Of a DNA stretch of 51,300 bases, positions 1 through 51,300 are shown piece by piece. How positions within the stretch are numbered: position 1 is the stretch's first letter; each line of letters starts with the position of its first letter. The translations under genes and the position numbers were made by a program. Source of the DNA: Acidobacteriota bacterium (lineage in GTDB: Bacteria > Acidobacteriota > Terriglobia > Versatilivoradales > Versatilivoraceae); the NCBI GenBank assembly GCA_028875575.1, contig JAPPDF010000081.1, forward strand, positions 1 through 51,300, written 5' to 3'. The notes beneath the pieces are model-generated. The model saw only the letters and a list, made by a program, of their open reading frames with translations. It was not told where the DNA came from and made no database searches.

Positions 1-1356
1 CACGACGAGGACGAGGATCACGACCACGACGAGGATGAGGATCACGACGAGGAAGAAGACGAGCACGGACACGGCGAGGACGAGATTGAACGCATCCTTC
101 TCGACTCACGGCGCCGGAATTTCCGCTTTACCGGGGGATTGCGCGACCTGGGGAAGGCCGTTGACGAATTCGTTCTGAAACTGAACCTGACCGACTGGAA
201 TCACAAGGAGATCGAGTTCTTCGAGAGCGGGGCACAGCATGTCGGCACAACCTTCGACCAGCAGGAATTCGTCTACCGGGGAGTCTTCGAGCAGAAAAAG
301 GTTGGACCGTTGAGCGGTCGCTTCGGCTTCTGGGGACTGGATCGAGAATACTCGGCAGTCGGGGAAGAAGCGCTGTCACCCCCCATCGATCAGACCGGAT
401 TCGCCCTTTTTGCCCTGGAGGAATTGGACTTCGAGACCACCAGGTTCCAGTTTGGCGGCCGAGTGGAGACCCAGCGCTACCGGCCGGGTCTTACCGACCT
501 CGGGGGAGATCATGCAGACGAAGAGGACGGTCACGGCCATGACGAGCACGATCACGGGGCCGAAGAAGGCGAGGAAGTCCCCGAGGCCGTCAATCGCACC
601 TTGACCGGAGCATCGGCGTCAGCCGGCCTGCAGGTGGACACCTGGAGTGGAGGATCGCTGGTCGTCAACTACTCCCACTCCTTCCGGGCTCCCTCCCTGG
701 AGGAACTCTACAACTACGGCCCCCACGCGGGGACGCTGTCCTTCGAGATAGGCGACCCGACCCTTCGCCCGGAAACGGGTGACGGCATCGAAATGTCCCT
801 GCGCCACAACAGTCGGAGTCTGAGAGGAGAACTCAACCTCTTCTACTACAACTTCGACAACTTCATCTTTCCCTTTGCACCCGGGACAGTCGCAGGTGGG
901 TTACCGGTGATCGAATTCACCCAGCTCAATGCCCGCTTCCTGGGAACGGAAGCCAACCTCGACATCAACCTGAATCCCAAGCTCTGGCTCAACCTCGGCA
1001 TGGATTACGTGGATGCCCAGGAGACCGACCTGGGCACACCGCTGCCGAGAATTCCTCCGCTTCGAGGCAAGCTCGGGTTCGACTTCAACCACCGGGGATT
1101 TCGGGTCGCGCCGGAACTGATCATGGCCGCTCAGCAGCACCAGACCTTTACCGGAGAGACCCGCACACCGGGATACGCCGTGATGAACCTGAAGGCCTCT
1201 TACACCTTCGCCCAGCCGCACCTGGCCCATCAGTTCTCGTTCAAGGTCTTCAACCTGAGCGACCGGCTCTACCGGAACCATTCCTCATTCATCAAGGATC
1301 TGGCTCCCGAGATTGGGCGTGGCATCCGGGTGACCTACACAATGCGATTCTTCTGA
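1..1356 (+). CDS. TonB-dependent outer-membrane receptor, 3' part (metal-type candidate)
   Basis: The frame is open from base 1, so the start lies outside the window and about 451 residues are visible. The sequence shows alternating beta strands, a TonB-receptor-like segment (SFRAPSLEELYNYGPHAGT) followed by FEIGDPTLRPETG, and the aromatic C-terminus YTMRFF expected of an outer-membrane barrel. Two stretches very rich in His, Asp and Glu occur, at residues 1-28 and about 168-190, probably in extracellular loops. Zinc receptors of the ZnuD type also carry His/Asp-rich loops, so Zn or another divalent metal is a reasonable but unproven substrate. The plug and TonB box are not in the window. The family call is solid and the substrate is inference. 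Confidence 0.88.
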   Translation, partial: HDEDEDHDHDEDEDHDEEEDEHGHGEDEIERILLDSRRRNFRFTGGLRDLGKAVDEFVLKLNLTDWNHKEIEFFESGAQHVGTTFDQQEFVYRGVFEQKKVGPLSGRFGFWGLDREYSAVGEEALSPPIDQTGFALFALEELDFETTRFQFGGRVETQRYRPGLTDLGGDHADEEDGHGHDEHDHGAEEGEEVPEAVNRTLTGASASAGLQVDTWSGGSLVVNYSHSFRAPSLEELYNYGPHAGTLSFEIGDPTLRPETGDGIEMSLRHNSRSLRGELNLFYYNFDNFIFPFAPGTVAGGLPVIEFTQLNARFLGTEANLDINLNPKLWLNLGMDYVDAQETDLGTPLPRIPPLRGKLGFDFNHRGFRVAPELIMAAQQHQTFTGETRTPGYAVMNLKASYTFAQPHLAHQFSFKVFNLSDRLYRNHSSFIKDLAPEIGRGIRVTYTMRFF

Positions 1357-1547
1357 TCTTGAACTGGCCAGGACCGCGCTGGTGGCGAGGATGGAATTGG
1401 TAGGACAGGAAAGAAAAAGAGGAACAAGAGGATCCCGCGAAGGGACACTAGGATCAACTGAGGGGAATCGAAGCCAGAATTGAAAAAGTTAGGTCGGAGC
1501 AGCTCGTGAAGCGGCGAGGCCGAGGCGCTCTCACTCAAAAGCTGAAT

Positions 1548-2000
1548 TTACAGAGCCGGACGCCGGTCATGGAACGGATCCCTCCGGTTGAGTTCGGGAA
1601 ATAAGGAAAAGTCGCGGTCTCGGGTGAGCAGGAATTCAACGCCGTGGGCGAGACAGATCGCCGCAATCCGAGCGTCGTGCACGATGGCTCCCCGTACTCG
1701 CGACCGCTGAACCAGGACACCCAGAATCTCCAAGAAATCGTCTGTCTCACCGAGAAGCCGATTGCCTGGCGACGCCGTCCAGGCTTCGAGCTGCTGCCAG
1801 GCAAGTAGCGGCGGAGTGGCTGCCTCCCTCCAGATTCGGTGATTGGTCACGACGCTTAGAAACTCGTAGCAGCAAGGCCAGGGAATGGCCCAAACCCTGT
1901 CTCCTTCAGCCAACTCCCGCAAGACCTCACGAGCTGCCTTGTGCAATCGTGACTCCCTGCGGTGGGCATAGACCAGCAAGTTCGTATCGACCGCAATCAA
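1548..2000 (-). CDS. VapC-type PIN-domain ribonuclease toxin
   Basis: This is a predicted toxin of a type II toxin-antitoxin pair. PIN enzymes are Mg-dependent RNases. From the TTG chosen here (150 aa) the acidic PIN residues fall where expected: D5 in VDTN, E46 in CYEF, D109 in HDARIA, and D128/D130 in TRDRDF. The TTG overlaps the TGA of the antitoxin gene upstream by a few bases, which argues for translational coupling and for this start. The open frame extends further upstream, but that part lies inside the antitoxin gene in another frame and does not look like PIN sequence. Length is close to the usual 130-150 aa of VapC. The cellular RNA target cannot be told. Confidence 0.85.
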   Translation of the reverse strand: MIAVDTNLLVYAHRRESRLHKAAREVLRELAEGDRVWAIPWPCCYEFLSVVTNHRIWREAATPPLLAWQQLEAWTASPGNRLLGETDDFLEILGVLVQRSRVRGAIVHDARIAAICLAHGVEFLLTRDRDFSLFPELNRRDPFHDRRPAL

Positions 2001-2245
2001 TGTCTCTCCGGCTCTCCGTAAATCATTCCACGCAGGTCCTGCCACGAATAGGCCTCCAGCGGGTCGGCAGCCTCCGGATTCCCAGTGCTCAGATCCGGCA
2101 ACCGGTACCGGTTCCGTGATTCTGGCAGGGAGAGCAGTTGACGGAGACCCTCCTCCACCACGGAACGCAACGAACACCCTTTTTTCCTAGCGTGCTGTTT
2201 GGCGCGTGTCAGCAACTCGTCATGGATATCAATCGTCGTCTTCAT
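1997..2245 (-). CDS. VapB-type antitoxin
   Basis: This is an 82-residue protein beginning MKTTIDIHDELLTRAKQHA, the usual ribbon-helix-helix opening of VapB-like antitoxins: a short DNA-binding beta strand followed by two helices up to about residue 42. The C-terminal half (DLSTGNPEAADPLEAYSWQD) would be the toxin-binding tail. It sits directly upstream of the PIN toxin and their ends overlap by four bases. Antitoxins of this class bind and inhibit the toxin and autorepress the operon. An alternative start three codons upstream (2254) exists. The promoter should lie in 2246-2350 and was not identified. Confidence 0.85.
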   Translation of the reverse strand: MKTTIDIHDELLTRAKQHARKKGCSLRSVVEEGLRQLLSLPESRNRYRLPDLSTGNPEAADPLEAYSWQDLRGMIYGEPERH

Positions 2246-2616
2246 GAAAACCATACTAGCAATATTGAAACGTATGGGCAAACCATATCCATAGTCGCCG
2301 GACCAAGTCGCCTAGTTTGCCCAGAACCGGTGGGCCCGGGCTAGGTAGTCCCATCCAGAGCTATTCAACCAATTTTCCGGAATCCAGATGGGCTCATTTC
2401 ATCGCCGGGATCATTTCCGGATCCATAGGCCGGCACGGCTTGTGCTGCTCTCGGGAGAGGTAGTAATTGCAGGGCTTTGGCGGGCCTTTTTGCGACTTCT
2501 GAGACCTTGCCGTTGGCCGAAACATCCCCGTGTGGTAGGGTTTACGTTTTTCCGGGCTGCTCTTGAGAATCTCAACCGCCACAGGGAGGAAATGGCGGAA
2601 GCCTCCGGCAACATCC
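2246..2616. other. Intergenic region between the antitoxin gene and the bactofilins
   Basis: No confident gene is seen in these 371 bases. A GTG-initiated 62-codon frame on the minus strand (2394-2582) begins 35 bases after the second bactofilin stop and has a basic, Lys/Pro/Ser-rich composition, but has no visible ribosome binding site. The region must hold the antitoxin promoter on its left side. Confidence 0.4.
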
Positions 2617-3012
2617 TCAGGAATCCGGGGAGTGCACGGCTGGTGTGGAAAGAGAAGCAGACTTGGACTGCGGCACGACCTCGGATGCCGGTGGCGTCTT
2701 GGCTACGTCGATCCTGCCACGGACGACGGCTCCGTCCTCAATGAGGATCCGCGGCGTCCTCACGTCGCCATCGATCGAGCCGGTATCGCAAAGCCTCATG
2801 CGCTCAAGGCAGACTATATTCCCTGTGATGTGACCAAGAACCGTCAGGTTCCTGGCTTCGATGTCGGCAATGATTCTTCCGTTGGGGCCGACGGTCAAGC
2901 TGTATTCCGGAAGCCGGATGGTTCCCTTCACTTCCCCGTCAACAATAACGTCTTCGAGTCCACTCAGAGTGCCCTCGAATCTGAGGGATTCTCCTATGTT
3001 GGCTGTCCTCAT
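2617..3012 (-). CDS. Bactofilin (second of a tandem pair)
   Basis: This is a bactofilin-family (polymer-forming cytoskeletal) protein of 131 aa. The repetitive right-handed beta-helix core spans about residues 5-105, with the typical alternation VDGEVKGTIRLPEYSLTVGP, NGRIIADIEARNLTVLGHITGN and GDVRTPRILIEDGAVVRGRI. Bactofilins polymerise without nucleotide at the inner membrane face and serve cell shape, stalk formation or chromosome anchoring. The protein ends in a short disordered Ser/Pro-rich tail. It lies 19 bases downstream of a longer paralogue with the same pattern, so the two are likely co-transcribed and may co-polymerise. No M23 peptidase, a frequent partner, is visible next to them. 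Confidence 0.88.
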   Translation of the reverse strand: MRTANIGESLRFEGTLSGLEDVIVDGEVKGTIRLPEYSLTVGPNGRIIADIEARNLTVLGHITGNIVCLERMRLCDTGSIDGDVRTPRILIEDGAVVRGRIDVAKTPPASEVVPQSKSASLSTPAVHSPDS

Positions 3013-3031
3013 TTGACGGCACCTTCCGGAT

Positions 3032-3547
3032 TCAACCGCGGCTTTCCTGTCGAATGATCAGGGGTTTGGTTTTCTTGGCCGCCGGGAAGTTCATGTCTTG
3101 TCCGAGGGACTCGATCTTTCCATGAATGACCGCTCCCTCCTCAACCACAATTCGGGGTGTCTTTACCGTACCCCTGACTGTGGCGGTCTTGAGAAGCTCG
3201 ATCCTCTCCGAGGGAAACATTTTCCCGGTAACCCGCCCGAACACCGTGATCTTCCTGGCCTTGATGTTGGCTTTCACGTTTCCGTTGGGACCGATGGTCA
3301 GGTCGCTTTCCGGCAACTCGATGGTCCCTTCCACGGTGCCGTCAATAAAGACATCTTCCTGGCCGGCAAGGGTTCCGGTAAGCACCAGCGATTTTCCGAT
3401 GGCCGCGGTTCTACCGGCGCCTCCACGGGCGGATCTTGCCGCAGCCGGAATTGCGGGAGACGATTGGACAGGCGGCCCGGGATTCAACGGGTCGGACTTC
3501 GACGACAAGGACTGGGATTCCATTCCAGAGCTATTCCCTTTCTGCAT
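3032..3547 (-). CDS. Bactofilin (first of a tandem pair)
   Basis: This 171-residue bactofilin has a disordered N-terminus of about 48 residues rich in Ser, Pro and Ala, then the beta-helix core (residues ~50-145). Its segments, such as IDGTVEGTIELPESDLTIGP and KTPRIVVEEGAVIHGKI, closely parallel those of the neighbour downstream. A basic tail with KKTKPLI follows and could help membrane or DNA association. Internal Met9 is an alternative start. The longer N-terminal arm compared with its neighbour suggests that the two have different localisation or partner roles. The family call is firm and the function in this organism is unknown. Confidence 0.87.
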   Translation of the reverse strand: MQKGNSSGMESQSLSSKSDPLNPGPPVQSSPAIPAAARSARGGAGRTAAIGKSLVLTGTLAGQEDVFIDGTVEGTIELPESDLTIGPNGNVKANIKARKITVFGRVTGKMFPSERIELLKTATVRGTVKTPRIVVEEGAVIHGKIESLGQDMNFPAAKKTKPLIIRQESRG

Positions 3548-3685
3548 AGCGCCTCGCTAGTCTTCAAGGAACGTCAGAATGACCGCTAAACTAATGACTC
3601 TACATGAACTCACCCGGGATCGCCACGTTTTTCCAGGGCCATCTCAGGAACGGCGCCGGCTGCGAACCCGGATCGGTAGCGCCGT

Positions 3686-4954
3686 TCAGGACGCAGGCGC
3701 AACCGCTTCATCCACTCCTGTCTCACCTTCGGAACGTGCGATGATGGCCGCGCCGCAGGAATCGCTGAAGACGTTGACCACGGTGCGGTACATGTCCAGG
3801 GGACGGTCCACCGCCAGCATGGCGCCCACGATCAGCTCCACCTGAGGTCCTCTCAGGTTGACGGCCTCCAGAACAATGAAGATCACCACCAGCCCGGCGG
3901 AGGGCACGGCCGCCGCACCAATGGAGGCCAACAGCGCCGTGAACACCACCAGCAACTGCTGCTCCAGACCCAGAGAAACCCCCATCGCCTGAGCGATAAA
4001 GAGCACCCCTGCGCATTCGTAGAGAGCCGTGCCGTCCATGTTGACGGTGGCCCCCATCGGCAGCACGAAGGAACTGACCCGGTTAGACACCCCGACCTTG
4101 TTCTCCACGGCATTGATGGTGACGGGCAAGGTGGCACCCGACGAACTGGTGGAAAAGGCCATCACGATCGGCTCGACCATGTTCCGGAAATGCACGATCG
4201 GATTGATCCCGCCAAGGAAGCGCAGAACCAGCGGCAAAGTGAGCAACAGGTGTATCGTCAGGCCGCAGACCAGCATCAGGGCATAAAGACCCAAAGCCTT
4301 GAAGGCCCCCAGGCCCGTGGTGCCTACCAGGCGCACGATCAGGCCGAACACTCCCAGAGGAGCCACGATGCGAATGATTCCGCCGGTCAGGCGCATCATG
4401 GCTTCGAAGCCTGCCTCGAAAAAGTTCAGCAAGGGCTCACGGTAACGATCCCGGAGACTGCTGATGCTGATGCCCACCACGATCGAGAAGAAGATGATCG
4501 AGAGCATATTGGGCTTTGCCGCTGCCGAAACGATGTTCTCGGGCACGATGTCCAGGATCAGGTCCACGGGAGACTGGATGACGGTGAGATCGGGCATCTT
4601 CTTTGTCTCGGCATCCACAAGGTCTGCGCCGACTCCAGGACGGATGGTGTTTACCATCACCAGGCCCACCAGGCAGGCGGTCAGGCTGGTCATTACGTAG
4701 TAACCCAGGGTTTTCCCGAACAGACGCTTCAAGCCGGCCCCTGCCCCGACCGAAGCCACACCCGTAATGATTGAGGTCAGCACCAGGGGCACGATGATCA
4801 TCTTCAGCAGACGGATGAAGAGGTCGCCCAGCCAGCCCACCTTGTCAGCCAGGGTCTCCCCGCCGATCAGACCGGCAACGATGCCCAGCAGCATCGCAAT
4901 CGCGATCCGCCAGTGCAGCTTCTTGTGCCAGGGTTGGCCGGGTGCGGTGTCCAT
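3686..4954 (-). CDS. Dicarboxylate/amino acid:cation symporter (DAACS, GltP/DctA-like)
   Basis: This inner-membrane secondary transporter (422 aa from the chosen ATG) takes up glutamate/aspartate or C4-dicarboxylates with Na+ or H+. Family signatures are visible: the re-entrant loop motif SSSGATLPVT near residue 270, NMDGTALYE near 303, and VDRPLDMYRTVVNVFSDSC near 380-395. About eight hydrophobic segments are present. A start 13 codons upstream (4993) is also open, but the segment it adds is not family-like. The family serine motif reads SSSGAT rather than the commoner SSSAAT or SSSSAT. The gene stands alone on its strand between the bactofilins and the Oar-like receptor. Substrate cannot be assigned from sequence alone. 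Confidence 0.92.
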   Translation of the reverse strand: MDTAPGQPWHKKLHWRIAIAMLLGIVAGLIGGETLADKVGWLGDLFIRLLKMIIVPLVLTSIITGVASVGAGAGLKRLFGKTLGYYVMTSLTACLVGLVMVNTIRPGVGADLVDAETKKMPDLTVIQSPVDLILDIVPENIVSAAAKPNMLSIIFFSIVVGISISSLRDRYREPLLNFFEAGFEAMMRLTGGIIRIVAPLGVFGLIVRLVGTTGLGAFKALGLYALMLVCGLTIHLLLTLPLVLRFLGGINPIVHFRNMVEPIVMAFSTSSSGATLPVTINAVENKVGVSNRVSSFVLPMGATVNMDGTALYECAGVLFIAQAMGVSLGLEQQLLVVFTALLASIGAAAVPSAGLVVIFIVLEAVNLRGPQVELIVGAMLAVDRPLDMYRTVVNVFSDSCGAAIIARSEGETGVDEAVAPAS

Positions 4955-5268
4955 AACGGCGGGTATTCTACGCGAGTTGTTTCCTGAAAACAATCAGGCT
5001 GGAAGGATCTGCCGGTCGTTAACCCACTCTCGGTGTGGAAATGCGGTCCAGGGGATTGCGCCTCAGCCGCCGACCGGAAGCTTGGGTGGAATTCGGACGC
5101 CCCCGGTCAAGTAGGTGCTTTACTGAACTTCCACCCTGCCCCGCGAATCGTTCCGGAAAAAACGACCGATCGTCAATAAGGAAGAACCACGAATGGACAC
5201 CAGCACAATTCGTCGATCCATTTATTGGTGTTCATTGGTGATTCTTCATCTCCCCTCGTGGGTGCCGA
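4955..5268. other. Intergenic region with a repeat element
   Basis: This 314-base region between two minus-strand genes contains no credible gene. Its centre is the dispersed repeat described at 5134-5244. The left part should hold the promoter of the symporter gene. Confidence 0.5.
5134..5244. repeat. Dispersed intergenic repeat C, copy 1, with inverted-repeat end
   Basis: Bases 5134-5202 match 44076-44145 over about 70 bases, sharing CCCTGCC, CCGATCGT and GAACCACGAATG followed by ACACCA. In this copy GAACCACGAATGGACACCA (5184-5202) is followed at 5226-5244 by TGGTGTTCATTGGTGATTC, its imperfect reverse complement (three mismatches), so the transcript could fold into a hairpin with a 23-base loop. 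Both copies lie in non-coding DNA. Confidence 0.7.
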
Positions 5269-8200
5269 CTAGAACTCCACTTTCAGACCGACCTGGAGGG
5301 TGCGGGCGGAGAAAGCCGAGCTGATCAGGCCGAAGTCGGTAGTGTTGGGATTGTGCATGTTGACAACCCCCAGGCCGGTTAGTCCCGAGGTGCTGGTCAC
5401 GCTGAAGTTGGTGTGATTGAGGACATTGAAGGCGTCCACTCGAAGCTGCAGCCGCGATTCTTCCGTGAAGGGCAGCGCAACGCTTTTGCGCAGGCCCACG
5501 TCCAGCGTGGTGAACCAGGGGCCGCTGACAGGAGACATGGCCAGACTTCCCGCCTGCAGAAGGGCCGGATTCTTGAAAACGTTGGGATTGCCGAAGCCGC
5601 CCTCGGAAATGAGGCTCGAGTCGAACAGCGTCACCCGGCCGTCCGGGTGGCGGTGGGCCCCGGTCTTGGTCTGGAGAGCCTTGATATCGATTCCCTCCAG
5701 GTGCACGGTATTGGTCAGCGCACGGGAACCGCCGCGATTGATGGTTCCTCTTTGGGAGATGATGTTGACCACCTCTCCTGACCGCATCCTGAAGAATCCG
5801 CTGAGGTCCCAGCCGCCGGCGATAGTGTCCAGGATGCTGCCGCTGTTCATCCACCGGCGTCCGGCGCCGAGGGGAATCTCCCACACCCAGTTGCCGTTGA
5901 AGGTGTGGGTGATGTCGAAGCCGGGACGCAGGATCTCCAGCTCCGGCTGGGCGTTGTCGAAGAGCCCCCGGAAGTTGGACTGGCTGCCGGAGAAATTGGT
6001 CAGCACCTTCCCCCAGGTATAGTTGAACTGGCCCGTCAGTCCCGAGCGCAAGCGCCGCCTGATCTCGACTTGGAGGGCGTGGTAATTGGAGAAGGCGTTG
6101 TTGCCCACCACGTCGCTCACGAAGGCGTTGGGATTGCGCAGGAAGTAGCTGGCGGGCAGGGTGGCCCCGAAGCGCTCGCCTCCCTCCCCGTTGAGGAAGA
6201 AAATGCGGTTGGGGGCCACAAAGCCACCGATATACTGGCCGATCTCACCGTTCCGAATCCAGTTCTGGACGTACCCTGCCTGCAGGAAGCCCGCTAGACC
6301 CAGTTGCGGAAAGACCTGCAGCGGCTCGCCCACCCTGGGATCCCCGTTGGCCGCCAGGTTGCGTTGGGCGCGCCGGAAGTCCTCGATGAAGCCCGGGGGC
6401 AACAGCACCTGGTTGAGATCGATGGCCCGGGTCAGCTTGACGCCGTGGTTGCCCACGTAGCGCAACTCGACGGCCGTGTCCTGCATGAGCCTGTGCTGCA
6501 CCCCGATGTTCCACTGCTGCACGTAGGGGGTGCGCATGTCGGGATCGATGGTGAAGAGGGCTGCCGTGGAATCGGCCAGAATGCCGTCCCGGGCGGTGCG
6601 GGGAATCCGGAACTCGGGAACCGGAATGGGAACCAGCCCGCCGCCGCTGACCGTGCCGCTGAGTCCCGACAGGGACACCGACTGGCTCAGGCCGTCGTTG
6701 CCCCGCAGGGCATTCAGCACCGTGGTAAAGCCGTTGTCGACCACGTAGTTGATGCCGTAGCCGGCCCGGATGACGGTCCGGTGCCCGGGCCCGGGCTGAT
6801 AGGCGATCCCGATGTTGGGTGCGAAGTTGTTGCCGTCGCCGGTGTAAAAGGGCCTTCCGTTGGTGGAGCCGGCCAGATCCACTACGGCGTCCGGATCCAG
6901 CACCGCTTGCCACCCGCCCACCGGAAGGAGTGCCAGTCCCTTGGCCTCGTCGGGCACCGAGTGATACTCCCAGCGGAAGCCGAGGTTCAGGCTCAGGCAG
7001 CGGCTGATCCGCCAGGTGTCTCCCATGTAGAAGTTGACAAAGTTCTGCTTGAGCAGGTTGGTGTTGGAAGCCCCGTCGACGAAGCCCGAAATGGGCGAGG
7101 CCGCGTTAAAGGTCTGATCGGCGCCGTCGACAAACCCTCCCAGGGTTCCCAGGAGTCCGGAGGCGGCGCTGAGTTCGCCGGAAGCGATCCCTCCGGGAAA
7201 AATGTCGGGCACCAGCGGATCGGGGTTCCCGGGACCGAACCCCAGGGTGTAGGTGGGTACGGTGCCGGCGTCATTGAACTGATCCACCTGGGTCAGGCGC
7301 ACGCTGCCCCCCACCTTGACGGTATGGTTCCCCTTGACCCAGGAAATGTGGTCCATGATGTCCACGTTGCGGGTGTCGCGCCCCTGAGCCATAAAATCCC
7401 GGACGGGATTGCTGAAACCACCCCCCAACGACAGCCGGTAGCCCAGGGGAAAAGTCTCATTGGTGAAGAAGCGGGGATTCGAACTCTGGTAGCCCACCCT
7501 GGCCTCGTTGGTGACGTTGGCCTTCAACAGGCTGTTCAGGGCAAAGGAAGCCAGCCGGCGTTTGGAGTCTTGCCCGGCGCCCGGCAGACCCGGAAAGACG
7601 GAGCCGATACTGTTGAAAACCGAGTTGGGGGTATCCAGCCGAAACTGGTGGAAGGTCCCGGTGAAGGAGTGGCTGGGGGTGATCTCATAGTCTCCCCGCA
7701 GCACAAACCAGTCGGCATCGCTCTTGTCGATGCTGTTGAAGCGAAAGCCGGAAGTGTTTCTTCCGTCGCCCACGCTGCTGTCATTGGGCAGCGGGGTCGT
7801 ATCCACAAGGGAGGCGATGGCCGGGTCGGGACTGAACCCGGAGAGCTCGAAGAGGTTTACCGTGGCAACCTGGCCGTTGTCCTGCCTGACGTAGCTGAAA
7901 TTGCCGGCACGGGCCGACGGGGTCAGGACGGTGCGGACCACCGATGCCGTACCGGGGCTGCGCTCCTCCTCGTAGTTGAAAAAGAAGAACAGCTTGTCCT
8001 TCAGGATGGGACCGCCCACGTTGAAGCCGAACTGGTGTATGAAAGTCCGTTCCTTGTCGAGGCCGGCGGCATTGTTGAAGTAGTTGTTGGCGTTGAGGGC
8101 ATCGTTGCGGTGGTAGTAGAAGACCTCGCCGTGATAGGCGTTGCCTCCGGACCGGGTCACGAAATGGGTCTGGGAGCTTCCCAGGCCGGCGTCCACGTCG

Positions 8201-8901
8201 GCATTGGCGGTGGTAATGCTCACCTCCTCGATGAAGCTCTCCTGCACCGGAATGGTTCCGAAGAGGGCGTCGGTTCGAATGAAGGTGTCCTGGTTGTTGA
8301 TTCCGTCCAGGGTGAAGTTGTTGAAGGTGCCTCTCCCCCCGTTGATGGAGACCGAGCGCGTCCCCCCGGGACTGGTCACGCCGGCCTGGGTAAGCGCCAA
8401 CTGGACCACGCCGCGCCCGTTCAGGGGAAGATCCTTGACCTGCTCCCGGTTGAGGTTGGTACTGATTTCGGCGTTGACCTCGTTCATCACGGATTGAGTC
8501 TCGGCCGCCGTCACCACCACCGTCTGGGTCACCACACCCACCTCCACCACGATGTCGACATTGGCGGGGGCGCCCAGCGCAACCTGAACGTCTTCGACCA
8601 GGGCCGTCTTGAAACCGTCCGCGGCCGCTTCGACGCTATAGGTCCCCTGGGAGACGTTGGGAAACACGTAGAGACCTGAGCTGTTGGTGGTGGTCTCCCG
8701 GGCCACGTTGGTGGCGGCGTTGGTCAAGGTCACCGTCACGCCCGGCACCACGGCGCCGGTCTGATCCAGCACCCTGCCATCCACGCGGGAGGTCAATAGT
8801 TGACCGCCGGCTGGGATGGCCGCCGCAAGCAGCACCGCCGCAAGGACAACCACACTCCCACCACGCACCAAACCTTGAATTGCAAACGGTCTACCGAACA
8901 C
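5269..8901 (-). CDS. Oar-like TonB-dependent receptor with carboxypeptidase-regulatory domain
   Basis: This is a 1,210-residue outer-membrane protein of the type expanded in Acidobacteriota. The GTG start at 8901 is preceded by CAGGAGG at proper spacing and opens directly into a signal peptide (hydrophobic residues ~15-32). The open frame runs 45 codons further upstream without signal-like sequence. After the signal come a carboxypeptidase-regulatory-like beta-sandwich (residues ~38-120, RVDGRVLDQTGAVVPGVTVT), a plug domain (~130-260, including QVKDLPLNGRGV), and a long beta barrel ending LQVGLKVEF with a C-terminal Phe. Such proteins are thought to import or handle bulky substrates such as oligosaccharides or peptides. 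No SusD partner is adjacent. Substrate is unknown. Confidence 0.92.
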   Translation of the reverse strand: MFGRPFAIQGLVRGGSVVVLAAVLLAAAIPAGGQLLTSRVDGRVLDQTGAVVPGVTVTLTNAATNVARETTTNSSGLYVFPNVSQGTYSVEAAADGFKTALVEDVQVALGAPANVDIVVEVGVVTQTVVVTAAETQSVMNEVNAEISTNLNREQVKDLPLNGRGVVQLALTQAGVTSPGGTRSVSINGGRGTFNNFTLDGINNQDTFIRTDALFGTIPVQESFIEEVSITTANADVDAGLGSSQTHFVTRSGGNAYHGEVFYYHRNDALNANNYFNNAAGLDKERTFIHQFGFNVGGPILKDKLFFFFNYEEERSPGTASVVRTVLTPSARAGNFSYVRQDNGQVATVNLFELSGFSPDPAIASLVDTTPLPNDSSVGDGRNTSGFRFNSIDKSDADWFVLRGDYEITPSHSFTGTFHQFRLDTPNSVFNSIGSVFPGLPGAGQDSKRRLASFALNSLLKANVTNEARVGYQSSNPRFFTNETFPLGYRLSLGGGFSNPVRDFMAQGRDTRNVDIMDHISWVKGNHTVKVGGSVRLTQVDQFNDAGTVPTYTLGFGPGNPDPLVPDIFPGGIASGELSAASGLLGTLGGFVDGADQTFNAASPISGFVDGASNTNLLKQNFVNFYMGDTWRISRCLSLNLGFRWEYHSVPDEAKGLALLPVGGWQAVLDPDAVVDLAGSTNGRPFYTGDGNNFAPNIGIAYQPGPGHRTVIRAGYGINYVVDNGFTTVLNALRGNDGLSQSVSLSGLSGTVSGGGLVPIPVPEFRIPRTARDGILADSTAALFTIDPDMRTPYVQQWNIGVQHRLMQDTAVELRYVGNHGVKLTRAIDLNQVLLPPGFIEDFRRAQRNLAANGDPRVGEPLQVFPQLGLAGFLQAGYVQNWIRNGEIGQYIGGFVAPNRIFFLNGEGGERFGATLPASYFLRNPNAFVSDVVGNNAFSNYHALQVEIRRRLRSGLTGQFNYTWGKVLTNFSGSQSNFRGLFDNAQPELEILRPGFDITHTFNGNWVWEIPLGAGRRWMNSGSILDTIAGGWDLSGFFRMRSGEVVNIISQRGTINRGGSRALTNTVHLEGIDIKALQTKTGAHRHPDGRVTLFDSSLISEGGFGNPNVFKNPALLQAGSLAMSPVSGPWFTTLDVGLRKSVALPFTEESRLQLRVDAFNVLNHTNFSVTSTSGLTGLGVVNMHNPNTTDFGLISSAFSARTLQVGLKVEF

Positions 8902-9282
8902 GATTCGCCTCCTGGGGCCACCCTGACCCGAACTTGTCAAACCAGAATTCTCAAGGCGGCCATAACCACTGTTGGCAGGGGGGCAATCGGACGAATAAGT
9001 CAGTCCCATCGCCAACTGTCCACCCTGCACAATCACAACTTCACCTCTCTCGATTGTGCATTAAGTTCACAGCCTTTGCAAGCGGTCTAGAGACGAGTAT
9101 ATGTGGGGAGAATGAACATACAGGCGGGGGCAAACAAGCTGCAAACCAGAGTCCGTCACCGGAAACATGGCCCGATTCACCCTACCCATTGCCCGGGGCT
9201 CGGGTACAATGCCCTTGGCGTGGGTACACGTATGCGGAGCAAGTCAGACGAAATCATCGACAGGTAGCGAGGAGCGAACAAC
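8902..9282. other. Divergent intergenic region
   Basis: These 381 bases separate two divergently transcribed genes and must carry both promoters. I see a strong ribosome binding site for the minus-strand receptor (GGAGG just right of 8901) and a purine-rich site before 9283, but no convincing -35/-10 pair and no gene. Confidence 0.45.
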
Positions 9283-10326
9283 ATGACCAGTCAACAGGGA
9301 GATCAGCCGTTCAGAGTGGTGAATGTGGACTGCGACCGTCCGGATGAAGACAAGGAACGCCTCTATGCCCCGGAGAGAAAAGCTGTCGGGGACCTGGGAG
9401 GGGAGTTGATTCTGCTGTCGGCGCAGACCGAGGATGAGATCATTCGAGCTTGCGCCGGAGCCCGGATCATCCTGACCGAGGGCTTGTTCACACCCATTAC
9501 CAGGAGAGTCCTGGAGGCCCTGCCCGATTGCTGGGCCGTGGGCCGCTACGGGATCGGAGTGGACAATATCGATGTCGAGGCTGCCACCGACTGCGGCATC
9601 GTGGTCTTCAACGTGGCCGACTACTGCGTGGAGGAGGTTGCGGACCACGCGGCGGCCCTGGTGCTGTCCTGTGCCCGGCGCGTGGTCATCCTCGACCGCC
9701 ACGTGAGGGCTGGCGGTTGGGACCGACCTCCGCTGGAACACCCGTTGCGCCGCATCGGTCGGCTGACGCTGGGACTGGTCGGTTTCGGCAACATCGGACG
9801 CCACATGGTCCCCCGGTTGCAGGGATTCGGCATGCGCATTCTGGCCACCGACCCCTACGTGGATCCCCGCTTGGCTGCTGAAGCCGGCGTGGAGCTGACC
9901 TCGCGGGAACGGGTCCTGGGAGAGTCGGACGTGGTGTCCCTGCACACCTTTCTAGCCGCCGGGACCCGGCACCTCATCGGCGCTCCCGAGTTGAAGCTCA
10001 TGAAGCCCTCGGCGTTTCTGGTCAATACCAGCCGGGGCGGCGTGGTGGACGAGACAGCGCTGATCCAGGCGCTGCAGGAACGGCGGATCGGCGGCGCCGG
10101 TCTGGATGTGACCGAGGAGGAGCCACTGGGGGCCGACAGCCCCCTCAGAAGGCTGGACAACGTGGTGCTCACACCCCACCAGGGATCCAGCTCGGTGGAG
10201 TCGGGCCAGGACCTTCGCCGGGGCGTGACCGAGGCCCTCTCCTGCATGATCCAGGGATACCTGCCTCCCTTCGTGTTTAATCGCTCCGTCAAACCCAGAG
10301 GGGAATTGAGCCCCAGGCCGGTGTAG
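9283..10326 (+). CDS. D-isomer-specific 2-hydroxyacid dehydrogenase (CtBP/phosphoglycerate-dehydrogenase-like)
   Basis: This is a 347-residue NAD-dependent dehydrogenase that would interconvert a D-2-hydroxyacid and its 2-keto acid in the cytoplasm. The Rossmann glycine motif is LGLVGFGNIGRHM (about residue 165). The catalytic set is visible: Arg in NTSRGGVVDE (~247), an acidic stretch TEEEPL (~283), and His in LTPHQGSSS (~303). GRYGIGVDNIDVEAA is the typical entry to the catalytic/NAD lobe interface. There is no C-terminal ACT domain, so it resembles the short 'C-terminal binding protein' branch rather than full-length SerA. It stands alone, flanked by repeats on the 3' side. The exact substrate is not predictable. 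Confidence 0.9.
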   Translation: MTSQQGDQPFRVVNVDCDRPDEDKERLYAPERKAVGDLGGELILLSAQTEDEIIRACAGARIILTEGLFTPITRRVLEALPDCWAVGRYGIGVDNIDVEAATDCGIVVFNVADYCVEEVADHAAALVLSCARRVVILDRHVRAGGWDRPPLEHPLRRIGRLTLGLVGFGNIGRHMVPRLQGFGMRILATDPYVDPRLAAEAGVELTSRERVLGESDVVSLHTFLAAGTRHLIGAPELKLMKPSAFLVNTSRGGVVDETALIQALQERRIGGAGLDVTEEEPLGADSPLRRLDNVVLTPHQGSSSVESGQDLRRGVTEALSCMIQGYLPPFVFNRSVKPRGELSPRPV

Positions 10327-10330
10327 CTTG

Positions 10331-10472
10331 TCTGAAACACCCCTGTTTCGCCCCGATGAGTCGTCCCGTCGTATGGGTCGGCAGCGCGCCTAGGTAAAAA
10401 GTGAATAGTGGCCAGTGGTTAGTGGCTAGTTATTTAATCGTCACGTTCAGCATCTGAAACAAACCTGTTTCA
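10331..10472. repeat. Dispersed intergenic repeat modules A and B, copy 1
   Basis: Module A (10331-10411) starts with the short palindrome GAAACACCCCTGTTTC and runs through CCCGTCGTATGGG to AAAAGTGAATAGTGG. Its reverse complement recurs at 20076-20155. Module B (10428-10456, TATTTAATCGTCACG then AGCATCT) recurs in the same orientation at 19964-19992. A second palindrome, GAAACAAACCTGTTTC, follows at 10455-10470. Both locations are non-coding, and the inner part of module A can form a GC-rich hairpin (clearest in the 20 kb copy). Confidence 0.7.
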
Positions 10473-10551
10473 CTCTCATATGATCGGCACGGCAGGGTGG
10501 AGGCGGGGCTGATCACTGACAACTGACCACTGATCACTATTCACTCCCTTC

Positions 10552-11718
10552 CTAACCCCAGGTCTTCAGCGGATGGCGGCGATCCTTGAGAGGCAGGTCC
10601 ACCCTGGCTCCGGTCTTCTGCGACTGGTAGACCGAGGTGATCATTTCGATGGTCCAACGCCCATCCTGCTCGCTGCAGGCCGGCTTGCGGTCCTGCTCGA
10701 TGGCCTCCAGCAGGTCGGCGACCAGCAGGGCGTTGCCCAGGGTGCGGCTGTCGGCCCGGAAGCGACCTGCTGCCGGCGGTTTCGCCTCGATGGGCTCCCA
10801 GCGGTGGGTCTCGTCGGGCAGCCAACCCGGTGAGCGCAGGATGTAAGGCCGGCCCCGCGGATAGACGTCGTTCGGCAGGTGAATCACGCCCCTGCTGCCA
10901 TAAATCCAGAGGCCGAAGCGCTTCCGGTCGGTTCGATCGCTGGCCTTGGAGCCGAAGTAGGAGTGGATGCCGCCGGCGAAGCCGAATACCGCCGCGATCT
11001 GATTGCCGGCTACCGGTCCGACAGGTTCGGTAGCCTCCCTGGCCTGCCCGCGGCCCACCTCCTTGCCGTCTTCTGAGACGTGTGCGAAGACCCACTTGGG
11101 GTCGCCCAGGAAGTAGCGCATCATGTCGCAGATATGGGAACCCAGCACCATCAGGTCCTCTCCGCCGGCGCGCCGGTCCTCCTTGCCCCGTCCCCGCACC
11201 TCCTGGATCATGCCGATCTCGCCGGCTTCAATCATCTCCTTGACGCGGATCACAAAGGGAGAGGTCCGCATCTGGTGGGCCATCTGGACCTTAACATGGT
11301 TCCGCTCCACGGCCGCCACCATGCGGTCGGCATCGGTCAGGCTTGGGGCGAAGGACTTCTCATGGAAGATGTGGCAGCCGGCTTCGGCGGCAGCCGTGGT
11401 CATGGCCGCCCGCTGGTCCAGCCAACGCGGAGCGATGGCCACGATATCCAGCCTCTCGCGGTCCAGCATCCGGCGGTAGTCGCGGTAATCCCGCCGGGCG
11501 CCGGTGCGCTCCCTGGCCCGGGTGCGGCCCTCGTCGTCCGGGTCCGCCACCGCCACCACCTCGGTATCGTCAAAGACGCGCCACACCGTATCGAGCCCGT
11601 GCCCGTAGTTGCCGCGGCCGGTGTGGCCAATCACGCCGACGCGGTACTTTTTCCGTCCCGCCCAGCCCATAGCCGCCAGTCCTGCCAAGCTTGCCTCTAG
11701 AAAGGATCGCCGTTTCAT
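10552..11718 (-). CDS. Tat-exported Gfo/Idh/MocA-family oxidoreductase
   Basis: This is a predicted NAD(P)-dependent sugar or cyclitol oxidoreductase of 388 aa. The start at 11718 gives MKRRSFLEASLAGLAAMGW, a twin-arginine signal. An upstream in-frame ATG (11754) would bury that signal. The Rossmann motif follows at once (YRVGVIGHTGRGNYGHG). The family EKP motif appears as HEKSF, so the usual Pro is Ser, and GSHICDMMRYFLG carries the catalytic-region His. Exported members of this family are common in Acidobacteriota and Planctomycetes and act on host or plant-matrix sugars. The YbjQ gene lies 32 bases upstream on the same strand. Substrate is unknown, and the EKP deviation makes classical chemistry less certain. 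Confidence 0.85.
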   Translation of the reverse strand: MKRRSFLEASLAGLAAMGWAGRKKYRVGVIGHTGRGNYGHGLDTVWRVFDDTEVVAVADPDDEGRTRARERTGARRDYRDYRRMLDRERLDIVAIAPRWLDQRAAMTTAAAEAGCHIFHEKSFAPSLTDADRMVAAVERNHVKVQMAHQMRTSPFVIRVKEMIEAGEIGMIQEVRGRGKEDRRAGGEDLMVLGSHICDMMRYFLGDPKWVFAHVSEDGKEVGRGQAREATEPVGPVAGNQIAAVFGFAGGIHSYFGSKASDRTDRKRFGLWIYGSRGVIHLPNDVYPRGRPYILRSPGWLPDETHRWEPIEAKPPAAGRFRADSRTLGNALLVADLLEAIEQDRKPACSEQDGRWTIEMITSVYQSQKTGARVDLPLKDRRHPLKTWG

Positions 11719-11750
11719 TACAAGGTTTCCGAAATTATACTCGTCCAGGT

Positions 11751-12071
11751 TCAAAAAATGACAACGGCGGTGCCGCTGACGCTCACCATCAGCATGCTGC
11801 CCTTTCCGCCCAGCACTTCGTAGTCCAGGTCGATTCCCACCACGGCATTGGCTCCCAGGTCCCGTGCGGCCTGCTCCAGTTCTCCCAGGGCGATAACCCT
11901 GGCCTTGGCCATTTCCTGTTCGTAGGCGGCGGACCGGCCTCCGATCAGGTCCCGTATCCCGGCAAAGAGATCCTTGACCAGGTTGGCCCCCAGAATGGCC
12001 TCACCGGTCACGATGCCGCGATACTCGCGGATGGATTTGCCTTCGATCGAGGGAGTTGTCGTCAGGATCAT
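11751..12071 (-). CDS. YbjQ/UPF0145-family protein
   Basis: This small cytoplasmic protein (106 aa) is of the YbjQ family, annotated elsewhere as a 'heavy-metal-binding domain' and forming pentamers in solved members. Recognisable features are an N-terminal [24 protein letters not shown], the central Glu/Ala-rich helices with [31 protein letters not shown], and a terminal strand [11 protein letters not shown]. Length is as expected (about 105). It is 32 bases upstream of the Gfo/Idh gene on the same strand and may share a transcript. The family's biochemical role is not established. Confidence 0.9.
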
Positions 12072-12334
12072 CTATTACCTCCGGTTGGTCAACCCGCACT
12101 TCCCACCGGGCCGCTGGATGAGTGATAAATAATGAGCTTTTTGCAAAATTCGCAGCGAGGCAAGTCATCGTGCCGGCAAACCTGAGGTACTGCCTTTTTC
12201 AATATCGGGTGCGACTTGGTGAAAAATGCTGTCTAAGCACAAAAGTCACAAGTTGTGTTTTTGTGCCTTTTGTGGCCATTCCCGGCAAACGTCCCGCTGC
12301 CGAATCTTGCAAGAGGCTCGTGAAAAAAGACAGC

Positions 12335-15300
12335 TCAGGCCTGCTGCTCCGAGCGCGGTGCCGAGGTTACGCTCTGCTTGACCCGCTCGCCCAGGTGCCG
12401 CCAGAAGAGCCAGCCGGCAACCAAGGGACCTGCCGCCGCCAGGCCATAGTGCAGCAGGGCTCCCCCGTAGGGTTGGTCGACCGCCTGCTGGATCAGACCC
12501 AGAGCCAGGTAGGAAGCCAGCGCCAGAGGGATCAGGCCCGCCTCGGTCCGCAGATAGATATAGGCGGCCAGCAGCACGGCGCCCAACAGCAAACCCATGA
12601 CCAGCCATTCCCCCAGACCCTCGACGTCGGCGCCCTGCACCGCCAGCCCCAGCAGGATCAGCAGGCCGCCGGCGTAGCGGCGCCGGCTCCAGCCGCGGGT
12701 CAGGACCTCCACGAGGGTGACCGTCACCAGCAGGACGCACAAGAGCGTGAGGTATTGGATGATCGCTTCCATCAGCGGACCGATTGCCGGCAGGTAGTCG
12801 TCCATCACTCTGAACTGAGGCCATGCCGGAGCCTTGGCGGCGGCAAAGGCGGTTGCCAGCACCTCGAGACCCTTGGCTGCGACCCCCATTGCCACCCCCA
12901 GCGCGATTTTTGCGCCGGTGGGTTCATCGCCCCAGAAACCCGAGGCCTTGACCCAGCCGAACAGCAAGGCCACCAGGAGAGAGAGAAAGAGGATCCCGAT
13001 GAGGCTGCCCGCAATCAGCGCCAGAAGCTGGTGACTTAGTGGCGCGGCCGTGGTCAGATTCGAGGTCAATGCCGGCCATCGATTGAAAAAGACAATCAGA
13101 CGGAGCAGAATCAGGATAGAGGCCAGCCAGAAGAATGTCCGAGCCGAAAACTTCCCCCGGCTCCACCGGATCAGCGCGACCACGGCTCCGACCACCGCTC
13201 CCAGCACCAGCAGGCCGCCGCCGACAATGCCGAGGATCCTGACAAGATTGCCGCGGCTGCGCTCGTCCCGCTCCCAATCCTCGGGCAGGTGAACCAGGCG
13301 GTAGACGTCGGACACTTCGTCTCCCGCTACCACAACCGCTACCCGGGCCTCGCCCTGCGGAAGCGACTGGGTCCGATCGGCAAAGACAAAGGTCCAGTCC
13401 CTGCGGGCCGGCCGCTGAGAGGGGTCGGCCGAAACCTCCTCGAGATCTCCCGTTGCCAGGCCGAAACGGCCCGAAACCGCGGCCTGGGCCTTGGACCGCG
13501 CCTCCTCCTCGGACAGGGCCGCTCCCTCCCGGGCTTCCGGAAGCCTGTGGATCACACGGGGGACCGAGTCCGGGTCGGCCACAATCACCCGGTACTCCTC
13601 TGCCCGCTCCTCCACGCTGCCTTCAAAGGTGGCATAACGAATCCTCCAGTGCGCCCCGGGCACGTAGGAACCGGCCAGTTGGCCGTGGGCCTCCCGTCCG
13701 GCCGTCTGCCAGACAAAGCGGCCGGACCGGGTCGGCTCCCCCCGGACGGAGACCATCTCCCGCCAGGACGGAGGAATCTGAACACCTCTCTCCTCCAGCG
13801 CATCCCGGGCGATCGTCACCGCCTGCTCCCGGTCCACCTCCAGCGCGGGCACGTCCGTCTGGAATCTCCCCAACAGGACCCAGACCGCCAGCCCGGCAAT
13901 CCCGCCCAGGAGCAATCCGGACCGCAGAGCCGGAGACAGGACTGGAACGCTCGCCACCGGCGGCGCTTCCGTCTCGGACTCGGACTCTCGGGCCGGAGGG
14001 GGACTCCAGGCTCCGTTCAACTTGTCGGGCGTCAGAGCGCTCCATTCCCGGGACCGCCATCTGACCCACCCGATGGCGCCCAGGGGAACCAGGGTGAGCA
14101 GGACCACCAGGACCTGATCGATCCAGACGCCGGGCGCCTCGGACACGAACAGCGGAATGGCGAACCAGACCACGTCGAAGGCGAAGTGGAGCACGATGGC
14201 CGGCAGCAGCCCATACCTCAGGTAGATGGCGCCGAAGAAAAGGGACGGCAGGATCAACTCCACCACCCGGGCGTAGGCGGGTTGGGTGGGATAGGCCGCG
14301 TGGCCGGCCCCGAAAATCAGCGCCTGCAGGACCATGGCGGCTCCGATCCAGAGCGCCGGCTTCCCGAAACGACGCCCCAGCAGCGCAGCGCCCGCCAGGG
14401 GGACGGCCCGAAACAGGCACTCCTCCCAGAAACCGGCCTGAAGCGAAATGGCAATGGATGAAAGCCAGGGCAGATAGGTCGCCAGCACATCCGGCTCCAG
14501 CAGCGCATTGGAGGGGGACCACCAACCCAGCACGTTGTTGGAGAAGAAATAGAGAGCCACTTCATACCCGAAGAAGAGCGGCACCAGTAGATATCCCGCC
14601 ACCGTGTATCCCAGGACCGGCCTCGTATTGGCCACTCCCCGAGATCCCAGTTTCCAGAATTGAATATGGTGGGGAAAGGCCTTCCGCGAGAGCGACTCGG
14701 CGGCCATGAAGGAGAGAGTCAGCACAATGCCCAGGGCCACGAACTGGACCAGGGCCCCCACGATCTGGTCGGCCAGGAATCCCTGCCGGGACAAGGCCGT
14801 GTCATAGTTCATCCAGGCCAGCGGCAACTGGTTGAGGGCCACCAGGCCTTGCAGAGAGGCAACCAGCAGACCCCAGAAAAGGGCTTGTTTCCACAGCACC
14901 CATCCCCGGCGCAGGAGAAAAAAAAGACCGATGAGACACCCGCCCAGGATATAGACCAACACCATGGCCACGCCTCCAACGGTCCCGATGGTGGTGTTGG
15001 AGGAGCGCATCTCCTGGTAGCGCCGGTTGAAGGACTCGGGCACCTTGATATAGCGCCCGATCTCGGTGAACCGGTCCCCGCTCACCGTCAAACGCAGCCG
15101 GTAGCGAGCTTCCCCGATATCCCGGCGCCGGTGCTCGTAGACCAGCCGATGATCGGTTCGCCCTCCCGGCTGCACTTCCTGGGCGTGCTCCACCAGTTCA
15201 TAGGGCCCAAGTTCGATTCCCAGAATCTCCTTCAGCCGGGATTCGGCCAGATGTCGGGCCTTCTCTTCCGAGAGCGTGGCTCCCGGCTGGTCTTCCGGGA

Positions 15301-15697
15301 GCGTCTCGCGAAACCCCCACAGCTCTCCGGCCGGGGTAAAGCGAATCAGGCTCTCGGTGGTCTCCTTCTCGCGAAAGTGTCGGACTCCCCAGGTGTAGGC
15401 GGAGTAGAGGTCGCTGGCCATCACCCTGGTGAAAGCCTCCTTGCCCCCGCCCTCGAGCTCGATGAAGTTCTGCACCTGAGAACTCGAGCCGAAGGAGGCC
15501 GCCTGCTCATAATCCTGCGGGCCCCAGTGGTAGCGACCGGCCAGCTCCTTGGCCCGCTGCAGGGCGGTGGCCCGATCCATCTGAAGATCCAGGGTGATGA
15601 GAGGGAAAGCCTCCCCAAAATACCGGTAAGCCCCCACCAGGGAACTCAGCGAGAGCAGCACCAGCACGATCCAGAAGAGAGGGCGATTGGTTTTCAT
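12335..15697 (-). CDS. CPBP (CAAX-type) intramembrane protease, internally duplicated
   Basis: This is a 1,120-residue polytopic inner-membrane protein. Unit 1 has an N-terminal membrane anchor, an extracytoplasmic PepSY-like region (~40-230) and a multispanning CPBP/Abi domain. The domain's glutamic protease motifs are FWEECLFR (~422-429), GAGHAAY (~462-468) and HFAFDVVWF (~502-510). Unit 2 (from ~630) repeats the layout: DREQAVTIARDALEERG parallels DRATALQRAKELAGRYH, GAALSEEEARSKAQ parallels GATLSEEKARHLAE, and a multispanning block follows. In unit 2 the position matching EECLFR reads LTLLCVLL, so it appears catalytically dead. Typical CPBP proteins are 200-300 aa. Function (CAAX-like processing, bacteriocin immunity or signalling) is unknown. 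Confidence 0.85.
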   Translation of the reverse strand: MKTNRPLFWIVLVLLSLSSLVGAYRYFGEAFPLITLDLQMDRATALQRAKELAGRYHWGPQDYEQAASFGSSSQVQNFIELEGGGKEAFTRVMASDLYSAYTWGVRHFREKETTESLIRFTPAGELWGFRETLPEDQPGATLSEEKARHLAESRLKEILGIELGPYELVEHAQEVQPGGRTDHRLVYEHRRRDIGEARYRLRLTVSGDRFTEIGRYIKVPESFNRRYQEMRSSNTTIGTVGGVAMVLVYILGGCLIGLFFLLRRGWVLWKQALFWGLLVASLQGLVALNQLPLAWMNYDTALSRQGFLADQIVGALVQFVALGIVLTLSFMAAESLSRKAFPHHIQFWKLGSRGVANTRPVLGYTVAGYLLVPLFFGYEVALYFFSNNVLGWWSPSNALLEPDVLATYLPWLSSIAISLQAGFWEECLFRAVPLAGAALLGRRFGKPALWIGAAMVLQALIFGAGHAAYPTQPAYARVVELILPSLFFGAIYLRYGLLPAIVLHFAFDVVWFAIPLFVSEAPGVWIDQVLVVLLTLVPLGAIGWVRWRSREWSALTPDKLNGAWSPPPARESESETEAPPVASVPVLSPALRSGLLLGGIAGLAVWVLLGRFQTDVPALEVDREQAVTIARDALEERGVQIPPSWREMVSVRGEPTRSGRFVWQTAGREAHGQLAGSYVPGAHWRIRYATFEGSVEERAEEYRVIVADPDSVPRVIHRLPEAREGAALSEEEARSKAQAAVSGRFGLATGDLEEVSADPSQRPARRDWTFVFADRTQSLPQGEARVAVVVAGDEVSDVYRLVHLPEDWERDERSRGNLVRILGIVGGGLLVLGAVVGAVVALIRWSRGKFSARTFFWLASILILLRLIVFFNRWPALTSNLTTAAPLSHQLLALIAGSLIGILFLSLLVALLFGWVKASGFWGDEPTGAKIALGVAMGVAAKGLEVLATAFAAAKAPAWPQFRVMDDYLPAIGPLMEAIIQYLTLLCVLLVTVTLVEVLTRGWSRRRYAGGLLILLGLAVQGADVEGLGEWLVMGLLLGAVLLAAYIYLRTEAGLIPLALASYLALGLIQQAVDQPYGGALLHYGLAAAGPLVAGWLFWRHLGERVKQSVTSAPRSEQQA

Positions 15698-16107
15698 GGG
15701 TATTTGTCCAGATCAATGGTCGATCGATTGTGCAGGGCTTCCTGCAAACTGACACCTGCAGTGCGTCAAGAGCTTTTGGTGCAAGAGAGCGCGTTCCGAG
15801 ACAGCGAAACTCATCCATCACCTGCTCGGCTGAGTGGAAGATTCAAAACGCCCACCTACCAGTCCGGCGTTCCAAAAAGGTGCCAAGCCCTGCCGATTAT
15901 GCCACATGGACGGCCAAATGCAGTCGGACACCCTACAGCTCAGTCCCTGAATCGAAATGGATTATGAACAACCCTCACACAATTTACATCCGGATCTCTC
16001 CGGCGTGTCCTGGCGGCCGGGAGATGCGGGCTGGACAAAGCGATTTCCTCGGACATATTCTTGCAGAGCGGGCAGGGGCACCCGGGGAGAGGAAGGAGCA
16101 CGAATCG
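15698..16107. other. Divergent intergenic region upstream of the MoaD-like operon
   Basis: These 410 bases lie between the minus-strand protease gene and the plus-strand operon. No gene, hairpin or clear promoter was seen. The purine run GGAAGGAG at 16091-16098 serves as the ribosome binding site of the next gene. Confidence 0.4.
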
Positions 16108-16422
16108 TTGGCGGCCTCAGGAAAGTCGTATCATATCCGCGTTCAGCTTTCTGCAGCCCTCTGCAGATATGCCGGGTGTCCCTCGGAGCTGGCGTTATCG
16201 GCCGCCACTGTCGGCTCGGCCCTGCGGCAACTCGAGCCAAGCCATCCCCGGCTGTATCGCTCCATTTGCCAGGAGTCGGGGGCCCTTCGCCCCCATGTCA
16301 ACCTCTTCCTCAACAGTGACCGAATCGACGAGTTGAACGGAATGGACAGCCGGCTTCAGCCAGGCGACATCCTCACCGTTCTACCCGCGGTTTCAGGAGG
16401 TTCTCCGTGCCGGAACGGGTAA
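16108..16422 (+). CDS. MoaD/ThiS-family ubiquitin-like sulfur carrier-like protein
   Basis: This is a 104-residue protein from a TTG start chosen because GGAAGGAG lies nine bases upstream and because the fold begins just after it. The visible MoaD/ThiS pattern is a first strand YHIRVQLSAALCRYAG, a helix SALRQLEPSHPRLY, then LRPHVNLFLNSDRI and a closing QPGDILTVLPAVSGG. The diglycine normally ends the protein and is adenylated and thiocarboxylated by an E1-like enzyme. Here six more residues (SPCRNG) follow it, so processing would be needed, or the 3' end is just read-through caused by overlap with the next gene (16 bases). The next gene encodes a BNR propeller protein. The role is unknown. 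Confidence 0.75.
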   Translation: MAASGKSYHIRVQLSAALCRYAGCPSELALSAATVGSALRQLEPSHPRLYRSICQESGALRPHVNLFLNSDRIDELNGMDSRLQPGDILTVLPAVSGGSPCRNG

Positions 16423-17498
16423 TTCTCTCGGTGGGAACCAAGAAGGGACTCTTTGTGGCCGAAGCGACCAAGGACCACAGCGGGTTTGACCTGCGCGGGC
16501 CGTTCGGAGCCGGCGCACCGGTCGATGCCACCCTGATCGACAGGCGGGGCGCCCCCCGCATCTATGCCTCCAGCCGCAACATGTTTTTCGGCATGAAGAT
16601 CCTGGTCTCCAGTGACCTGGGCCGTAAATTCCGGGAGACGGGGTCGTCGCCCGCCTTCTCCAAGGAGGATGGACGCACCCTGACCAACGTGTGGGCGCTG
16701 GAAGCGGGCGCCGCCGAAGGGGAGCTGTTGTCGGGAGTCGAACCCGCGGCGCTCTTCCGAAGTCGGGATGGCGGAGACTCCTGGGAGCTGGTTTCCGCCA
16801 TCAGCAACCACCGGCACGCGCCTCACTGGCAGCCTGGCGGCGGCGGTCTCTGCCTGCATACCATTATCCGCTCGGAGAACCGAGTGCACCTGGGGATCTC
16901 GACAGGAGGCCACTATCTGAGCGAGGATGGTGGAGAAACCTTTGACGCCTCCAACCAGGGAATCGCAGCGGCATTCCTGCCGGACCCCTATCCGGAGTTC
17001 GGCCAGTGCGTCCACAAGATCGCCGTGCACCCCGACAATCCGGAAAGACTCTACATTCAGAATCACGGCGGCTTCCCCGAACAACCAGGCATCGGCGTGT
17101 TGCGCAGCGACGACCGCGGCCGCAGTTGGCGGTCAATCGCCGAAGGGCTTCCCTCCGATTTCGGGTTGCCGATCCTCATCCATCCCCACGACCCCGAGAC
17201 CGTCTTCGTGATGCCGCTGGAACCCGTGACCCGCACCTGTCCCGGAGGCGCGCCCGCGGTCTGGCGCAGCCAGGACGGAGGCGGTTCCTGGAGACGCCTG
17301 AACCGGGGACTTCCCGAAAGAGAGAGCTACTTCACCGTGCTGCGGGATGCCATGGACTTCGACCGGCTGGCCTCGCCGGCGGTTTACTTCGGGACCACTA
17401 CCGGGCAACTCTGGATGGGTCGGGACGGCGGGGAGGACTGGACGTGCCTGTTCCATTCGCTGCCGCCGATCCATTGCCTCAAGGCCACCGTAGTGTGA
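16407..17498 (+). CDS. BNR/Asp-box beta-propeller protein (sialidase/sortilin-like fold)
   Basis: This is a 363-residue protein from a GTG that overlaps the MoaD-like gene. It contains about five Asp-box-type repeats: FRSRDGGDSWELV, YLSEDGGETFDAS, LRSDDRGRSWRSI, VWRSQDGGGSWRRL and LWMGRDGGEDWTCL. This indicates a six- or seven-bladed propeller like sialidases and Vps10/sortilin domains. No signal peptide is visible, so it is predicted cytoplasmic, which is unlike true exo-sialidases. The FRIP motif and the Arg triad of sialidases are not evident, so hydrolase activity should not be assumed. Its coupling to a ubiquitin-like protein suggests a shared but unknown function. Confidence 0.8.
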   Translation: MPERVILSVGTKKGLFVAEATKDHSGFDLRGPFGAGAPVDATLIDRRGAPRIYASSRNMFFGMKILVSSDLGRKFRETGSSPAFSKEDGRTLTNVWALEAGAAEGELLSGVEPAALFRSRDGGDSWELVSAISNHRHAPHWQPGGGGLCLHTIIRSENRVHLGISTGGHYLSEDGGETFDASNQGIAAAFLPDPYPEFGQCVHKIAVHPDNPERLYIQNHGGFPEQPGIGVLRSDDRGRSWRSIAEGLPSDFGLPILIHPHDPETVFVMPLEPVTRTCPGGAPAVWRSQDGGGSWRRLNRGLPERESYFTVLRDAMDFDRLASPAVYFGTTTGQLWMGRDGGEDWTCLFHSLPPIHCLKATVV

Positions 17499-17533
17499 CA
17501 GGGGCCATCTTGGGCACAGGGCAGAGGAGACCC

Positions 17534-18550
17534 ATGTCAATCCCCTCAAAGACCGTCAACCGCCGGACCTGGCTGGCCGGCGCTCTGTCTCTGAGCTCAC
17601 TGCCCCTGGCCGCCTGCCTGAACCGCCGGTCGACGCCTTCGGAAACCACCGCCACCGACTTTTCGCGCTCTTTCTGCTACTACATCCCCAAGAACCAAAA
17701 GATCCTGGTCCGCATCCAGATCGAATGCCGGTGCGAGGTCTTCGACCGTTCCAGCGGCCGCTCCGACGAATACTTTCTGACCGTGCGGACCCAAACCGGC
17801 CTGAGGACCGACCCGCCGTCCGCCCACCTCGATCCGGGTTACGACTTCTGGATGATATTTTCCGGAAAGCATGTGTTGATCCGGCGCGTCCATACCTCCT
17901 CCTACAACCTGAACCCCAGCCGGCCGGCAGTGGATCGGTTCCATTCCAGCGGTTGGCGCCTTCAGCCCAGTCCGGCCAGGTTGCTAAGCTCCGGAAAGGA
18001 GATTCGCGAAGCCGTCCAATCCTGGCGTCCCCTGGTGGCCGTCAGCGAGTTCGTGGGCGATGATCCTTCACGTGGCTACCGGATCGAGTACCCGGTCAAA
18101 TGGGCGGACGGAAATCCGGATGACACCTTCCGCGTCGAAACCGGCCCGGTGGTGCTGCTGGACCCCGATCGGACCGAGGTGGGGCGCAGCCTGGAGTTCG
18201 ACGATTTTCAGTGGGCCTACCTCGACTATCGCTCGTTCGACCGGGTGCGCTGTTTTCTGGAGAAGCCGACCTCCATTCTGTCGGGGGCCACCTATCAGCC
18301 GCCCGACCGCCTTCCACGCCGACATCCGGCCCTGACGGGCAAACAGGTCGCCCAAATCCGGAAGCGCCTCTTCAGCGGGTGGAAATCGCCCCTGCCCTTC
18401 GACCGATTGCGCAAGCTGTTTCAGACCGATCACCATTCGGCCGTCGACCATCGACCGGTATCCACCACCCTTTACGCCCTCGATTCACCGGCTGATGAAC
18501 CGATGGCGCACAACGCGGCTCGTCCCCGGGCAGAAGAGATCGCATCCTGA
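17534..18550 (+). CDS. Tat-type lipoprotein of unknown function
   Basis: This is a 338-residue protein with an N-terminal twin-arginine signal (VNRRTWLAGAL) ending in a lipobox-like LAAC near residue 28, so it is probably exported folded and lipid-anchored. The ATG at 17534 is preceded by GAGGAGA. The body is rich in Arg, Asp and aromatic residues, with no motif I recognise. Segments such as KNQKILVRIQIECRCEVFDR and YRIEYPVKWADGNPDDTF suggest a beta-rich fold. It lies 35 bases after the propeller gene and 13 bases before the sialidase gene, so it belongs to the same operon and may act on the same extracellular substrate. No function is assigned. Confidence 0.7.
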   Translation: MSIPSKTVNRRTWLAGALSLSSLPLAACLNRRSTPSETTATDFSRSFCYYIPKNQKILVRIQIECRCEVFDRSSGRSDEYFLTVRTQTGLRTDPPSAHLDPGYDFWMIFSGKHVLIRRVHTSSYNLNPSRPAVDRFHSSGWRLQPSPARLLSSGKEIREAVQSWRPLVAVSEFVGDDPSRGYRIEYPVKWADGNPDDTFRVETGPVVLLDPDRTEVGRSLEFDDFQWAYLDYRSFDRVRCFLEKPTSILSGATYQPPDRLPRRHPALTGKQVAQIRKRLFSGWKSPLPFDRLRKLFQTDHHSAVDHRPVSTTLYALDSPADEPMAHNAARPRAEEIAS

Positions 18551-18563
18551 AAGGAGCTTACCC

Positions 18564-19757
18564 GTGAAGACACGCCTTGCGCACTACCTGCTGGCGGCAG
18601 TAATGCTGGCCACTCCGACTTGCGGTCCGGGCTCGATCGGGCCGGACGCCGGCCAATCCCGGACCGGTCTCTTCGAACAAACCGACGTGTTTGTCGCCGG
18701 TCAGGACGGCATTTCCCAGTTTCGCATCCCGGTGCTGCTGACCTCCACCAGCGGGACTCTGCTGGCGTTCTGCGACGCCCGGGTGGAAAAGCCGGGAGAT
18801 CCACCCAACAACATCGACCTGGTCATGAAACGGAGTACCGACCAGGGCAGGACCTGGGGACCGCTCCGGGTGTTGCTGGACGTCGGCGAGGGCGCCACTG
18901 CCGATTCCTGCGGGCTGGTGGACCGGCAGACGGGCACGATCTGGATCTTCACCGTCTACTGCCCGGTGGGAGTCGGCACCCGCACGGCCAAGCCGGGACT
19001 GTCCGGAGATACCTTCATGTACTGGGCCATCAAGAGCACCGACGACGGCCTGACCTGGTCGGACAGGATCGACTTGACCCCCATGTTCAAGAAAGCGGAG
19101 TGGAACTCCGGATCCCCCGGACCCGGCAAGGGCATGCAAATGCGAAGCGGACGCCTGATCGTCCCCAAATATTTCGTAAGGGACGGCTACGCCGCCTCTC
19201 ACGTGGTCTTCAGCGACGACCATGGAGAGTCCTGGACGATCGGCGGCGAAGCCTATACCAACGGGACCACCAACGAGAGCCAGGTGGCGGAGTTGAGCGA
19301 CGGAACCCTATTGCTGAACATGCGCGGGACCGAGGGGAACCGGCGCAGAATCAGCAGAAGCAGCGACGGCGGGATGAGCTGGTCGGAGGTTGCGCTGGAT
19401 CCGGCTCTGGTCGAACCTCGCTGCCAGGCCAGCCTCTCCAACTTCACCAACCGGCTGGACCACGACAGGGACCGGTTCCTCTTTTCCAACCCGGCCGCCC
19501 TGGAACGCAGGAACATGACGGTTCGTCTCAGCTACGACGAGGGCCGCACCTGGCCTGTCTCCCGGCAGATTCATGCCGGGCCCTCCGCCTACTCCTGCCT
19601 GACGGTGCTGCCCGACCTGACGGCAGGCTGCCTCTACGAGCGAGGCGACCGGACCCCCTACGAAAGGATCACCTTCGCCAGGTTCGACCTGGAATGGCTG
19701 ACCCGCGGCCAGGACAGGATGAAGGGGGAAGTTAGAAGTTTGAAGGGTGAAGGATGA
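18564..19757 (+). CDS. Exported exo-sialidase-like glycosidase (GH33-type propeller)
   Basis: This is a 397-residue protein starting at GTG 18564, which follows AAAGGAG. An upstream in-frame ATG lies inside the preceding gene. The N-terminus is a secretion or lipoprotein signal (hydrophobic to about residue 17, Cys in TPTCGPG). Sialidase features are FRIPVLL (~52-58), and Asp boxes STDQGRTWG, STDDGLTWS, SDDHGESWT, SSDGGMSWS and YDEGRTWP. There is also the NESQVAEL(S)DGTLLLNMR block that carries the catalytic-region Glu in GH33 enzymes. Natural substrates would be terminal sialic acids or related nonulosonates on host or matrix glycans. The last eight or so codons run into a minisatellite, so the true C-terminus may be frayed by repeat expansion. 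Confidence 0.85.
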   Translation: MKTRLAHYLLAAVMLATPTCGPGSIGPDAGQSRTGLFEQTDVFVAGQDGISQFRIPVLLTSTSGTLLAFCDARVEKPGDPPNNIDLVMKRSTDQGRTWGPLRVLLDVGEGATADSCGLVDRQTGTIWIFTVYCPVGVGTRTAKPGLSGDTFMYWAIKSTDDGLTWSDRIDLTPMFKKAEWNSGSPGPGKGMQMRSGRLIVPKYFVRDGYAASHVVFSDDHGESWTIGGEAYTNGTTNESQVAELSDGTLLLNMRGTEGNRRRISRSSDGGMSWSEVALDPALVEPRCQASLSNFTNRLDHDRDRFLFSNPAALERRNMTVRLSYDEGRTWPVSRQIHAGPSAYSCLTVLPDLTAGCLYERGDRTPYERITFARFDLEWLTRGQDRMKGEVRSLKGEG

Positions 19758-19940
19758 AGTTTGAAGGATGAAGTTTGAAGGATGAAGTTTGAAGGATGAA
19801 GGATGAAGGGTGAAGGGTGAAGGGTGAAGGGTGAAGTTTGAAGGATGAAGTTTGAAGTTTGAAGGATGAAGGGTGAAGGATGAAGTTTGAAGGATGAAGT
19901 TTGAAGGATGAAGGATGAAGTTTGAAGGATGAAGGGTGAC
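19736..19940. repeat. Minisatellite with GAAGGATGAAGTTT-type units
   Basis: About 200 bases are built from 7-base half-units (GAAGGAT, GAAGTTT, GAAGGGT), most often combined as the 14-mer GAAGGATGAAGTTT. It begins within the last codons of the sialidase gene and runs into the intergenic region. It creates a spurious minus-strand frame of Ser-Phe-Lys-Leu-His-Pro repeats. Copy number is likely to vary between strains or assemblies. Confidence 0.9.
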
Positions 19941-19963
19941 TAGTGAAGAGTGGAGAGTGAAGA

Positions 19964-20155
19964 GCTATTTGATCGGCACGCAAAGCATCTTGTCGAACTC
20001 GGCGCAGTCCTTCCATTAAGCGCAGGCAGTTCATCAGGCCCTTTTCGGTTGCCCAAGCTCTCGACTGACCACTCTCCACTCTTCACTTTTCACCTAACCG
20101 CGCCGCCGTCCCATACGACGGGGCGGCTCACAAGGAGTGAAACAGGGGTGCTTCA
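19964..20155. repeat. Dispersed intergenic repeat modules A and B, copy 2
   Basis: Bases 19964-19992 repeat module B of the 10.4 kb region in direct orientation (TATTTGATCGGCACG then AGCATCT). Bases 20076-20155 are the reverse complement of module A, ending in GTGAAACAGGGGTG. Within it, the CCGTC and GACGG flanking CCATAC form a hairpin stem that extends into neighbouring GCC/GGC bases. The remainder of 19758-20170 holds no gene. Confidence 0.7.
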
Positions 20156-20170
20156 AGAAAGGCCTGGCCC

Positions 20171-21766
20171 ATGAACTCTCTCATCTCCGACAGCGTCTAC
20201 CTTCGCGTGGGCAACCGCCGGCAGTTCTTCTTCGACGACCTGCTGCTGGAGCAGACCCAGAATCTGACGCGGCGCTTCCATTCCCCCCAACCGGCGGGTG
20301 ATCGCCCCCTCCTGGTCAAGGACCGTCCCTGGGAGCACGTGCTCTATTTCACCTGCAATACCTGGAACGTGATTCAGGATCCGCAGGACGGCCTCTTCAA
20401 ATGCTGGTACGAGGACTGGCAGATCGACGATTTCTCCAGGGCCGTCTCCTGGGTCCGCCCCTCGGACCGCAAGCTCTGCCTGGACCTTCACCGTTCCTGT
20501 CCCTCCCGGGTGCTGTACGCCCAATCCGAGGACGGGATCGCCTGGGAAAAACCTGACTTTGGGATCGTGACCGAAAAGGGCCGGAACACCAACGTGGTGC
20601 TCGGCGGCTACGAGCCGGTAGGACCGGCCCACTGCGCCTATGTTCTGCTGGATACGCTCGAAACCGACCCGTCCCGCCGCTACAAGGCAATTTTCGAAAG
20701 CGGGGCCAGCCAGGAAGCCGAAGACCCGAGCGGCGGGACCTTTCGCAGCGCTTATTCCAGCGACGGGATCCACTGGAAGGTCCATTCGGAGCCGGTCCGC
20801 TACGGCCATTGTGGATCGGTTGCAGGCGACGTGGTGACGGTTTCCATCGATCCGGAATCGGGCATCTATCGTCTGAACGGACGCCACCCCAACATGGGCT
20901 CCAACGTCGTCCAGGACATGCGCAACCCCACCGACGGCGGCTGGATTGCCCCCAGCTATCCCCATCGGTTCGGACAGGAAAGGCGGCGGCGGATTTACCG
21001 GATGGAGAGCAGCGACATGATCCACTGGTCCACCCCGACGCCGCTGGTTGTGCCCGACCACGAAACCGACAACATCGACGACGAGTTCTACGGCATGGAG
21101 CAGTTCCGGATCGGGGACGACTGGCTGGGACTGCTCAACGTCCTCCACAACACCGACAACACCATGGACGTCCAGTTGACTTATTCGCGCAACGGGAAGG
21201 ACTTCAAGCGGATCCGTCCGGGACAGCCCTGGCTGGCTCCGGGGGCCGAGGGAAGCTGGTATCCATACATGGCCACCGTGTGCAGCAAGCCGATCGAGGT
21301 GGGCGACGACCTGTACGTGTACCACGGCGGCGCCAATGTCCATCACGACTGGTGGATGGTGGGATTCCACGAGGGGCTGGAGGTCGCCGAGAGCGGCAAG
21401 CTGGAGGGGGTGAACTACGCCCTGGGCCTGGCCAAAATGAAGCGGGACCGCTTCGTCTCGCTGGCGGCGGGTCCGGCCCGCACCGGGATTCTGGCGACCC
21501 GGCCCATCTTTCCCAACGGCGGCAGCCTGGTCGTCAACCTGAAATGCCATCCAGGAGGCCGGTTGCAGGCGGCCATCGCCGACGGACAGGGAAAAGTGCT
21601 GCCCGGATTCGAACGCCAGAACTGCCGGACCGTCGCGGCGGATGGCGTGAGTTTGCCGCTGCGGTGGCAAGGCCAATCCAGGATTCCCGCCGAGAGTTTC
21701 CTGAAGCTGCACTTCTTCCTGCAGAACGCCGAGCTGTTCAGCTTTCAATTCGTCGAGGAGGGTTGA
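20171..21766 (+). CDS. Glycosidase-like five-bladed propeller protein (GH43/GH32-like)
   Basis: This is a 531-residue protein without a signal peptide. The opening, with RQFFFDDLLLEQTQNLTRRFHSP, and repeated segments YAQSEDGIAWEKPDFG, YSSDGIHWK and YSRNGKDFKRIRPG match the large set of GH32/GH43-superfamily-like proteins annotated only as hypothetical or glycosyl hydrolase in Planctomycetes and Acidobacteriota. Several acidic residues could form the active site (for example FFDD near the start and TDNTMDVQL), but I cannot assign the catalytic triad. A beta-sandwich-like C-terminus (NGGSLVVNLKCHPGGRLQAAI) follows the propeller. The gene converges on the halogenase gene with only 12 bases between their stops, marking the left border of the RiPP cluster. 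Confidence 0.7.
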   Translation: MNSLISDSVYLRVGNRRQFFFDDLLLEQTQNLTRRFHSPQPAGDRPLLVKDRPWEHVLYFTCNTWNVIQDPQDGLFKCWYEDWQIDDFSRAVSWVRPSDRKLCLDLHRSCPSRVLYAQSEDGIAWEKPDFGIVTEKGRNTNVVLGGYEPVGPAHCAYVLLDTLETDPSRRYKAIFESGASQEAEDPSGGTFRSAYSSDGIHWKVHSEPVRYGHCGSVAGDVVTVSIDPESGIYRLNGRHPNMGSNVVQDMRNPTDGGWIAPSYPHRFGQERRRRIYRMESSDMIHWSTPTPLVVPDHETDNIDDEFYGMEQFRIGDDWLGLLNVLHNTDNTMDVQLTYSRNGKDFKRIRPGQPWLAPGAEGSWYPYMATVCSKPIEVGDDLYVYHGGANVHHDWWMVGFHEGLEVAESGKLEGVNYALGLAKMKRDRFVSLAAGPARTGILATRPIFPNGGSLVVNLKCHPGGRLQAAIADGQGKVLPGFERQNCRTVAADGVSLPLRWQGQSRIPAESFLKLHFFLQNAELFSFQFVEEG

Positions 21767-21778
21767 GGGGGACCAAAA

Positions 21779-23053
21779 CTAACACCCAAGACCCTGTGAC
21801 AACTGACAGTAACTGGTGAGCGGGACGGCGCACATCCGATTCCAGTCCGATTTGTCGATGACCGGCCGGTTCATCAGCTCGATCATGTCGTCGAATCTGC
21901 GAAGCGCGGCGCAATCCACCAACTTGGGGTCCGCCGCCGTTCGGTGCCGCGGCCAGGCGTGGTCGCGGGCGTGGCGCCAAAATCGGCTGTCGTGCTTCGA
22001 GCCGCAGGAATAGTGCCAGCCGACGAACAGGCCGTAGCAGAGCATGTTGTTGACGAGAAATCGATTGACCACCGGAGCGTCGCGCTCGAGATACTCTTCC
22101 GAACGGTTGAGCCGCATTTGGAGAACCATCCCGATCTGGAACTGCGCTGAAACGATCGCCGTTGCTTCCAGGGGTTCCATGAAGGTGGCCGCGTTGCCGA
22201 TGCGGGCCACCGTGCCATCGTAGATGTGACGATGGACGAAATTGGGAAACGGAATGACGGAGCGTTGCTCGAATTCCGTTACGTCATCTGTTTCAAGGAA
22301 GGCGTCAAAGTCCGATTCGACTTCGGCAAGGCTGGACAAGTCGCGGTTGAAGATGTACCCGTAGGATGTGTGTACCGTCAGCGGAATGACGAATATCCAA
22401 CCGTGGGGACGCGCAACCGCGCGGGTATAGGTGTGCCGCAGAACCGGCCCCTCCGGCTCTTCCCTGACGATGGCCGGACAGCGACGGATGACGGCCGTAT
22501 TGGTGGGGATGAAGGAGATGTCGATATGCTGTTCCGGATGCAGTTCCCTTGGAAAACCGCGGGCATCGAACACCAGGTCGTAGCGTTCCGGCGCCAGACC
22601 CTCGAATTCCACTTGGGCGCCGCCCTCCACCCTGGCGATGTCTAGCACCTTGGCGTCGATGTGGCGCGCACGCGTGCTTTCCTCCAGCAGCTCCGCCATG
22701 GAGTCGGCGGACAGGTGGTAGGCGTAGGAAACCTGTTGCGGCGTGAAGTAGTGGGTGAAGTCTCGATGGCGCCGACCCCATCCCTCGAACGCCACGCCGT
22801 ACTTGCGAGTTCCATTCAGGCGCTGCTGGATGGTTTCATGAGGAAGATCGGTCAGTTGCCGCAATTCCTGAACCAGGCTCGGCCAACTGCCTTCACCCAC
22901 TCCGATGACCGGGATGCGGGAATCGTAGATGTGGTGCAGCTCGTGGTCGCTGTCGGGATGAAGCCGGGTCACGCTGGCAGCCGCCATGCACCCCGCGGTT
23001 CCTCGCCCGACAACCGCGATCTTCCGTAAGGATTTACTTCCCGGCTGTATCAC
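21779..23053 (-). CDS. Flavin-dependent tryptophan halogenase-like enzyme of the RiPP cluster
   Basis: This is an FADH2-dependent halogenase-family protein (424 aa). The start was placed at GTG 23053 because the FAD-binding motif GRGTAG (residues 16-21) should sit near the N-terminus. The frame is open 52 codons further upstream without family sequence. VIGVGEGSWPSL matches the GVGEAT-P block of PrnA/RebH, and NGTRK places a Lys at about 84 where the catalytic lysine is found. FMEPLEATA at about 292-298 matches the EPLEST segment holding the active-site Glu. The WxWxIP fingerprint reads WIFVIP (219-224), with Phe for the second Trp. No flavin reductase is adjacent. The precursor's terminal Trp is the obvious substrate. 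Chlorine versus bromine cannot be told from sequence. Confidence 0.85.
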   Translation of the reverse strand: MIQPGSKSLRKIAVVGRGTAGCMAAASVTRLHPDSDHELHHIYDSRIPVIGVGEGSWPSLVQELRQLTDLPHETIQQRLNGTRKYGVAFEGWGRRHRDFTHYFTPQQVSYAYHLSADSMAELLEESTRARHIDAKVLDIARVEGGAQVEFEGLAPERYDLVFDARGFPRELHPEQHIDISFIPTNTAVIRRCPAIVREEPEGPVLRHTYTRAVARPHGWIFVIPLTVHTSYGYIFNRDLSSLAEVESDFDAFLETDDVTEFEQRSVIPFPNFVHRHIYDGTVARIGNAATFMEPLEATAIVSAQFQIGMVLQMRLNRSEEYLERDAPVVNRFLVNNMLCYGLFVGWHYSCGSKHDSRFWRHARDHAWPRHRTAADPKLVDCAALRRFDDMIELMNRPVIDKSDWNRMCAVPLTSYCQLSQGLGC

Positions 23054-23158
23054 TCCACACGACTTCCATGTATGTCGGTTGACGGCCCCGTGTTGGGATA
23101 CCTGAAGGTGCTGTAGGCACAACAAGCTACCACAATCCCGCAATCGTCGTCCTTGCAC

Positions 23159-23189
23159 TTGACCTCGGCTCGGCGGGATTGCGTATAAT
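23159..23189 (+). promoter_or_regulatory. Sigma-70-type promoter of the RiPP operon
   Basis: TTGACC (23159-23164) and a perfect TATAAT (23184-23189) are separated by 19 bases, a long spacer. The predicted transcript would start near 23196, leaving a leader of about 70 bases before the HlyD-like gene. It lies in the 213-base divergent region between that gene and the halogenase. Confidence 0.55.
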
Positions 23190-23266
23190 TCGCTGAATCT
23201 TTCGCCCAAGCCGGATGAGATTTTCCTTGTCAGTGCTTGTTCTGCATGAGGTAGCTGCCCAAGGCC

Positions 23267-23818
23267 GTGTTCAATAATCCATTTGACTCATTTCACAATA
23301 CGGTTGCCGAAGCCAAGGAAGAGCGCGAACAGCTCGACCGGCTGCTGACGATTTCCACACCGCGGGAACGTCTGCTGGTCTCCGTCGTCGGCCTGGCTTT
23401 TTTCGTCCTGGTGGCGTGGTTATTCTTCGGCAGCGTAGCCCGTAGCGTTGCGGTTGACGGTGTGCTGGTAGAGGCCGGCGAGAACCCGGTAGTGGGCAAC
23501 CGGTCTGTGCGGGCGCTGGTCTGGGTTCGGAGCGACGTGGCGCCGCAGATCGAGGCCGGCATGCAAGCCGTGGTGAAACTGCCCGCGGCAGATGGAGAAG
23601 CGAAAACACTCGATGGACAGGTTGCGGGCATTGCCGCCGTACCCTTGTCCGATGGGCTGGCAGTCTTTGAATCCGCCGGACCGGCGTCTGTGCACCGCGT
23701 TGAAATCGCGCTCGATGAAGGCCTTGATATTGCTTCCCTTGCGGACAGGAAATGCCGGATCGTCATCCAACTCGGCAAGCAATCTCCCTTCGCACTTTTC
23801 CGAATGAGGCGAAATTAG
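23267..23818 (+). CDS. Short HlyD-like membrane fusion protein of the NHLP exporter
   Basis: This 183-residue protein has a cytoplasmic N-terminus (DSFHNTVAEAKEEREQLDRLL), one membrane segment at about 35-57 (RLLVSVVGLAFFVLVAWLFFG) and a periplasmic beta-rich domain. The latter, with VWVRSDVAPQIEAGMQAVVKLPAADG and DGQVAGIAAVPLSDG, resembles the barrel region of NHLP-type secretion proteins. Family members usually exceed 250 aa and include a long coiled-coil hairpin and lipoyl halves, and both are missing here. It starts with GTG and ends one base before the peptidase/ABC gene. It probably bridges the inner-membrane exporters to the periplasm but may not reach a TolC-like channel. No TolC homologue is in the window. 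Confidence 0.75.
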   Translation: MFNNPFDSFHNTVAEAKEEREQLDRLLTISTPRERLLVSVVGLAFFVLVAWLFFGSVARSVAVDGVLVEAGENPVVGNRSVRALVWVRSDVAPQIEAGMQAVVKLPAADGEAKTLDGQVAGIAAVPLSDGLAVFESAGPASVHRVEIALDEGLDIASLADRKCRIVIQLGKQSPFALFRMRRN

Positions 23819-23819
23819 G

Positions 23820-26030
23820 ATGCCGCCGAGGGTCTCCAAAAGGCGAAGCAACAAGGCCGCGTCCGAGGTCTCCAAAAGAAGGATAACCACGCCAATTCTG
23901 TTGCAGATGCACGCATCGGAATGTGGCGCCGCCTGCCTTGGCAGCGTACTGGCCTACTTCGGTCGCTGGGTGCCGCTGACCGAACTGCGCGAGAAATGCG
24001 AGGTGAGCCGCGACGGTAGCAGCGCCGCCAGCATCTTTCGCGCCTCCAAACACTATGGGCTCCGCTGCAGCGGACTCAGCCTTCGCGCCAATCAACTGAA
24101 GAAGCTGCAGTTGCCCCTGATCCTCTTCTGGCAATTCAGCCACTTCGTCGTCCTCGAAGGGTTCGACGGCGACCATTTCCATCTCAACGACCCGTCCACG
24201 GGGCGGCGCAGGGTTCTCGCCGAAGAGTTCAACAAGAGCTACAGCGGCATTGCGCTGCGGTTCGAGCGGGGCGCCGATTTCAGACCCGGTGGCGAACGGC
24301 CCGGCTTGTTCGGGCAATTGGCCGGTTTGCTCGCCGGATCATGGAGTGTGCTCGCCTGGGTGATTGCCTGCGCGCTCATGCTGGCGTTGCTGGCGCTGGT
24401 TGTTCCCGCATCTCTCAGTGTATTCGTGGACGATGTTCTGCAAAGCCACGGGCCCTGGGGTGGGTTGGTGGCAGCGTTGCTTGGCGGCGGGATCCTGGTT
24501 TACATCCTGTCCCTGCTCAAGCACCGATTCCTGAAGCGTCTCGCCATCCGGATTTCCGTGATTGGCTTCAATCGTGGCATGTCACGGCTGCTGCGGTTGC
24601 CGGTGGAGTTTTTTCAACACCGGCTGGTCGGCGATTTGACCGATCGAGTTTCATCCACCGACAGAGTCGCGAAAAATCTGACGGACCAGTTTCTTGTGCT
24701 CGTAATCGACATGGCCATGAGCGCGGTCCTGCTCATCGCGATGTTTGCCTACGATGTCCTGCTCGCGCTGATCGTGCTGTCTCTGGCCCTGCTGCACGGA
24801 TTGCTGGCCCACTTCCTGAACCGGCTCCGGACTGTTCGAAGCCAGGCGATGAGGCGCGAACAAGGATTGCTGATTGGCGTGGGCATGCAGATGTTGAGCC
24901 ATGCCGACAACCTGCGCATGACCGGATCGGATGACCGGTTCTTCTCTCGCTGGAGCGGTCAGCAGGCGCGCGAACTGCAGGCGCGCCAGCTCGTTTCCGA
25001 ACTGGGCTCTGTCAGTACGGCGCTTCCGGGCCTGATCACGACACTTCGCAGCGCGGCGGTCCTGGGCATTGGGGGAAGCCTGGTCATGACCGGGGACATG
25101 ACCCTGGGGATGCTGGTTGGGTTCTATATCCTGGCCGAGATGTTTCTGGCGCCCGTGGGGCGATTTTTGGAGTTCGCCGACAAACGCCGGGCGCTCGAAA
25201 CCGACTTGCAACGACTGGAGGACATCTTCAAGACGGCTGAAGACCCCGTTTTCAACCGCCGCAGTCCGGAAACGGCGTCAATCCCCACCTTCAATGGCCG
25301 GCTCCAACTTGCAGGCCAGCTCGAAATGCGAAACGTCTCCTTCGGTTTCAACAAGAGCCGGCCACCCTTGATCAAGGACTTCAACCTGGTGATCAAGCCG
25401 GGACAGCGAGTTGCCGTGGTCGGCCCCAGCGGTTCCGGCAAGTCGACTCTGGCGCGCCTGGTTTCGGGCATCTATCAGCCCTGGTCGGGCGAAATCCTGT
25501 TTGACGGCCATCCGCGGGAAGAGATTCCCGAGGAAGTCCTGCGGCGGTCCATTTCCATGGTGGATCAGGAAGTTGTGCTTTTTTCCGCGTCCCTGCGCGA
25601 CAACATCACCCTTTGGAACCCGGCCGTTCCGGATACGGCCATCGTCGACGCAACGCGAGATGCCTGCATCCATGACGAAATCCTGGTCAGGCCACAGGGA
25701 TATTCGACCCTGGTCGAGGAAGGCGGGGTGAATTTCAGCGGCGGCCAGCGGCAGCGGCTGGAAATTGCCCGTGCATTGGTGGGCCATCCGACGGTGCTCA
25801 TTCTGGACGAGGCGACCAGCGCGCTGGATGCAGCCACGGAGGAACACGTCGACGAGGCCTTGCGGCGTCGCGGTGTCACCTGCCTGATCGTGGCCCACCG
25901 TCTGAGCACCGTGCGGGATTGCGACGAAATCATCGTGCTGGACGAGGGTGTCGAAGTGCAGCGCGGCACACACGACGAGTTGATTGCGGACCGGGATGGC
26001 GCCTATTACAAGCTGGTGAGGTCGGGCTGA
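23820..26030 (+). CDS. NHLP-type peptidase/permease/ATPase exporter (C39 peptidase ABC transporter)
   Basis: This is a 736-residue exporter that should cleave the leader and translocate the mature peptide. The N-terminal C39 peptidase spans about 24-145: Gln29, catalytic Cys35 in SECGAAC, His near 109 in FSHFVVLEG, and Asp near 122 in NDPSTG. Six membrane helices follow (about 175-460). The ATPase shows Walker A GPSGSGKST (~536), signature FSGGQRQR, Walker B LILDEATSALD and switch His in VAHRLST. All catalytic residues are present. It overlaps the next ABC gene through TGATG, so the two are co-translated and may work as a heteromeric complex, as is usual for NHLP clusters. C39 enzymes normally cut after GG, GA or GS. 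The precursor offers SAG. Confidence 0.93.
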   Translation: MPPRVSKRRSNKAASEVSKRRITTPILLQMHASECGAACLGSVLAYFGRWVPLTELREKCEVSRDGSSAASIFRASKHYGLRCSGLSLRANQLKKLQLPLILFWQFSHFVVLEGFDGDHFHLNDPSTGRRRVLAEEFNKSYSGIALRFERGADFRPGGERPGLFGQLAGLLAGSWSVLAWVIACALMLALLALVVPASLSVFVDDVLQSHGPWGGLVAALLGGGILVYILSLLKHRFLKRLAIRISVIGFNRGMSRLLRLPVEFFQHRLVGDLTDRVSSTDRVAKNLTDQFLVLVIDMAMSAVLLIAMFAYDVLLALIVLSLALLHGLLAHFLNRLRTVRSQAMRREQGLLIGVGMQMLSHADNLRMTGSDDRFFSRWSGQQARELQARQLVSELGSVSTALPGLITTLRSAAVLGIGGSLVMTGDMTLGMLVGFYILAEMFLAPVGRFLEFADKRRALETDLQRLEDIFKTAEDPVFNRRSPETASIPTFNGRLQLAGQLEMRNVSFGFNKSRPPLIKDFNLVIKPGQRVAVVGPSGSGKSTLARLVSGIYQPWSGEILFDGHPREEIPEEVLRRSISMVDQEVVLFSASLRDNITLWNPAVPDTAIVDATRDACIHDEILVRPQGYSTLVEEGGVNFSGGQRQRLEIARALVGHPTVLILDEATSALDAATEEHVDEALRRRGVTCLIVAHRLSTVRDCDEIIVLDEGVEVQRGTHDELIADRDGAYYKLVRSG

Positions 26031-28960
26031 TGCCGGAATACAGGTCAATAGCCGAACTCGCGGGACGCTCCGGCACAACTGTGCCTTGCGCCGGCAACCT
26101 GCCTTTGAAACTCGACGACCCGGACAGCGTCTGGTTCATCGATCAAGGCGCCGTCAATCTCTTCCTGGTCGAGTTCAAGGACGGGGTGGAGCAGGCGGCG
26201 CCGCAGCACCTGATGCGCCGCCAACCGGGCCGGTTGCTGCCGGGTGTCGCACCGGACCAGCGAGACAACGACGACGACACCACGCTCAGCCTGATTGCCA
26301 AGGGATCGCCAGGCACGCTTCTGAAGCGCCTGCCGGCATCCTTGCTGTCCGAAGTTCATCCGGCAGAACTGGCGGAACAGATCGATACCTGGCTGACCGC
26401 CATGACCGACACCCTTTCGCGTTTTGCAGTCCGCCTTCCGCGACCGACCGCTCTGGCCGAACCCGGACTCACGCAGACCCTGGGCCCTTGTACGTTATCG
26501 GCACGGCGAGGCGTGGTATGGGTGTCGGAACCGCCGAGTGGCGCAAGCCTTTTCATGGACATGGTTGACCGGGCGGAGCTTGCCGAGGCAAGCGGCCCAC
26601 GGGAAGCCATGATACCGCTGACGCGGACAGCCTGGCTCACCTTGTTCGACGAGGCAACACTCTCGGGCGAATCGACTGAAACACTGGCCAAGCAAGGCAA
26701 GCTGCTGCCGGCGCTCGCCTCCTTTCATTCGGTTGCTTTCGGCATGGAACGCCTCAACCGGCGATTGGCCGTGGTCGATAATGCCAATCTCGAACGCGCG
26801 CGCACAACCAGCCGCCACACGGCCGAAAAAGCCGCCCGGCAGCGGCTGTTCAATATTTATGACCTGCCGATGGACGGTGATGCCCGCGTGGAGGACACGG
26901 CTCTGGCGGATGCCCTGGAAATCATCGGCAGGTACCAGGGAATCGATTTCCGGATTCCAGTCCGTTCGGGATCTTCCGACTCTCCGGTGGGCCTGGTTGA
27001 CGTTCTCGATGCGTCAGGAGTACGCGCCCGGCGGGTGAGATTCAGAGCCGAGGGCGCCTGGTGGCGCGGCGACAGCACCGCCATGCTGGCTTTCCGCGCC
27101 GAGGACGGCCGGCCGGTTGCGCTTTTGCCGGGAATGTTCGGACGCTACCGGGAAATCGACCCGATCAGCAAGCGCAGCGTTCGCATGACGGCCGATCGCG
27201 CCGGAGCTTTGGGGACGGAAGCCTGGATGTTCTATCGGCCATTGCCGTCGGGGAGCGCGAAGCCGGCAGACCTGCTGAGAATGGCTCTGCGTGGATCGGC
27301 CGTGGATATGGCGCGGTTGCTGATTGCGGGGCTTCCGGGAGGCCTGATCAAACTGCTGCCGGCACTGGCGCTAGGATTTGTCGCCAACCATATCGTGGCG
27401 GGTGGAAGCGCCGGAACGCTCTATGCCGTGGCCGTGACGCTGGCCGGGTTCGGTCTGCTCGGCGCGCTGCTGCACCTGCTTCAAAGCACAGCCATGATGC
27501 GGCTCGAGGGGAGCTCGGCCTCGCGGGTCGAAGCTGCCTTTTGGGACCGCCTCATGCGCCTCCCGCCAAGCATTCTGCGCCGCCACCCAAGCGGCGATCT
27601 GGCCATGTCGGGAATGACGTTCCAGAATCTTCGCGATGGCATACGAGAAATCGTCGCCGATGGCCTGCTGTCGATCATCTTTTTGCTTCCGGTTTTCGGC
27701 CTGATCTTCTTCTACGATTCCACCCTTGGGGTCATCGCTCTCATCTTCAGCCTGGCTTCCTTGCTGGTCAACCTGGCCCTTGGGTTGCGCCAGATTCCAC
27801 CTTACGGGCGGATGATCAGCGCCACACGTCGCGTAGCCGGCCGGCTGTTCCAGATCGTAGGCGGAATCGCCAAGCTGCGGGTGGATGGCGCGGAAGGGTC
27901 GGCTTTCGCCATCTGGGCGCGGGATTATCGCGAGCAGAAACGGGCGGAGATTGAAGTCGGCGCACTGGAGGGACATTCGCGGGCATTCGGCGCCGCGCTC
28001 CCCTTTCTTGCCGGTGGGGTACTGCTTTTCGCGGTGGCTGCCGGGGACGGCCGCGGCGTCCCGGTCGGCGATTTCCTGGTCGTCTACATTGTATTCATCG
28101 CCTTCCAGTCCGCCATAGCCCGGCTGGGCGAGTCCTTCGGTACCGTTGCCGCCATGCTGCCGGCGTTCGATCAGATGCGTCCGCTGCTCGCCCCGGTTCC
28201 TGAAACCGAGGTCGAAGGAGAGCCGGTCGAATTTCTGGGCGGCGACATCCTGTTCGACCACGTTTCCCTTCGCTACGATCCCGACGGTCCTCTGGTTCTC
28301 GAGGATGTCACCATTCACGCCGGCCCTGGTGAATTCGTCGCGATTGCGGGCGAGTCGGGTGCGGGCAAGAGCACCCTGTTCCGCCTCGCGCTTGGAATCG
28401 ACCGGCCATCGGCCGGCGCCGTGTATTACGATGGGCGTGATCTGAGGCACCTGAACCTGAAACAGGTGCGACGGAAAATCGGCGCGGTGCCGCAGTCGGT
28501 CGGACTCCATCCTCAGGACCTCTGGGACAACCTGGTCAGTCACCACCAGGAAGTGGCCACCGAAGAAGTATGGTCGGCGGTCCGGCTTGCCGAAATCGAA
28601 AAACAGATCAAGAGCATGCCCATGGGCATGATGACCATGGTCGGCACCAGCGGTGCCGTCCTTTCAGGCGGCGAGAGTCAGCGGGTCACCATCGCCCGCT
28701 CGGTGATCGGCGCCCCGCGAATCATGTTGCTTGACGAGGCAACCAACTGGCTGGACAACGAATGCCAGGCCAAGGTCATGCAGAACCTGGCTGCCCTGAC
28801 CTCGACCCGGATCGTCATCGCCCACCGCTTGTCCACGCTGGAACAGGCTGACCGCATCTACGTGTTGCAGGCTGGAAGGGTTGTGCAAAACGGCTCCTTC
28901 AAGGAACTCATGGAGGTCGACGGGGTGTTCAGGGAGCTGGTCAAGAGGCAGATCGCCTGA
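26030..28960 (+). CDS. NHLP-type export ABC transporter permease/ATPase without peptidase
   Basis: This 976-residue protein starts at the ATG overlapping the upstream TGA. The frame is open further left, but that part lies inside the neighbour. The first ~400 residues are a soluble region, with an N-terminal part like the cyclic-nucleotide-binding-type module found in this family. About six membrane helices follow (~415-700), then an ATPase: Walker A GESGAGKST (~774), signature LSGGESQR (~878), Walker B IMLLDEATNWLD and AHRLST. The catalytic Glu after Walker B is kept, but the usual DEATSALD reads DEATNWLD. Family members pair with the C39 exporter in NHLP clusters. Whether it forms a heterodimer or sends a different cargo is open. 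Confidence 0.9.
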   Translation: MPEYRSIAELAGRSGTTVPCAGNLPLKLDDPDSVWFIDQGAVNLFLVEFKDGVEQAAPQHLMRRQPGRLLPGVAPDQRDNDDDTTLSLIAKGSPGTLLKRLPASLLSEVHPAELAEQIDTWLTAMTDTLSRFAVRLPRPTALAEPGLTQTLGPCTLSARRGVVWVSEPPSGASLFMDMVDRAELAEASGPREAMIPLTRTAWLTLFDEATLSGESTETLAKQGKLLPALASFHSVAFGMERLNRRLAVVDNANLERARTTSRHTAEKAARQRLFNIYDLPMDGDARVEDTALADALEIIGRYQGIDFRIPVRSGSSDSPVGLVDVLDASGVRARRVRFRAEGAWWRGDSTAMLAFRAEDGRPVALLPGMFGRYREIDPISKRSVRMTADRAGALGTEAWMFYRPLPSGSAKPADLLRMALRGSAVDMARLLIAGLPGGLIKLLPALALGFVANHIVAGGSAGTLYAVAVTLAGFGLLGALLHLLQSTAMMRLEGSSASRVEAAFWDRLMRLPPSILRRHPSGDLAMSGMTFQNLRDGIREIVADGLLSIIFLLPVFGLIFFYDSTLGVIALIFSLASLLVNLALGLRQIPPYGRMISATRRVAGRLFQIVGGIAKLRVDGAEGSAFAIWARDYREQKRAEIEVGALEGHSRAFGAALPFLAGGVLLFAVAAGDGRGVPVGDFLVVYIVFIAFQSAIARLGESFGTVAAMLPAFDQMRPLLAPVPETEVEGEPVEFLGGDILFDHVSLRYDPDGPLVLEDVTIHAGPGEFVAIAGESGAGKSTLFRLALGIDRPSAGAVYYDGRDLRHLNLKQVRRKIGAVPQSVGLHPQDLWDNLVSHHQEVATEEVWSAVRLAEIEKQIKSMPMGMMTMVGTSGAVLSGGESQRVTIARSVIGAPRIMLLDEATNWLDNECQAKVMQNLAALTSTRIVIAHRLSTLEQADRIYVLQAGRVVQNGSFKELMEVDGVFRELVKRQIA

Positions 28961-28987
28961 TCCGAAGTATCAGAGTGGAAGGCATCC

Positions 28988-30289
28988 ATGAAAAAGGTCA
29001 TCGAGGCAGCAGAATTCCTCGAAACCAGAGCTGGCGAAGACAACGAATTTCGAGCACGCCTGCTCGCAAGTCCGAAAGATGCCATCGAGCAGGAATTTGG
29101 GGTGACGCTGCCCGCGGACCACGAGATTCACGTGCACGAAGAATCCTATAACGCAACCCACCTGGTGCTTCCGCCGCCTGGCAAACTCAGCCGGGAAGAA
29201 CGGGAGGAGGCCAGGACCGGCGCGGCCTCACTCGAATTTCTCAAAAAGACCATGCACGATCCCGCGCCTCCGATTCGTTCCCATGACCCGAAGCCGCAGG
29301 CTGCCGGGGTGCATTCCCTTGCACCCGAGGCACTCTCGAAAGCAGGCCGAGAGAGCATCCGCCGCGGTCTCGCATTCCTGGAATCCACTATCGACGACCA
29401 TGGAGCCTGGCACTGCATCCGGTACAACGTAGCCAACCCCGATGTCCCACGGCATTTCGAAAAACCTCCGTTTGTATCGGCTCTCTGCGTGCTGGCGCTG
29501 AAAAGTTGCGATGAAGCGCGGGCCAAAGCCATGTGCGCGGCTACCAGGGCCTATCTTGTCAACACCATCGAGTATCCGGGATTCTGGCGCTACTACCGCC
29601 ATCTACCCCAGGATCTCGACAGCACGACACTCTGTTCGCTGGTGATCGGAACTCACCCCTGGATTCTTCTTGGAAGGAACGTTCCGGGGATATTGGCCAA
29701 TCGCGACAAGGAGGGTCGTTTCAAGACCTGGATGCTGGCGAAAGACGAACCCAATGTGGTGGCGACCTTTCGCTTCGAAGCCGACCCCGTGGTCAACGCC
29801 AATGCCATTGCCTACCTGGGCGACCACCCCGAAACCAGGCGTGCCCAACGATGGCTGGAGTCCTTGATTGCGGAGGATGGCCTGGAAGGCTCGTCGAAGT
29901 GGTACCCCGACACGGTCGCCATCTACTACGCAATCACCCGCGCCATGGTTCGCGTGCAGCCTGCCCTCGATCGCCTACGTCCCGTTATTGCGGATCGAAT
30001 CCTGGGCTTGCGCGACCGGCAGGGAGAATTCGGCAACATCCTTCAGACCGCTCAGGCGGTGTCGGCGCTCCATAATGTCGGAGGGCTTGAAAGCATCGAC
30101 GCCAGGCGCCAAGTGGAGAAGTTGACAGGTTCACAACGTGACGACGGTAGCTGGCCGGAGCTTCTTGCGTTTGGCGACCAGTCGCTGAAGTGGGGCGCGG
30201 CAGGGCAGATAGGACATGGCTCTGAATCCGTGACCTCCGCGTTTTGCGTCGAAGCTCTGGGGCGCCTCGTCGAAATCCTGGGAGCCTGA
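28988..30289 (+). CDS. NHLP leader fused to a terpene-cyclase/prenyltransferase-like alpha-toroid
   Basis: This is a 433-residue protein. Residues 1-79 are an NHLP leader in the same register as the cluster's precursor: F21-R22, LLA-PK at 25-30, VHE at 49-51, HL-LPP at 58-63, and a cleavage-like TGA at 77-79. Where the precursor would have its core, this protein continues through a Pro-rich linker into a helical toroid (about 115-433). The toroid has QW-like motifs (DKEGRFKTW, DRQGEFGN, DDGSWPE), the segment DPVVNANAIAYLG and DLDST at 209-213. Squalene-hopene cyclases and class II diterpene cyclases use DxDD, and here the last Asp is Ser, so protonation-type catalysis is doubtful. It may be an enzyme recruited by its own leader, a scaffold, or an exported cargo. 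Confidence 0.8.
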   Translation: MKKVIEAAEFLETRAGEDNEFRARLLASPKDAIEQEFGVTLPADHEIHVHEESYNATHLVLPPPGKLSREEREEARTGAASLEFLKKTMHDPAPPIRSHDPKPQAAGVHSLAPEALSKAGRESIRRGLAFLESTIDDHGAWHCIRYNVANPDVPRHFEKPPFVSALCVLALKSCDEARAKAMCAATRAYLVNTIEYPGFWRYYRHLPQDLDSTTLCSLVIGTHPWILLGRNVPGILANRDKEGRFKTWMLAKDEPNVVATFRFEADPVVNANAIAYLGDHPETRRAQRWLESLIAEDGLEGSSKWYPDTVAIYYAITRAMVRVQPALDRLRPVIADRILGLRDRQGEFGNILQTAQAVSALHNVGGLESIDARRQVEKLTGSQRDDGSWPELLAFGDQSLKWGAAGQIGHGSESVTSAFCVEALGRLVEILGA

Positions 30290-30366
30290 AGGATTCGCAG
30301 GTTACGACTTCCGATGGTAAGATGAACCTCCATCCAGGGAATCGATAGCCCAACAGAGACACTGCC

Positions 30367-32763
30367 ATGCCGCAAGATACGGCCATGGGTAAAGGTTTGG
30401 GCCCGAACAAGGCCGACGTCACACCCTACATCGAGCCGTCAATTCGCAACGCCCTCCCGCACTATCTGCCACTGGGCATTTTCCCCTTGATTCTTGTCGC
30501 CGCCATCTATGGCGGCTGGTGGTTGTTGCCGGCCTTTCTCTTCATGAGCGTCGCGGGGCCGCTGGATCGCGCACTGGGTCTGGACGGGCGCAACATGGAC
30601 CCGAGGAACACACCGGAACGCCGGCTGCTGTGGCACAACTTGCCGGTCTGGACCTGGGCGTTTCTGTGGCCACCGACCCTCATTTTCGGCCTCTGGCAAA
30701 TCCTGGTCGCCAATCGGTTCGCCATCTGGGAAGACGTGCTCCTGGCGATCATCTTGACCATGGAAGCGCAGGCCGTATTCGTCGTCGGTCACGAACTGAT
30801 TCATCGGCGTTCCGCCTGGGAACGGCGGCTCGGCGAATTCCTGCTCGCCTCTGCATCCTATCCGCAATATGCCACCGAGCATGTCTACATCCACCATGCC
30901 CAGGTCGGCACGCCCCATGACGTGGGATCGGCTCCAAAAGGAGAGAGCTTCTGGAGATATTTCCCCAAGGAAGTGGTAAGCAACCTCACCAATTCCTGGG
31001 AAGCCGTTCGACAACGCCTGGCGCGGCGACGTCTGCCCCGGTGGCACTACAGCAATCCCTTTTGGCGCTACGGCCTGGCGGTCGCCTTCTGGTATGGACT
31101 CGTGTTCTGGATGAGCGGGATCCTGGCGGTGCTGGTCTTTGCCTTCCTGGGGCTGAGCTGCGTCTTTTCCATGAAGATCAGCAACTACTTTCAACACTAC
31201 GGTTTGCGCCGGGTCCGACTTCCCAACGGCCGCTGGGAAAAGGTGATGCCGCGCCATTCCTGGAGCGCCGACTGGAAGTTCAGCAACTGGATGTTCTTCA
31301 ACATGCAGCGCCATGCCGATCACCATGCGGTGGCATCCCGCCACTATCCGCTGCTCCAGGTTCGCGGCGCCGATGAATCGCCGGAATTGCCGGGAACCTA
31401 CGCCGACATGATGAACATCGTGCTGCGGCCGAAGCGCTGGTTCGAGAAAATGGATCCGTTGGTGGACCAGTGGCGCAAGCATTTCTATCCGGAAATCGAT
31501 GACTGGAGCGCCTACGACAGCCCGATTTCCGCGGCCCGTCCCGACGCCTTCGAGGCAATCGTCGAAATCTTCGGCGCCGCCCCGCGACTCGCCAGATCGA
31601 TCGAACGCAATCCGGAACTTCTCGACAACTTGCAGGACCGGGAGTTCACCGATCTCGACCTGCCGAAAGGATTCGGACCGAATCAGGAATACGAAACGAT
31701 TGCCAGGCGCGGGCTTACCAGGCTTTATTGGACGCACGAAATGGGTGTCCGGGAAATGAAGGACCTGATCGCCGAACTGCCGACGGCCGATGCCGGGGAA
31801 AGCGCCGAAATCGTGCGAAACTGGTCCAACGACAAGGCATTTCAGGTCGGTATGCACCTCGTGCGGGGAAACCTGTCGCCGGACGAGGCAAAGACCGCGC
31901 TGTCCCATCTTGCCGAGGCTTCCATATCGACCGTGCTTGCCGCCGTGGTCGCGGATGTTGTCGACAAGGTCGGGCCGTTGCGGGCGGGTGGGGTGGCTGC
32001 CATATTCCTGGGCGATCTTGCCAGCCGGGAAGCCTATCCCGGAGTGGCGATCGACATGCTGTTCGTCCACGACGGACGGAAGATTGGCGAAAACGATCGT
32101 CTGTGCCGGCGCTTCCGACAAGCCCTGACCGACCTGGCAAAGGACAACCTCCTGTTCTCCCCCGTGCGGCCCGATTCGAATTCCCTTCTGGCGCTGCCGC
32201 TATCCGAACTGGCCGAGCATAGTTGCAGTCCTGCTTCCGGCAAGGTTCCCGTCCTGAGCAGGGCGCGCTGCGTGTTCGAGTGCGGCGATTCCGAAATCGG
32301 CCGCCGCTTCGGTGAAGCCCGGCGCGAAGCCCTGGCCGAATGCGGCGCCAACGAGTCTCTGATTGCCCGGTTGCAAGTGCCCTCGGAAGACCCCGCCGAG
32401 CCGGGCGTGTCCGCATACCTTCATATGCGCGGCGGGCTGGAGGATGTCGAAAGGGCCGCACGATACCTGCAGTTGAGGAGTAACGGAGCCGGTCTCGACG
32501 ATCCGGCTCCGACCGCCGCAGCGGTGTTCAAGGGCGCCGGCTCCGAGCCGCTGGCTCAAGCCGCGGCCATGTGGCGGGACTTGCAGGGCATCACCAGCCT
32601 CATCGGCGAGAAAGGATTCGACCTGGCCGGGGCAAGGCCGAAGGTCAAGTCTCTTGTTGCCAACGCTTGCGGGCACGAGGATTTCGATGCGCTGGAGTCG
32701 CTGGTCACCGAAACCGCGTCCCGCGCTGCCGCCGAGATCGACAGGCTCCAGGCGCGCGCATGA
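30367..32763 (+). CDS. AlkB-like di-iron monooxygenase fused to a degenerate GlnE-like domain
   Basis: This is a 798-residue protein. Residues 1-375 are an integral-membrane AlkB/fatty-acid-desaturase-type hydroxylase. The His clusters are HELIHRR (142-148), EHVYIHH (171-177, followed by VGTPHDVGSAPKGESFWRYF as in alkane hydroxylases), NYFQHYGL (273-280) and QRHADHH (314-320). From about 400 to 705 it resembles glutamine-synthetase adenylyltransferase: FGAAPRLARSIERNPELLDNL, a GlnE-type FLGDLASREAYPGVAIDMLF block, RPDSNSLLALPL, LSRARCVFECGDSEIGRRF and GGLEDVERAARYLQL. GlnE's catalytic DID is AID (561-563), so nucleotidyl transfer is probably lost. The stop overlaps the YcaO start (ATGA). The likely role is oxygenation of the peptide or of a lipid partner, with the second domain regulatory or substrate-binding. 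Confidence 0.85.
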   Translation: MPQDTAMGKGLGPNKADVTPYIEPSIRNALPHYLPLGIFPLILVAAIYGGWWLLPAFLFMSVAGPLDRALGLDGRNMDPRNTPERRLLWHNLPVWTWAFLWPPTLIFGLWQILVANRFAIWEDVLLAIILTMEAQAVFVVGHELIHRRSAWERRLGEFLLASASYPQYATEHVYIHHAQVGTPHDVGSAPKGESFWRYFPKEVVSNLTNSWEAVRQRLARRRLPRWHYSNPFWRYGLAVAFWYGLVFWMSGILAVLVFAFLGLSCVFSMKISNYFQHYGLRRVRLPNGRWEKVMPRHSWSADWKFSNWMFFNMQRHADHHAVASRHYPLLQVRGADESPELPGTYADMMNIVLRPKRWFEKMDPLVDQWRKHFYPEIDDWSAYDSPISAARPDAFEAIVEIFGAAPRLARSIERNPELLDNLQDREFTDLDLPKGFGPNQEYETIARRGLTRLYWTHEMGVREMKDLIAELPTADAGESAEIVRNWSNDKAFQVGMHLVRGNLSPDEAKTALSHLAEASISTVLAAVVADVVDKVGPLRAGGVAAIFLGDLASREAYPGVAIDMLFVHDGRKIGENDRLCRRFRQALTDLAKDNLLFSPVRPDSNSLLALPLSELAEHSCSPASGKVPVLSRARCVFECGDSEIGRRFGEARREALAECGANESLIARLQVPSEDPAEPGVSAYLHMRGGLEDVERAARYLQLRSNGAGLDDPAPTAAAVFKGAGSEPLAQAAAMWRDLQGITSLIGEKGFDLAGARPKVKSLVANACGHEDFDALESLVTETASRAAAEIDRLQARA

Positions 32764-35114
32764 ACGCGCCGGCCGATCCGGCGCGGAAATCCCAGATGCC
32801 AGTCCGGACGGACACGGAACCCCGACAGGGAATATTGGTCAAGACGACCCCCGCGGACCTGGGTCCGGTCGAGCTTCCCGCTCTTACCCCCCATCTGCAA
32901 TTCCACCCTGTCGGCGTACAGCAGACCCTGCTGGTTTCCGAATCGTTCAATACCCTTCTGCACGGCAAGCTGTACTCCGATCTGCTGCCGTTGCTCGACG
33001 GCCGGCGCCAGCAAGACACGATTGTGGCGGCGCTTGAGGGAGCCCACGCCGCCGCCGATGTTCTTGCCGCCATCGTTTCGCTCTCTGCCAAGGGCTATGT
33101 CGTCTCCGGCAACCATGGCATGGACCGATGCCGGGCGGCCTACTGGTCGTCGCTCGGCGCCTCGCCAGGCTGGGTCGAACAACGGTTGGTGGAATCGCGC
33201 GTCGCAGTTGAAGGTGACGACGGCCGCCTCATCCGGCATCTGGAAGCGAGCGGCGCCGGCATGGGGACCGGCGATCCCGGGCTCACCGTCATTGTCTGCG
33301 ACGATTACCTCGGAGCAGGCCTTGGGGAAGTGAATCGGCGCCAGCTCGAGGCGGGAAAGCCCTGGACGCTGGTGCGGCCGCGTGGCATGGAAGCGCTGTT
33401 CGGCCCCGTCTTTCGCGCCGACGGACAAGGACCCTGCTGGGACTGCTTGGCTTTCCGCCTGCGCGGCCATCGGGAAGTTCACCATTTTTTGCGCAACGTT
33501 GCCGGCGAGGAGTCCGCCTTCAAGCCCTTCGCAACTCAACCCGCGGTTCTTGAAGGGCTGTACGGCTTGATCGCCGCGGAAATTGTCAAGTGGCTGGTGC
33601 TGGATGAGGCGGCCCCGATGGACCGACAGGCGATCGCGTTGAACGTCGGCACGTTCGCAAGTTCGCACCATCGGGTCATGCGCCGGCCTCAGTGCCCGAC
33701 CTGCGGCGACGAAGGGATGCGCCGGCCGGATCGGCTTCCGGCCCCGCTGTGTCTGAAATCCAGTCCCAAGACCCATCGCAACAGCGGCGGCGCGCGCACG
33801 GTGGCGCCCGAAGTCACCCTGGCGAAATACCGCCACCTGGTGAGCCCGACCAGCGGTGTCGTCACCTGGCTCAAGCGTACTACCGATGAGACCGATCCCT
33901 GGCTGCATGTCTACTGGGCCGGCGCCAATCTCGGCATGAGAAGCCGGAGCCTGAGCTCGCTGAGGCGCAGTCTGCGCAGCAAGAGCGCCGGCAAGGGCAG
34001 CACACGAGAGCAATCCGAGGTCAGCGCCCTGTGCGAGGCGCTGGAGCGCTATTCGGGCGCCCGTCATGGAGACGAGATCCGCACCCGCAAGCGACTCGCC
34101 CAGTTCGCCGGGGGAGAAGAGGCCATCCATCCCAACGATGTCCAGCTCTTCAGCGACCATCAGCTTGACAACGCGGAGAGCATCAACGCCAAGGGCCACC
34201 CCTACAACATCGTCCCGGCGCGTCTCGATCCCGACGCCGCCATAGACTGGACACCGGTATGGTCGCTGACCCGGCAGCAGCATCGCTACCTGCCCACCTC
34301 CATGCTCTACAGCATGCCGGCCGAAGAGCGCGGTCCCTCGGACCTGGTCGCCGATTCCAACGGCTGCGCCGCCGGCAATACCCTGGAAGAAGCCATCCTG
34401 CAGGGCTTCTATGAACTGGCCGAGCGCGATGCCTTCGCCATCTGGTGGTACAACCGGCTGCGCGTGCCGGCGGTCGACCTCGTCAGCTTCGACGACGATT
34501 ACCTGGCATCGGCCTCCGACTACTACGCCCGCTGGGAGCGGAGTCTATGGATGCTCGACGTCACCTCCGATATCGGCATTCCCACCTTGGTTGCGATCTC
34601 GCGCAGACCGGACGCCCAAACCGAGGACATCATCTACGGCGCCGGCGCCCACTCCGACCCGCGCATAGCGGCCCTGCGCGCCATTTGCGAATTGAACCAG
34701 TGCCTTACCTGGCTGCCGCGCCCCGGGAGGGGCGACGGGCGGCCCATGATCGACGATCCTCTGGCGCTTTGGTGGTGGAAGACCGCTAGACTGGCTGATT
34801 GCTCCTGGCTGGCGCCTTCGGCAGAAGAACCTCTCCGCCAGGCTTCGCAGTATTCGGCGATTGAAACGACGGACACGCGCGAAGACCTGGAATATTGCCG
34901 CGCGCTGGTGGAAGCCAGGGGAATGGAATTCCTGGTGCTGGATCAGACCCGGCCCGACATCGGCATGCCGGTGGTGCGAGTCATCGTTCCGGGCATGCGC
35001 CATTTCTGGGCAAGATTCGCGCCCGGGCGCCTCTACGACGTTCCGGTCACCATGGGCCGCCGCGGGCAACCTCTCGCTGAAGCCGATTTGAATCCCGCAC
35101 CGGTAGTCGCATGA
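32760..35114 (+). CDS. Fused Ocin-ThiF/YcaO cyclodehydratase (azoline-forming)
   Basis: This 784-residue enzyme should convert core cysteines to thiazolines using ATP. The start is the ATG overlapping the upstream stop. Residues ~1-370 form the leader-binding, E1/ThiF-like partner, with paired cysteines GPCWDC (~223) and CPTC (~311) that would bind structural Zn. Residues ~385-784 are the YcaO domain: SEVSALCEALERYSG (~420), DSNGCAAGNTLEEAILQGFYELAERDAFAIWW (~530-562), and GMPVVRVIVPGM near the end. The C-terminus reads LNPAPVVA, a weak version of the PxPxP tail of typical cyclodehydratases. No flavin dehydrogenase is in the cluster, so the rings would stay as thiazolines unless oxidised elsewhere. 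It is translationally coupled to the monooxygenase gene. Confidence 0.92.
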   Translation: MNAPADPARKSQMPVRTDTEPRQGILVKTTPADLGPVELPALTPHLQFHPVGVQQTLLVSESFNTLLHGKLYSDLLPLLDGRRQQDTIVAALEGAHAAADVLAAIVSLSAKGYVVSGNHGMDRCRAAYWSSLGASPGWVEQRLVESRVAVEGDDGRLIRHLEASGAGMGTGDPGLTVIVCDDYLGAGLGEVNRRQLEAGKPWTLVRPRGMEALFGPVFRADGQGPCWDCLAFRLRGHREVHHFLRNVAGEESAFKPFATQPAVLEGLYGLIAAEIVKWLVLDEAAPMDRQAIALNVGTFASSHHRVMRRPQCPTCGDEGMRRPDRLPAPLCLKSSPKTHRNSGGARTVAPEVTLAKYRHLVSPTSGVVTWLKRTTDETDPWLHVYWAGANLGMRSRSLSSLRRSLRSKSAGKGSTREQSEVSALCEALERYSGARHGDEIRTRKRLAQFAGGEEAIHPNDVQLFSDHQLDNAESINAKGHPYNIVPARLDPDAAIDWTPVWSLTRQQHRYLPTSMLYSMPAEERGPSDLVADSNGCAAGNTLEEAILQGFYELAERDAFAIWWYNRLRVPAVDLVSFDDDYLASASDYYARWERSLWMLDVTSDIGIPTLVAISRRPDAQTEDIIYGAGAHSDPRIAALRAICELNQCLTWLPRPGRGDGRPMIDDPLALWWWKTARLADCSWLAPSAEEPLRQASQYSAIETTDTREDLEYCRALVEARGMEFLVLDQTRPDIGMPVVRVIVPGMRHFWARFAPGRLYDVPVTMGRRGQPLAEADLNPAPVVA

Positions 35115-35123
35115 GCAGACGAA

Positions 35124-36242
35124 ATGGATATTGACCAGGCAGTCACATTGACTCAGGACCGTCTCGCCCAAGAGGGCGACACCATGGGTGAATTGCTCGG
35201 GCACTTTCGGAACAGCATCTCGCCGATTCTTATCGGGGATCCGGAGTGGGACCGCATCCTCGACTGCGCCGGGAATCTTCCGATCGCATTGGGCGCCCTT
35301 CCCTTCGGTTTCGAGCTGCCGCTGCATGTACGCAGGCCCGAGGCGGACTTCGGCGTTTCAGTGGCCGGCGGAACCCGATCGGCGGCATTCTTCCGCGAGC
35401 GCGCACGGACCGACCGGAACGATGACACCGCCAGAGCGATCACCCGCCTTTTCAGGCAAACGGATGCCGAGACCTCCCCTCTGCGCGACATCGTCGGACG
35501 CAAGTTGATGCTGGAATACGACATCGGCTCGGCCCGGCAGGCTGAACGTCCGCTTCCGGGAATGTTCCTGCGGCCCGGCGAACGCCCGATTGTCGGAGGC
35601 CGTGGTCAGGTGGACGATGTCGGCAGGGTGGTTGACGCTCTCGTTTCCTGCGTAGGTTGGGAGAGGAATGACGCCGAGCGGGAGAACGTCGAGCGAGCTT
35701 ACCGGGCGCAGCCGGGAGATACCCGCCTGGATTCGTTCGGCGTATTCCCGTCGCGCTCACGGTCAATCCGACTGGCGATCATGGGCTTCAAGGCCCAGCA
35801 GGAACTATGTGCCTACCTGGAAAAGACGGGTTGGCCCGGTCAACTCCCGGCTGTCGAATCCGTTATTTCACGCTTCAAGGAACGTGCGAATATCGTTAGG
35901 ACCGGGGTGAATCTTGACGTGCGGGAAGAAGGTCTCGGTCCGACGCTCGGCCTGACGCTCATTGTCAAGCAGCGATATACAAAGGACTCACGCTACTGGC
36001 TCGACGGCCTGACCGACTGGGATCCCTTCCTGGATGCCCTGAGCCATGAGGACCGTGTCGTTCCGGAAAAGCTCGGGGCGCTGGCCGGCTGGGTTTCCAG
36101 ACCGACGACGCTTTTCGGGAAGTCCGGGCGTTTTGTGCTGCTGCGCGGCATTCACCACATCAAGCTCGTGATATCCGGAAATCAGCTTCGAAAAGCCAAG
36201 GCCTACGTGTTCATGGTGCTTTCCGCAGCGGTCTCTTCCTGA
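35124..36242 (+). CDS. Unrecognised RiPP-cluster protein (372 aa)
   Basis: This gene begins 10 bases after the YcaO stop and is the last gene of the + strand operon. It is soluble, without signal peptide, membrane helix or nucleotide-binding loop. Visible features are an N-terminal helical part ending SISPILIGDPEWDRIL, alternating strands around PIALGALPFGFELPLHVRRPEADFGVSVAGG, a central segment SFGVFPSRSRSIRLAIMGF, and the late pair TGVNLDVREEGLGPTLGLTL and RGIHHIKLVISGNQLRKAKAYVFMVL. The beta-rich pattern with repeated strands could be a barrel such as a peptide prenyltransferase, or a scaffold, but I see no diagnostic motif and assign no function. Its position and coupling argue for a role in maturing the peptide. 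Confidence 0.75.
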   Translation: MDIDQAVTLTQDRLAQEGDTMGELLGHFRNSISPILIGDPEWDRILDCAGNLPIALGALPFGFELPLHVRRPEADFGVSVAGGTRSAAFFRERARTDRNDDTARAITRLFRQTDAETSPLRDIVGRKLMLEYDIGSARQAERPLPGMFLRPGERPIVGGRGQVDDVGRVVDALVSCVGWERNDAERENVERAYRAQPGDTRLDSFGVFPSRSRSIRLAIMGFKAQQELCAYLEKTGWPGQLPAVESVISRFKERANIVRTGVNLDVREEGLGPTLGLTLIVKQRYTKDSRYWLDGLTDWDPFLDALSHEDRVVPEKLGALAGWVSRPTTLFGKSGRFVLLRGIHHIKLVISGNQLRKAKAYVFMVLSAAVSS

Positions 36243-36257
36243 CGCGGGTAAAAGACA

Positions 36258-36299
36258 AACCCCCACCAGCCCCGCAATGCAACGGGAGTGATGGGGGTT
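36258..36299 (-). terminator. Intrinsic terminator between the unknown gene and the precursor gene
   Basis: AACCCCCA (36258-36265) pairs perfectly with TGGGGGTT (36292-36299), and the inner bases continue the stem with a few mismatches. Read on the minus strand, the hairpin is followed by the T-rich tract TTTGTCTTTT, so it should end the precursor transcript. It may also stop the operon from the other side, although there is no T run there. Confidence 0.65.
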
Positions 36300-36373
36300 C
36301 AGTTCAAGCTACGCAGGAATGCGGACTCGGAGTATTCCGCATCCAGCCCGGCACCTTCAACGGCAATTGGGAC

Positions 36374-36625
36374 TTACCAGCAGCAACAAAGACCGGCTGA
36401 GACGGCCTCGAGCTGTTCCTCGGTAATGTTCGGATCCGGCGGCAAGGCGAGATGCACCGTCTGCATGTCGCTCTCGTGGACCTTGATGTTCATCGAATCG
36501 GGAATCGTGATGCCCAATTCCTCGCTGATGGTCGTCTTGGGGTCAGCGAGAAGCTGTTGCCTGAAATCCGCATCCAGGGCGGACTTCTCAACAATCTGCT
36601 GCAGCATTTGATCGCCGCTTCTCAT
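36374..36625 (-). CDS. NHLP-family RiPP precursor with core LCCCW
   Basis: This is an 83-residue precursor peptide. The ATG is preceded by GGAAGGAG at good spacing. The leader (1-78) is a nitrile-hydratase-alpha-like leader: FRQQLLADPKTTISEELGIT at 21-40, IKVHES at 47-52, HLALPP at 58-63, and EEQLEAVSAG at 69-78. Only five residues follow, L79 C80 C81 C82 W83, encoded CTT TGT TGC TGC TGG before TAA. The core carries the two residue types that the cluster's enzymes should modify: Cys for the YcaO cyclodehydratase and Trp for the halogenase. C39 cleavage after Ala-Gly would release a pentapeptide. The gene faces the operon from the opposite strand and has its own terminator, so dosage can be set separately. 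Confidence 0.93.
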   Translation of the reverse strand: MRSGDQMLQQIVEKSALDADFRQQLLADPKTTISEELGITIPDSMNIKVHESDMQTVHLALPPDPNITEEQLEAVSAGLCCCW

Positions 36626-36970
36626 GGCAATTCTCCTTCCGTTGTCTGTGACGAACGAGTGCCAGACAACGTCAAAGTGTTCACTGGCTGGTCACAACAC
36701 ATATATGCCGCAACTCTAACAAAAATATGCCGCATATTCAAGTCCGAAAAATGCCGAAAAATTCGGTCCGGTGTGCATCGGCTCAGGGCGAAGGGCCTTT
36801 TCAGCCTGGTGGTTTGGATGGAAGTTCCCTCCGCGGGCTACCATCCGGTGGGGTCGGCAACTCGTGACGGTGGGAATGGACAAAGCCCCTAGCCGTGCCG
36901 TGCCGATCATGGGGACGCTGGGCCCGCCTACGCGAGACGGAGATCCGGCCGCGGGCAGGATGAGAATAAG
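36626..36970. other. Upstream region of the precursor gene
   Basis: These 345 bases contain no gene I can support, and no second precursor was found. The half next to the precursor gene is AT-rich compared with its surroundings and carries the short repeats listed at 36704-36758. The right half, toward 36970, shows nothing recognisable. Confidence 0.5.
36704..36758. promoter_or_regulatory. Phased TATGCCGCA repeats, possible operator of the precursor gene
   Basis: TATGCCGCA occurs at 36704-36712 and again at 36726-36734, 22 bases apart (two helical turns). A third, weaker copy (ATGCCGAA) begins at 36751, 24 bases on. The middle copy is embedded in ATATGCCGCATAT (36725-36737), a perfect 6-1-6 palindrome. 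They lie about 80-130 bases upstream of the precursor ATG. A regulator or a promoter-proximal DNA bend is a reasonable guess. No regulator gene is in the cluster. Confidence 0.45.
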
Positions 36971-38833
36971 TCAACCCGGGGTCATGTAGGAAAGATCCCA
37001 GTCTCCGAGCCTGGTGAGAGTGCTTCCCGGGCGCTCCAGCCCGGGAGAGCCCTGGCGAACCCAGGACTGAAGATCCTCGCGTTGGCCCAGGCGCCGCAAG
37101 GCGTTCCAGGAGGTGCTGAAGTCGTTGCGGGAGTTTGTGTCCCAGAAGAACAGGTGGTCGATGCCCGCCTCGTAGAGGGCGTGAGCCCGTTTGCGGTAAT
37201 CCTCCGCATCCACCTGACGCGGCATGAGGTTGAGCGCCAACCGGCAGGAGGTGCCTCGGGTGATCCGCTGAAAGAACCGAGCGTCGCCGGGGTCCATCCA
37301 GGAAACGGCGCCGCTGTTCAATCCCGTCACTGAGGTGTAGGGGATGATGGCGTCCACCAGTCCCTCCCGAACCCAGCCTTCCACGTCCATGGCGTAGTAG
37401 AGGTTCTCCTCCCGGCTGCTCATCACGATGGCCGTGACCTGGATCGGCTTTTCCCGGTTCTGCTCGCGGGCCGCCTCATCCATGGCCTGGCGGACCTCCC
37501 GCATGAACCGGGTCAGAAAGGTGGCGCGGTAGGAAAGCCAACGGGCGTCTTTCGGATCCAGCCCGGTTGGATCCATTCCGTACCGGGATTTGAAGCCCTC
37601 GACTACGGGAGGCTCGTATTCCACCAGCGGCGGGCGCCGATTGTAGAGAAGACAGACTCCGTCGACGGGATAACCGGCGACTTCCTGCAGGATGGAGACC
37701 ACGAACCGCCGGACTTCCGGGTAGGCGTAGGAAAGGCGAGGAGTATTGCGACCCCGGCGATCCACCCCCCGCCACTCGGGATGGCGATCGTAAAACCCGC
37801 GACTGTTCCACTCCCGGTGCGGAACCGGGAAGTGGAACCCGGCCGTCCGGTAGGCGGCGTGAAACTCCAGGCCGGCCCCATGGCAAGCCTCCAGGGCCAC
37901 CCGAAAGGGATCGATATTCTTCCGCCGCAGGGTGCGCCAGCTCTCCGCGGCCAGCCGGTCCCCGACCCGGTAGGGATCCTCGATCCAGTCGTCCGAGGGC
38001 ATCATCCCGATCCTGGTGAAGTAGTTGCAGCGATCCCCGGAGGCGGCTTCCCAGTACAGCCTGGAGAAATCGGTGTGGCGAAAGGGCTCGACCTCACGCC
38101 GGATGTCGGCCACGCTGACGGGTCGAAAGGAGTAGTGATAGCTCCAGGCATCGTTGTGGGCCCAGAGCCGCCGGTTCTTGCCGCCTTCCCGCTCCTCCTT
38201 CAAGCGCCGGACTGCCTCCTCGGACAAGGGCACCAGCTTGATGTAGGCCACCCAGGCTCCGTGGGAGGGATTGCCCACCGAGCCGGGATCATCGGGGACC
38301 ACCCGGGAGGTCCATTGCCCCATGACGATGTCCTGGCCCGTCAGGTCGGCCGCCTTCCAATAGACGTCGTCGACGCGGTACCTCCGGCTCGGATTCGAGC
38401 GGTGGGATATCAGGGAGAAGGCGCTGTCCGTCTTCAAGCGCACCAGCAGCCGGGTGTTGTCCTCGTTGTAGCCGTAGGATCGAATGCCGAAATAGATGGC
38501 GTGCCAACCCTTCCGGTCCAGGGGACAAGTTACCGGAGGCGCCGCCGTGTTCTGTCCGGCAACCAGCATGGTCCCTTTCAATCGATCGGTCTGGTAGTCC
38601 AGGAGTCTCCAGCGATTTCTCCGTGGTTTGCGGGAAAGCACCGACGCCGGCCGGCAACGCCCCAGGTCGGTGAGGTAGATCGCTTCTCCCGATTCCGAGG
38701 AGGCTGCCGCGGACCCGGGTGGCGCAGCCTTCAAGGACGACAGGGCCGCGGAAGCGCCCGATACCATGGCCGCTGCCTGCAGGAACTGGCGGCGGCCCAC
38801 TGTTCCCCGCCCGGGGGCGTCTTGGCTGTTCAT
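36971..38833 (-). CDS. Tat-exported GH10-like family protein (paralogue 1)
   Basis: This is a 620-residue protein starting at ATG 38833, which puts the twin-arginine motif GRRQFLQ at the N-terminus. The frame is open upstream but overlaps intergenic sequence and the next gene. An N-terminal beta-rich region (about 45-230) precedes a TIM-barrel-like domain of the 'family 10 glycosylhydrolase-like' type, with VALEACHGAGLEFHAAYRTAG, a PVDGVCLLYNRRPPLVEYE strand end and the AMDVEGWVREGLVDAIIPYTSV segment. The latter aligns with LDVRAWVEEGLVDSVVPKHY of the next gene, showing that the two are paralogues. Family members act on extracellular glycans, but catalytic Glu residues cannot be assigned with confidence here. 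It ends at Thr-Pro-Gly. Confidence 0.75.
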   Translation of the reverse strand: MNSQDAPGRGTVGRRQFLQAAAMVSGASAALSSLKAAPPGSAAASSESGEAIYLTDLGRCRPASVLSRKPRRNRWRLLDYQTDRLKGTMLVAGQNTAAPPVTCPLDRKGWHAIYFGIRSYGYNEDNTRLLVRLKTDSAFSLISHRSNPSRRYRVDDVYWKAADLTGQDIVMGQWTSRVVPDDPGSVGNPSHGAWVAYIKLVPLSEEAVRRLKEEREGGKNRRLWAHNDAWSYHYSFRPVSVADIRREVEPFRHTDFSRLYWEAASGDRCNYFTRIGMMPSDDWIEDPYRVGDRLAAESWRTLRRKNIDPFRVALEACHGAGLEFHAAYRTAGFHFPVPHREWNSRGFYDRHPEWRGVDRRGRNTPRLSYAYPEVRRFVVSILQEVAGYPVDGVCLLYNRRPPLVEYEPPVVEGFKSRYGMDPTGLDPKDARWLSYRATFLTRFMREVRQAMDEAAREQNREKPIQVTAIVMSSREENLYYAMDVEGWVREGLVDAIIPYTSVTGLNSGAVSWMDPGDARFFQRITRGTSCRLALNLMPRQVDAEDYRKRAHALYEAGIDHLFFWDTNSRNDFSTSWNALRRLGQREDLQSWVRQGSPGLERPGSTLTRLGDWDLSYMTPG

Positions 38834-38868
38834 GGTGGCGGCGATAATATCGAGCGGGGGTTCTGCGG

Positions 38869-40452
38869 TCAATGGTAGCGGACCCAGAGCTCGACCTCGG
38901 TCAGCTCCAGCTTGGCCGTGACCATGGGATTGCGTTTTTTGAGGAAGAAACGGACTTCGTTGCTGCCGGGCTGGGGGTAGGGGCCCTCGGTCAGGTCGAT
39001 CTCGATCCAGCGCTCGCCGAAGGCCACCGGGTCGGCCTGGCAGCGATGCCGGTCGCGGGGAATGGGCGCTCCGTTCAGATGGACCTCCCACTCGTCGCTT
39101 TCCGGGGTGATTCGGGGAACCCCCAACTTCAGGCCAACCTCCTTGACCAGCCCGGAGGCTGCTGCCGCCGGGAGGTCATCGCCCACAATCAGGGAAACGG
39201 AATGGCCGCCGGCCCGGGTGTCCAGCGTCCTGGGAATCTGCCTTGGGATGTCGGCAAGGTCGTGCCTTGCGTTGGGCAGCAGGAAGTAGTGCTTGTCCCG
39301 CAGCCGGATGCCCTCGGGGTCGCCGATCTCGCGCAGGATCCTGCGGTCGTCCTGGCAGAGGGGGTGGGGTCGATGGTTGAAGAAGTTGTAGAGGTAGAGG
39401 CTGTCCACCCCTGCCTGCCAGTACCTGGACGCCGCCGCCCGGAACTGCTCGTCGCTCACGTCCATTCTCTGCTCCAGGCAGGGCGCCACCGTAATGGAGG
39501 TGCCGGAGGCCAGCTCCAGGAATTCTTCCACCGGGACCTCCATGTTGAATCGAATGTAGTGCTTGGGCACGACCGAATCCACCAGGCCTTCCTCGACCCA
39601 GGCCCGCACGTCCAGTCCGATCTGCAGGGCCCCTTCCAGGGTCCTCGGCACCAGCACCTGAAGCTGTAGTTCCCTGCCCTTCTCGCGCGCGATTTCCTGC
39701 ATGCGGCGGCGCACCTTCCTCACGAATTCCGTCATGACGGGAGCCTTGCCGCGGGCCTCCTCCGGCTTGAAATAAAAGGGGTGCCTCAGAAAGTCGAGCT
39801 CGAAGCCCTCGATGTCATAGCGCTGGCAGGTTTCCTCGATGATGGCCAGGTGAAAGTCGTGGATCCGGCTGTGGGAGAAGTCGAAGAGATGCCTGGAATA
39901 GTGCTTGGAATTGCCGCCGATCCGCAGTTCCGGATGCTGGTGCCAGAAGGTTCCGGTCCAGAAGTTCTTCTCCGGTCCCTCCCTGGAGTAAGCGAAATGG
40001 GCATCGTTCATGCGCTGCGAAACAAAATACTGAAGCCCTCGCTGGTGAGCCCGATCGCCCAGCACCCGCACCGGGTCATTCCCCTGCTCCACCAGGTGGC
40101 GGGCGTTCTCCCCTCGTCGAAAATCGGCGGCGCTGGAGTACTTCCCCTTGGCCAGGTCCCAGGCCCTTTCGCCCACCTTGGTGTCATGCAGGAAGACCCG
40201 CGGGAGCACCAGGCAGTAGACGTAGCGGTCGACCGGGGTTCCCGAGAACTGGTCCACCAGGTCGGTGAGCTCCTCCACCTTCATGGGGTAGCGGTGGGGG
40301 ATGAACACCACGCTGTTGCCGTCGTCGTTGTAGATCAGGCGCGGCTTGCCGGTCTTGCTCCGAGTCGTGCGCCCGGCGCCCGGAGTCGGGGCCGCCGTAA
40401 GCAACCCGGCGGCTCCGGCGCCGACCTTGAGAAACTGTCGTCTTGTGGCCAT
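38869..40452 (-). CDS. Tat-exported GH10-like family protein (paralogue 2)
   Basis: This is a 527-residue protein beginning MATRRQFLKVGAGAAGLL, a clear twin-arginine signal. The TIM-barrel region (about 40-380) shows YDIEGFELDFLRHPFYF, where the EGFELDF strand end is a typical place for acidic catalytic or metal-binding residues, then the ALQIGLDVRAWVEEGLVDSVVP segment shared with its neighbour. A C-terminal beta domain (about 400-527, EWEVHLNGAPIPRDRHRCQADP ... NEVRFFLKKRNPM) resembles a carbohydrate-binding or jelly-roll module. It lies 35 bases upstream of paralogue 1 in the same direction, so they form a pair that may degrade one polysaccharide. Substrate is unknown. Confidence 0.75.
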   Translation of the reverse strand: MATRRQFLKVGAGAAGLLTAAPTPGAGRTTRSKTGKPRLIYNDDGNSVVFIPHRYPMKVEELTDLVDQFSGTPVDRYVYCLVLPRVFLHDTKVGERAWDLAKGKYSSAADFRRGENARHLVEQGNDPVRVLGDRAHQRGLQYFVSQRMNDAHFAYSREGPEKNFWTGTFWHQHPELRIGGNSKHYSRHLFDFSHSRIHDFHLAIIEETCQRYDIEGFELDFLRHPFYFKPEEARGKAPVMTEFVRKVRRRMQEIAREKGRELQLQVLVPRTLEGALQIGLDVRAWVEEGLVDSVVPKHYIRFNMEVPVEEFLELASGTSITVAPCLEQRMDVSDEQFRAAASRYWQAGVDSLYLYNFFNHRPHPLCQDDRRILREIGDPEGIRLRDKHYFLLPNARHDLADIPRQIPRTLDTRAGGHSVSLIVGDDLPAAAASGLVKEVGLKLGVPRITPESDEWEVHLNGAPIPRDRHRCQADPVAFGERWIEIDLTEGPYPQPGSNEVRFFLKKRNPMVTAKLELTEVELWVRYH

Positions 40453-40465
40453 GGGATAGATCCGT

Positions 40466-42235
40466 TCAAGGTTGAGCGATCAGAGGCAGGTGAGGGACAT
40501 CCCCCGATGGTCTTTTCAGGGTCAGGTCCTCGAAGAGAAGCTGGGGCACGACCAGAGATACCACCGCGGACGACACCGGACCCGAACCCCTGAATAGCAG
40601 TGAAGACAAGGAAAAGCTCGGCGGGGGGCGAAAGGTCGTATGGTAGGCGGTCAGGGTCTCCGAGGCGGCCACGATGTCCCGGAAGCTGGACTCGCTGATC
40701 CCCAGCAGCTCGGCCTTTCGAATCAGCTCCTCCCGGCCGTCCGGGAAGATCTTGAACGCGAGGGTCACCGGCTCGAGGTTCGATCTCCCGCTCTCTTCCG
40801 GCAGCATGAACGCGAACCGTCGCTCCCGTGACAGCGTCATTTGCGGGTTTCCGAGACGGCGCACGACGATCCCGAAGTCCAGTCCCCGTTCCTCGACCAG
40901 GCCAAGCAGTTCCTCCCTCATCTCATCCCGGCTCATTCCACCCCGTGGAACCACGAAGAGATTGGAGGGGGACGGGCCCACGCTCCTCCGATTCCCGGTG
41001 CTATTCGACACGCCCGGAACCGGACTGCGGGTCGCCAGCAGGGTCTTCAGAATCCCCCGCTGCACCAGCCGGGTCTCGCCGGCAGGCACGCCCTCGTTAT
41101 CCACCTTGTATCCGCCCAGCAGCGGGACCTGGCCATGGGTTTCCACGGTCGGATCGTCAACGATGCTGAGAAACCTCGGCAGGACCCTGGCGCCCAGCTT
41201 GTCCAGGAACGGGTTCTTCGGCCCGGCCCCGAATCCGCCGAACGGGAGGAACCGCGGTCCGTCGGTCACGGGAGTCGGCAAGGCGACAAGTCTGGGCACC
41301 AGAACCTGGTTCACCAGTTCCGCCGCCGCCTGTCCTTCGAACAGGACCGGCCCGTTGTAGCGGTCGACGAACTCCGCTTCCCGGAGTTGAACCAGCCGTT
41401 CCGCCATTCCCCGAATCCGTCCCGCCAGGTCCGTCCGGTCCGGCAGCTCCTCCCACCGGCGACCATGGGCCGCGACGAAGTCCTCCAGCTCCGTCCCATC
41501 GACCGCCCGCGTGCCCGCCAGAGCGTGAACGGAGACGGACGGCGACCTCCGGGTAAAGGAAGACCCTTCGCTGTTGACGAAATAGGTCGTCCCGAGCCGG
41601 AGATCGGCCCGGACGTTGGACGTAAAGACGCCCGCAATGCCCTTGAAGACGGCTGAAAGCCCCTTCACCAGCGTCTCCACCCGGGCCGCATCCGGCAGTC
41701 GGCCGGAGGGGCTGTCGTCGGTGTATCGGTAAGGCTCCTCCCGGCTGAAGTCGGGAACTTCCTCGACGCGAGTCCTGTTCTGTAGAACGGCGCGTTTCTT
41801 GGCGAATTGATCCAGAGCCTGCTTGTAGGCGCTGTCGGTGGCCAGCCAGACCTGCCTTCTCAGCTCCTTGTAATCGTCGGCCAGCGGCAGGCCGCGCATG
41901 GAGCCGAATCCGGATTCGAATCCGGACAGATCGAAGAAATTGGTGTTGTCGAGATCGTAATCCCCCACCCTCACCTCCACCGACAGGTAACGGTTGGAAG
42001 AGCCTTCTCCGCGGTTGAGCACTCCCCCCAGGCTGGCCGCAATCCCGATGCTCTTCGTCTCATGAACCCAGTAGGCGACGTAATAGGGTTTCCGCATGCC
42101 TTCGAGTTGCAACTGGTCCATGGTTCTCGCCAACTCGTCCTTCAGGGCCTTCATCAGCACGCTTTCCTCCGCCTTCAGAGCAGGGCCTGTCGACAGAAGG
42201 GTGAACGAGAGGACACAGAGGTGGACACATTTCAT
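40466..42235 (-). CDS. Secreted TldE/PmbA-like protein (TldD/PmbA family, non-catalytic partner)
   Basis: This is a 589-residue TldD/PmbA-family protein. An N-terminal Sec signal (MKCVHLCVLSFTLLSTGPALKAEE) is unlike the cytosolic E. coli proteins. Family features are RVGDYDLDNTNFFDL, YFVNSEGSSFTRRSPSVSVHA, PTVETHGQVPLLGGYKVDNEGVPAGETRLVQRGIL and a C-terminal GREELIRKAELLGIS. The HExxxH zinc motif expected of TldD is absent, so it should be the TldE-type partner that forms a heterodimeric metalloprotease with the TldD-like protein encoded 37 bases upstream. In E. coli TldD/E trims RiPP leaders (microcin B17) and the antidote CcdA. Whether this exported pair has any peptide-maturation role is unknown. 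Confidence 0.85.
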   Translation of the reverse strand: MKCVHLCVLSFTLLSTGPALKAEESVLMKALKDELARTMDQLQLEGMRKPYYVAYWVHETKSIGIAASLGGVLNRGEGSSNRYLSVEVRVGDYDLDNTNFFDLSGFESGFGSMRGLPLADDYKELRRQVWLATDSAYKQALDQFAKKRAVLQNRTRVEEVPDFSREEPYRYTDDSPSGRLPDAARVETLVKGLSAVFKGIAGVFTSNVRADLRLGTTYFVNSEGSSFTRRSPSVSVHALAGTRAVDGTELEDFVAAHGRRWEELPDRTDLAGRIRGMAERLVQLREAEFVDRYNGPVLFEGQAAAELVNQVLVPRLVALPTPVTDGPRFLPFGGFGAGPKNPFLDKLGARVLPRFLSIVDDPTVETHGQVPLLGGYKVDNEGVPAGETRLVQRGILKTLLATRSPVPGVSNSTGNRRSVGPSPSNLFVVPRGGMSRDEMREELLGLVEERGLDFGIVVRRLGNPQMTLSRERRFAFMLPEESGRSNLEPVTLAFKIFPDGREELIRKAELLGISESSFRDIVAASETLTAYHTTFRPPPSFSLSSLLFRGSGPVSSAVVSLVVPQLLFEDLTLKRPSGDVPHLPLIAQP

Positions 42236-42272
42236 GAGATTGCTCCTCGAACGCCAGCTCCCGACGCTGCGG

Positions 42273-43961
42273 TTACTCCCAGGGGGCAGGAAGTATGGGT
42301 GCCCGTTCCTGGGATTTCATCTTCTTCTGGACCTCGATCTGTGAAACCAGCACCGCCGGGGAGACGCCGGCCACCGGTACGCCCCCGGACTCGGCCCCAC
42401 AGATGCCGTTGAAGGCTCCCAGGCGATTGTCGGCAGCGGTAATCTTGCTGAACGTGGTCAGGGGGGTGCCGATCAGGTCCACGCCGCGCACCAGTTCCTC
42501 CCGGCCGTCGGAGTGGATTCGATACACCATGACCGGCAGGACGTTAAAGGCATTCGGAGTCCTTCTCCCAGTATAGGTGAATCCCCCCTGGACGTCTTCG
42601 AAGTAGAGCCCAAAGGACTTGCCCTCCTTCTTCACCAGGTCGATCAACTGGCTCTTGAGATCTTCGCTGGAGTGGGGCTTGCTGACTTCGACGAACAGGT
42701 TCGACTGGCGCGCCACCGGCGCCAAGCCCGCCTGCTTGCGGCCGTGTCCATTCGAACGGGAGAACCCCTCGACCGGCGTCCGGGACATCAGGAAGTTCTT
42801 CAGGACGCCGTTCTCGATGACAGCCACCCTCCGCGCCTTCACGCCCTGGTTGTCAAAGCGATAGGAGCCAACCAGATCCATCGACTCGATGCGCCTCACC
42901 GTAGGATCGAAGACGACCGAGAAGATCTCCGGCAACACCTTCCGGTTCACCATCTTCTTGAAGGTCTGGGCGTCATCCTCCTCCTTCTGGCGATGTCCTT
43001 CCACCCGGTGGCCGAGAATCTCGTGGAAGAACACGGCGCTGGCCCTGCCGGAAAGGATGGCGGGGCCGGTGTAAGGATCGACGACAGGGGCGGTCCTCAG
43101 GGCTTCAAGATCGTCAATCATCTCCCCGACCGTCTTCAGGATGGAGTCGTCGCCGGGAAGCCCGTCCGGGGTCAAGGAAAAGAAAGACTCGTAGCGCGGC
43201 AACTCCATCCCGTCCTCGGCCTTGGTAAGAGCGGAAATGAACAGGCGATAGTAGGGTTGCGAGGTTCGGATCTCGGTCCCCTCGCTGTTCACATACCATC
43301 GTGTCTCCACGTTGGCCGAAACCCTGGCATCTGCCGAATAGATGTGAGCGGATTGGGAAAAAGGCGCCGTGTATTTTTCCAGCTTGTCCTTCCACAATGC
43401 CCGATCCAACGCGAGCGAAACCGGCTCTTCCGTCGACTTCTCGGGCTTCTCGGCCGTGAAATCCCCCGCCTGATCCTCTTCTTCCACCTTGATCCTGACA
43501 TCGGCCCTGACCTTTGCCAGCCGCTCGACCGCCTCCTTGTACTTCTTGTCCGTCTGGTACCAGAGGATGCTTCGAAGCGCCTGGACGTCATCCACCGGCA
43601 CCGCAACACCCCCACGGCCAAAGCGCTGGGAATTGCGACCGAAGCGTCCACGGATGGTGTGGGTGTTGTCGAGATCGTAGCTGCCCACCCTCAGGTCGAT
43701 GTCGGCCAGTCGGTTCCGTCCCTGGGAGCTTCCCGAGAAATAACCAAAGGACGCCCCCAATGACACCCGAACATTTTCGGTGACCTCGTAGCTGAGAAAG
43801 TAGAGCGGCGTCGGCTGTTTCGAGAACGCCTCGACCGAGCGTTGCAGCTCTTCCTTCATGGCGTCCAGCACCGGAGTGGCGCCGCGGGCCGGATGGCCGG
43901 CCAGGATCGATGGCGCCACCAGCAGGGTTGCAAACAGGAAGCCTCGGCGGGGTGATTTCAT
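42273..43961 (-). CDS. Secreted TldD-like metallopeptidase
   Basis: This is a 562-residue TldD-family protein with a Sec signal (MKSPRRGFLFATLLVAPSILAGHPARG). The zinc-binding motif HEILGH, followed by RVEGH, is intact around residue 315, so it is likely the catalytic subunit. Shared family segments include RVGSYDLDNTHTIRG, ETRWYVNSEGTEIRTSQPYYRLFI, GSYRFDNQGVKARRVAVIENGVLKNFL and a late GREELVRGVDLIGTPL. It is just upstream of the TldE-like gene, so the two are co-transcribed and probably dimerise. TldD/E dimers enclose the active site and accept only unfolded peptides. The pair is 4-7 kb from the RiPP precursor, but members with signal peptides are common in Acidobacteriota, so proximity alone proves nothing. 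Confidence 0.88.
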   Translation of the reverse strand: MKSPRRGFLFATLLVAPSILAGHPARGATPVLDAMKEELQRSVEAFSKQPTPLYFLSYEVTENVRVSLGASFGYFSGSSQGRNRLADIDLRVGSYDLDNTHTIRGRFGRNSQRFGRGGVAVPVDDVQALRSILWYQTDKKYKEAVERLAKVRADVRIKVEEEDQAGDFTAEKPEKSTEEPVSLALDRALWKDKLEKYTAPFSQSAHIYSADARVSANVETRWYVNSEGTEIRTSQPYYRLFISALTKAEDGMELPRYESFFSLTPDGLPGDDSILKTVGEMIDDLEALRTAPVVDPYTGPAILSGRASAVFFHEILGHRVEGHRQKEEDDAQTFKKMVNRKVLPEIFSVVFDPTVRRIESMDLVGSYRFDNQGVKARRVAVIENGVLKNFLMSRTPVEGFSRSNGHGRKQAGLAPVARQSNLFVEVSKPHSSEDLKSQLIDLVKKEGKSFGLYFEDVQGGFTYTGRRTPNAFNVLPVMVYRIHSDGREELVRGVDLIGTPLTTFSKITAADNRLGAFNGICGAESGGVPVAGVSPAVLVSQIEVQKKMKSQERAPILPAPWE

Positions 43962-44075
43962 TCCATACCTCTCATCAAGAACAAATCGAAACGACCGTGA
44001 TTGATAGGATTATTGAAACCATTGTAACCGTAAAACCGAACACCGACCAAAATACCTCCGGCAAGTCCGGCCTTG

Positions 44076-44145
44076 CCCTGCCGGGCAGACCATTCGAGCA
44101 AGAAACTGCCGATCGTTGCTAAAGACGAACCACGAATGAACACCA
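44076..44145. repeat. Dispersed intergenic repeat C, copy 2
   Basis: About 70 bases match 5134-5202, from CCCTGCC through CCGATCGT to GAACCACGAATGAACACCA. The right inverted arm present in copy 1 is missing. The short start CCCTGCCGGGCAGA recurs at 50992-51005. Confidence 0.7.
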
Positions 44146-44201
44146 ATAGACACAAATACCGATGGACCCTCCTATGCCGCGACGACGTCATGGGATGAAG
44201 C

Positions 44202-44413
44202 CCACCCGGGAACGCGGGCGTCCCGCCCGCACAAGTCTTGGCACAGCCTCGGCCAACCTTTCCACCCGGGTCGACCGGCAACGACTCCAGGACTCTGCTT
44301 CGGCCGAGCCCATCCCGTTCCCGCCGGCAGGGTGGCCGGGTGCCGCATCGCAGGGAAACTGAGCGGCGCGCAACGGGAGTGCATGCGGGCGGGACGCCCG
44401 CGCTCCCGGGTGG
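44202..44413. repeat. Long inverted repeat with 30-base arms
   Basis: Arms 44202-44231 and 44384-44413 are reverse complements over 30 bases with a single mismatch, separated by 152 bases. Each arm contains GCGGGCGTCCCGCCCGC or its complement, itself a 7-base stem with a 3-base loop. No transposase is encoded between the arms, so this looks like a non-autonomous or structural intergenic repeat. Confidence 0.75.
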
Positions 44414-44558
44414 GCCGCTTCCCATCACTCTTGCTCCTCGATGGGGGGCGCGCCGGCTTGCCGGGCCGCAGCCCTGCCCATGCGGCAGATCCGTTTTGCT
44501 CCGTGTCCTTTAGTGGATCACTCTTTTTTTCGCTTGTTTCAAATCGCCACACTAGCCG

Positions 44559-46937
44559 TCAGCGGGGCTGATTCCATTCGAGGTGTTTGCGCAGAAAGCG
44601 GAAGGTCCCTTCCCCGTGGATCTCGTGCTCGCCTTCGAACCACTCGATCTCGGTGCGGCTGCCCAGGCCCAGTTCCCGGTAGAGACGCCGGACTTTGGCG
44701 TATTCGTGGGCCACCCACTCGTCCAGTCCCACGGCGTCCCGGTGCCCGCGCTCCACCATGAAGGGTCGGGGGAAGATCAGGTAGGCCATCTCCGCATAGT
44801 TGAAGCTCGTGCCCAGGCCGAATTCCGGCATTTCGTACTCTCCGGTAAACATGTAGCTGTTGGGCCAATCCACGGTCACGTTTTTCCAGAGCCACTGGTT
44901 GAAGTCCCCGGAGCAGATGGAGAGGGAGTAGTCCTCCAGAACCGCCGGGACTCGCATGGCGGTCTTGCCGCCGTAGCTGAGGCCATAGAAGCCGATCCGC
45001 TCCCCGTCCACCCAGGGAAGGGTCTTCAGCCAGTCCAGGATCCGGCGGTGCTGGCCCACGATGAAGGAAAAGATGGAAAGCTTGAGAGGGTTGGCCTTGC
45101 GCTGCAGCACCCGGAAGCGGTCTCCTCCACGGTAGGGGTTGTGGGGGGCGAAGACGATGAACCCCTCCTCGGCCAGGCGGGCAGCAAAGGCCCGGTAGTA
45201 GCGAAAACCATCGCCGTCCGTCCGAACCACGTCCTCGGGAAGCCCCTCCAGACCATGCTGAGCCACCACCACCGGGCGGCGTTCACCGGGTCGAAGGTCC
45301 TTGGGGACCAGCAGGAGACCCCAGGCGAAGACATCGCGCCAGACGTCCAGCACCACCTCGTATCCTGTCCACTTCGCGGTCTCCCGCCACCGGCGTGAAC
45401 GCGGGTTGGCGGCAACCATGGGGTCTTCGATCTTGCCCAGGATCTCCTTCCAGAAGGTGGAGCGCCAGCGGGTCGCCTCGCGGGTGAAGGCCTCGGCCGA
45501 CTCCCGGCTGGCCCGCTTCAGATAGCGCTGGTCCCGAAGCCGGTCCGAGATTCGCAGCAGGTGCTGAAGCCTCCCCTGGATGTCGCGGACCAGGCGCTGC
45601 TGCCGGTCGACCGGATCGGGCCCATTCCCCATGCGCTTTGGAGCCGCACCCGGAACTGCCGCAACCACCGCACCCTCCGCCAGGGGCGCCAGCAACCCCT
45701 GCAGCCCCGCCTCCGACCCCACCGAGACCGAACCGGCCCGCGGATCCTGGGGCACCAGCCGGACCCGGGACCAGGCTCCGGCGGGAAGGGCCGCCGCCCA
45801 CTGCTCGAGCCGCTTGAATTCGGAGACCACCAGCTCGGCCGCCGGAGTTTCGATCCTGCCGGGAGCGGCCACGGACATGCGACCCTCTACAGGGGGTGGG
45901 GGACCCTCGACTCGAGGGGATTGCGAGTGCTCGATCACCAGGGTGCGCGGCAGCACCAGGCTCCCGATTTCGGCATCTCCGAACTCGGTCAGCAGGGCCC
46001 AGACGTTGCGGTAGATCGGCTCCTGCCAGACCGGTTCTCGAGCGGAAAAATAGCCGCTCACCAGGCAGGCATCGATCCTCGGATCGACCGCAGCCGCATA
46101 GAGAGCAAGCAGTCCTCCCTCGCCGTGCCCGGCCACGCCGATCCCGACTCCCGGCGGGGACCCCTCCTTCAGCCAGTCCACCAGGGCCAGGACCTTCTGA
46201 ACTTCATACCCGATGGGGTGGCGTCCCAGCGGGTAGGCCATGCGGTAGAGCCATTCCCGGTGAGTCATGTTGGTCATGGCGCGCCTGGCGGGCTTGAGAG
46301 CCGGGTTGCCCGAAAACCGGCTGCCGCGGTCGACCAGGGCCGGCACGATCACCTGGCAGCCGGATTCCGCCAGGCGGAGCGCGAATCTGTCCTCGGGCCG
46401 AACTCCCGGTTGCAGGCCCACCAGTTGCTGCGGGGTAATGTCGGCATCCGGCAGCGCAATCACCCGGGCGATGGGAGTCCGGTTTCTTGGACTGAGCAGC
46501 AGTCCCTCGCCCTTCAGCCCTGGGATTACGTCCCAACGGACCTGCCGGACGGTCACCGTATCGCTCTTCGCCAGGGGCGCCCCTCCCTCGGACGAGAGGA
46601 ACTCCAGCCGGGCCGGAGACCTGCGGTCGACCACTCCGATGATCTTGCGGAAACGCTCCCGGTTGGCCTCGATCGACCGGGCGTAGTCGGCCTCGGAGGA
46701 GAAGTCTCTGTTCCAGAAAGCCGCTCGCCCGTCAGGGGCCGCCTCCAGTCGGCGCATTAGGAAACGGTCGATCCCGGCCACCATTCGTGCCGACAGATCG
46801 CCCTCCCAGGTCAACTCGGCGGTGCCGGAAAGGTGCACGGGTTGCCGGGACAGGACCGTCGGTTCAGACGGCGCCGCCGAGCGCGCCGGAACCAGCAAAA
46901 CCGCTCCGATAAGAAAAAGTCGCTTCCAGATGCACAT
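44559..46937 (-). CDS. Exported tandem alpha/beta-hydrolase (esterase-like)
   Basis: This is a 792-residue protein with a Sec signal (MCIWKRLFLIGAVLLVPARSA). It holds two alpha/beta-hydrolase-like domains. In the first (about 100-430) the nucleophile elbow position reads VAGHGEGGLLALY, so the serine appears replaced by Gly and this domain is probably inactive. In the second (about 510-790) the elbow is FYGLSYGGKTAMR with Ser in GLSYGG, an oxyanion-type VAQHGLEG lies before it, and a late EGEHEIHG could supply the His. The second half resembles dienelactone-hydrolase or acetyl-xylan-esterase-like enzymes. It probably deacylates extracellular carbohydrate esters. The gene is divergent from the sialidase gene at 47036. 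Confidence 0.8.
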   Translation of the reverse strand: MCIWKRLFLIGAVLLVPARSAAPSEPTVLSRQPVHLSGTAELTWEGDLSARMVAGIDRFLMRRLEAAPDGRAAFWNRDFSSEADYARSIEANRERFRKIIGVVDRRSPARLEFLSSEGGAPLAKSDTVTVRQVRWDVIPGLKGEGLLLSPRNRTPIARVIALPDADITPQQLVGLQPGVRPEDRFALRLAESGCQVIVPALVDRGSRFSGNPALKPARRAMTNMTHREWLYRMAYPLGRHPIGYEVQKVLALVDWLKEGSPPGVGIGVAGHGEGGLLALYAAAVDPRIDACLVSGYFSAREPVWQEPIYRNVWALLTEFGDAEIGSLVLPRTLVIEHSQSPRVEGPPPPVEGRMSVAAPGRIETPAAELVVSEFKRLEQWAAALPAGAWSRVRLVPQDPRAGSVSVGSEAGLQGLLAPLAEGAVVAAVPGAAPKRMGNGPDPVDRQQRLVRDIQGRLQHLLRISDRLRDQRYLKRASRESAEAFTREATRWRSTFWKEILGKIEDPMVAANPRSRRWRETAKWTGYEVVLDVWRDVFAWGLLLVPKDLRPGERRPVVVAQHGLEGLPEDVVRTDGDGFRYYRAFAARLAEEGFIVFAPHNPYRGGDRFRVLQRKANPLKLSIFSFIVGQHRRILDWLKTLPWVDGERIGFYGLSYGGKTAMRVPAVLEDYSLSICSGDFNQWLWKNVTVDWPNSYMFTGEYEMPEFGLGTSFNYAEMAYLIFPRPFMVERGHRDAVGLDEWVAHEYAKVRRLYRELGLGSRTEIEWFEGEHEIHGEGTFRFLRKHLEWNQPR

Positions 46938-47035
46938 GGGCTCACCATTTTCGCCTGAAACGCAGACTCCTGCAAAGGGAGTAGAATACGTTCAGCAGCT
47001 TCCCCCATTGGAACAGCCCCAAAAAAGGAAGATTA

Positions 47036-48649
47036 ATGAAGACCGCGAGAGATTTTGCAGAATCGGCCAATCCGGTTCGAACAGGACTTGGGACCTGCCT
47101 GGCGATAGTTCTGACTGCGGCCGCGTGCAGCGGACCCGCGCCCGCCGAATTGGAGGTCACCGCCTCCCAGCGCGTGCATCCGGTGCTGATCCGGAATGAG
47201 CACAATTCCCTGATGCGGCTGGCGGTCGAAGCTCGAGAACCCGGCCTCAGCGTCCGATCCTTCACTTTCCGGCTGAGCGGCACCGACGATCCCAAGGATA
47301 TCGAGTCGCTCGAGTTGTTCTATTCGGGCGACGGGAAGGATCTTCAGGCCGGAGACCGCTTCGGCGATCCCGCCGGCCCCGGGCCCGAACTGGTCTTTGA
47401 GGGCGACCGGGAACTCCCGCCGGGGAAACACGTCTTCTGGCTCTCCGTTCGGCTGCAGCCCGACGCCGACCTGGGGCACCGGGTGGACGCGGTCTGCACG
47501 GCCGTGGAAACCTCGGCGGGAACGGTGAAACCCGGGGACGAGACTCCCGAGGTCAGCAAGCGCATCGGGGTGGCTCTGCGCAAGCACATGGAAGAAGGGG
47601 TGCACACCTACCGCATCCCCGCTCTGGCCACCACTCCCAAGGGAACGCTGCTGTGCGTCTACGACTTGCGGAGACGGAAGTCGCGGGACCTGCAGGAAGA
47701 CATCGACGTCGGGCTGAGCCGGAGCACCGACGGCGGCCGGACCTGGGGGACCCAGCGGGTGATCATGGACATGGGCGAATGGGGTGGGCGACCCCAGGAA
47801 GAAAACGGCATCGGCGACCCTGGCATCCTGGTCGATCCCAAGACCGGAGAAATCTTCGTCTGGGCCGTGTGGATGTGGGGCAAGCTGGGCAAGCACCAGT
47901 GGGTGGAGGACGGCTCCGAACCCGGCTTCGACATCGCCAAGAGCGCCCAGATCATGAGGGTCCGTTCCAGGGACGACGGCTTGAGTTGGACCGAGCCCAG
48001 AAACCTCACCCGCAAGCTGAAGCAACCGGAGTGGTGGCTCTTCGCCCCGGCGCCCAACCAGGGGATCGCTCTTTCCGACGGTACCCTGGTGATGCCGACA
48101 CAGGGGCGCGACCGGACGGGATACCCGTTCGCCAACATCACCTACAGCCGCGACCACGGCGCCACCTGGACCGTGAGCAACCACGCCTTCAGCGGCGGCA
48201 ATGAATCCCAGGCGGTCCAGCTCGGCGACGGGTCCATCATGCTGAACATGCGCAACGACCGCAGGGAACCCTACCGCGCCGTCTACGTTACCCGGGACCT
48301 GGGGAAAACCTGGGAGCCGCATCCCACCAATCGCAAGGCCCTGGTGGAACCCAACTGCAACGGAAGCCTGTACCGGTTCGACTACCGGGAAGAGGGAGAG
48401 TCGAAGATACTCCTGCTTTTCGCAAATCCCAACTCGAAAGAAGGGCGGCACCATCACACCTTGAAGCTCAGCTTCGACCAGGGCATGACCTGGCCGGAGG
48501 AACACCAGATCCTGCTGGACGAAGGCCGCGGGCGAGGCTACCCCAGCATCAGCCGGGTGGACGACCGGCACATCGGAATCGTCTACGAGGGAAGCCAGGC
48601 CGACCTGACATTCGAAAAGCTGTCGCTTGAGGAACTGCTGAAGCGGTGA
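47036..48649 (+). CDS. Exo-alpha-sialidase (GH33), lipoprotein
   Basis: This is a 537-residue sialidase. The N-terminus is a lipoprotein signal ending LTAAAC (about residue 31). It is followed by a beta-sandwich domain (~38-175, like the sialidase N-terminal domain) and a six-bladed propeller (~180-537). The substrate-arginine motif is TYRIPAL. Asp boxes are STDGGRTWG, SRDDGLSWT, SRDHGATWT, TRDLGKTWE and SFDQGMTWP. The block NESQAVQLGDGSIMLNMRND holds the conserved Glu, and GRGYPSISRV the conserved Tyr. All landmark residues of a working GH33 enzyme appear present, more clearly than in the other propeller proteins in this window. It would release terminal sialic acids at the cell surface. Confidence 0.92.
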   Translation: MKTARDFAESANPVRTGLGTCLAIVLTAAACSGPAPAELEVTASQRVHPVLIRNEHNSLMRLAVEAREPGLSVRSFTFRLSGTDDPKDIESLELFYSGDGKDLQAGDRFGDPAGPGPELVFEGDRELPPGKHVFWLSVRLQPDADLGHRVDAVCTAVETSAGTVKPGDETPEVSKRIGVALRKHMEEGVHTYRIPALATTPKGTLLCVYDLRRRKSRDLQEDIDVGLSRSTDGGRTWGTQRVIMDMGEWGGRPQEENGIGDPGILVDPKTGEIFVWAVWMWGKLGKHQWVEDGSEPGFDIAKSAQIMRVRSRDDGLSWTEPRNLTRKLKQPEWWLFAPAPNQGIALSDGTLVMPTQGRDRTGYPFANITYSRDHGATWTVSNHAFSGGNESQAVQLGDGSIMLNMRNDRREPYRAVYVTRDLGKTWEPHPTNRKALVEPNCNGSLYRFDYREEGESKILLLFANPNSKEGRHHHTLKLSFDQGMTWPEEHQILLDEGRGRGYPSISRVDDRHIGIVYEGSQADLTFEKLSLEELLKR

Positions 48650-48713
48650 CGGCGAGGGGAGCGCACCTGCCGCGCTGAGGGCCCGAGAGACGGCTCAGGG
48701 CCAGCGAGCCGTC

Positions 48714-49568
48714 TCAGGGCTTGGCTGCGACCACCCGGTTTTTCAGGACCCCGACTCCATCGATTTCCACCGTGACCACGTCGCCGGGCTGCATTCCCTT
48801 GGTGGTTCCGGGGGTGCCGGTGAAGATGAGGTCCCCGGGTTCCAGGGTCACGTATCTGCTGATAAAGCTGACCGTCTCGGATATCCCGTGAATCATGTCG
48901 GAGATGCCGGCCTGCTGGCGCACTTCCCCGTTCAGCTTGAGGACCATCTTGAGCCGGCTGTAGTCCACCCCCGAGAGGATGTAGGGACCTGTCGGACTGA
49001 AGGTGTCGGCGCCCTTGGCCCGCCACCACTGCACGTCCCCCCTTTGCCAGGTCCGGGCGCTGATGTCGTTGCCGCAGGTAATCCCCAGCACATGGTCAAG
49101 GGCGGCCTCCTCGGAGACGTTCCGGGCCCGCTTGCCGATAACGACCACCACCTCGGCTTCGTAGTGCACCGGATCGGTGTCTGAAGGCTGGACGATCTCC
49201 CCGCCCTGACGCAGCAGTGAGGAAGGCAGCTTGATGAACGGCTGAGGATGGGGGCTCGGCTCGGCGTCCTCGTCGAGGTGGGACTTGTAGTTGCCCGCCA
49301 GTGCCAGCACCTTGGAGGGATTCCTGCTGGGCACCAGGATAGTGACGTCGGCTAGAGCGTGGGTGGTCTCGGTCTTTTCCCAGGTTCCGAACAAGTCGCC
49401 CTTGAGCTCCCGGACCCGATCCCCCTCCAGGATGCCGTAGGCTTCGTGATCGCCCAGGCTGAAGCGAAGATATCGAGTCCCTCCATCCTGTCGCGCCCCG
49501 GCCTGGCAGGACTGCGCAAGCCCCATGCCGGCCAGCAACAGGAAAACCGCCATCCGCTGCCAAATCAT
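48714..49568 (-). CDS. Fumarylacetoacetate hydrolase-family protein with signal peptide
   Basis: This is a 284-residue FAH-superfamily protein. The catalytic C-terminal fold (about 75-284) is typical: ALAGNYKSHLDE, PFIKLPSSL, DPVHYEAEVVVVIGKRARNV with the metal-ligand Glu pair, GITCGNDISARTWQ, and LEPGDLIFTGTPGTTKGMQPGDVVTVEIDGVG. Members hydrolyse or decarboxylate beta-diketo or 2-oxo acids in the cytoplasm using Mg or Mn. Here the N-terminus (MIWQRMAVFLLLAGMGLAQSCQAG) is a clear Sec or lipoprotein-type signal, so the enzyme is predicted outside the cytoplasm, which is unusual. It shares direction with the SDR and cupin genes to the right and may form one catabolic unit with them. Substrate is unknown. 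Confidence 0.88.
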   Translation of the reverse strand: MIWQRMAVFLLLAGMGLAQSCQAGARQDGGTRYLRFSLGDHEAYGILEGDRVRELKGDLFGTWEKTETTHALADVTILVPSRNPSKVLALAGNYKSHLDEDAEPSPHPQPFIKLPSSLLRQGGEIVQPSDTDPVHYEAEVVVVIGKRARNVSEEAALDHVLGITCGNDISARTWQRGDVQWWRAKGADTFSPTGPYILSGVDYSRLKMVLKLNGEVRQQAGISDMIHGISETVSFISRYVTLEPGDLIFTGTPGTTKGMQPGDVVTVEIDGVGVLKNRVVAAKP

Positions 49569-49659
49569 ACCGACCCCCGTTAATTCGCAGAATTCATGAA
49601 AGGGGCGCCAGCATATCCCGACGCCTCCGGCGCTGTCAACGTGGGCGGGGGGTGCCGGA

Positions 49660-50457
49660 CTAGCCGGAGGGTTTCAGGGCGCGGTTGCTGCCCGTGGCGC
49701 TTTCGCCCCCGTCGGCAAAGAGGCAGGCGCCGGTGACGAAGGAGGCCTCGTCGGAAGCCAGGAACAAGGCGCAGGCAGCGATCTCCCGCGGCTCGGCCGG
49801 CCGTTTGAGCATGGTGGGCCGCCCGAATTCTTCCCTGAACGCCTCCAGAGTCTTGCCGGCCTCGGCGGCGCGCCGACGGTGAAAGGGGGTCATGGTGGGC
49901 CCCGGGCACAGGGCGTTGACCCGGATGCCGTCCTCGGCATGGTCCCGGGCCATGGCCCGCGTCAGGCCGGTGACCGCCGCCTTGGTGGTATCGTACTGAA
50001 CCGAGTGGTAGCTGGCGATAAACGCGCTGTTGGAGGCGATGTTGACTATGCTCCCCTGGCCGGAACGACGCAACTCCGGGACGGCGGCCTGGGCGCAGAA
50101 GGCGTACCCCTTGACGTTAACGCCCCAGATCGTGTCCCAGCTTTCCTCGCTGGCGTCTTCCACGGTGTGGTAGAGGCGGATGGCGGCGTTGTTCACCAGG
50201 ATGTCCAGCCGCCCGAAGCGTTCTACCGTGCGCCGGATGAAGGCCCGGGCTTCGGCCTGACGCTCCATTCGCGCCTCCACGAAGAGGACTTCGCCTCCAT
50301 CGGCCCGGATCTGCCGGGCGAGGTCACTGCCAGTGGCGCCGTCCCGGTCGGCAAAGACCACCCGAGCCCCTTCCGACACAAACAGCCTCACCGTGGCCTC
50401 GCCAATGCCGGAAGCGCCGCCGGTGACCGCCGCCACCTTGCCGTCCAGTCTTCCCAT
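49660..50457 (-). CDS. Short-chain dehydrogenase/reductase
   Basis: This is a 265-residue classical SDR from ATG 50457. A further 16 codons upstream are open but not family-like. The NAD(P) motif is TGGASGIGEA (~11-20), NNAA follows at about 88, and the catalytic set is Ser in NIASNSA, with Tyr and Lys in YDTTK. VNALCPGPTMTPF and FVTGACLFADGG are standard late motifs. An acidic residue after the second strand (VVFADRDG) favours NAD over NADP. It oxidises or reduces an alcohol/ketone of unknown identity. The cupin gene lies 58 bases upstream and the FAH-family gene 91 bases downstream on the same strand. Confidence 0.92.
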   Translation of the reverse strand: MGRLDGKVAAVTGGASGIGEATVRLFVSEGARVVFADRDGATGSDLARQIRADGGEVLFVEARMERQAEARAFIRRTVERFGRLDILVNNAAIRLYHTVEDASEESWDTIWGVNVKGYAFCAQAAVPELRRSGQGSIVNIASNSAFIASYHSVQYDTTKAAVTGLTRAMARDHAEDGIRVNALCPGPTMTPFHRRRAAEAGKTLEAFREEFGRPTMLKRPAEPREIAACALFLASDEASFVTGACLFADGGESATGSNRALKPSG

Positions 50458-50515
50458 CGGTTCCGTCCTTGATAACGTCGGTGGGGCAAGCGGGCAGGCC
50501 CGCACGCACGACCGA

Positions 50516-50884
50516 TCAGCCGGGCGCCTCTGCCGTGGGGAAATCCGCCGGCATGCAGATCTCGATCACTTCGAAATCCTCGGAGAACTCCAGCACCTCG
50601 TGCTTGATTTTGGGAGGCTGGTACCAACTGTCGCCGGCCTCGAACCGGACCTCGCCGATATCCTCGAACTCGACCCGGGTCCAGCCGCGCAGCACGTAGT
50701 TCATCTGGAACTCCAGGTCATGGGTGTGACGGCCGCCGGGTCCGCTGCAGGATTCCGTGGCCCGGATGCAGTGGGCCAGAACCTTGCCCTTGGTGGCCGC
50801 GACGATGCCGAGATCCCGATACTCGAAGTAGGAGCGGAGGCCGGGTTTCCACTCCGCCGACTTGTGAAACGCCATAGTGGTCAT
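50516..50884 (-). CDS. Single-domain cupin protein
   Basis: This is a 122-residue cupin. The ATG at 50884 is preceded by GGGAGAG, and the frame upstream is not protein-like. The first cupin motif is HTHDLEFQMNYVLRGWTRVEFE, with two His and a Glu available as metal ligands. The second is the region GDSWYQPPKIKHEVLEFSEDFEVIEI, with the third His. Such small cupins bind a divalent metal and act as isomerases, dioxygenases or sugar-binding modules. It is probably co-transcribed with the SDR gene downstream. Its specific role is unknown. Confidence 0.87.
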   Translation of the reverse strand: MTTMAFHKSAEWKPGLRSYFEYRDLGIVAATKGKVLAHCIRATESCSGPGGRHTHDLEFQMNYVLRGWTRVEFEDIGEVRFEAGDSWYQPPKIKHEVLEFSEDFEVIEICMPADFPTAEAPG

Positions 50885-51050
50885 GGTGACTGACTCTCCC
50901 TGGGTTGGACGTAATTGACAAGGATAGGCAGGCATTCTAATCCGAACCCGACTTCCCCGCCCCATCAAATTTGCGGTAAGGGGTGCCCCCGCCCTGCCGG
51001 GCAGATCATACAGGGTGAAACAGGGGCCTCTTACGAACCTCTGAGACTGC

Positions 51051-51179
51051 CCCCCCACCGGTTCGACTGCGGGCAGGATCTCCTATGTGGCGATCTCGCC
51101 GATTCCGTCCCCCCCACCGGTTCGACTGCGGGCTTCGCTTTCGGGGCGCCGCGTTGGCCCCCCTCCGGCTCGGCTGCAT
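51051..51179. repeat. Spaced direct repeats of a CACCGGTTCGACTGCGGGC-type unit
   Basis: A 24-base unit occurs identically at 51051-51074 and 51110-51133 (59 bases apart), with a degenerate third copy near 51158-51179. Spacing and sequence between copies are unequal, so it is not a CRISPR array. Confidence 0.7.
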
Positions 51180-51218
51180 GCTGCGGCCTGGTCGAAGGGA
51201 CGCCACGTTTGCCTCGCC

Positions 51219-51300
51219 GACTCCCCCTCAAGGGGGGAGTGATTGAGGCCAGCACAAGGCTTCCAGTAGAACTCTATCACTCCCCCCTTGAGGGGGAGTC
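51219..51300. repeat. Perfect inverted repeat with 24-base arms at the window edge
   Basis: Arms 51219-51242 and 51277-51300 are exact reverse complements (CTCCCCCTCAAGGGGGGAG within the left arm) with 34 bases between them. Each arm is also partly self-complementary. It may continue beyond the window. It could be the end of a small mobile or MITE-like element. Confidence 0.75.

Follow-up and report, generated by a model that had tools for sequence, protein, structure and literature searches.

An SrpE-type proteusin precursor with an invariant LCCCW core, encoded beside a predicted prenyltransferase and a predicted leader-tagged terpene cyclase

The window, a stretch of 51,300 nucleotides from an Acidobacteriota bacterium, raises the question of what is made from a ribosomal precursor whose core comprises only five residues. 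The precursor ORF is located at 36374-36625 on the minus strand and encodes 83 residues (MRSGDQ...EEQLEAVSAGLCCCW, then a stop); plus frame 1 over the same positions contains an internal stop and gives no full-length reading. An earlier note on this DNA had given the same coordinates but left the minus strand unsaid. Residues 1-78 form an NHLP leader that ends in SAG (36392-36625, minus strand), and the core LCCCW (36377-36391) directly follows SAG and precedes the stop. Leader residues 6-78 match TIGR03793 with 71.3 bits (E 4.5e-20; family cut-off 50.9), which together with the ORF confirms the leader and core described in the earlier note and identifies an SrpE-type NHLP precursor. Cleavage is predicted after Gly78. 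A TIGR03793 search of the window's genome (4.49 Mb, 101 contigs) returned two matches, the precursor and the N-terminus of a 433-aa protein. An L(X)4L-type docking motif, Ile67-Thr-Glu-Glu-Gln-Leu72 (36410-36427, minus strand), was placed by the position of the published motif, and the I67-x4-L72 pair is probably the counterpart of the leader docking motif L(X)4L (PMC10858898, PMC12455567; these and the other articles are cited for their accessible parts). Leu72 is found in 119/119 precursor rows of 83 aa, and position 67 is Ile, Leu, Val or Met in all 119.

Conservation and spread of the precursor

A protein database search with the precursor gave 676 matches, and the query together with the best 120 of them all end in LCCCW (121/121). 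The scan of species genomes yielded 166 confirmed relatives; comparison was restricted to the best 80 loci, whose precursors are 87-100% identical over 83 aa. These 80 loci and the window contain 80 distinct coding sequences and 10 nucleotide versions of the core, and all of them encode the single peptide LCCCW, which speaks for purifying selection acting on the peptide rather than chance. The same conserved end, in the best 120 of the 676 matches as in the kept loci and the window, leaves no sign of the 3´ frameshift that the earlier note had named as a way to a longer core. Such a hidden core is ruled out by the invariant LCCCW terminus, as a chance or truncated ORF is by the conservation of the precursor.

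By NCBI name, 79 of the 80 kept loci belong to seven phyla and one carries no phylum: Pseudomonadota 51, Acidobacteriota 15, Gemmatimonadota 8, Nitrospinota 2, and Rhodothermota, Myxococcota and Candidatus Binatota one each. In a hand count of record titles, Alphaproteobacteria and Gammaproteobacteria have 25 each, Acidobacteriota 14 with one Candidatus Versatilivorator in addition, Gemmatimonadota 8 and Nitrospinota 2; Rhodothermales, Deltaproteobacteria, Binatia, Proteobacteria and an unnamed bacterium occur once each. The srp precursor gene is thus near-invariant across seven named phyla. The nearest named relative is Candidatus Versatilivorator (Acidobacteriota), whose precursor is 100% identical. 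Among 61 related genomes, a precursor match was found in 10 and a near-identical one (E<=2e-46) in 7, all 7 with LCCCW.

A published core and its cassette

The LCCCW core is not new. It is identical to the core of SrpE from srp clusters of sponge microbiomes, which encode the YcaO enzyme SrpC and the Trp halogenase SrpI (PMC10858898, PMC10286304). The window shares with SrpE/SrpC/SrpI the NHLP leader, the core, a YcaO protein and a Trp halogenase with identical Lys/Tyr spacing. The SrpC-type YcaO cyclodehydratase, fused to a TOMM leader-binding region (TIGR03882), is encoded at 32760-35114 on the plus strand and matches PF02624 (322 bits) and TIGR03604 (280.5 bits; cut-off 219.25); its ATG at 32760 was chosen from the ORF and overlaps the stop of the preceding gene, and the protein was searched from 32763. 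SrpC forms thiazolines from the Cys residues of the identical core (PMC10858898, PMC10286304), and co-expression of srpC and srpE in E. coli yielded no more than a mixture of incompletely modified products (PMC10286304). A published chimera, MprEX-LCCCW, has been converted to the trithiazol(in)e form by MprC/MprD. By this analogy the three Cys would be YcaO substrates here, as the earlier note had supposed.

The SrpI-type flavin-dependent Trp halogenase is encoded at 21779-23053 on the minus strand (Trp_halogenase, 153 bits). SrpI brominates indole-6 of the LCCCW Trp in a leader-dependent manner, and its residues Lys84, Tyr102 and Tyr110 (PMC10286304) recur in the window as a Lys followed by Tyr at +18 and +26. 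Numbering this Lys as 84 lands the start on a GTG codon at 23053, which is probably the true start. The Trp may accordingly be assigned to the halogenase by analogy, in agreement with the earlier note. That note had expected a bromine or a chlorine; bromination is published for LCCCW, but chlorination of the substrates tried with SrpI was not seen (PMC10286304, PMC12615548).

Export genes lie upstream of the YcaO gene. The NHLP-system ABC transporter with a C39 peptidase domain (TIGR03796; 23820-26030, plus strand; 855.2 bits, cut-off 853.3) is predicted to cut and export the precursor. It is followed by a TIGR03797-like permease/ATPase (26030-28960, plus strand), which scores 659.7 bits, below the curated cut-off of 709.4; its ATG at 26030 was chosen from the ORF and the search began at 26024. 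A 183-aa ORF immediately before the C39 transporter gene (23267-23818, plus strand) has no Pfam match and is conserved in other loci, with matches in 24/80, many of which have cut flanks. An FA_desaturase domain of the membrane di-iron oxygenase type is fused to a GlnE-like nucleotidyltransferase region (30367-32763, plus strand).

The cassette genes co-occur with the precursor. A tblastn search of the 41 loci whose 10-kb flanks are complete (at least 45% identity over at least 60 residues) found the YcaO protein in 39, the 433-aa protein in 39, a 372-aa protein in 37, the desaturase/GlnE fusion in 31, the second ABC protein in 40, the first in 24 and the halogenase in 27; flanks of 10 kb are too short for the far genes. 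For 50 of the 80 loci, picked mostly for longer contigs, the whole genome was searched: the 433-aa protein is present in 50/50 (split between two frames in one) and an SrpI-type halogenase in 49/50; the halogenase is fragmented in G075, G089 and G099 and carries a single stop in G090. The whole-genome search found no SrpI-type halogenase in the chromosome-level genome G098, a Pseudomonadales chromosome (locus L070, G098:C1) that carries an LCCCW precursor, the prenyltransferase and the cyclase.

A TldD/PmbA pair of adjacent proteins (40466-43961, minus strand) was considered as leader protease and rejected. It occurs in only 2/80 loci (L013 and L017, both of the window's genus; many of the 80 have cut flanks), so it probably lies outside the cassette. 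The cluster is flanked, at 36971-40452 (minus strand) and 16407-19757 (plus strand), by BNR-repeat proteins and by two GHL10-like glycosyl hydrolases, of which one scores slightly below the Pfam cut-off.

The predicted prenyltransferase and terpene cyclase

The cassette of the window also contains two further predicted enzymes, a prenyltransferase and a terpene cyclase. The accessible parts of the srp literature consulted mention neither, and the word "prenyl" is absent from the accessible text of a 2022 survey that describes srp-like clusters in sponges (PMC9426513).

The putative prenyltransferase, a 372-aa protein, is encoded at 35124-36242 on the plus strand. Identification by sequence alone gave no family: the protein matches no Pfam family and no PDB sequence at E<=1. 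Its structure model, built with an alignment of 61 of 65 full-length orthologues and the window, contains a five-repeat alpha-beta-beta-alpha barrel like that of ABBA/DMATS aromatic prenyltransferases. The fold, which resembles that of the indole prenyltransferases, is a confident prediction, and the protein is filed as folding like ABBA/DMATS enzymes, not as a sequence member. Glu64 of a GFE motif in the first barrel strand of the model (35313-35315, plus strand) is invariant in the 62 aligned sequences. By analogy with TleC Glu106 and MpnD Glu89, the basis for assigning this Glu a role (PMC4786772), it is a candidate indole-N1-facing residue.

Among the 61 related genomes, the 372-aa protein is found in exactly the 7 with LCCCW, in one of them (G002) only as a fragment of 31 residues where the contig stops, and in 0/54 others. 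The full 433-aa protein is present in 4 of these 7 and in 0/54 others; in the remaining 3 the contig stops short of the gene's place, and the protein was not found on their other contigs. A tree of the 372-aa protein (63 rows, six labels) requires 16 changes of class or phylum label, where the minimum is 5 and shuffles average 31.3. The clearest cross-phylum case pairs an Acidobacteriota row with a Binatota row (support 100/99). Good support is limited to 25 of 60 inner branches and the bootstrap has not settled, so the tree suggests movement between phyla without demonstrating it.

The 433-aa protein (28988-30289, plus strand) combines an NHLP leader domain (approximately residues 1-71) with a predicted class II terpene cyclase (approximately residues 110-433), as judged from profile matches and a structure model. 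It has both marks of class II terpene cyclases, the alpha/alpha toroid and the DxD(D/T) acid motif, and the fold is a confident prediction. The DLDST motif (Asp209 and Asp211; 29612-29626, plus strand), the counterpart of the DxDD/DxDTT acid motif, reads DLDS[TS] in 55/55 aligned orthologues when checked by script. In the alignment used for the model (52 of 54 orthologues and the window), Asp209, Asp211 and Ser212 are invariant in 53/53 sequences, and PF02979 is matched in 53/53 members at E<=0.01. The fused leader domain carries an Arg at the position of the docking-motif Leu72, which suggests that this domain most likely serves docking or assembly.

Two clusters that keep CCC and lack the Trp bear on the acceptor. 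Both an LCCCF core (L121/L129, genome G395, L121 being G395:C73) and an RCCC core (L122/L131, genome G397, G397:C40) retain the YcaO protein and the prenyltransferase. Neither a halogenase match nor a cyclase match was found in the two genomes, whose completeness is uncertain and which presumably belong to the sample searched for the cyclase. The halogenase and the cyclase therefore accompany the Trp and the prenyltransferase does not strictly do so; either it has changed its acceptor in these clusters or Trp is the acceptor in no CCC cluster. Trp as the prenyl acceptor is thus only putative. The idea that Glu64 is lost where the core has no aromatic residue was dropped; one copy beside RCCC (L122) has lost the Glu and the other (L131) keeps it.

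Relatives of the cyclase that have no leader domain pointed to further NHLP clusters. With one such relative as the query, matches were found in 9 of 289 sampled alphaproteobacteria (one weak, several of srp type) and in 2 of 274 gammaproteobacteria; both samples contain the genome around which they were drawn. Six kinds of non-CCC cluster combine a prenyltransferase, a cyclase and an NHLP precursor: those with the cores CDGSTDYAWDC (L094, with a distant halogenase of 25% identity), FAPGGDSW (L095), IAPTDDSY (L096), xVDWNNLxFPM (L109-L111; prenyltransferase match weak, L111 unreported by the srp profile) and VCWSNCSDMGP (L123; prenyltransferase match weak), and an array in G371. The cyclase motifs across these clusters are DLDST, EVDST, DADTT, DLDSL, DCDDT and DTDDT. 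The G371 array (L113:780-6393 and L108, G371:C1:1018000-1031500) encodes 11 NHLP precursors, whose leaders are similar and whose cores take 10 different forms, e.g., GNWNIAADW, YNPFRVNW and FVGSLGNARSVFNW, and 11/11 end in Trp. The precursors flank a single predicted ABBA prenyltransferase; the transporters follow, and the cyclase lies approximately 9 kb on. With its hypervariable cores and constant C-terminal Trp, the array resembles a natural library.

All 18 cores of the non-CCC clusters with both enzymes contain Trp or Tyr, and 13/18 end in one of them. None of 22 control cores ends in Trp or Tyr, although several have an internal Trp; the controls come from G143, G272 and G370, which carry both enzymes in another cluster, and "without" means that neither enzyme lies within the 11-12 kb fetched. 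The p of 7e-7 for core ends assumes independence of the 11 cores from a single genome and should not be read as a probability; by cluster kind the comparison is 3/6 against 0/2. The CCC-type L121/L122 were left out of this count, as were L124, L125, L127 and L128, where no usable short core was obtained (the match was weak or missing, or the frames were long and nitrile-hydratase-like); L126 overlaps L094 and was not counted separately.

The proposed product and known systems

The restriction of the prenyltransferase to the LCCCW genomes among the 61 related ones, together with the distant NHLP clusters that pair both enzymes with Trp/Tyr cores, leads us to predict a prenylated, terpene-cyclised product. 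The three core Cys would become thiazolines through the SrpC-type YcaO, and the C-terminal Trp would be brominated by the SrpI-type halogenase. The Trp would likely be prenylated as well by the neighbouring predicted ABBA-fold enzyme, the attached chain would be cyclised by the predicted NHLP-tagged class II cyclase, and leader cleavage and export would come after this step. We hold it somewhat more probable than its negation that the SrpE-type proteusin precursor is converted in this manner into a brominated trithiazoline pentapeptide with a prenylated Trp whose chain is terpene-cyclised before cleavage and export. We infer Trp as the acceptor, the chain length, the cyclisation of the attached chain, the order of steps and cleavage after SAG from the gene content and the analogies given above. 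A product among the most compact RiPPs, as the earlier note described it, probably fails as a description, because the cassette carries the predicted prenyltransferase and terpene cyclase and the pentapeptide likely bears a cyclised terpene. The wider proposal, for which we regard the chances as even, is that the widespread srp cluster makes a meroterpenoid, a trithiazoline 6-bromo-Trp pentapeptide with a polycyclic terpene placed on Trp by the ABBA enzyme and the leader-tagged cyclase, and that the same two-enzyme module would define a wider terpenylated-proteusin class that includes the hypervariable-core array, in which a single pair of enzymes would modify the constant C-terminal Trp of many cores.

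Cyclodehydration and bromination are the only modifications established for LCCCW in the accessible literature (PMC10858898, PMC10286304), and the cyclase bears a leader fold, as a scaffold might. The published picture of a plain brominated tri-thiazol(in)e pentapeptide could then be complete, with the prenyltransferase-like and cyclase-like proteins non-catalytic or acting as scaffolds. We consider this unlikely, given the invariance of the cyclase DLDS[TS] motif and of the prenyltransferase Glu64. Both enzymes moreover recur in NHLP clusters with other cores, and an SrpI-type halogenase was not found in three such genomes (G371, G272 and G465). It is even harder to credit, and in our judgement very improbable, that the terpene genes are mere passengers of the cluster and that their product is a small terpenoid of its own, with no connection to the peptide. 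The closest fold match of the cyclase, drimenol synthase, was solved with free farnesyl diphosphate, as such a role would have it, but the srp cyclase is fused to an NHLP-type domain throughout its family, and the enzyme pair recurs beside NHLP precursors.

The retention of the prenyltransferase beside LCCCF and RCCC fits an enzyme that acts on the peptide at a site other than Trp, at something common to LCCCW, LCCCF and RCCC such as a Cys thiol, an azoline, or the first or last residue. Other residues are known acceptors of ABBA-type enzymes, as with the histidine prenyltransferase FunA, and reference titles in PMC13290415 name Arg, Ser, Thr and Tyr prenyltransferases. The absence of halogenase and cyclase matches where the Trp is missing argues against such an acceptor, as does the C-terminal Trp retained by the hypervariable G371 cores, and we regard it as doubtful. 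Most of the listed structural neighbours of the 372-aa model, moreover, are enzymes of the indole/Trp class. If prenylation and terpene cyclisation belong to the pathway, a search for the bare bromo-trithiazoline peptide targets the wrong mass.

The founding srp paper (JACS 2021) is said, going by its title, to describe highly distributed clusters in marine sponge microbiomes. It and the main terpenoid-RiPP paper were beyond the reach of our literature search, which returned no paper combining proteusin, prenyltransferase and terpene cyclase; a search on related terms gave no srp prenylation among the titles and abstract openings listed. In its accessible text, a paper on lanthipeptide prenylation mentions neither Srp nor a cyclase (PMC12715784). 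The core is already published, and the cluster as a whole is probably a new form, that of a brominated, thiazoline-containing and predicted terpenylated proteusin.

MstE and drimenol synthase share with the 433-aa protein the class II cyclase fold and the DxD acid motif. According to their PDB titles, their substrates are prenylated benzoates or farnesyl diphosphate, and we know of no NHLP domain in either. PalQ prenylates the conserved C-terminal Trp of the NHLP precursor PalX (PMC10853753), so that PalX and the window have in common an NHLP precursor with a C-terminal Trp, prenylated in PalX and predicted to be so here. However, PalQ is an isoprene-synthase-type enzyme rather than an ABBA one and belongs to a three-gene cluster without cyclase, YcaO or halogenase (PMC10853753). 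Further close precedents are NctPC and ChrPC (Hubrich 2024), in which Trp prenylation is followed by cyclisation of the chain by a cyclase domain (PMC13290415). The prenyltransferase domain of NctPC is ABBA and its cyclase domain MstE-like (PMC13290415), which matches the enzyme types predicted in the window. In NctPC/ChrPC the two activities reside in one polypeptide, whereas the window encodes them as separate genes (35124-36242 and 28988-30289), with the cyclase fused to an NHLP domain and with a YcaO protein and a halogenase added. If true, the proposed pathway extends prenyl-plus-cyclase tailoring to proteusins, with a halogenated version, and raises the question of why the cyclase carries a leader domain.
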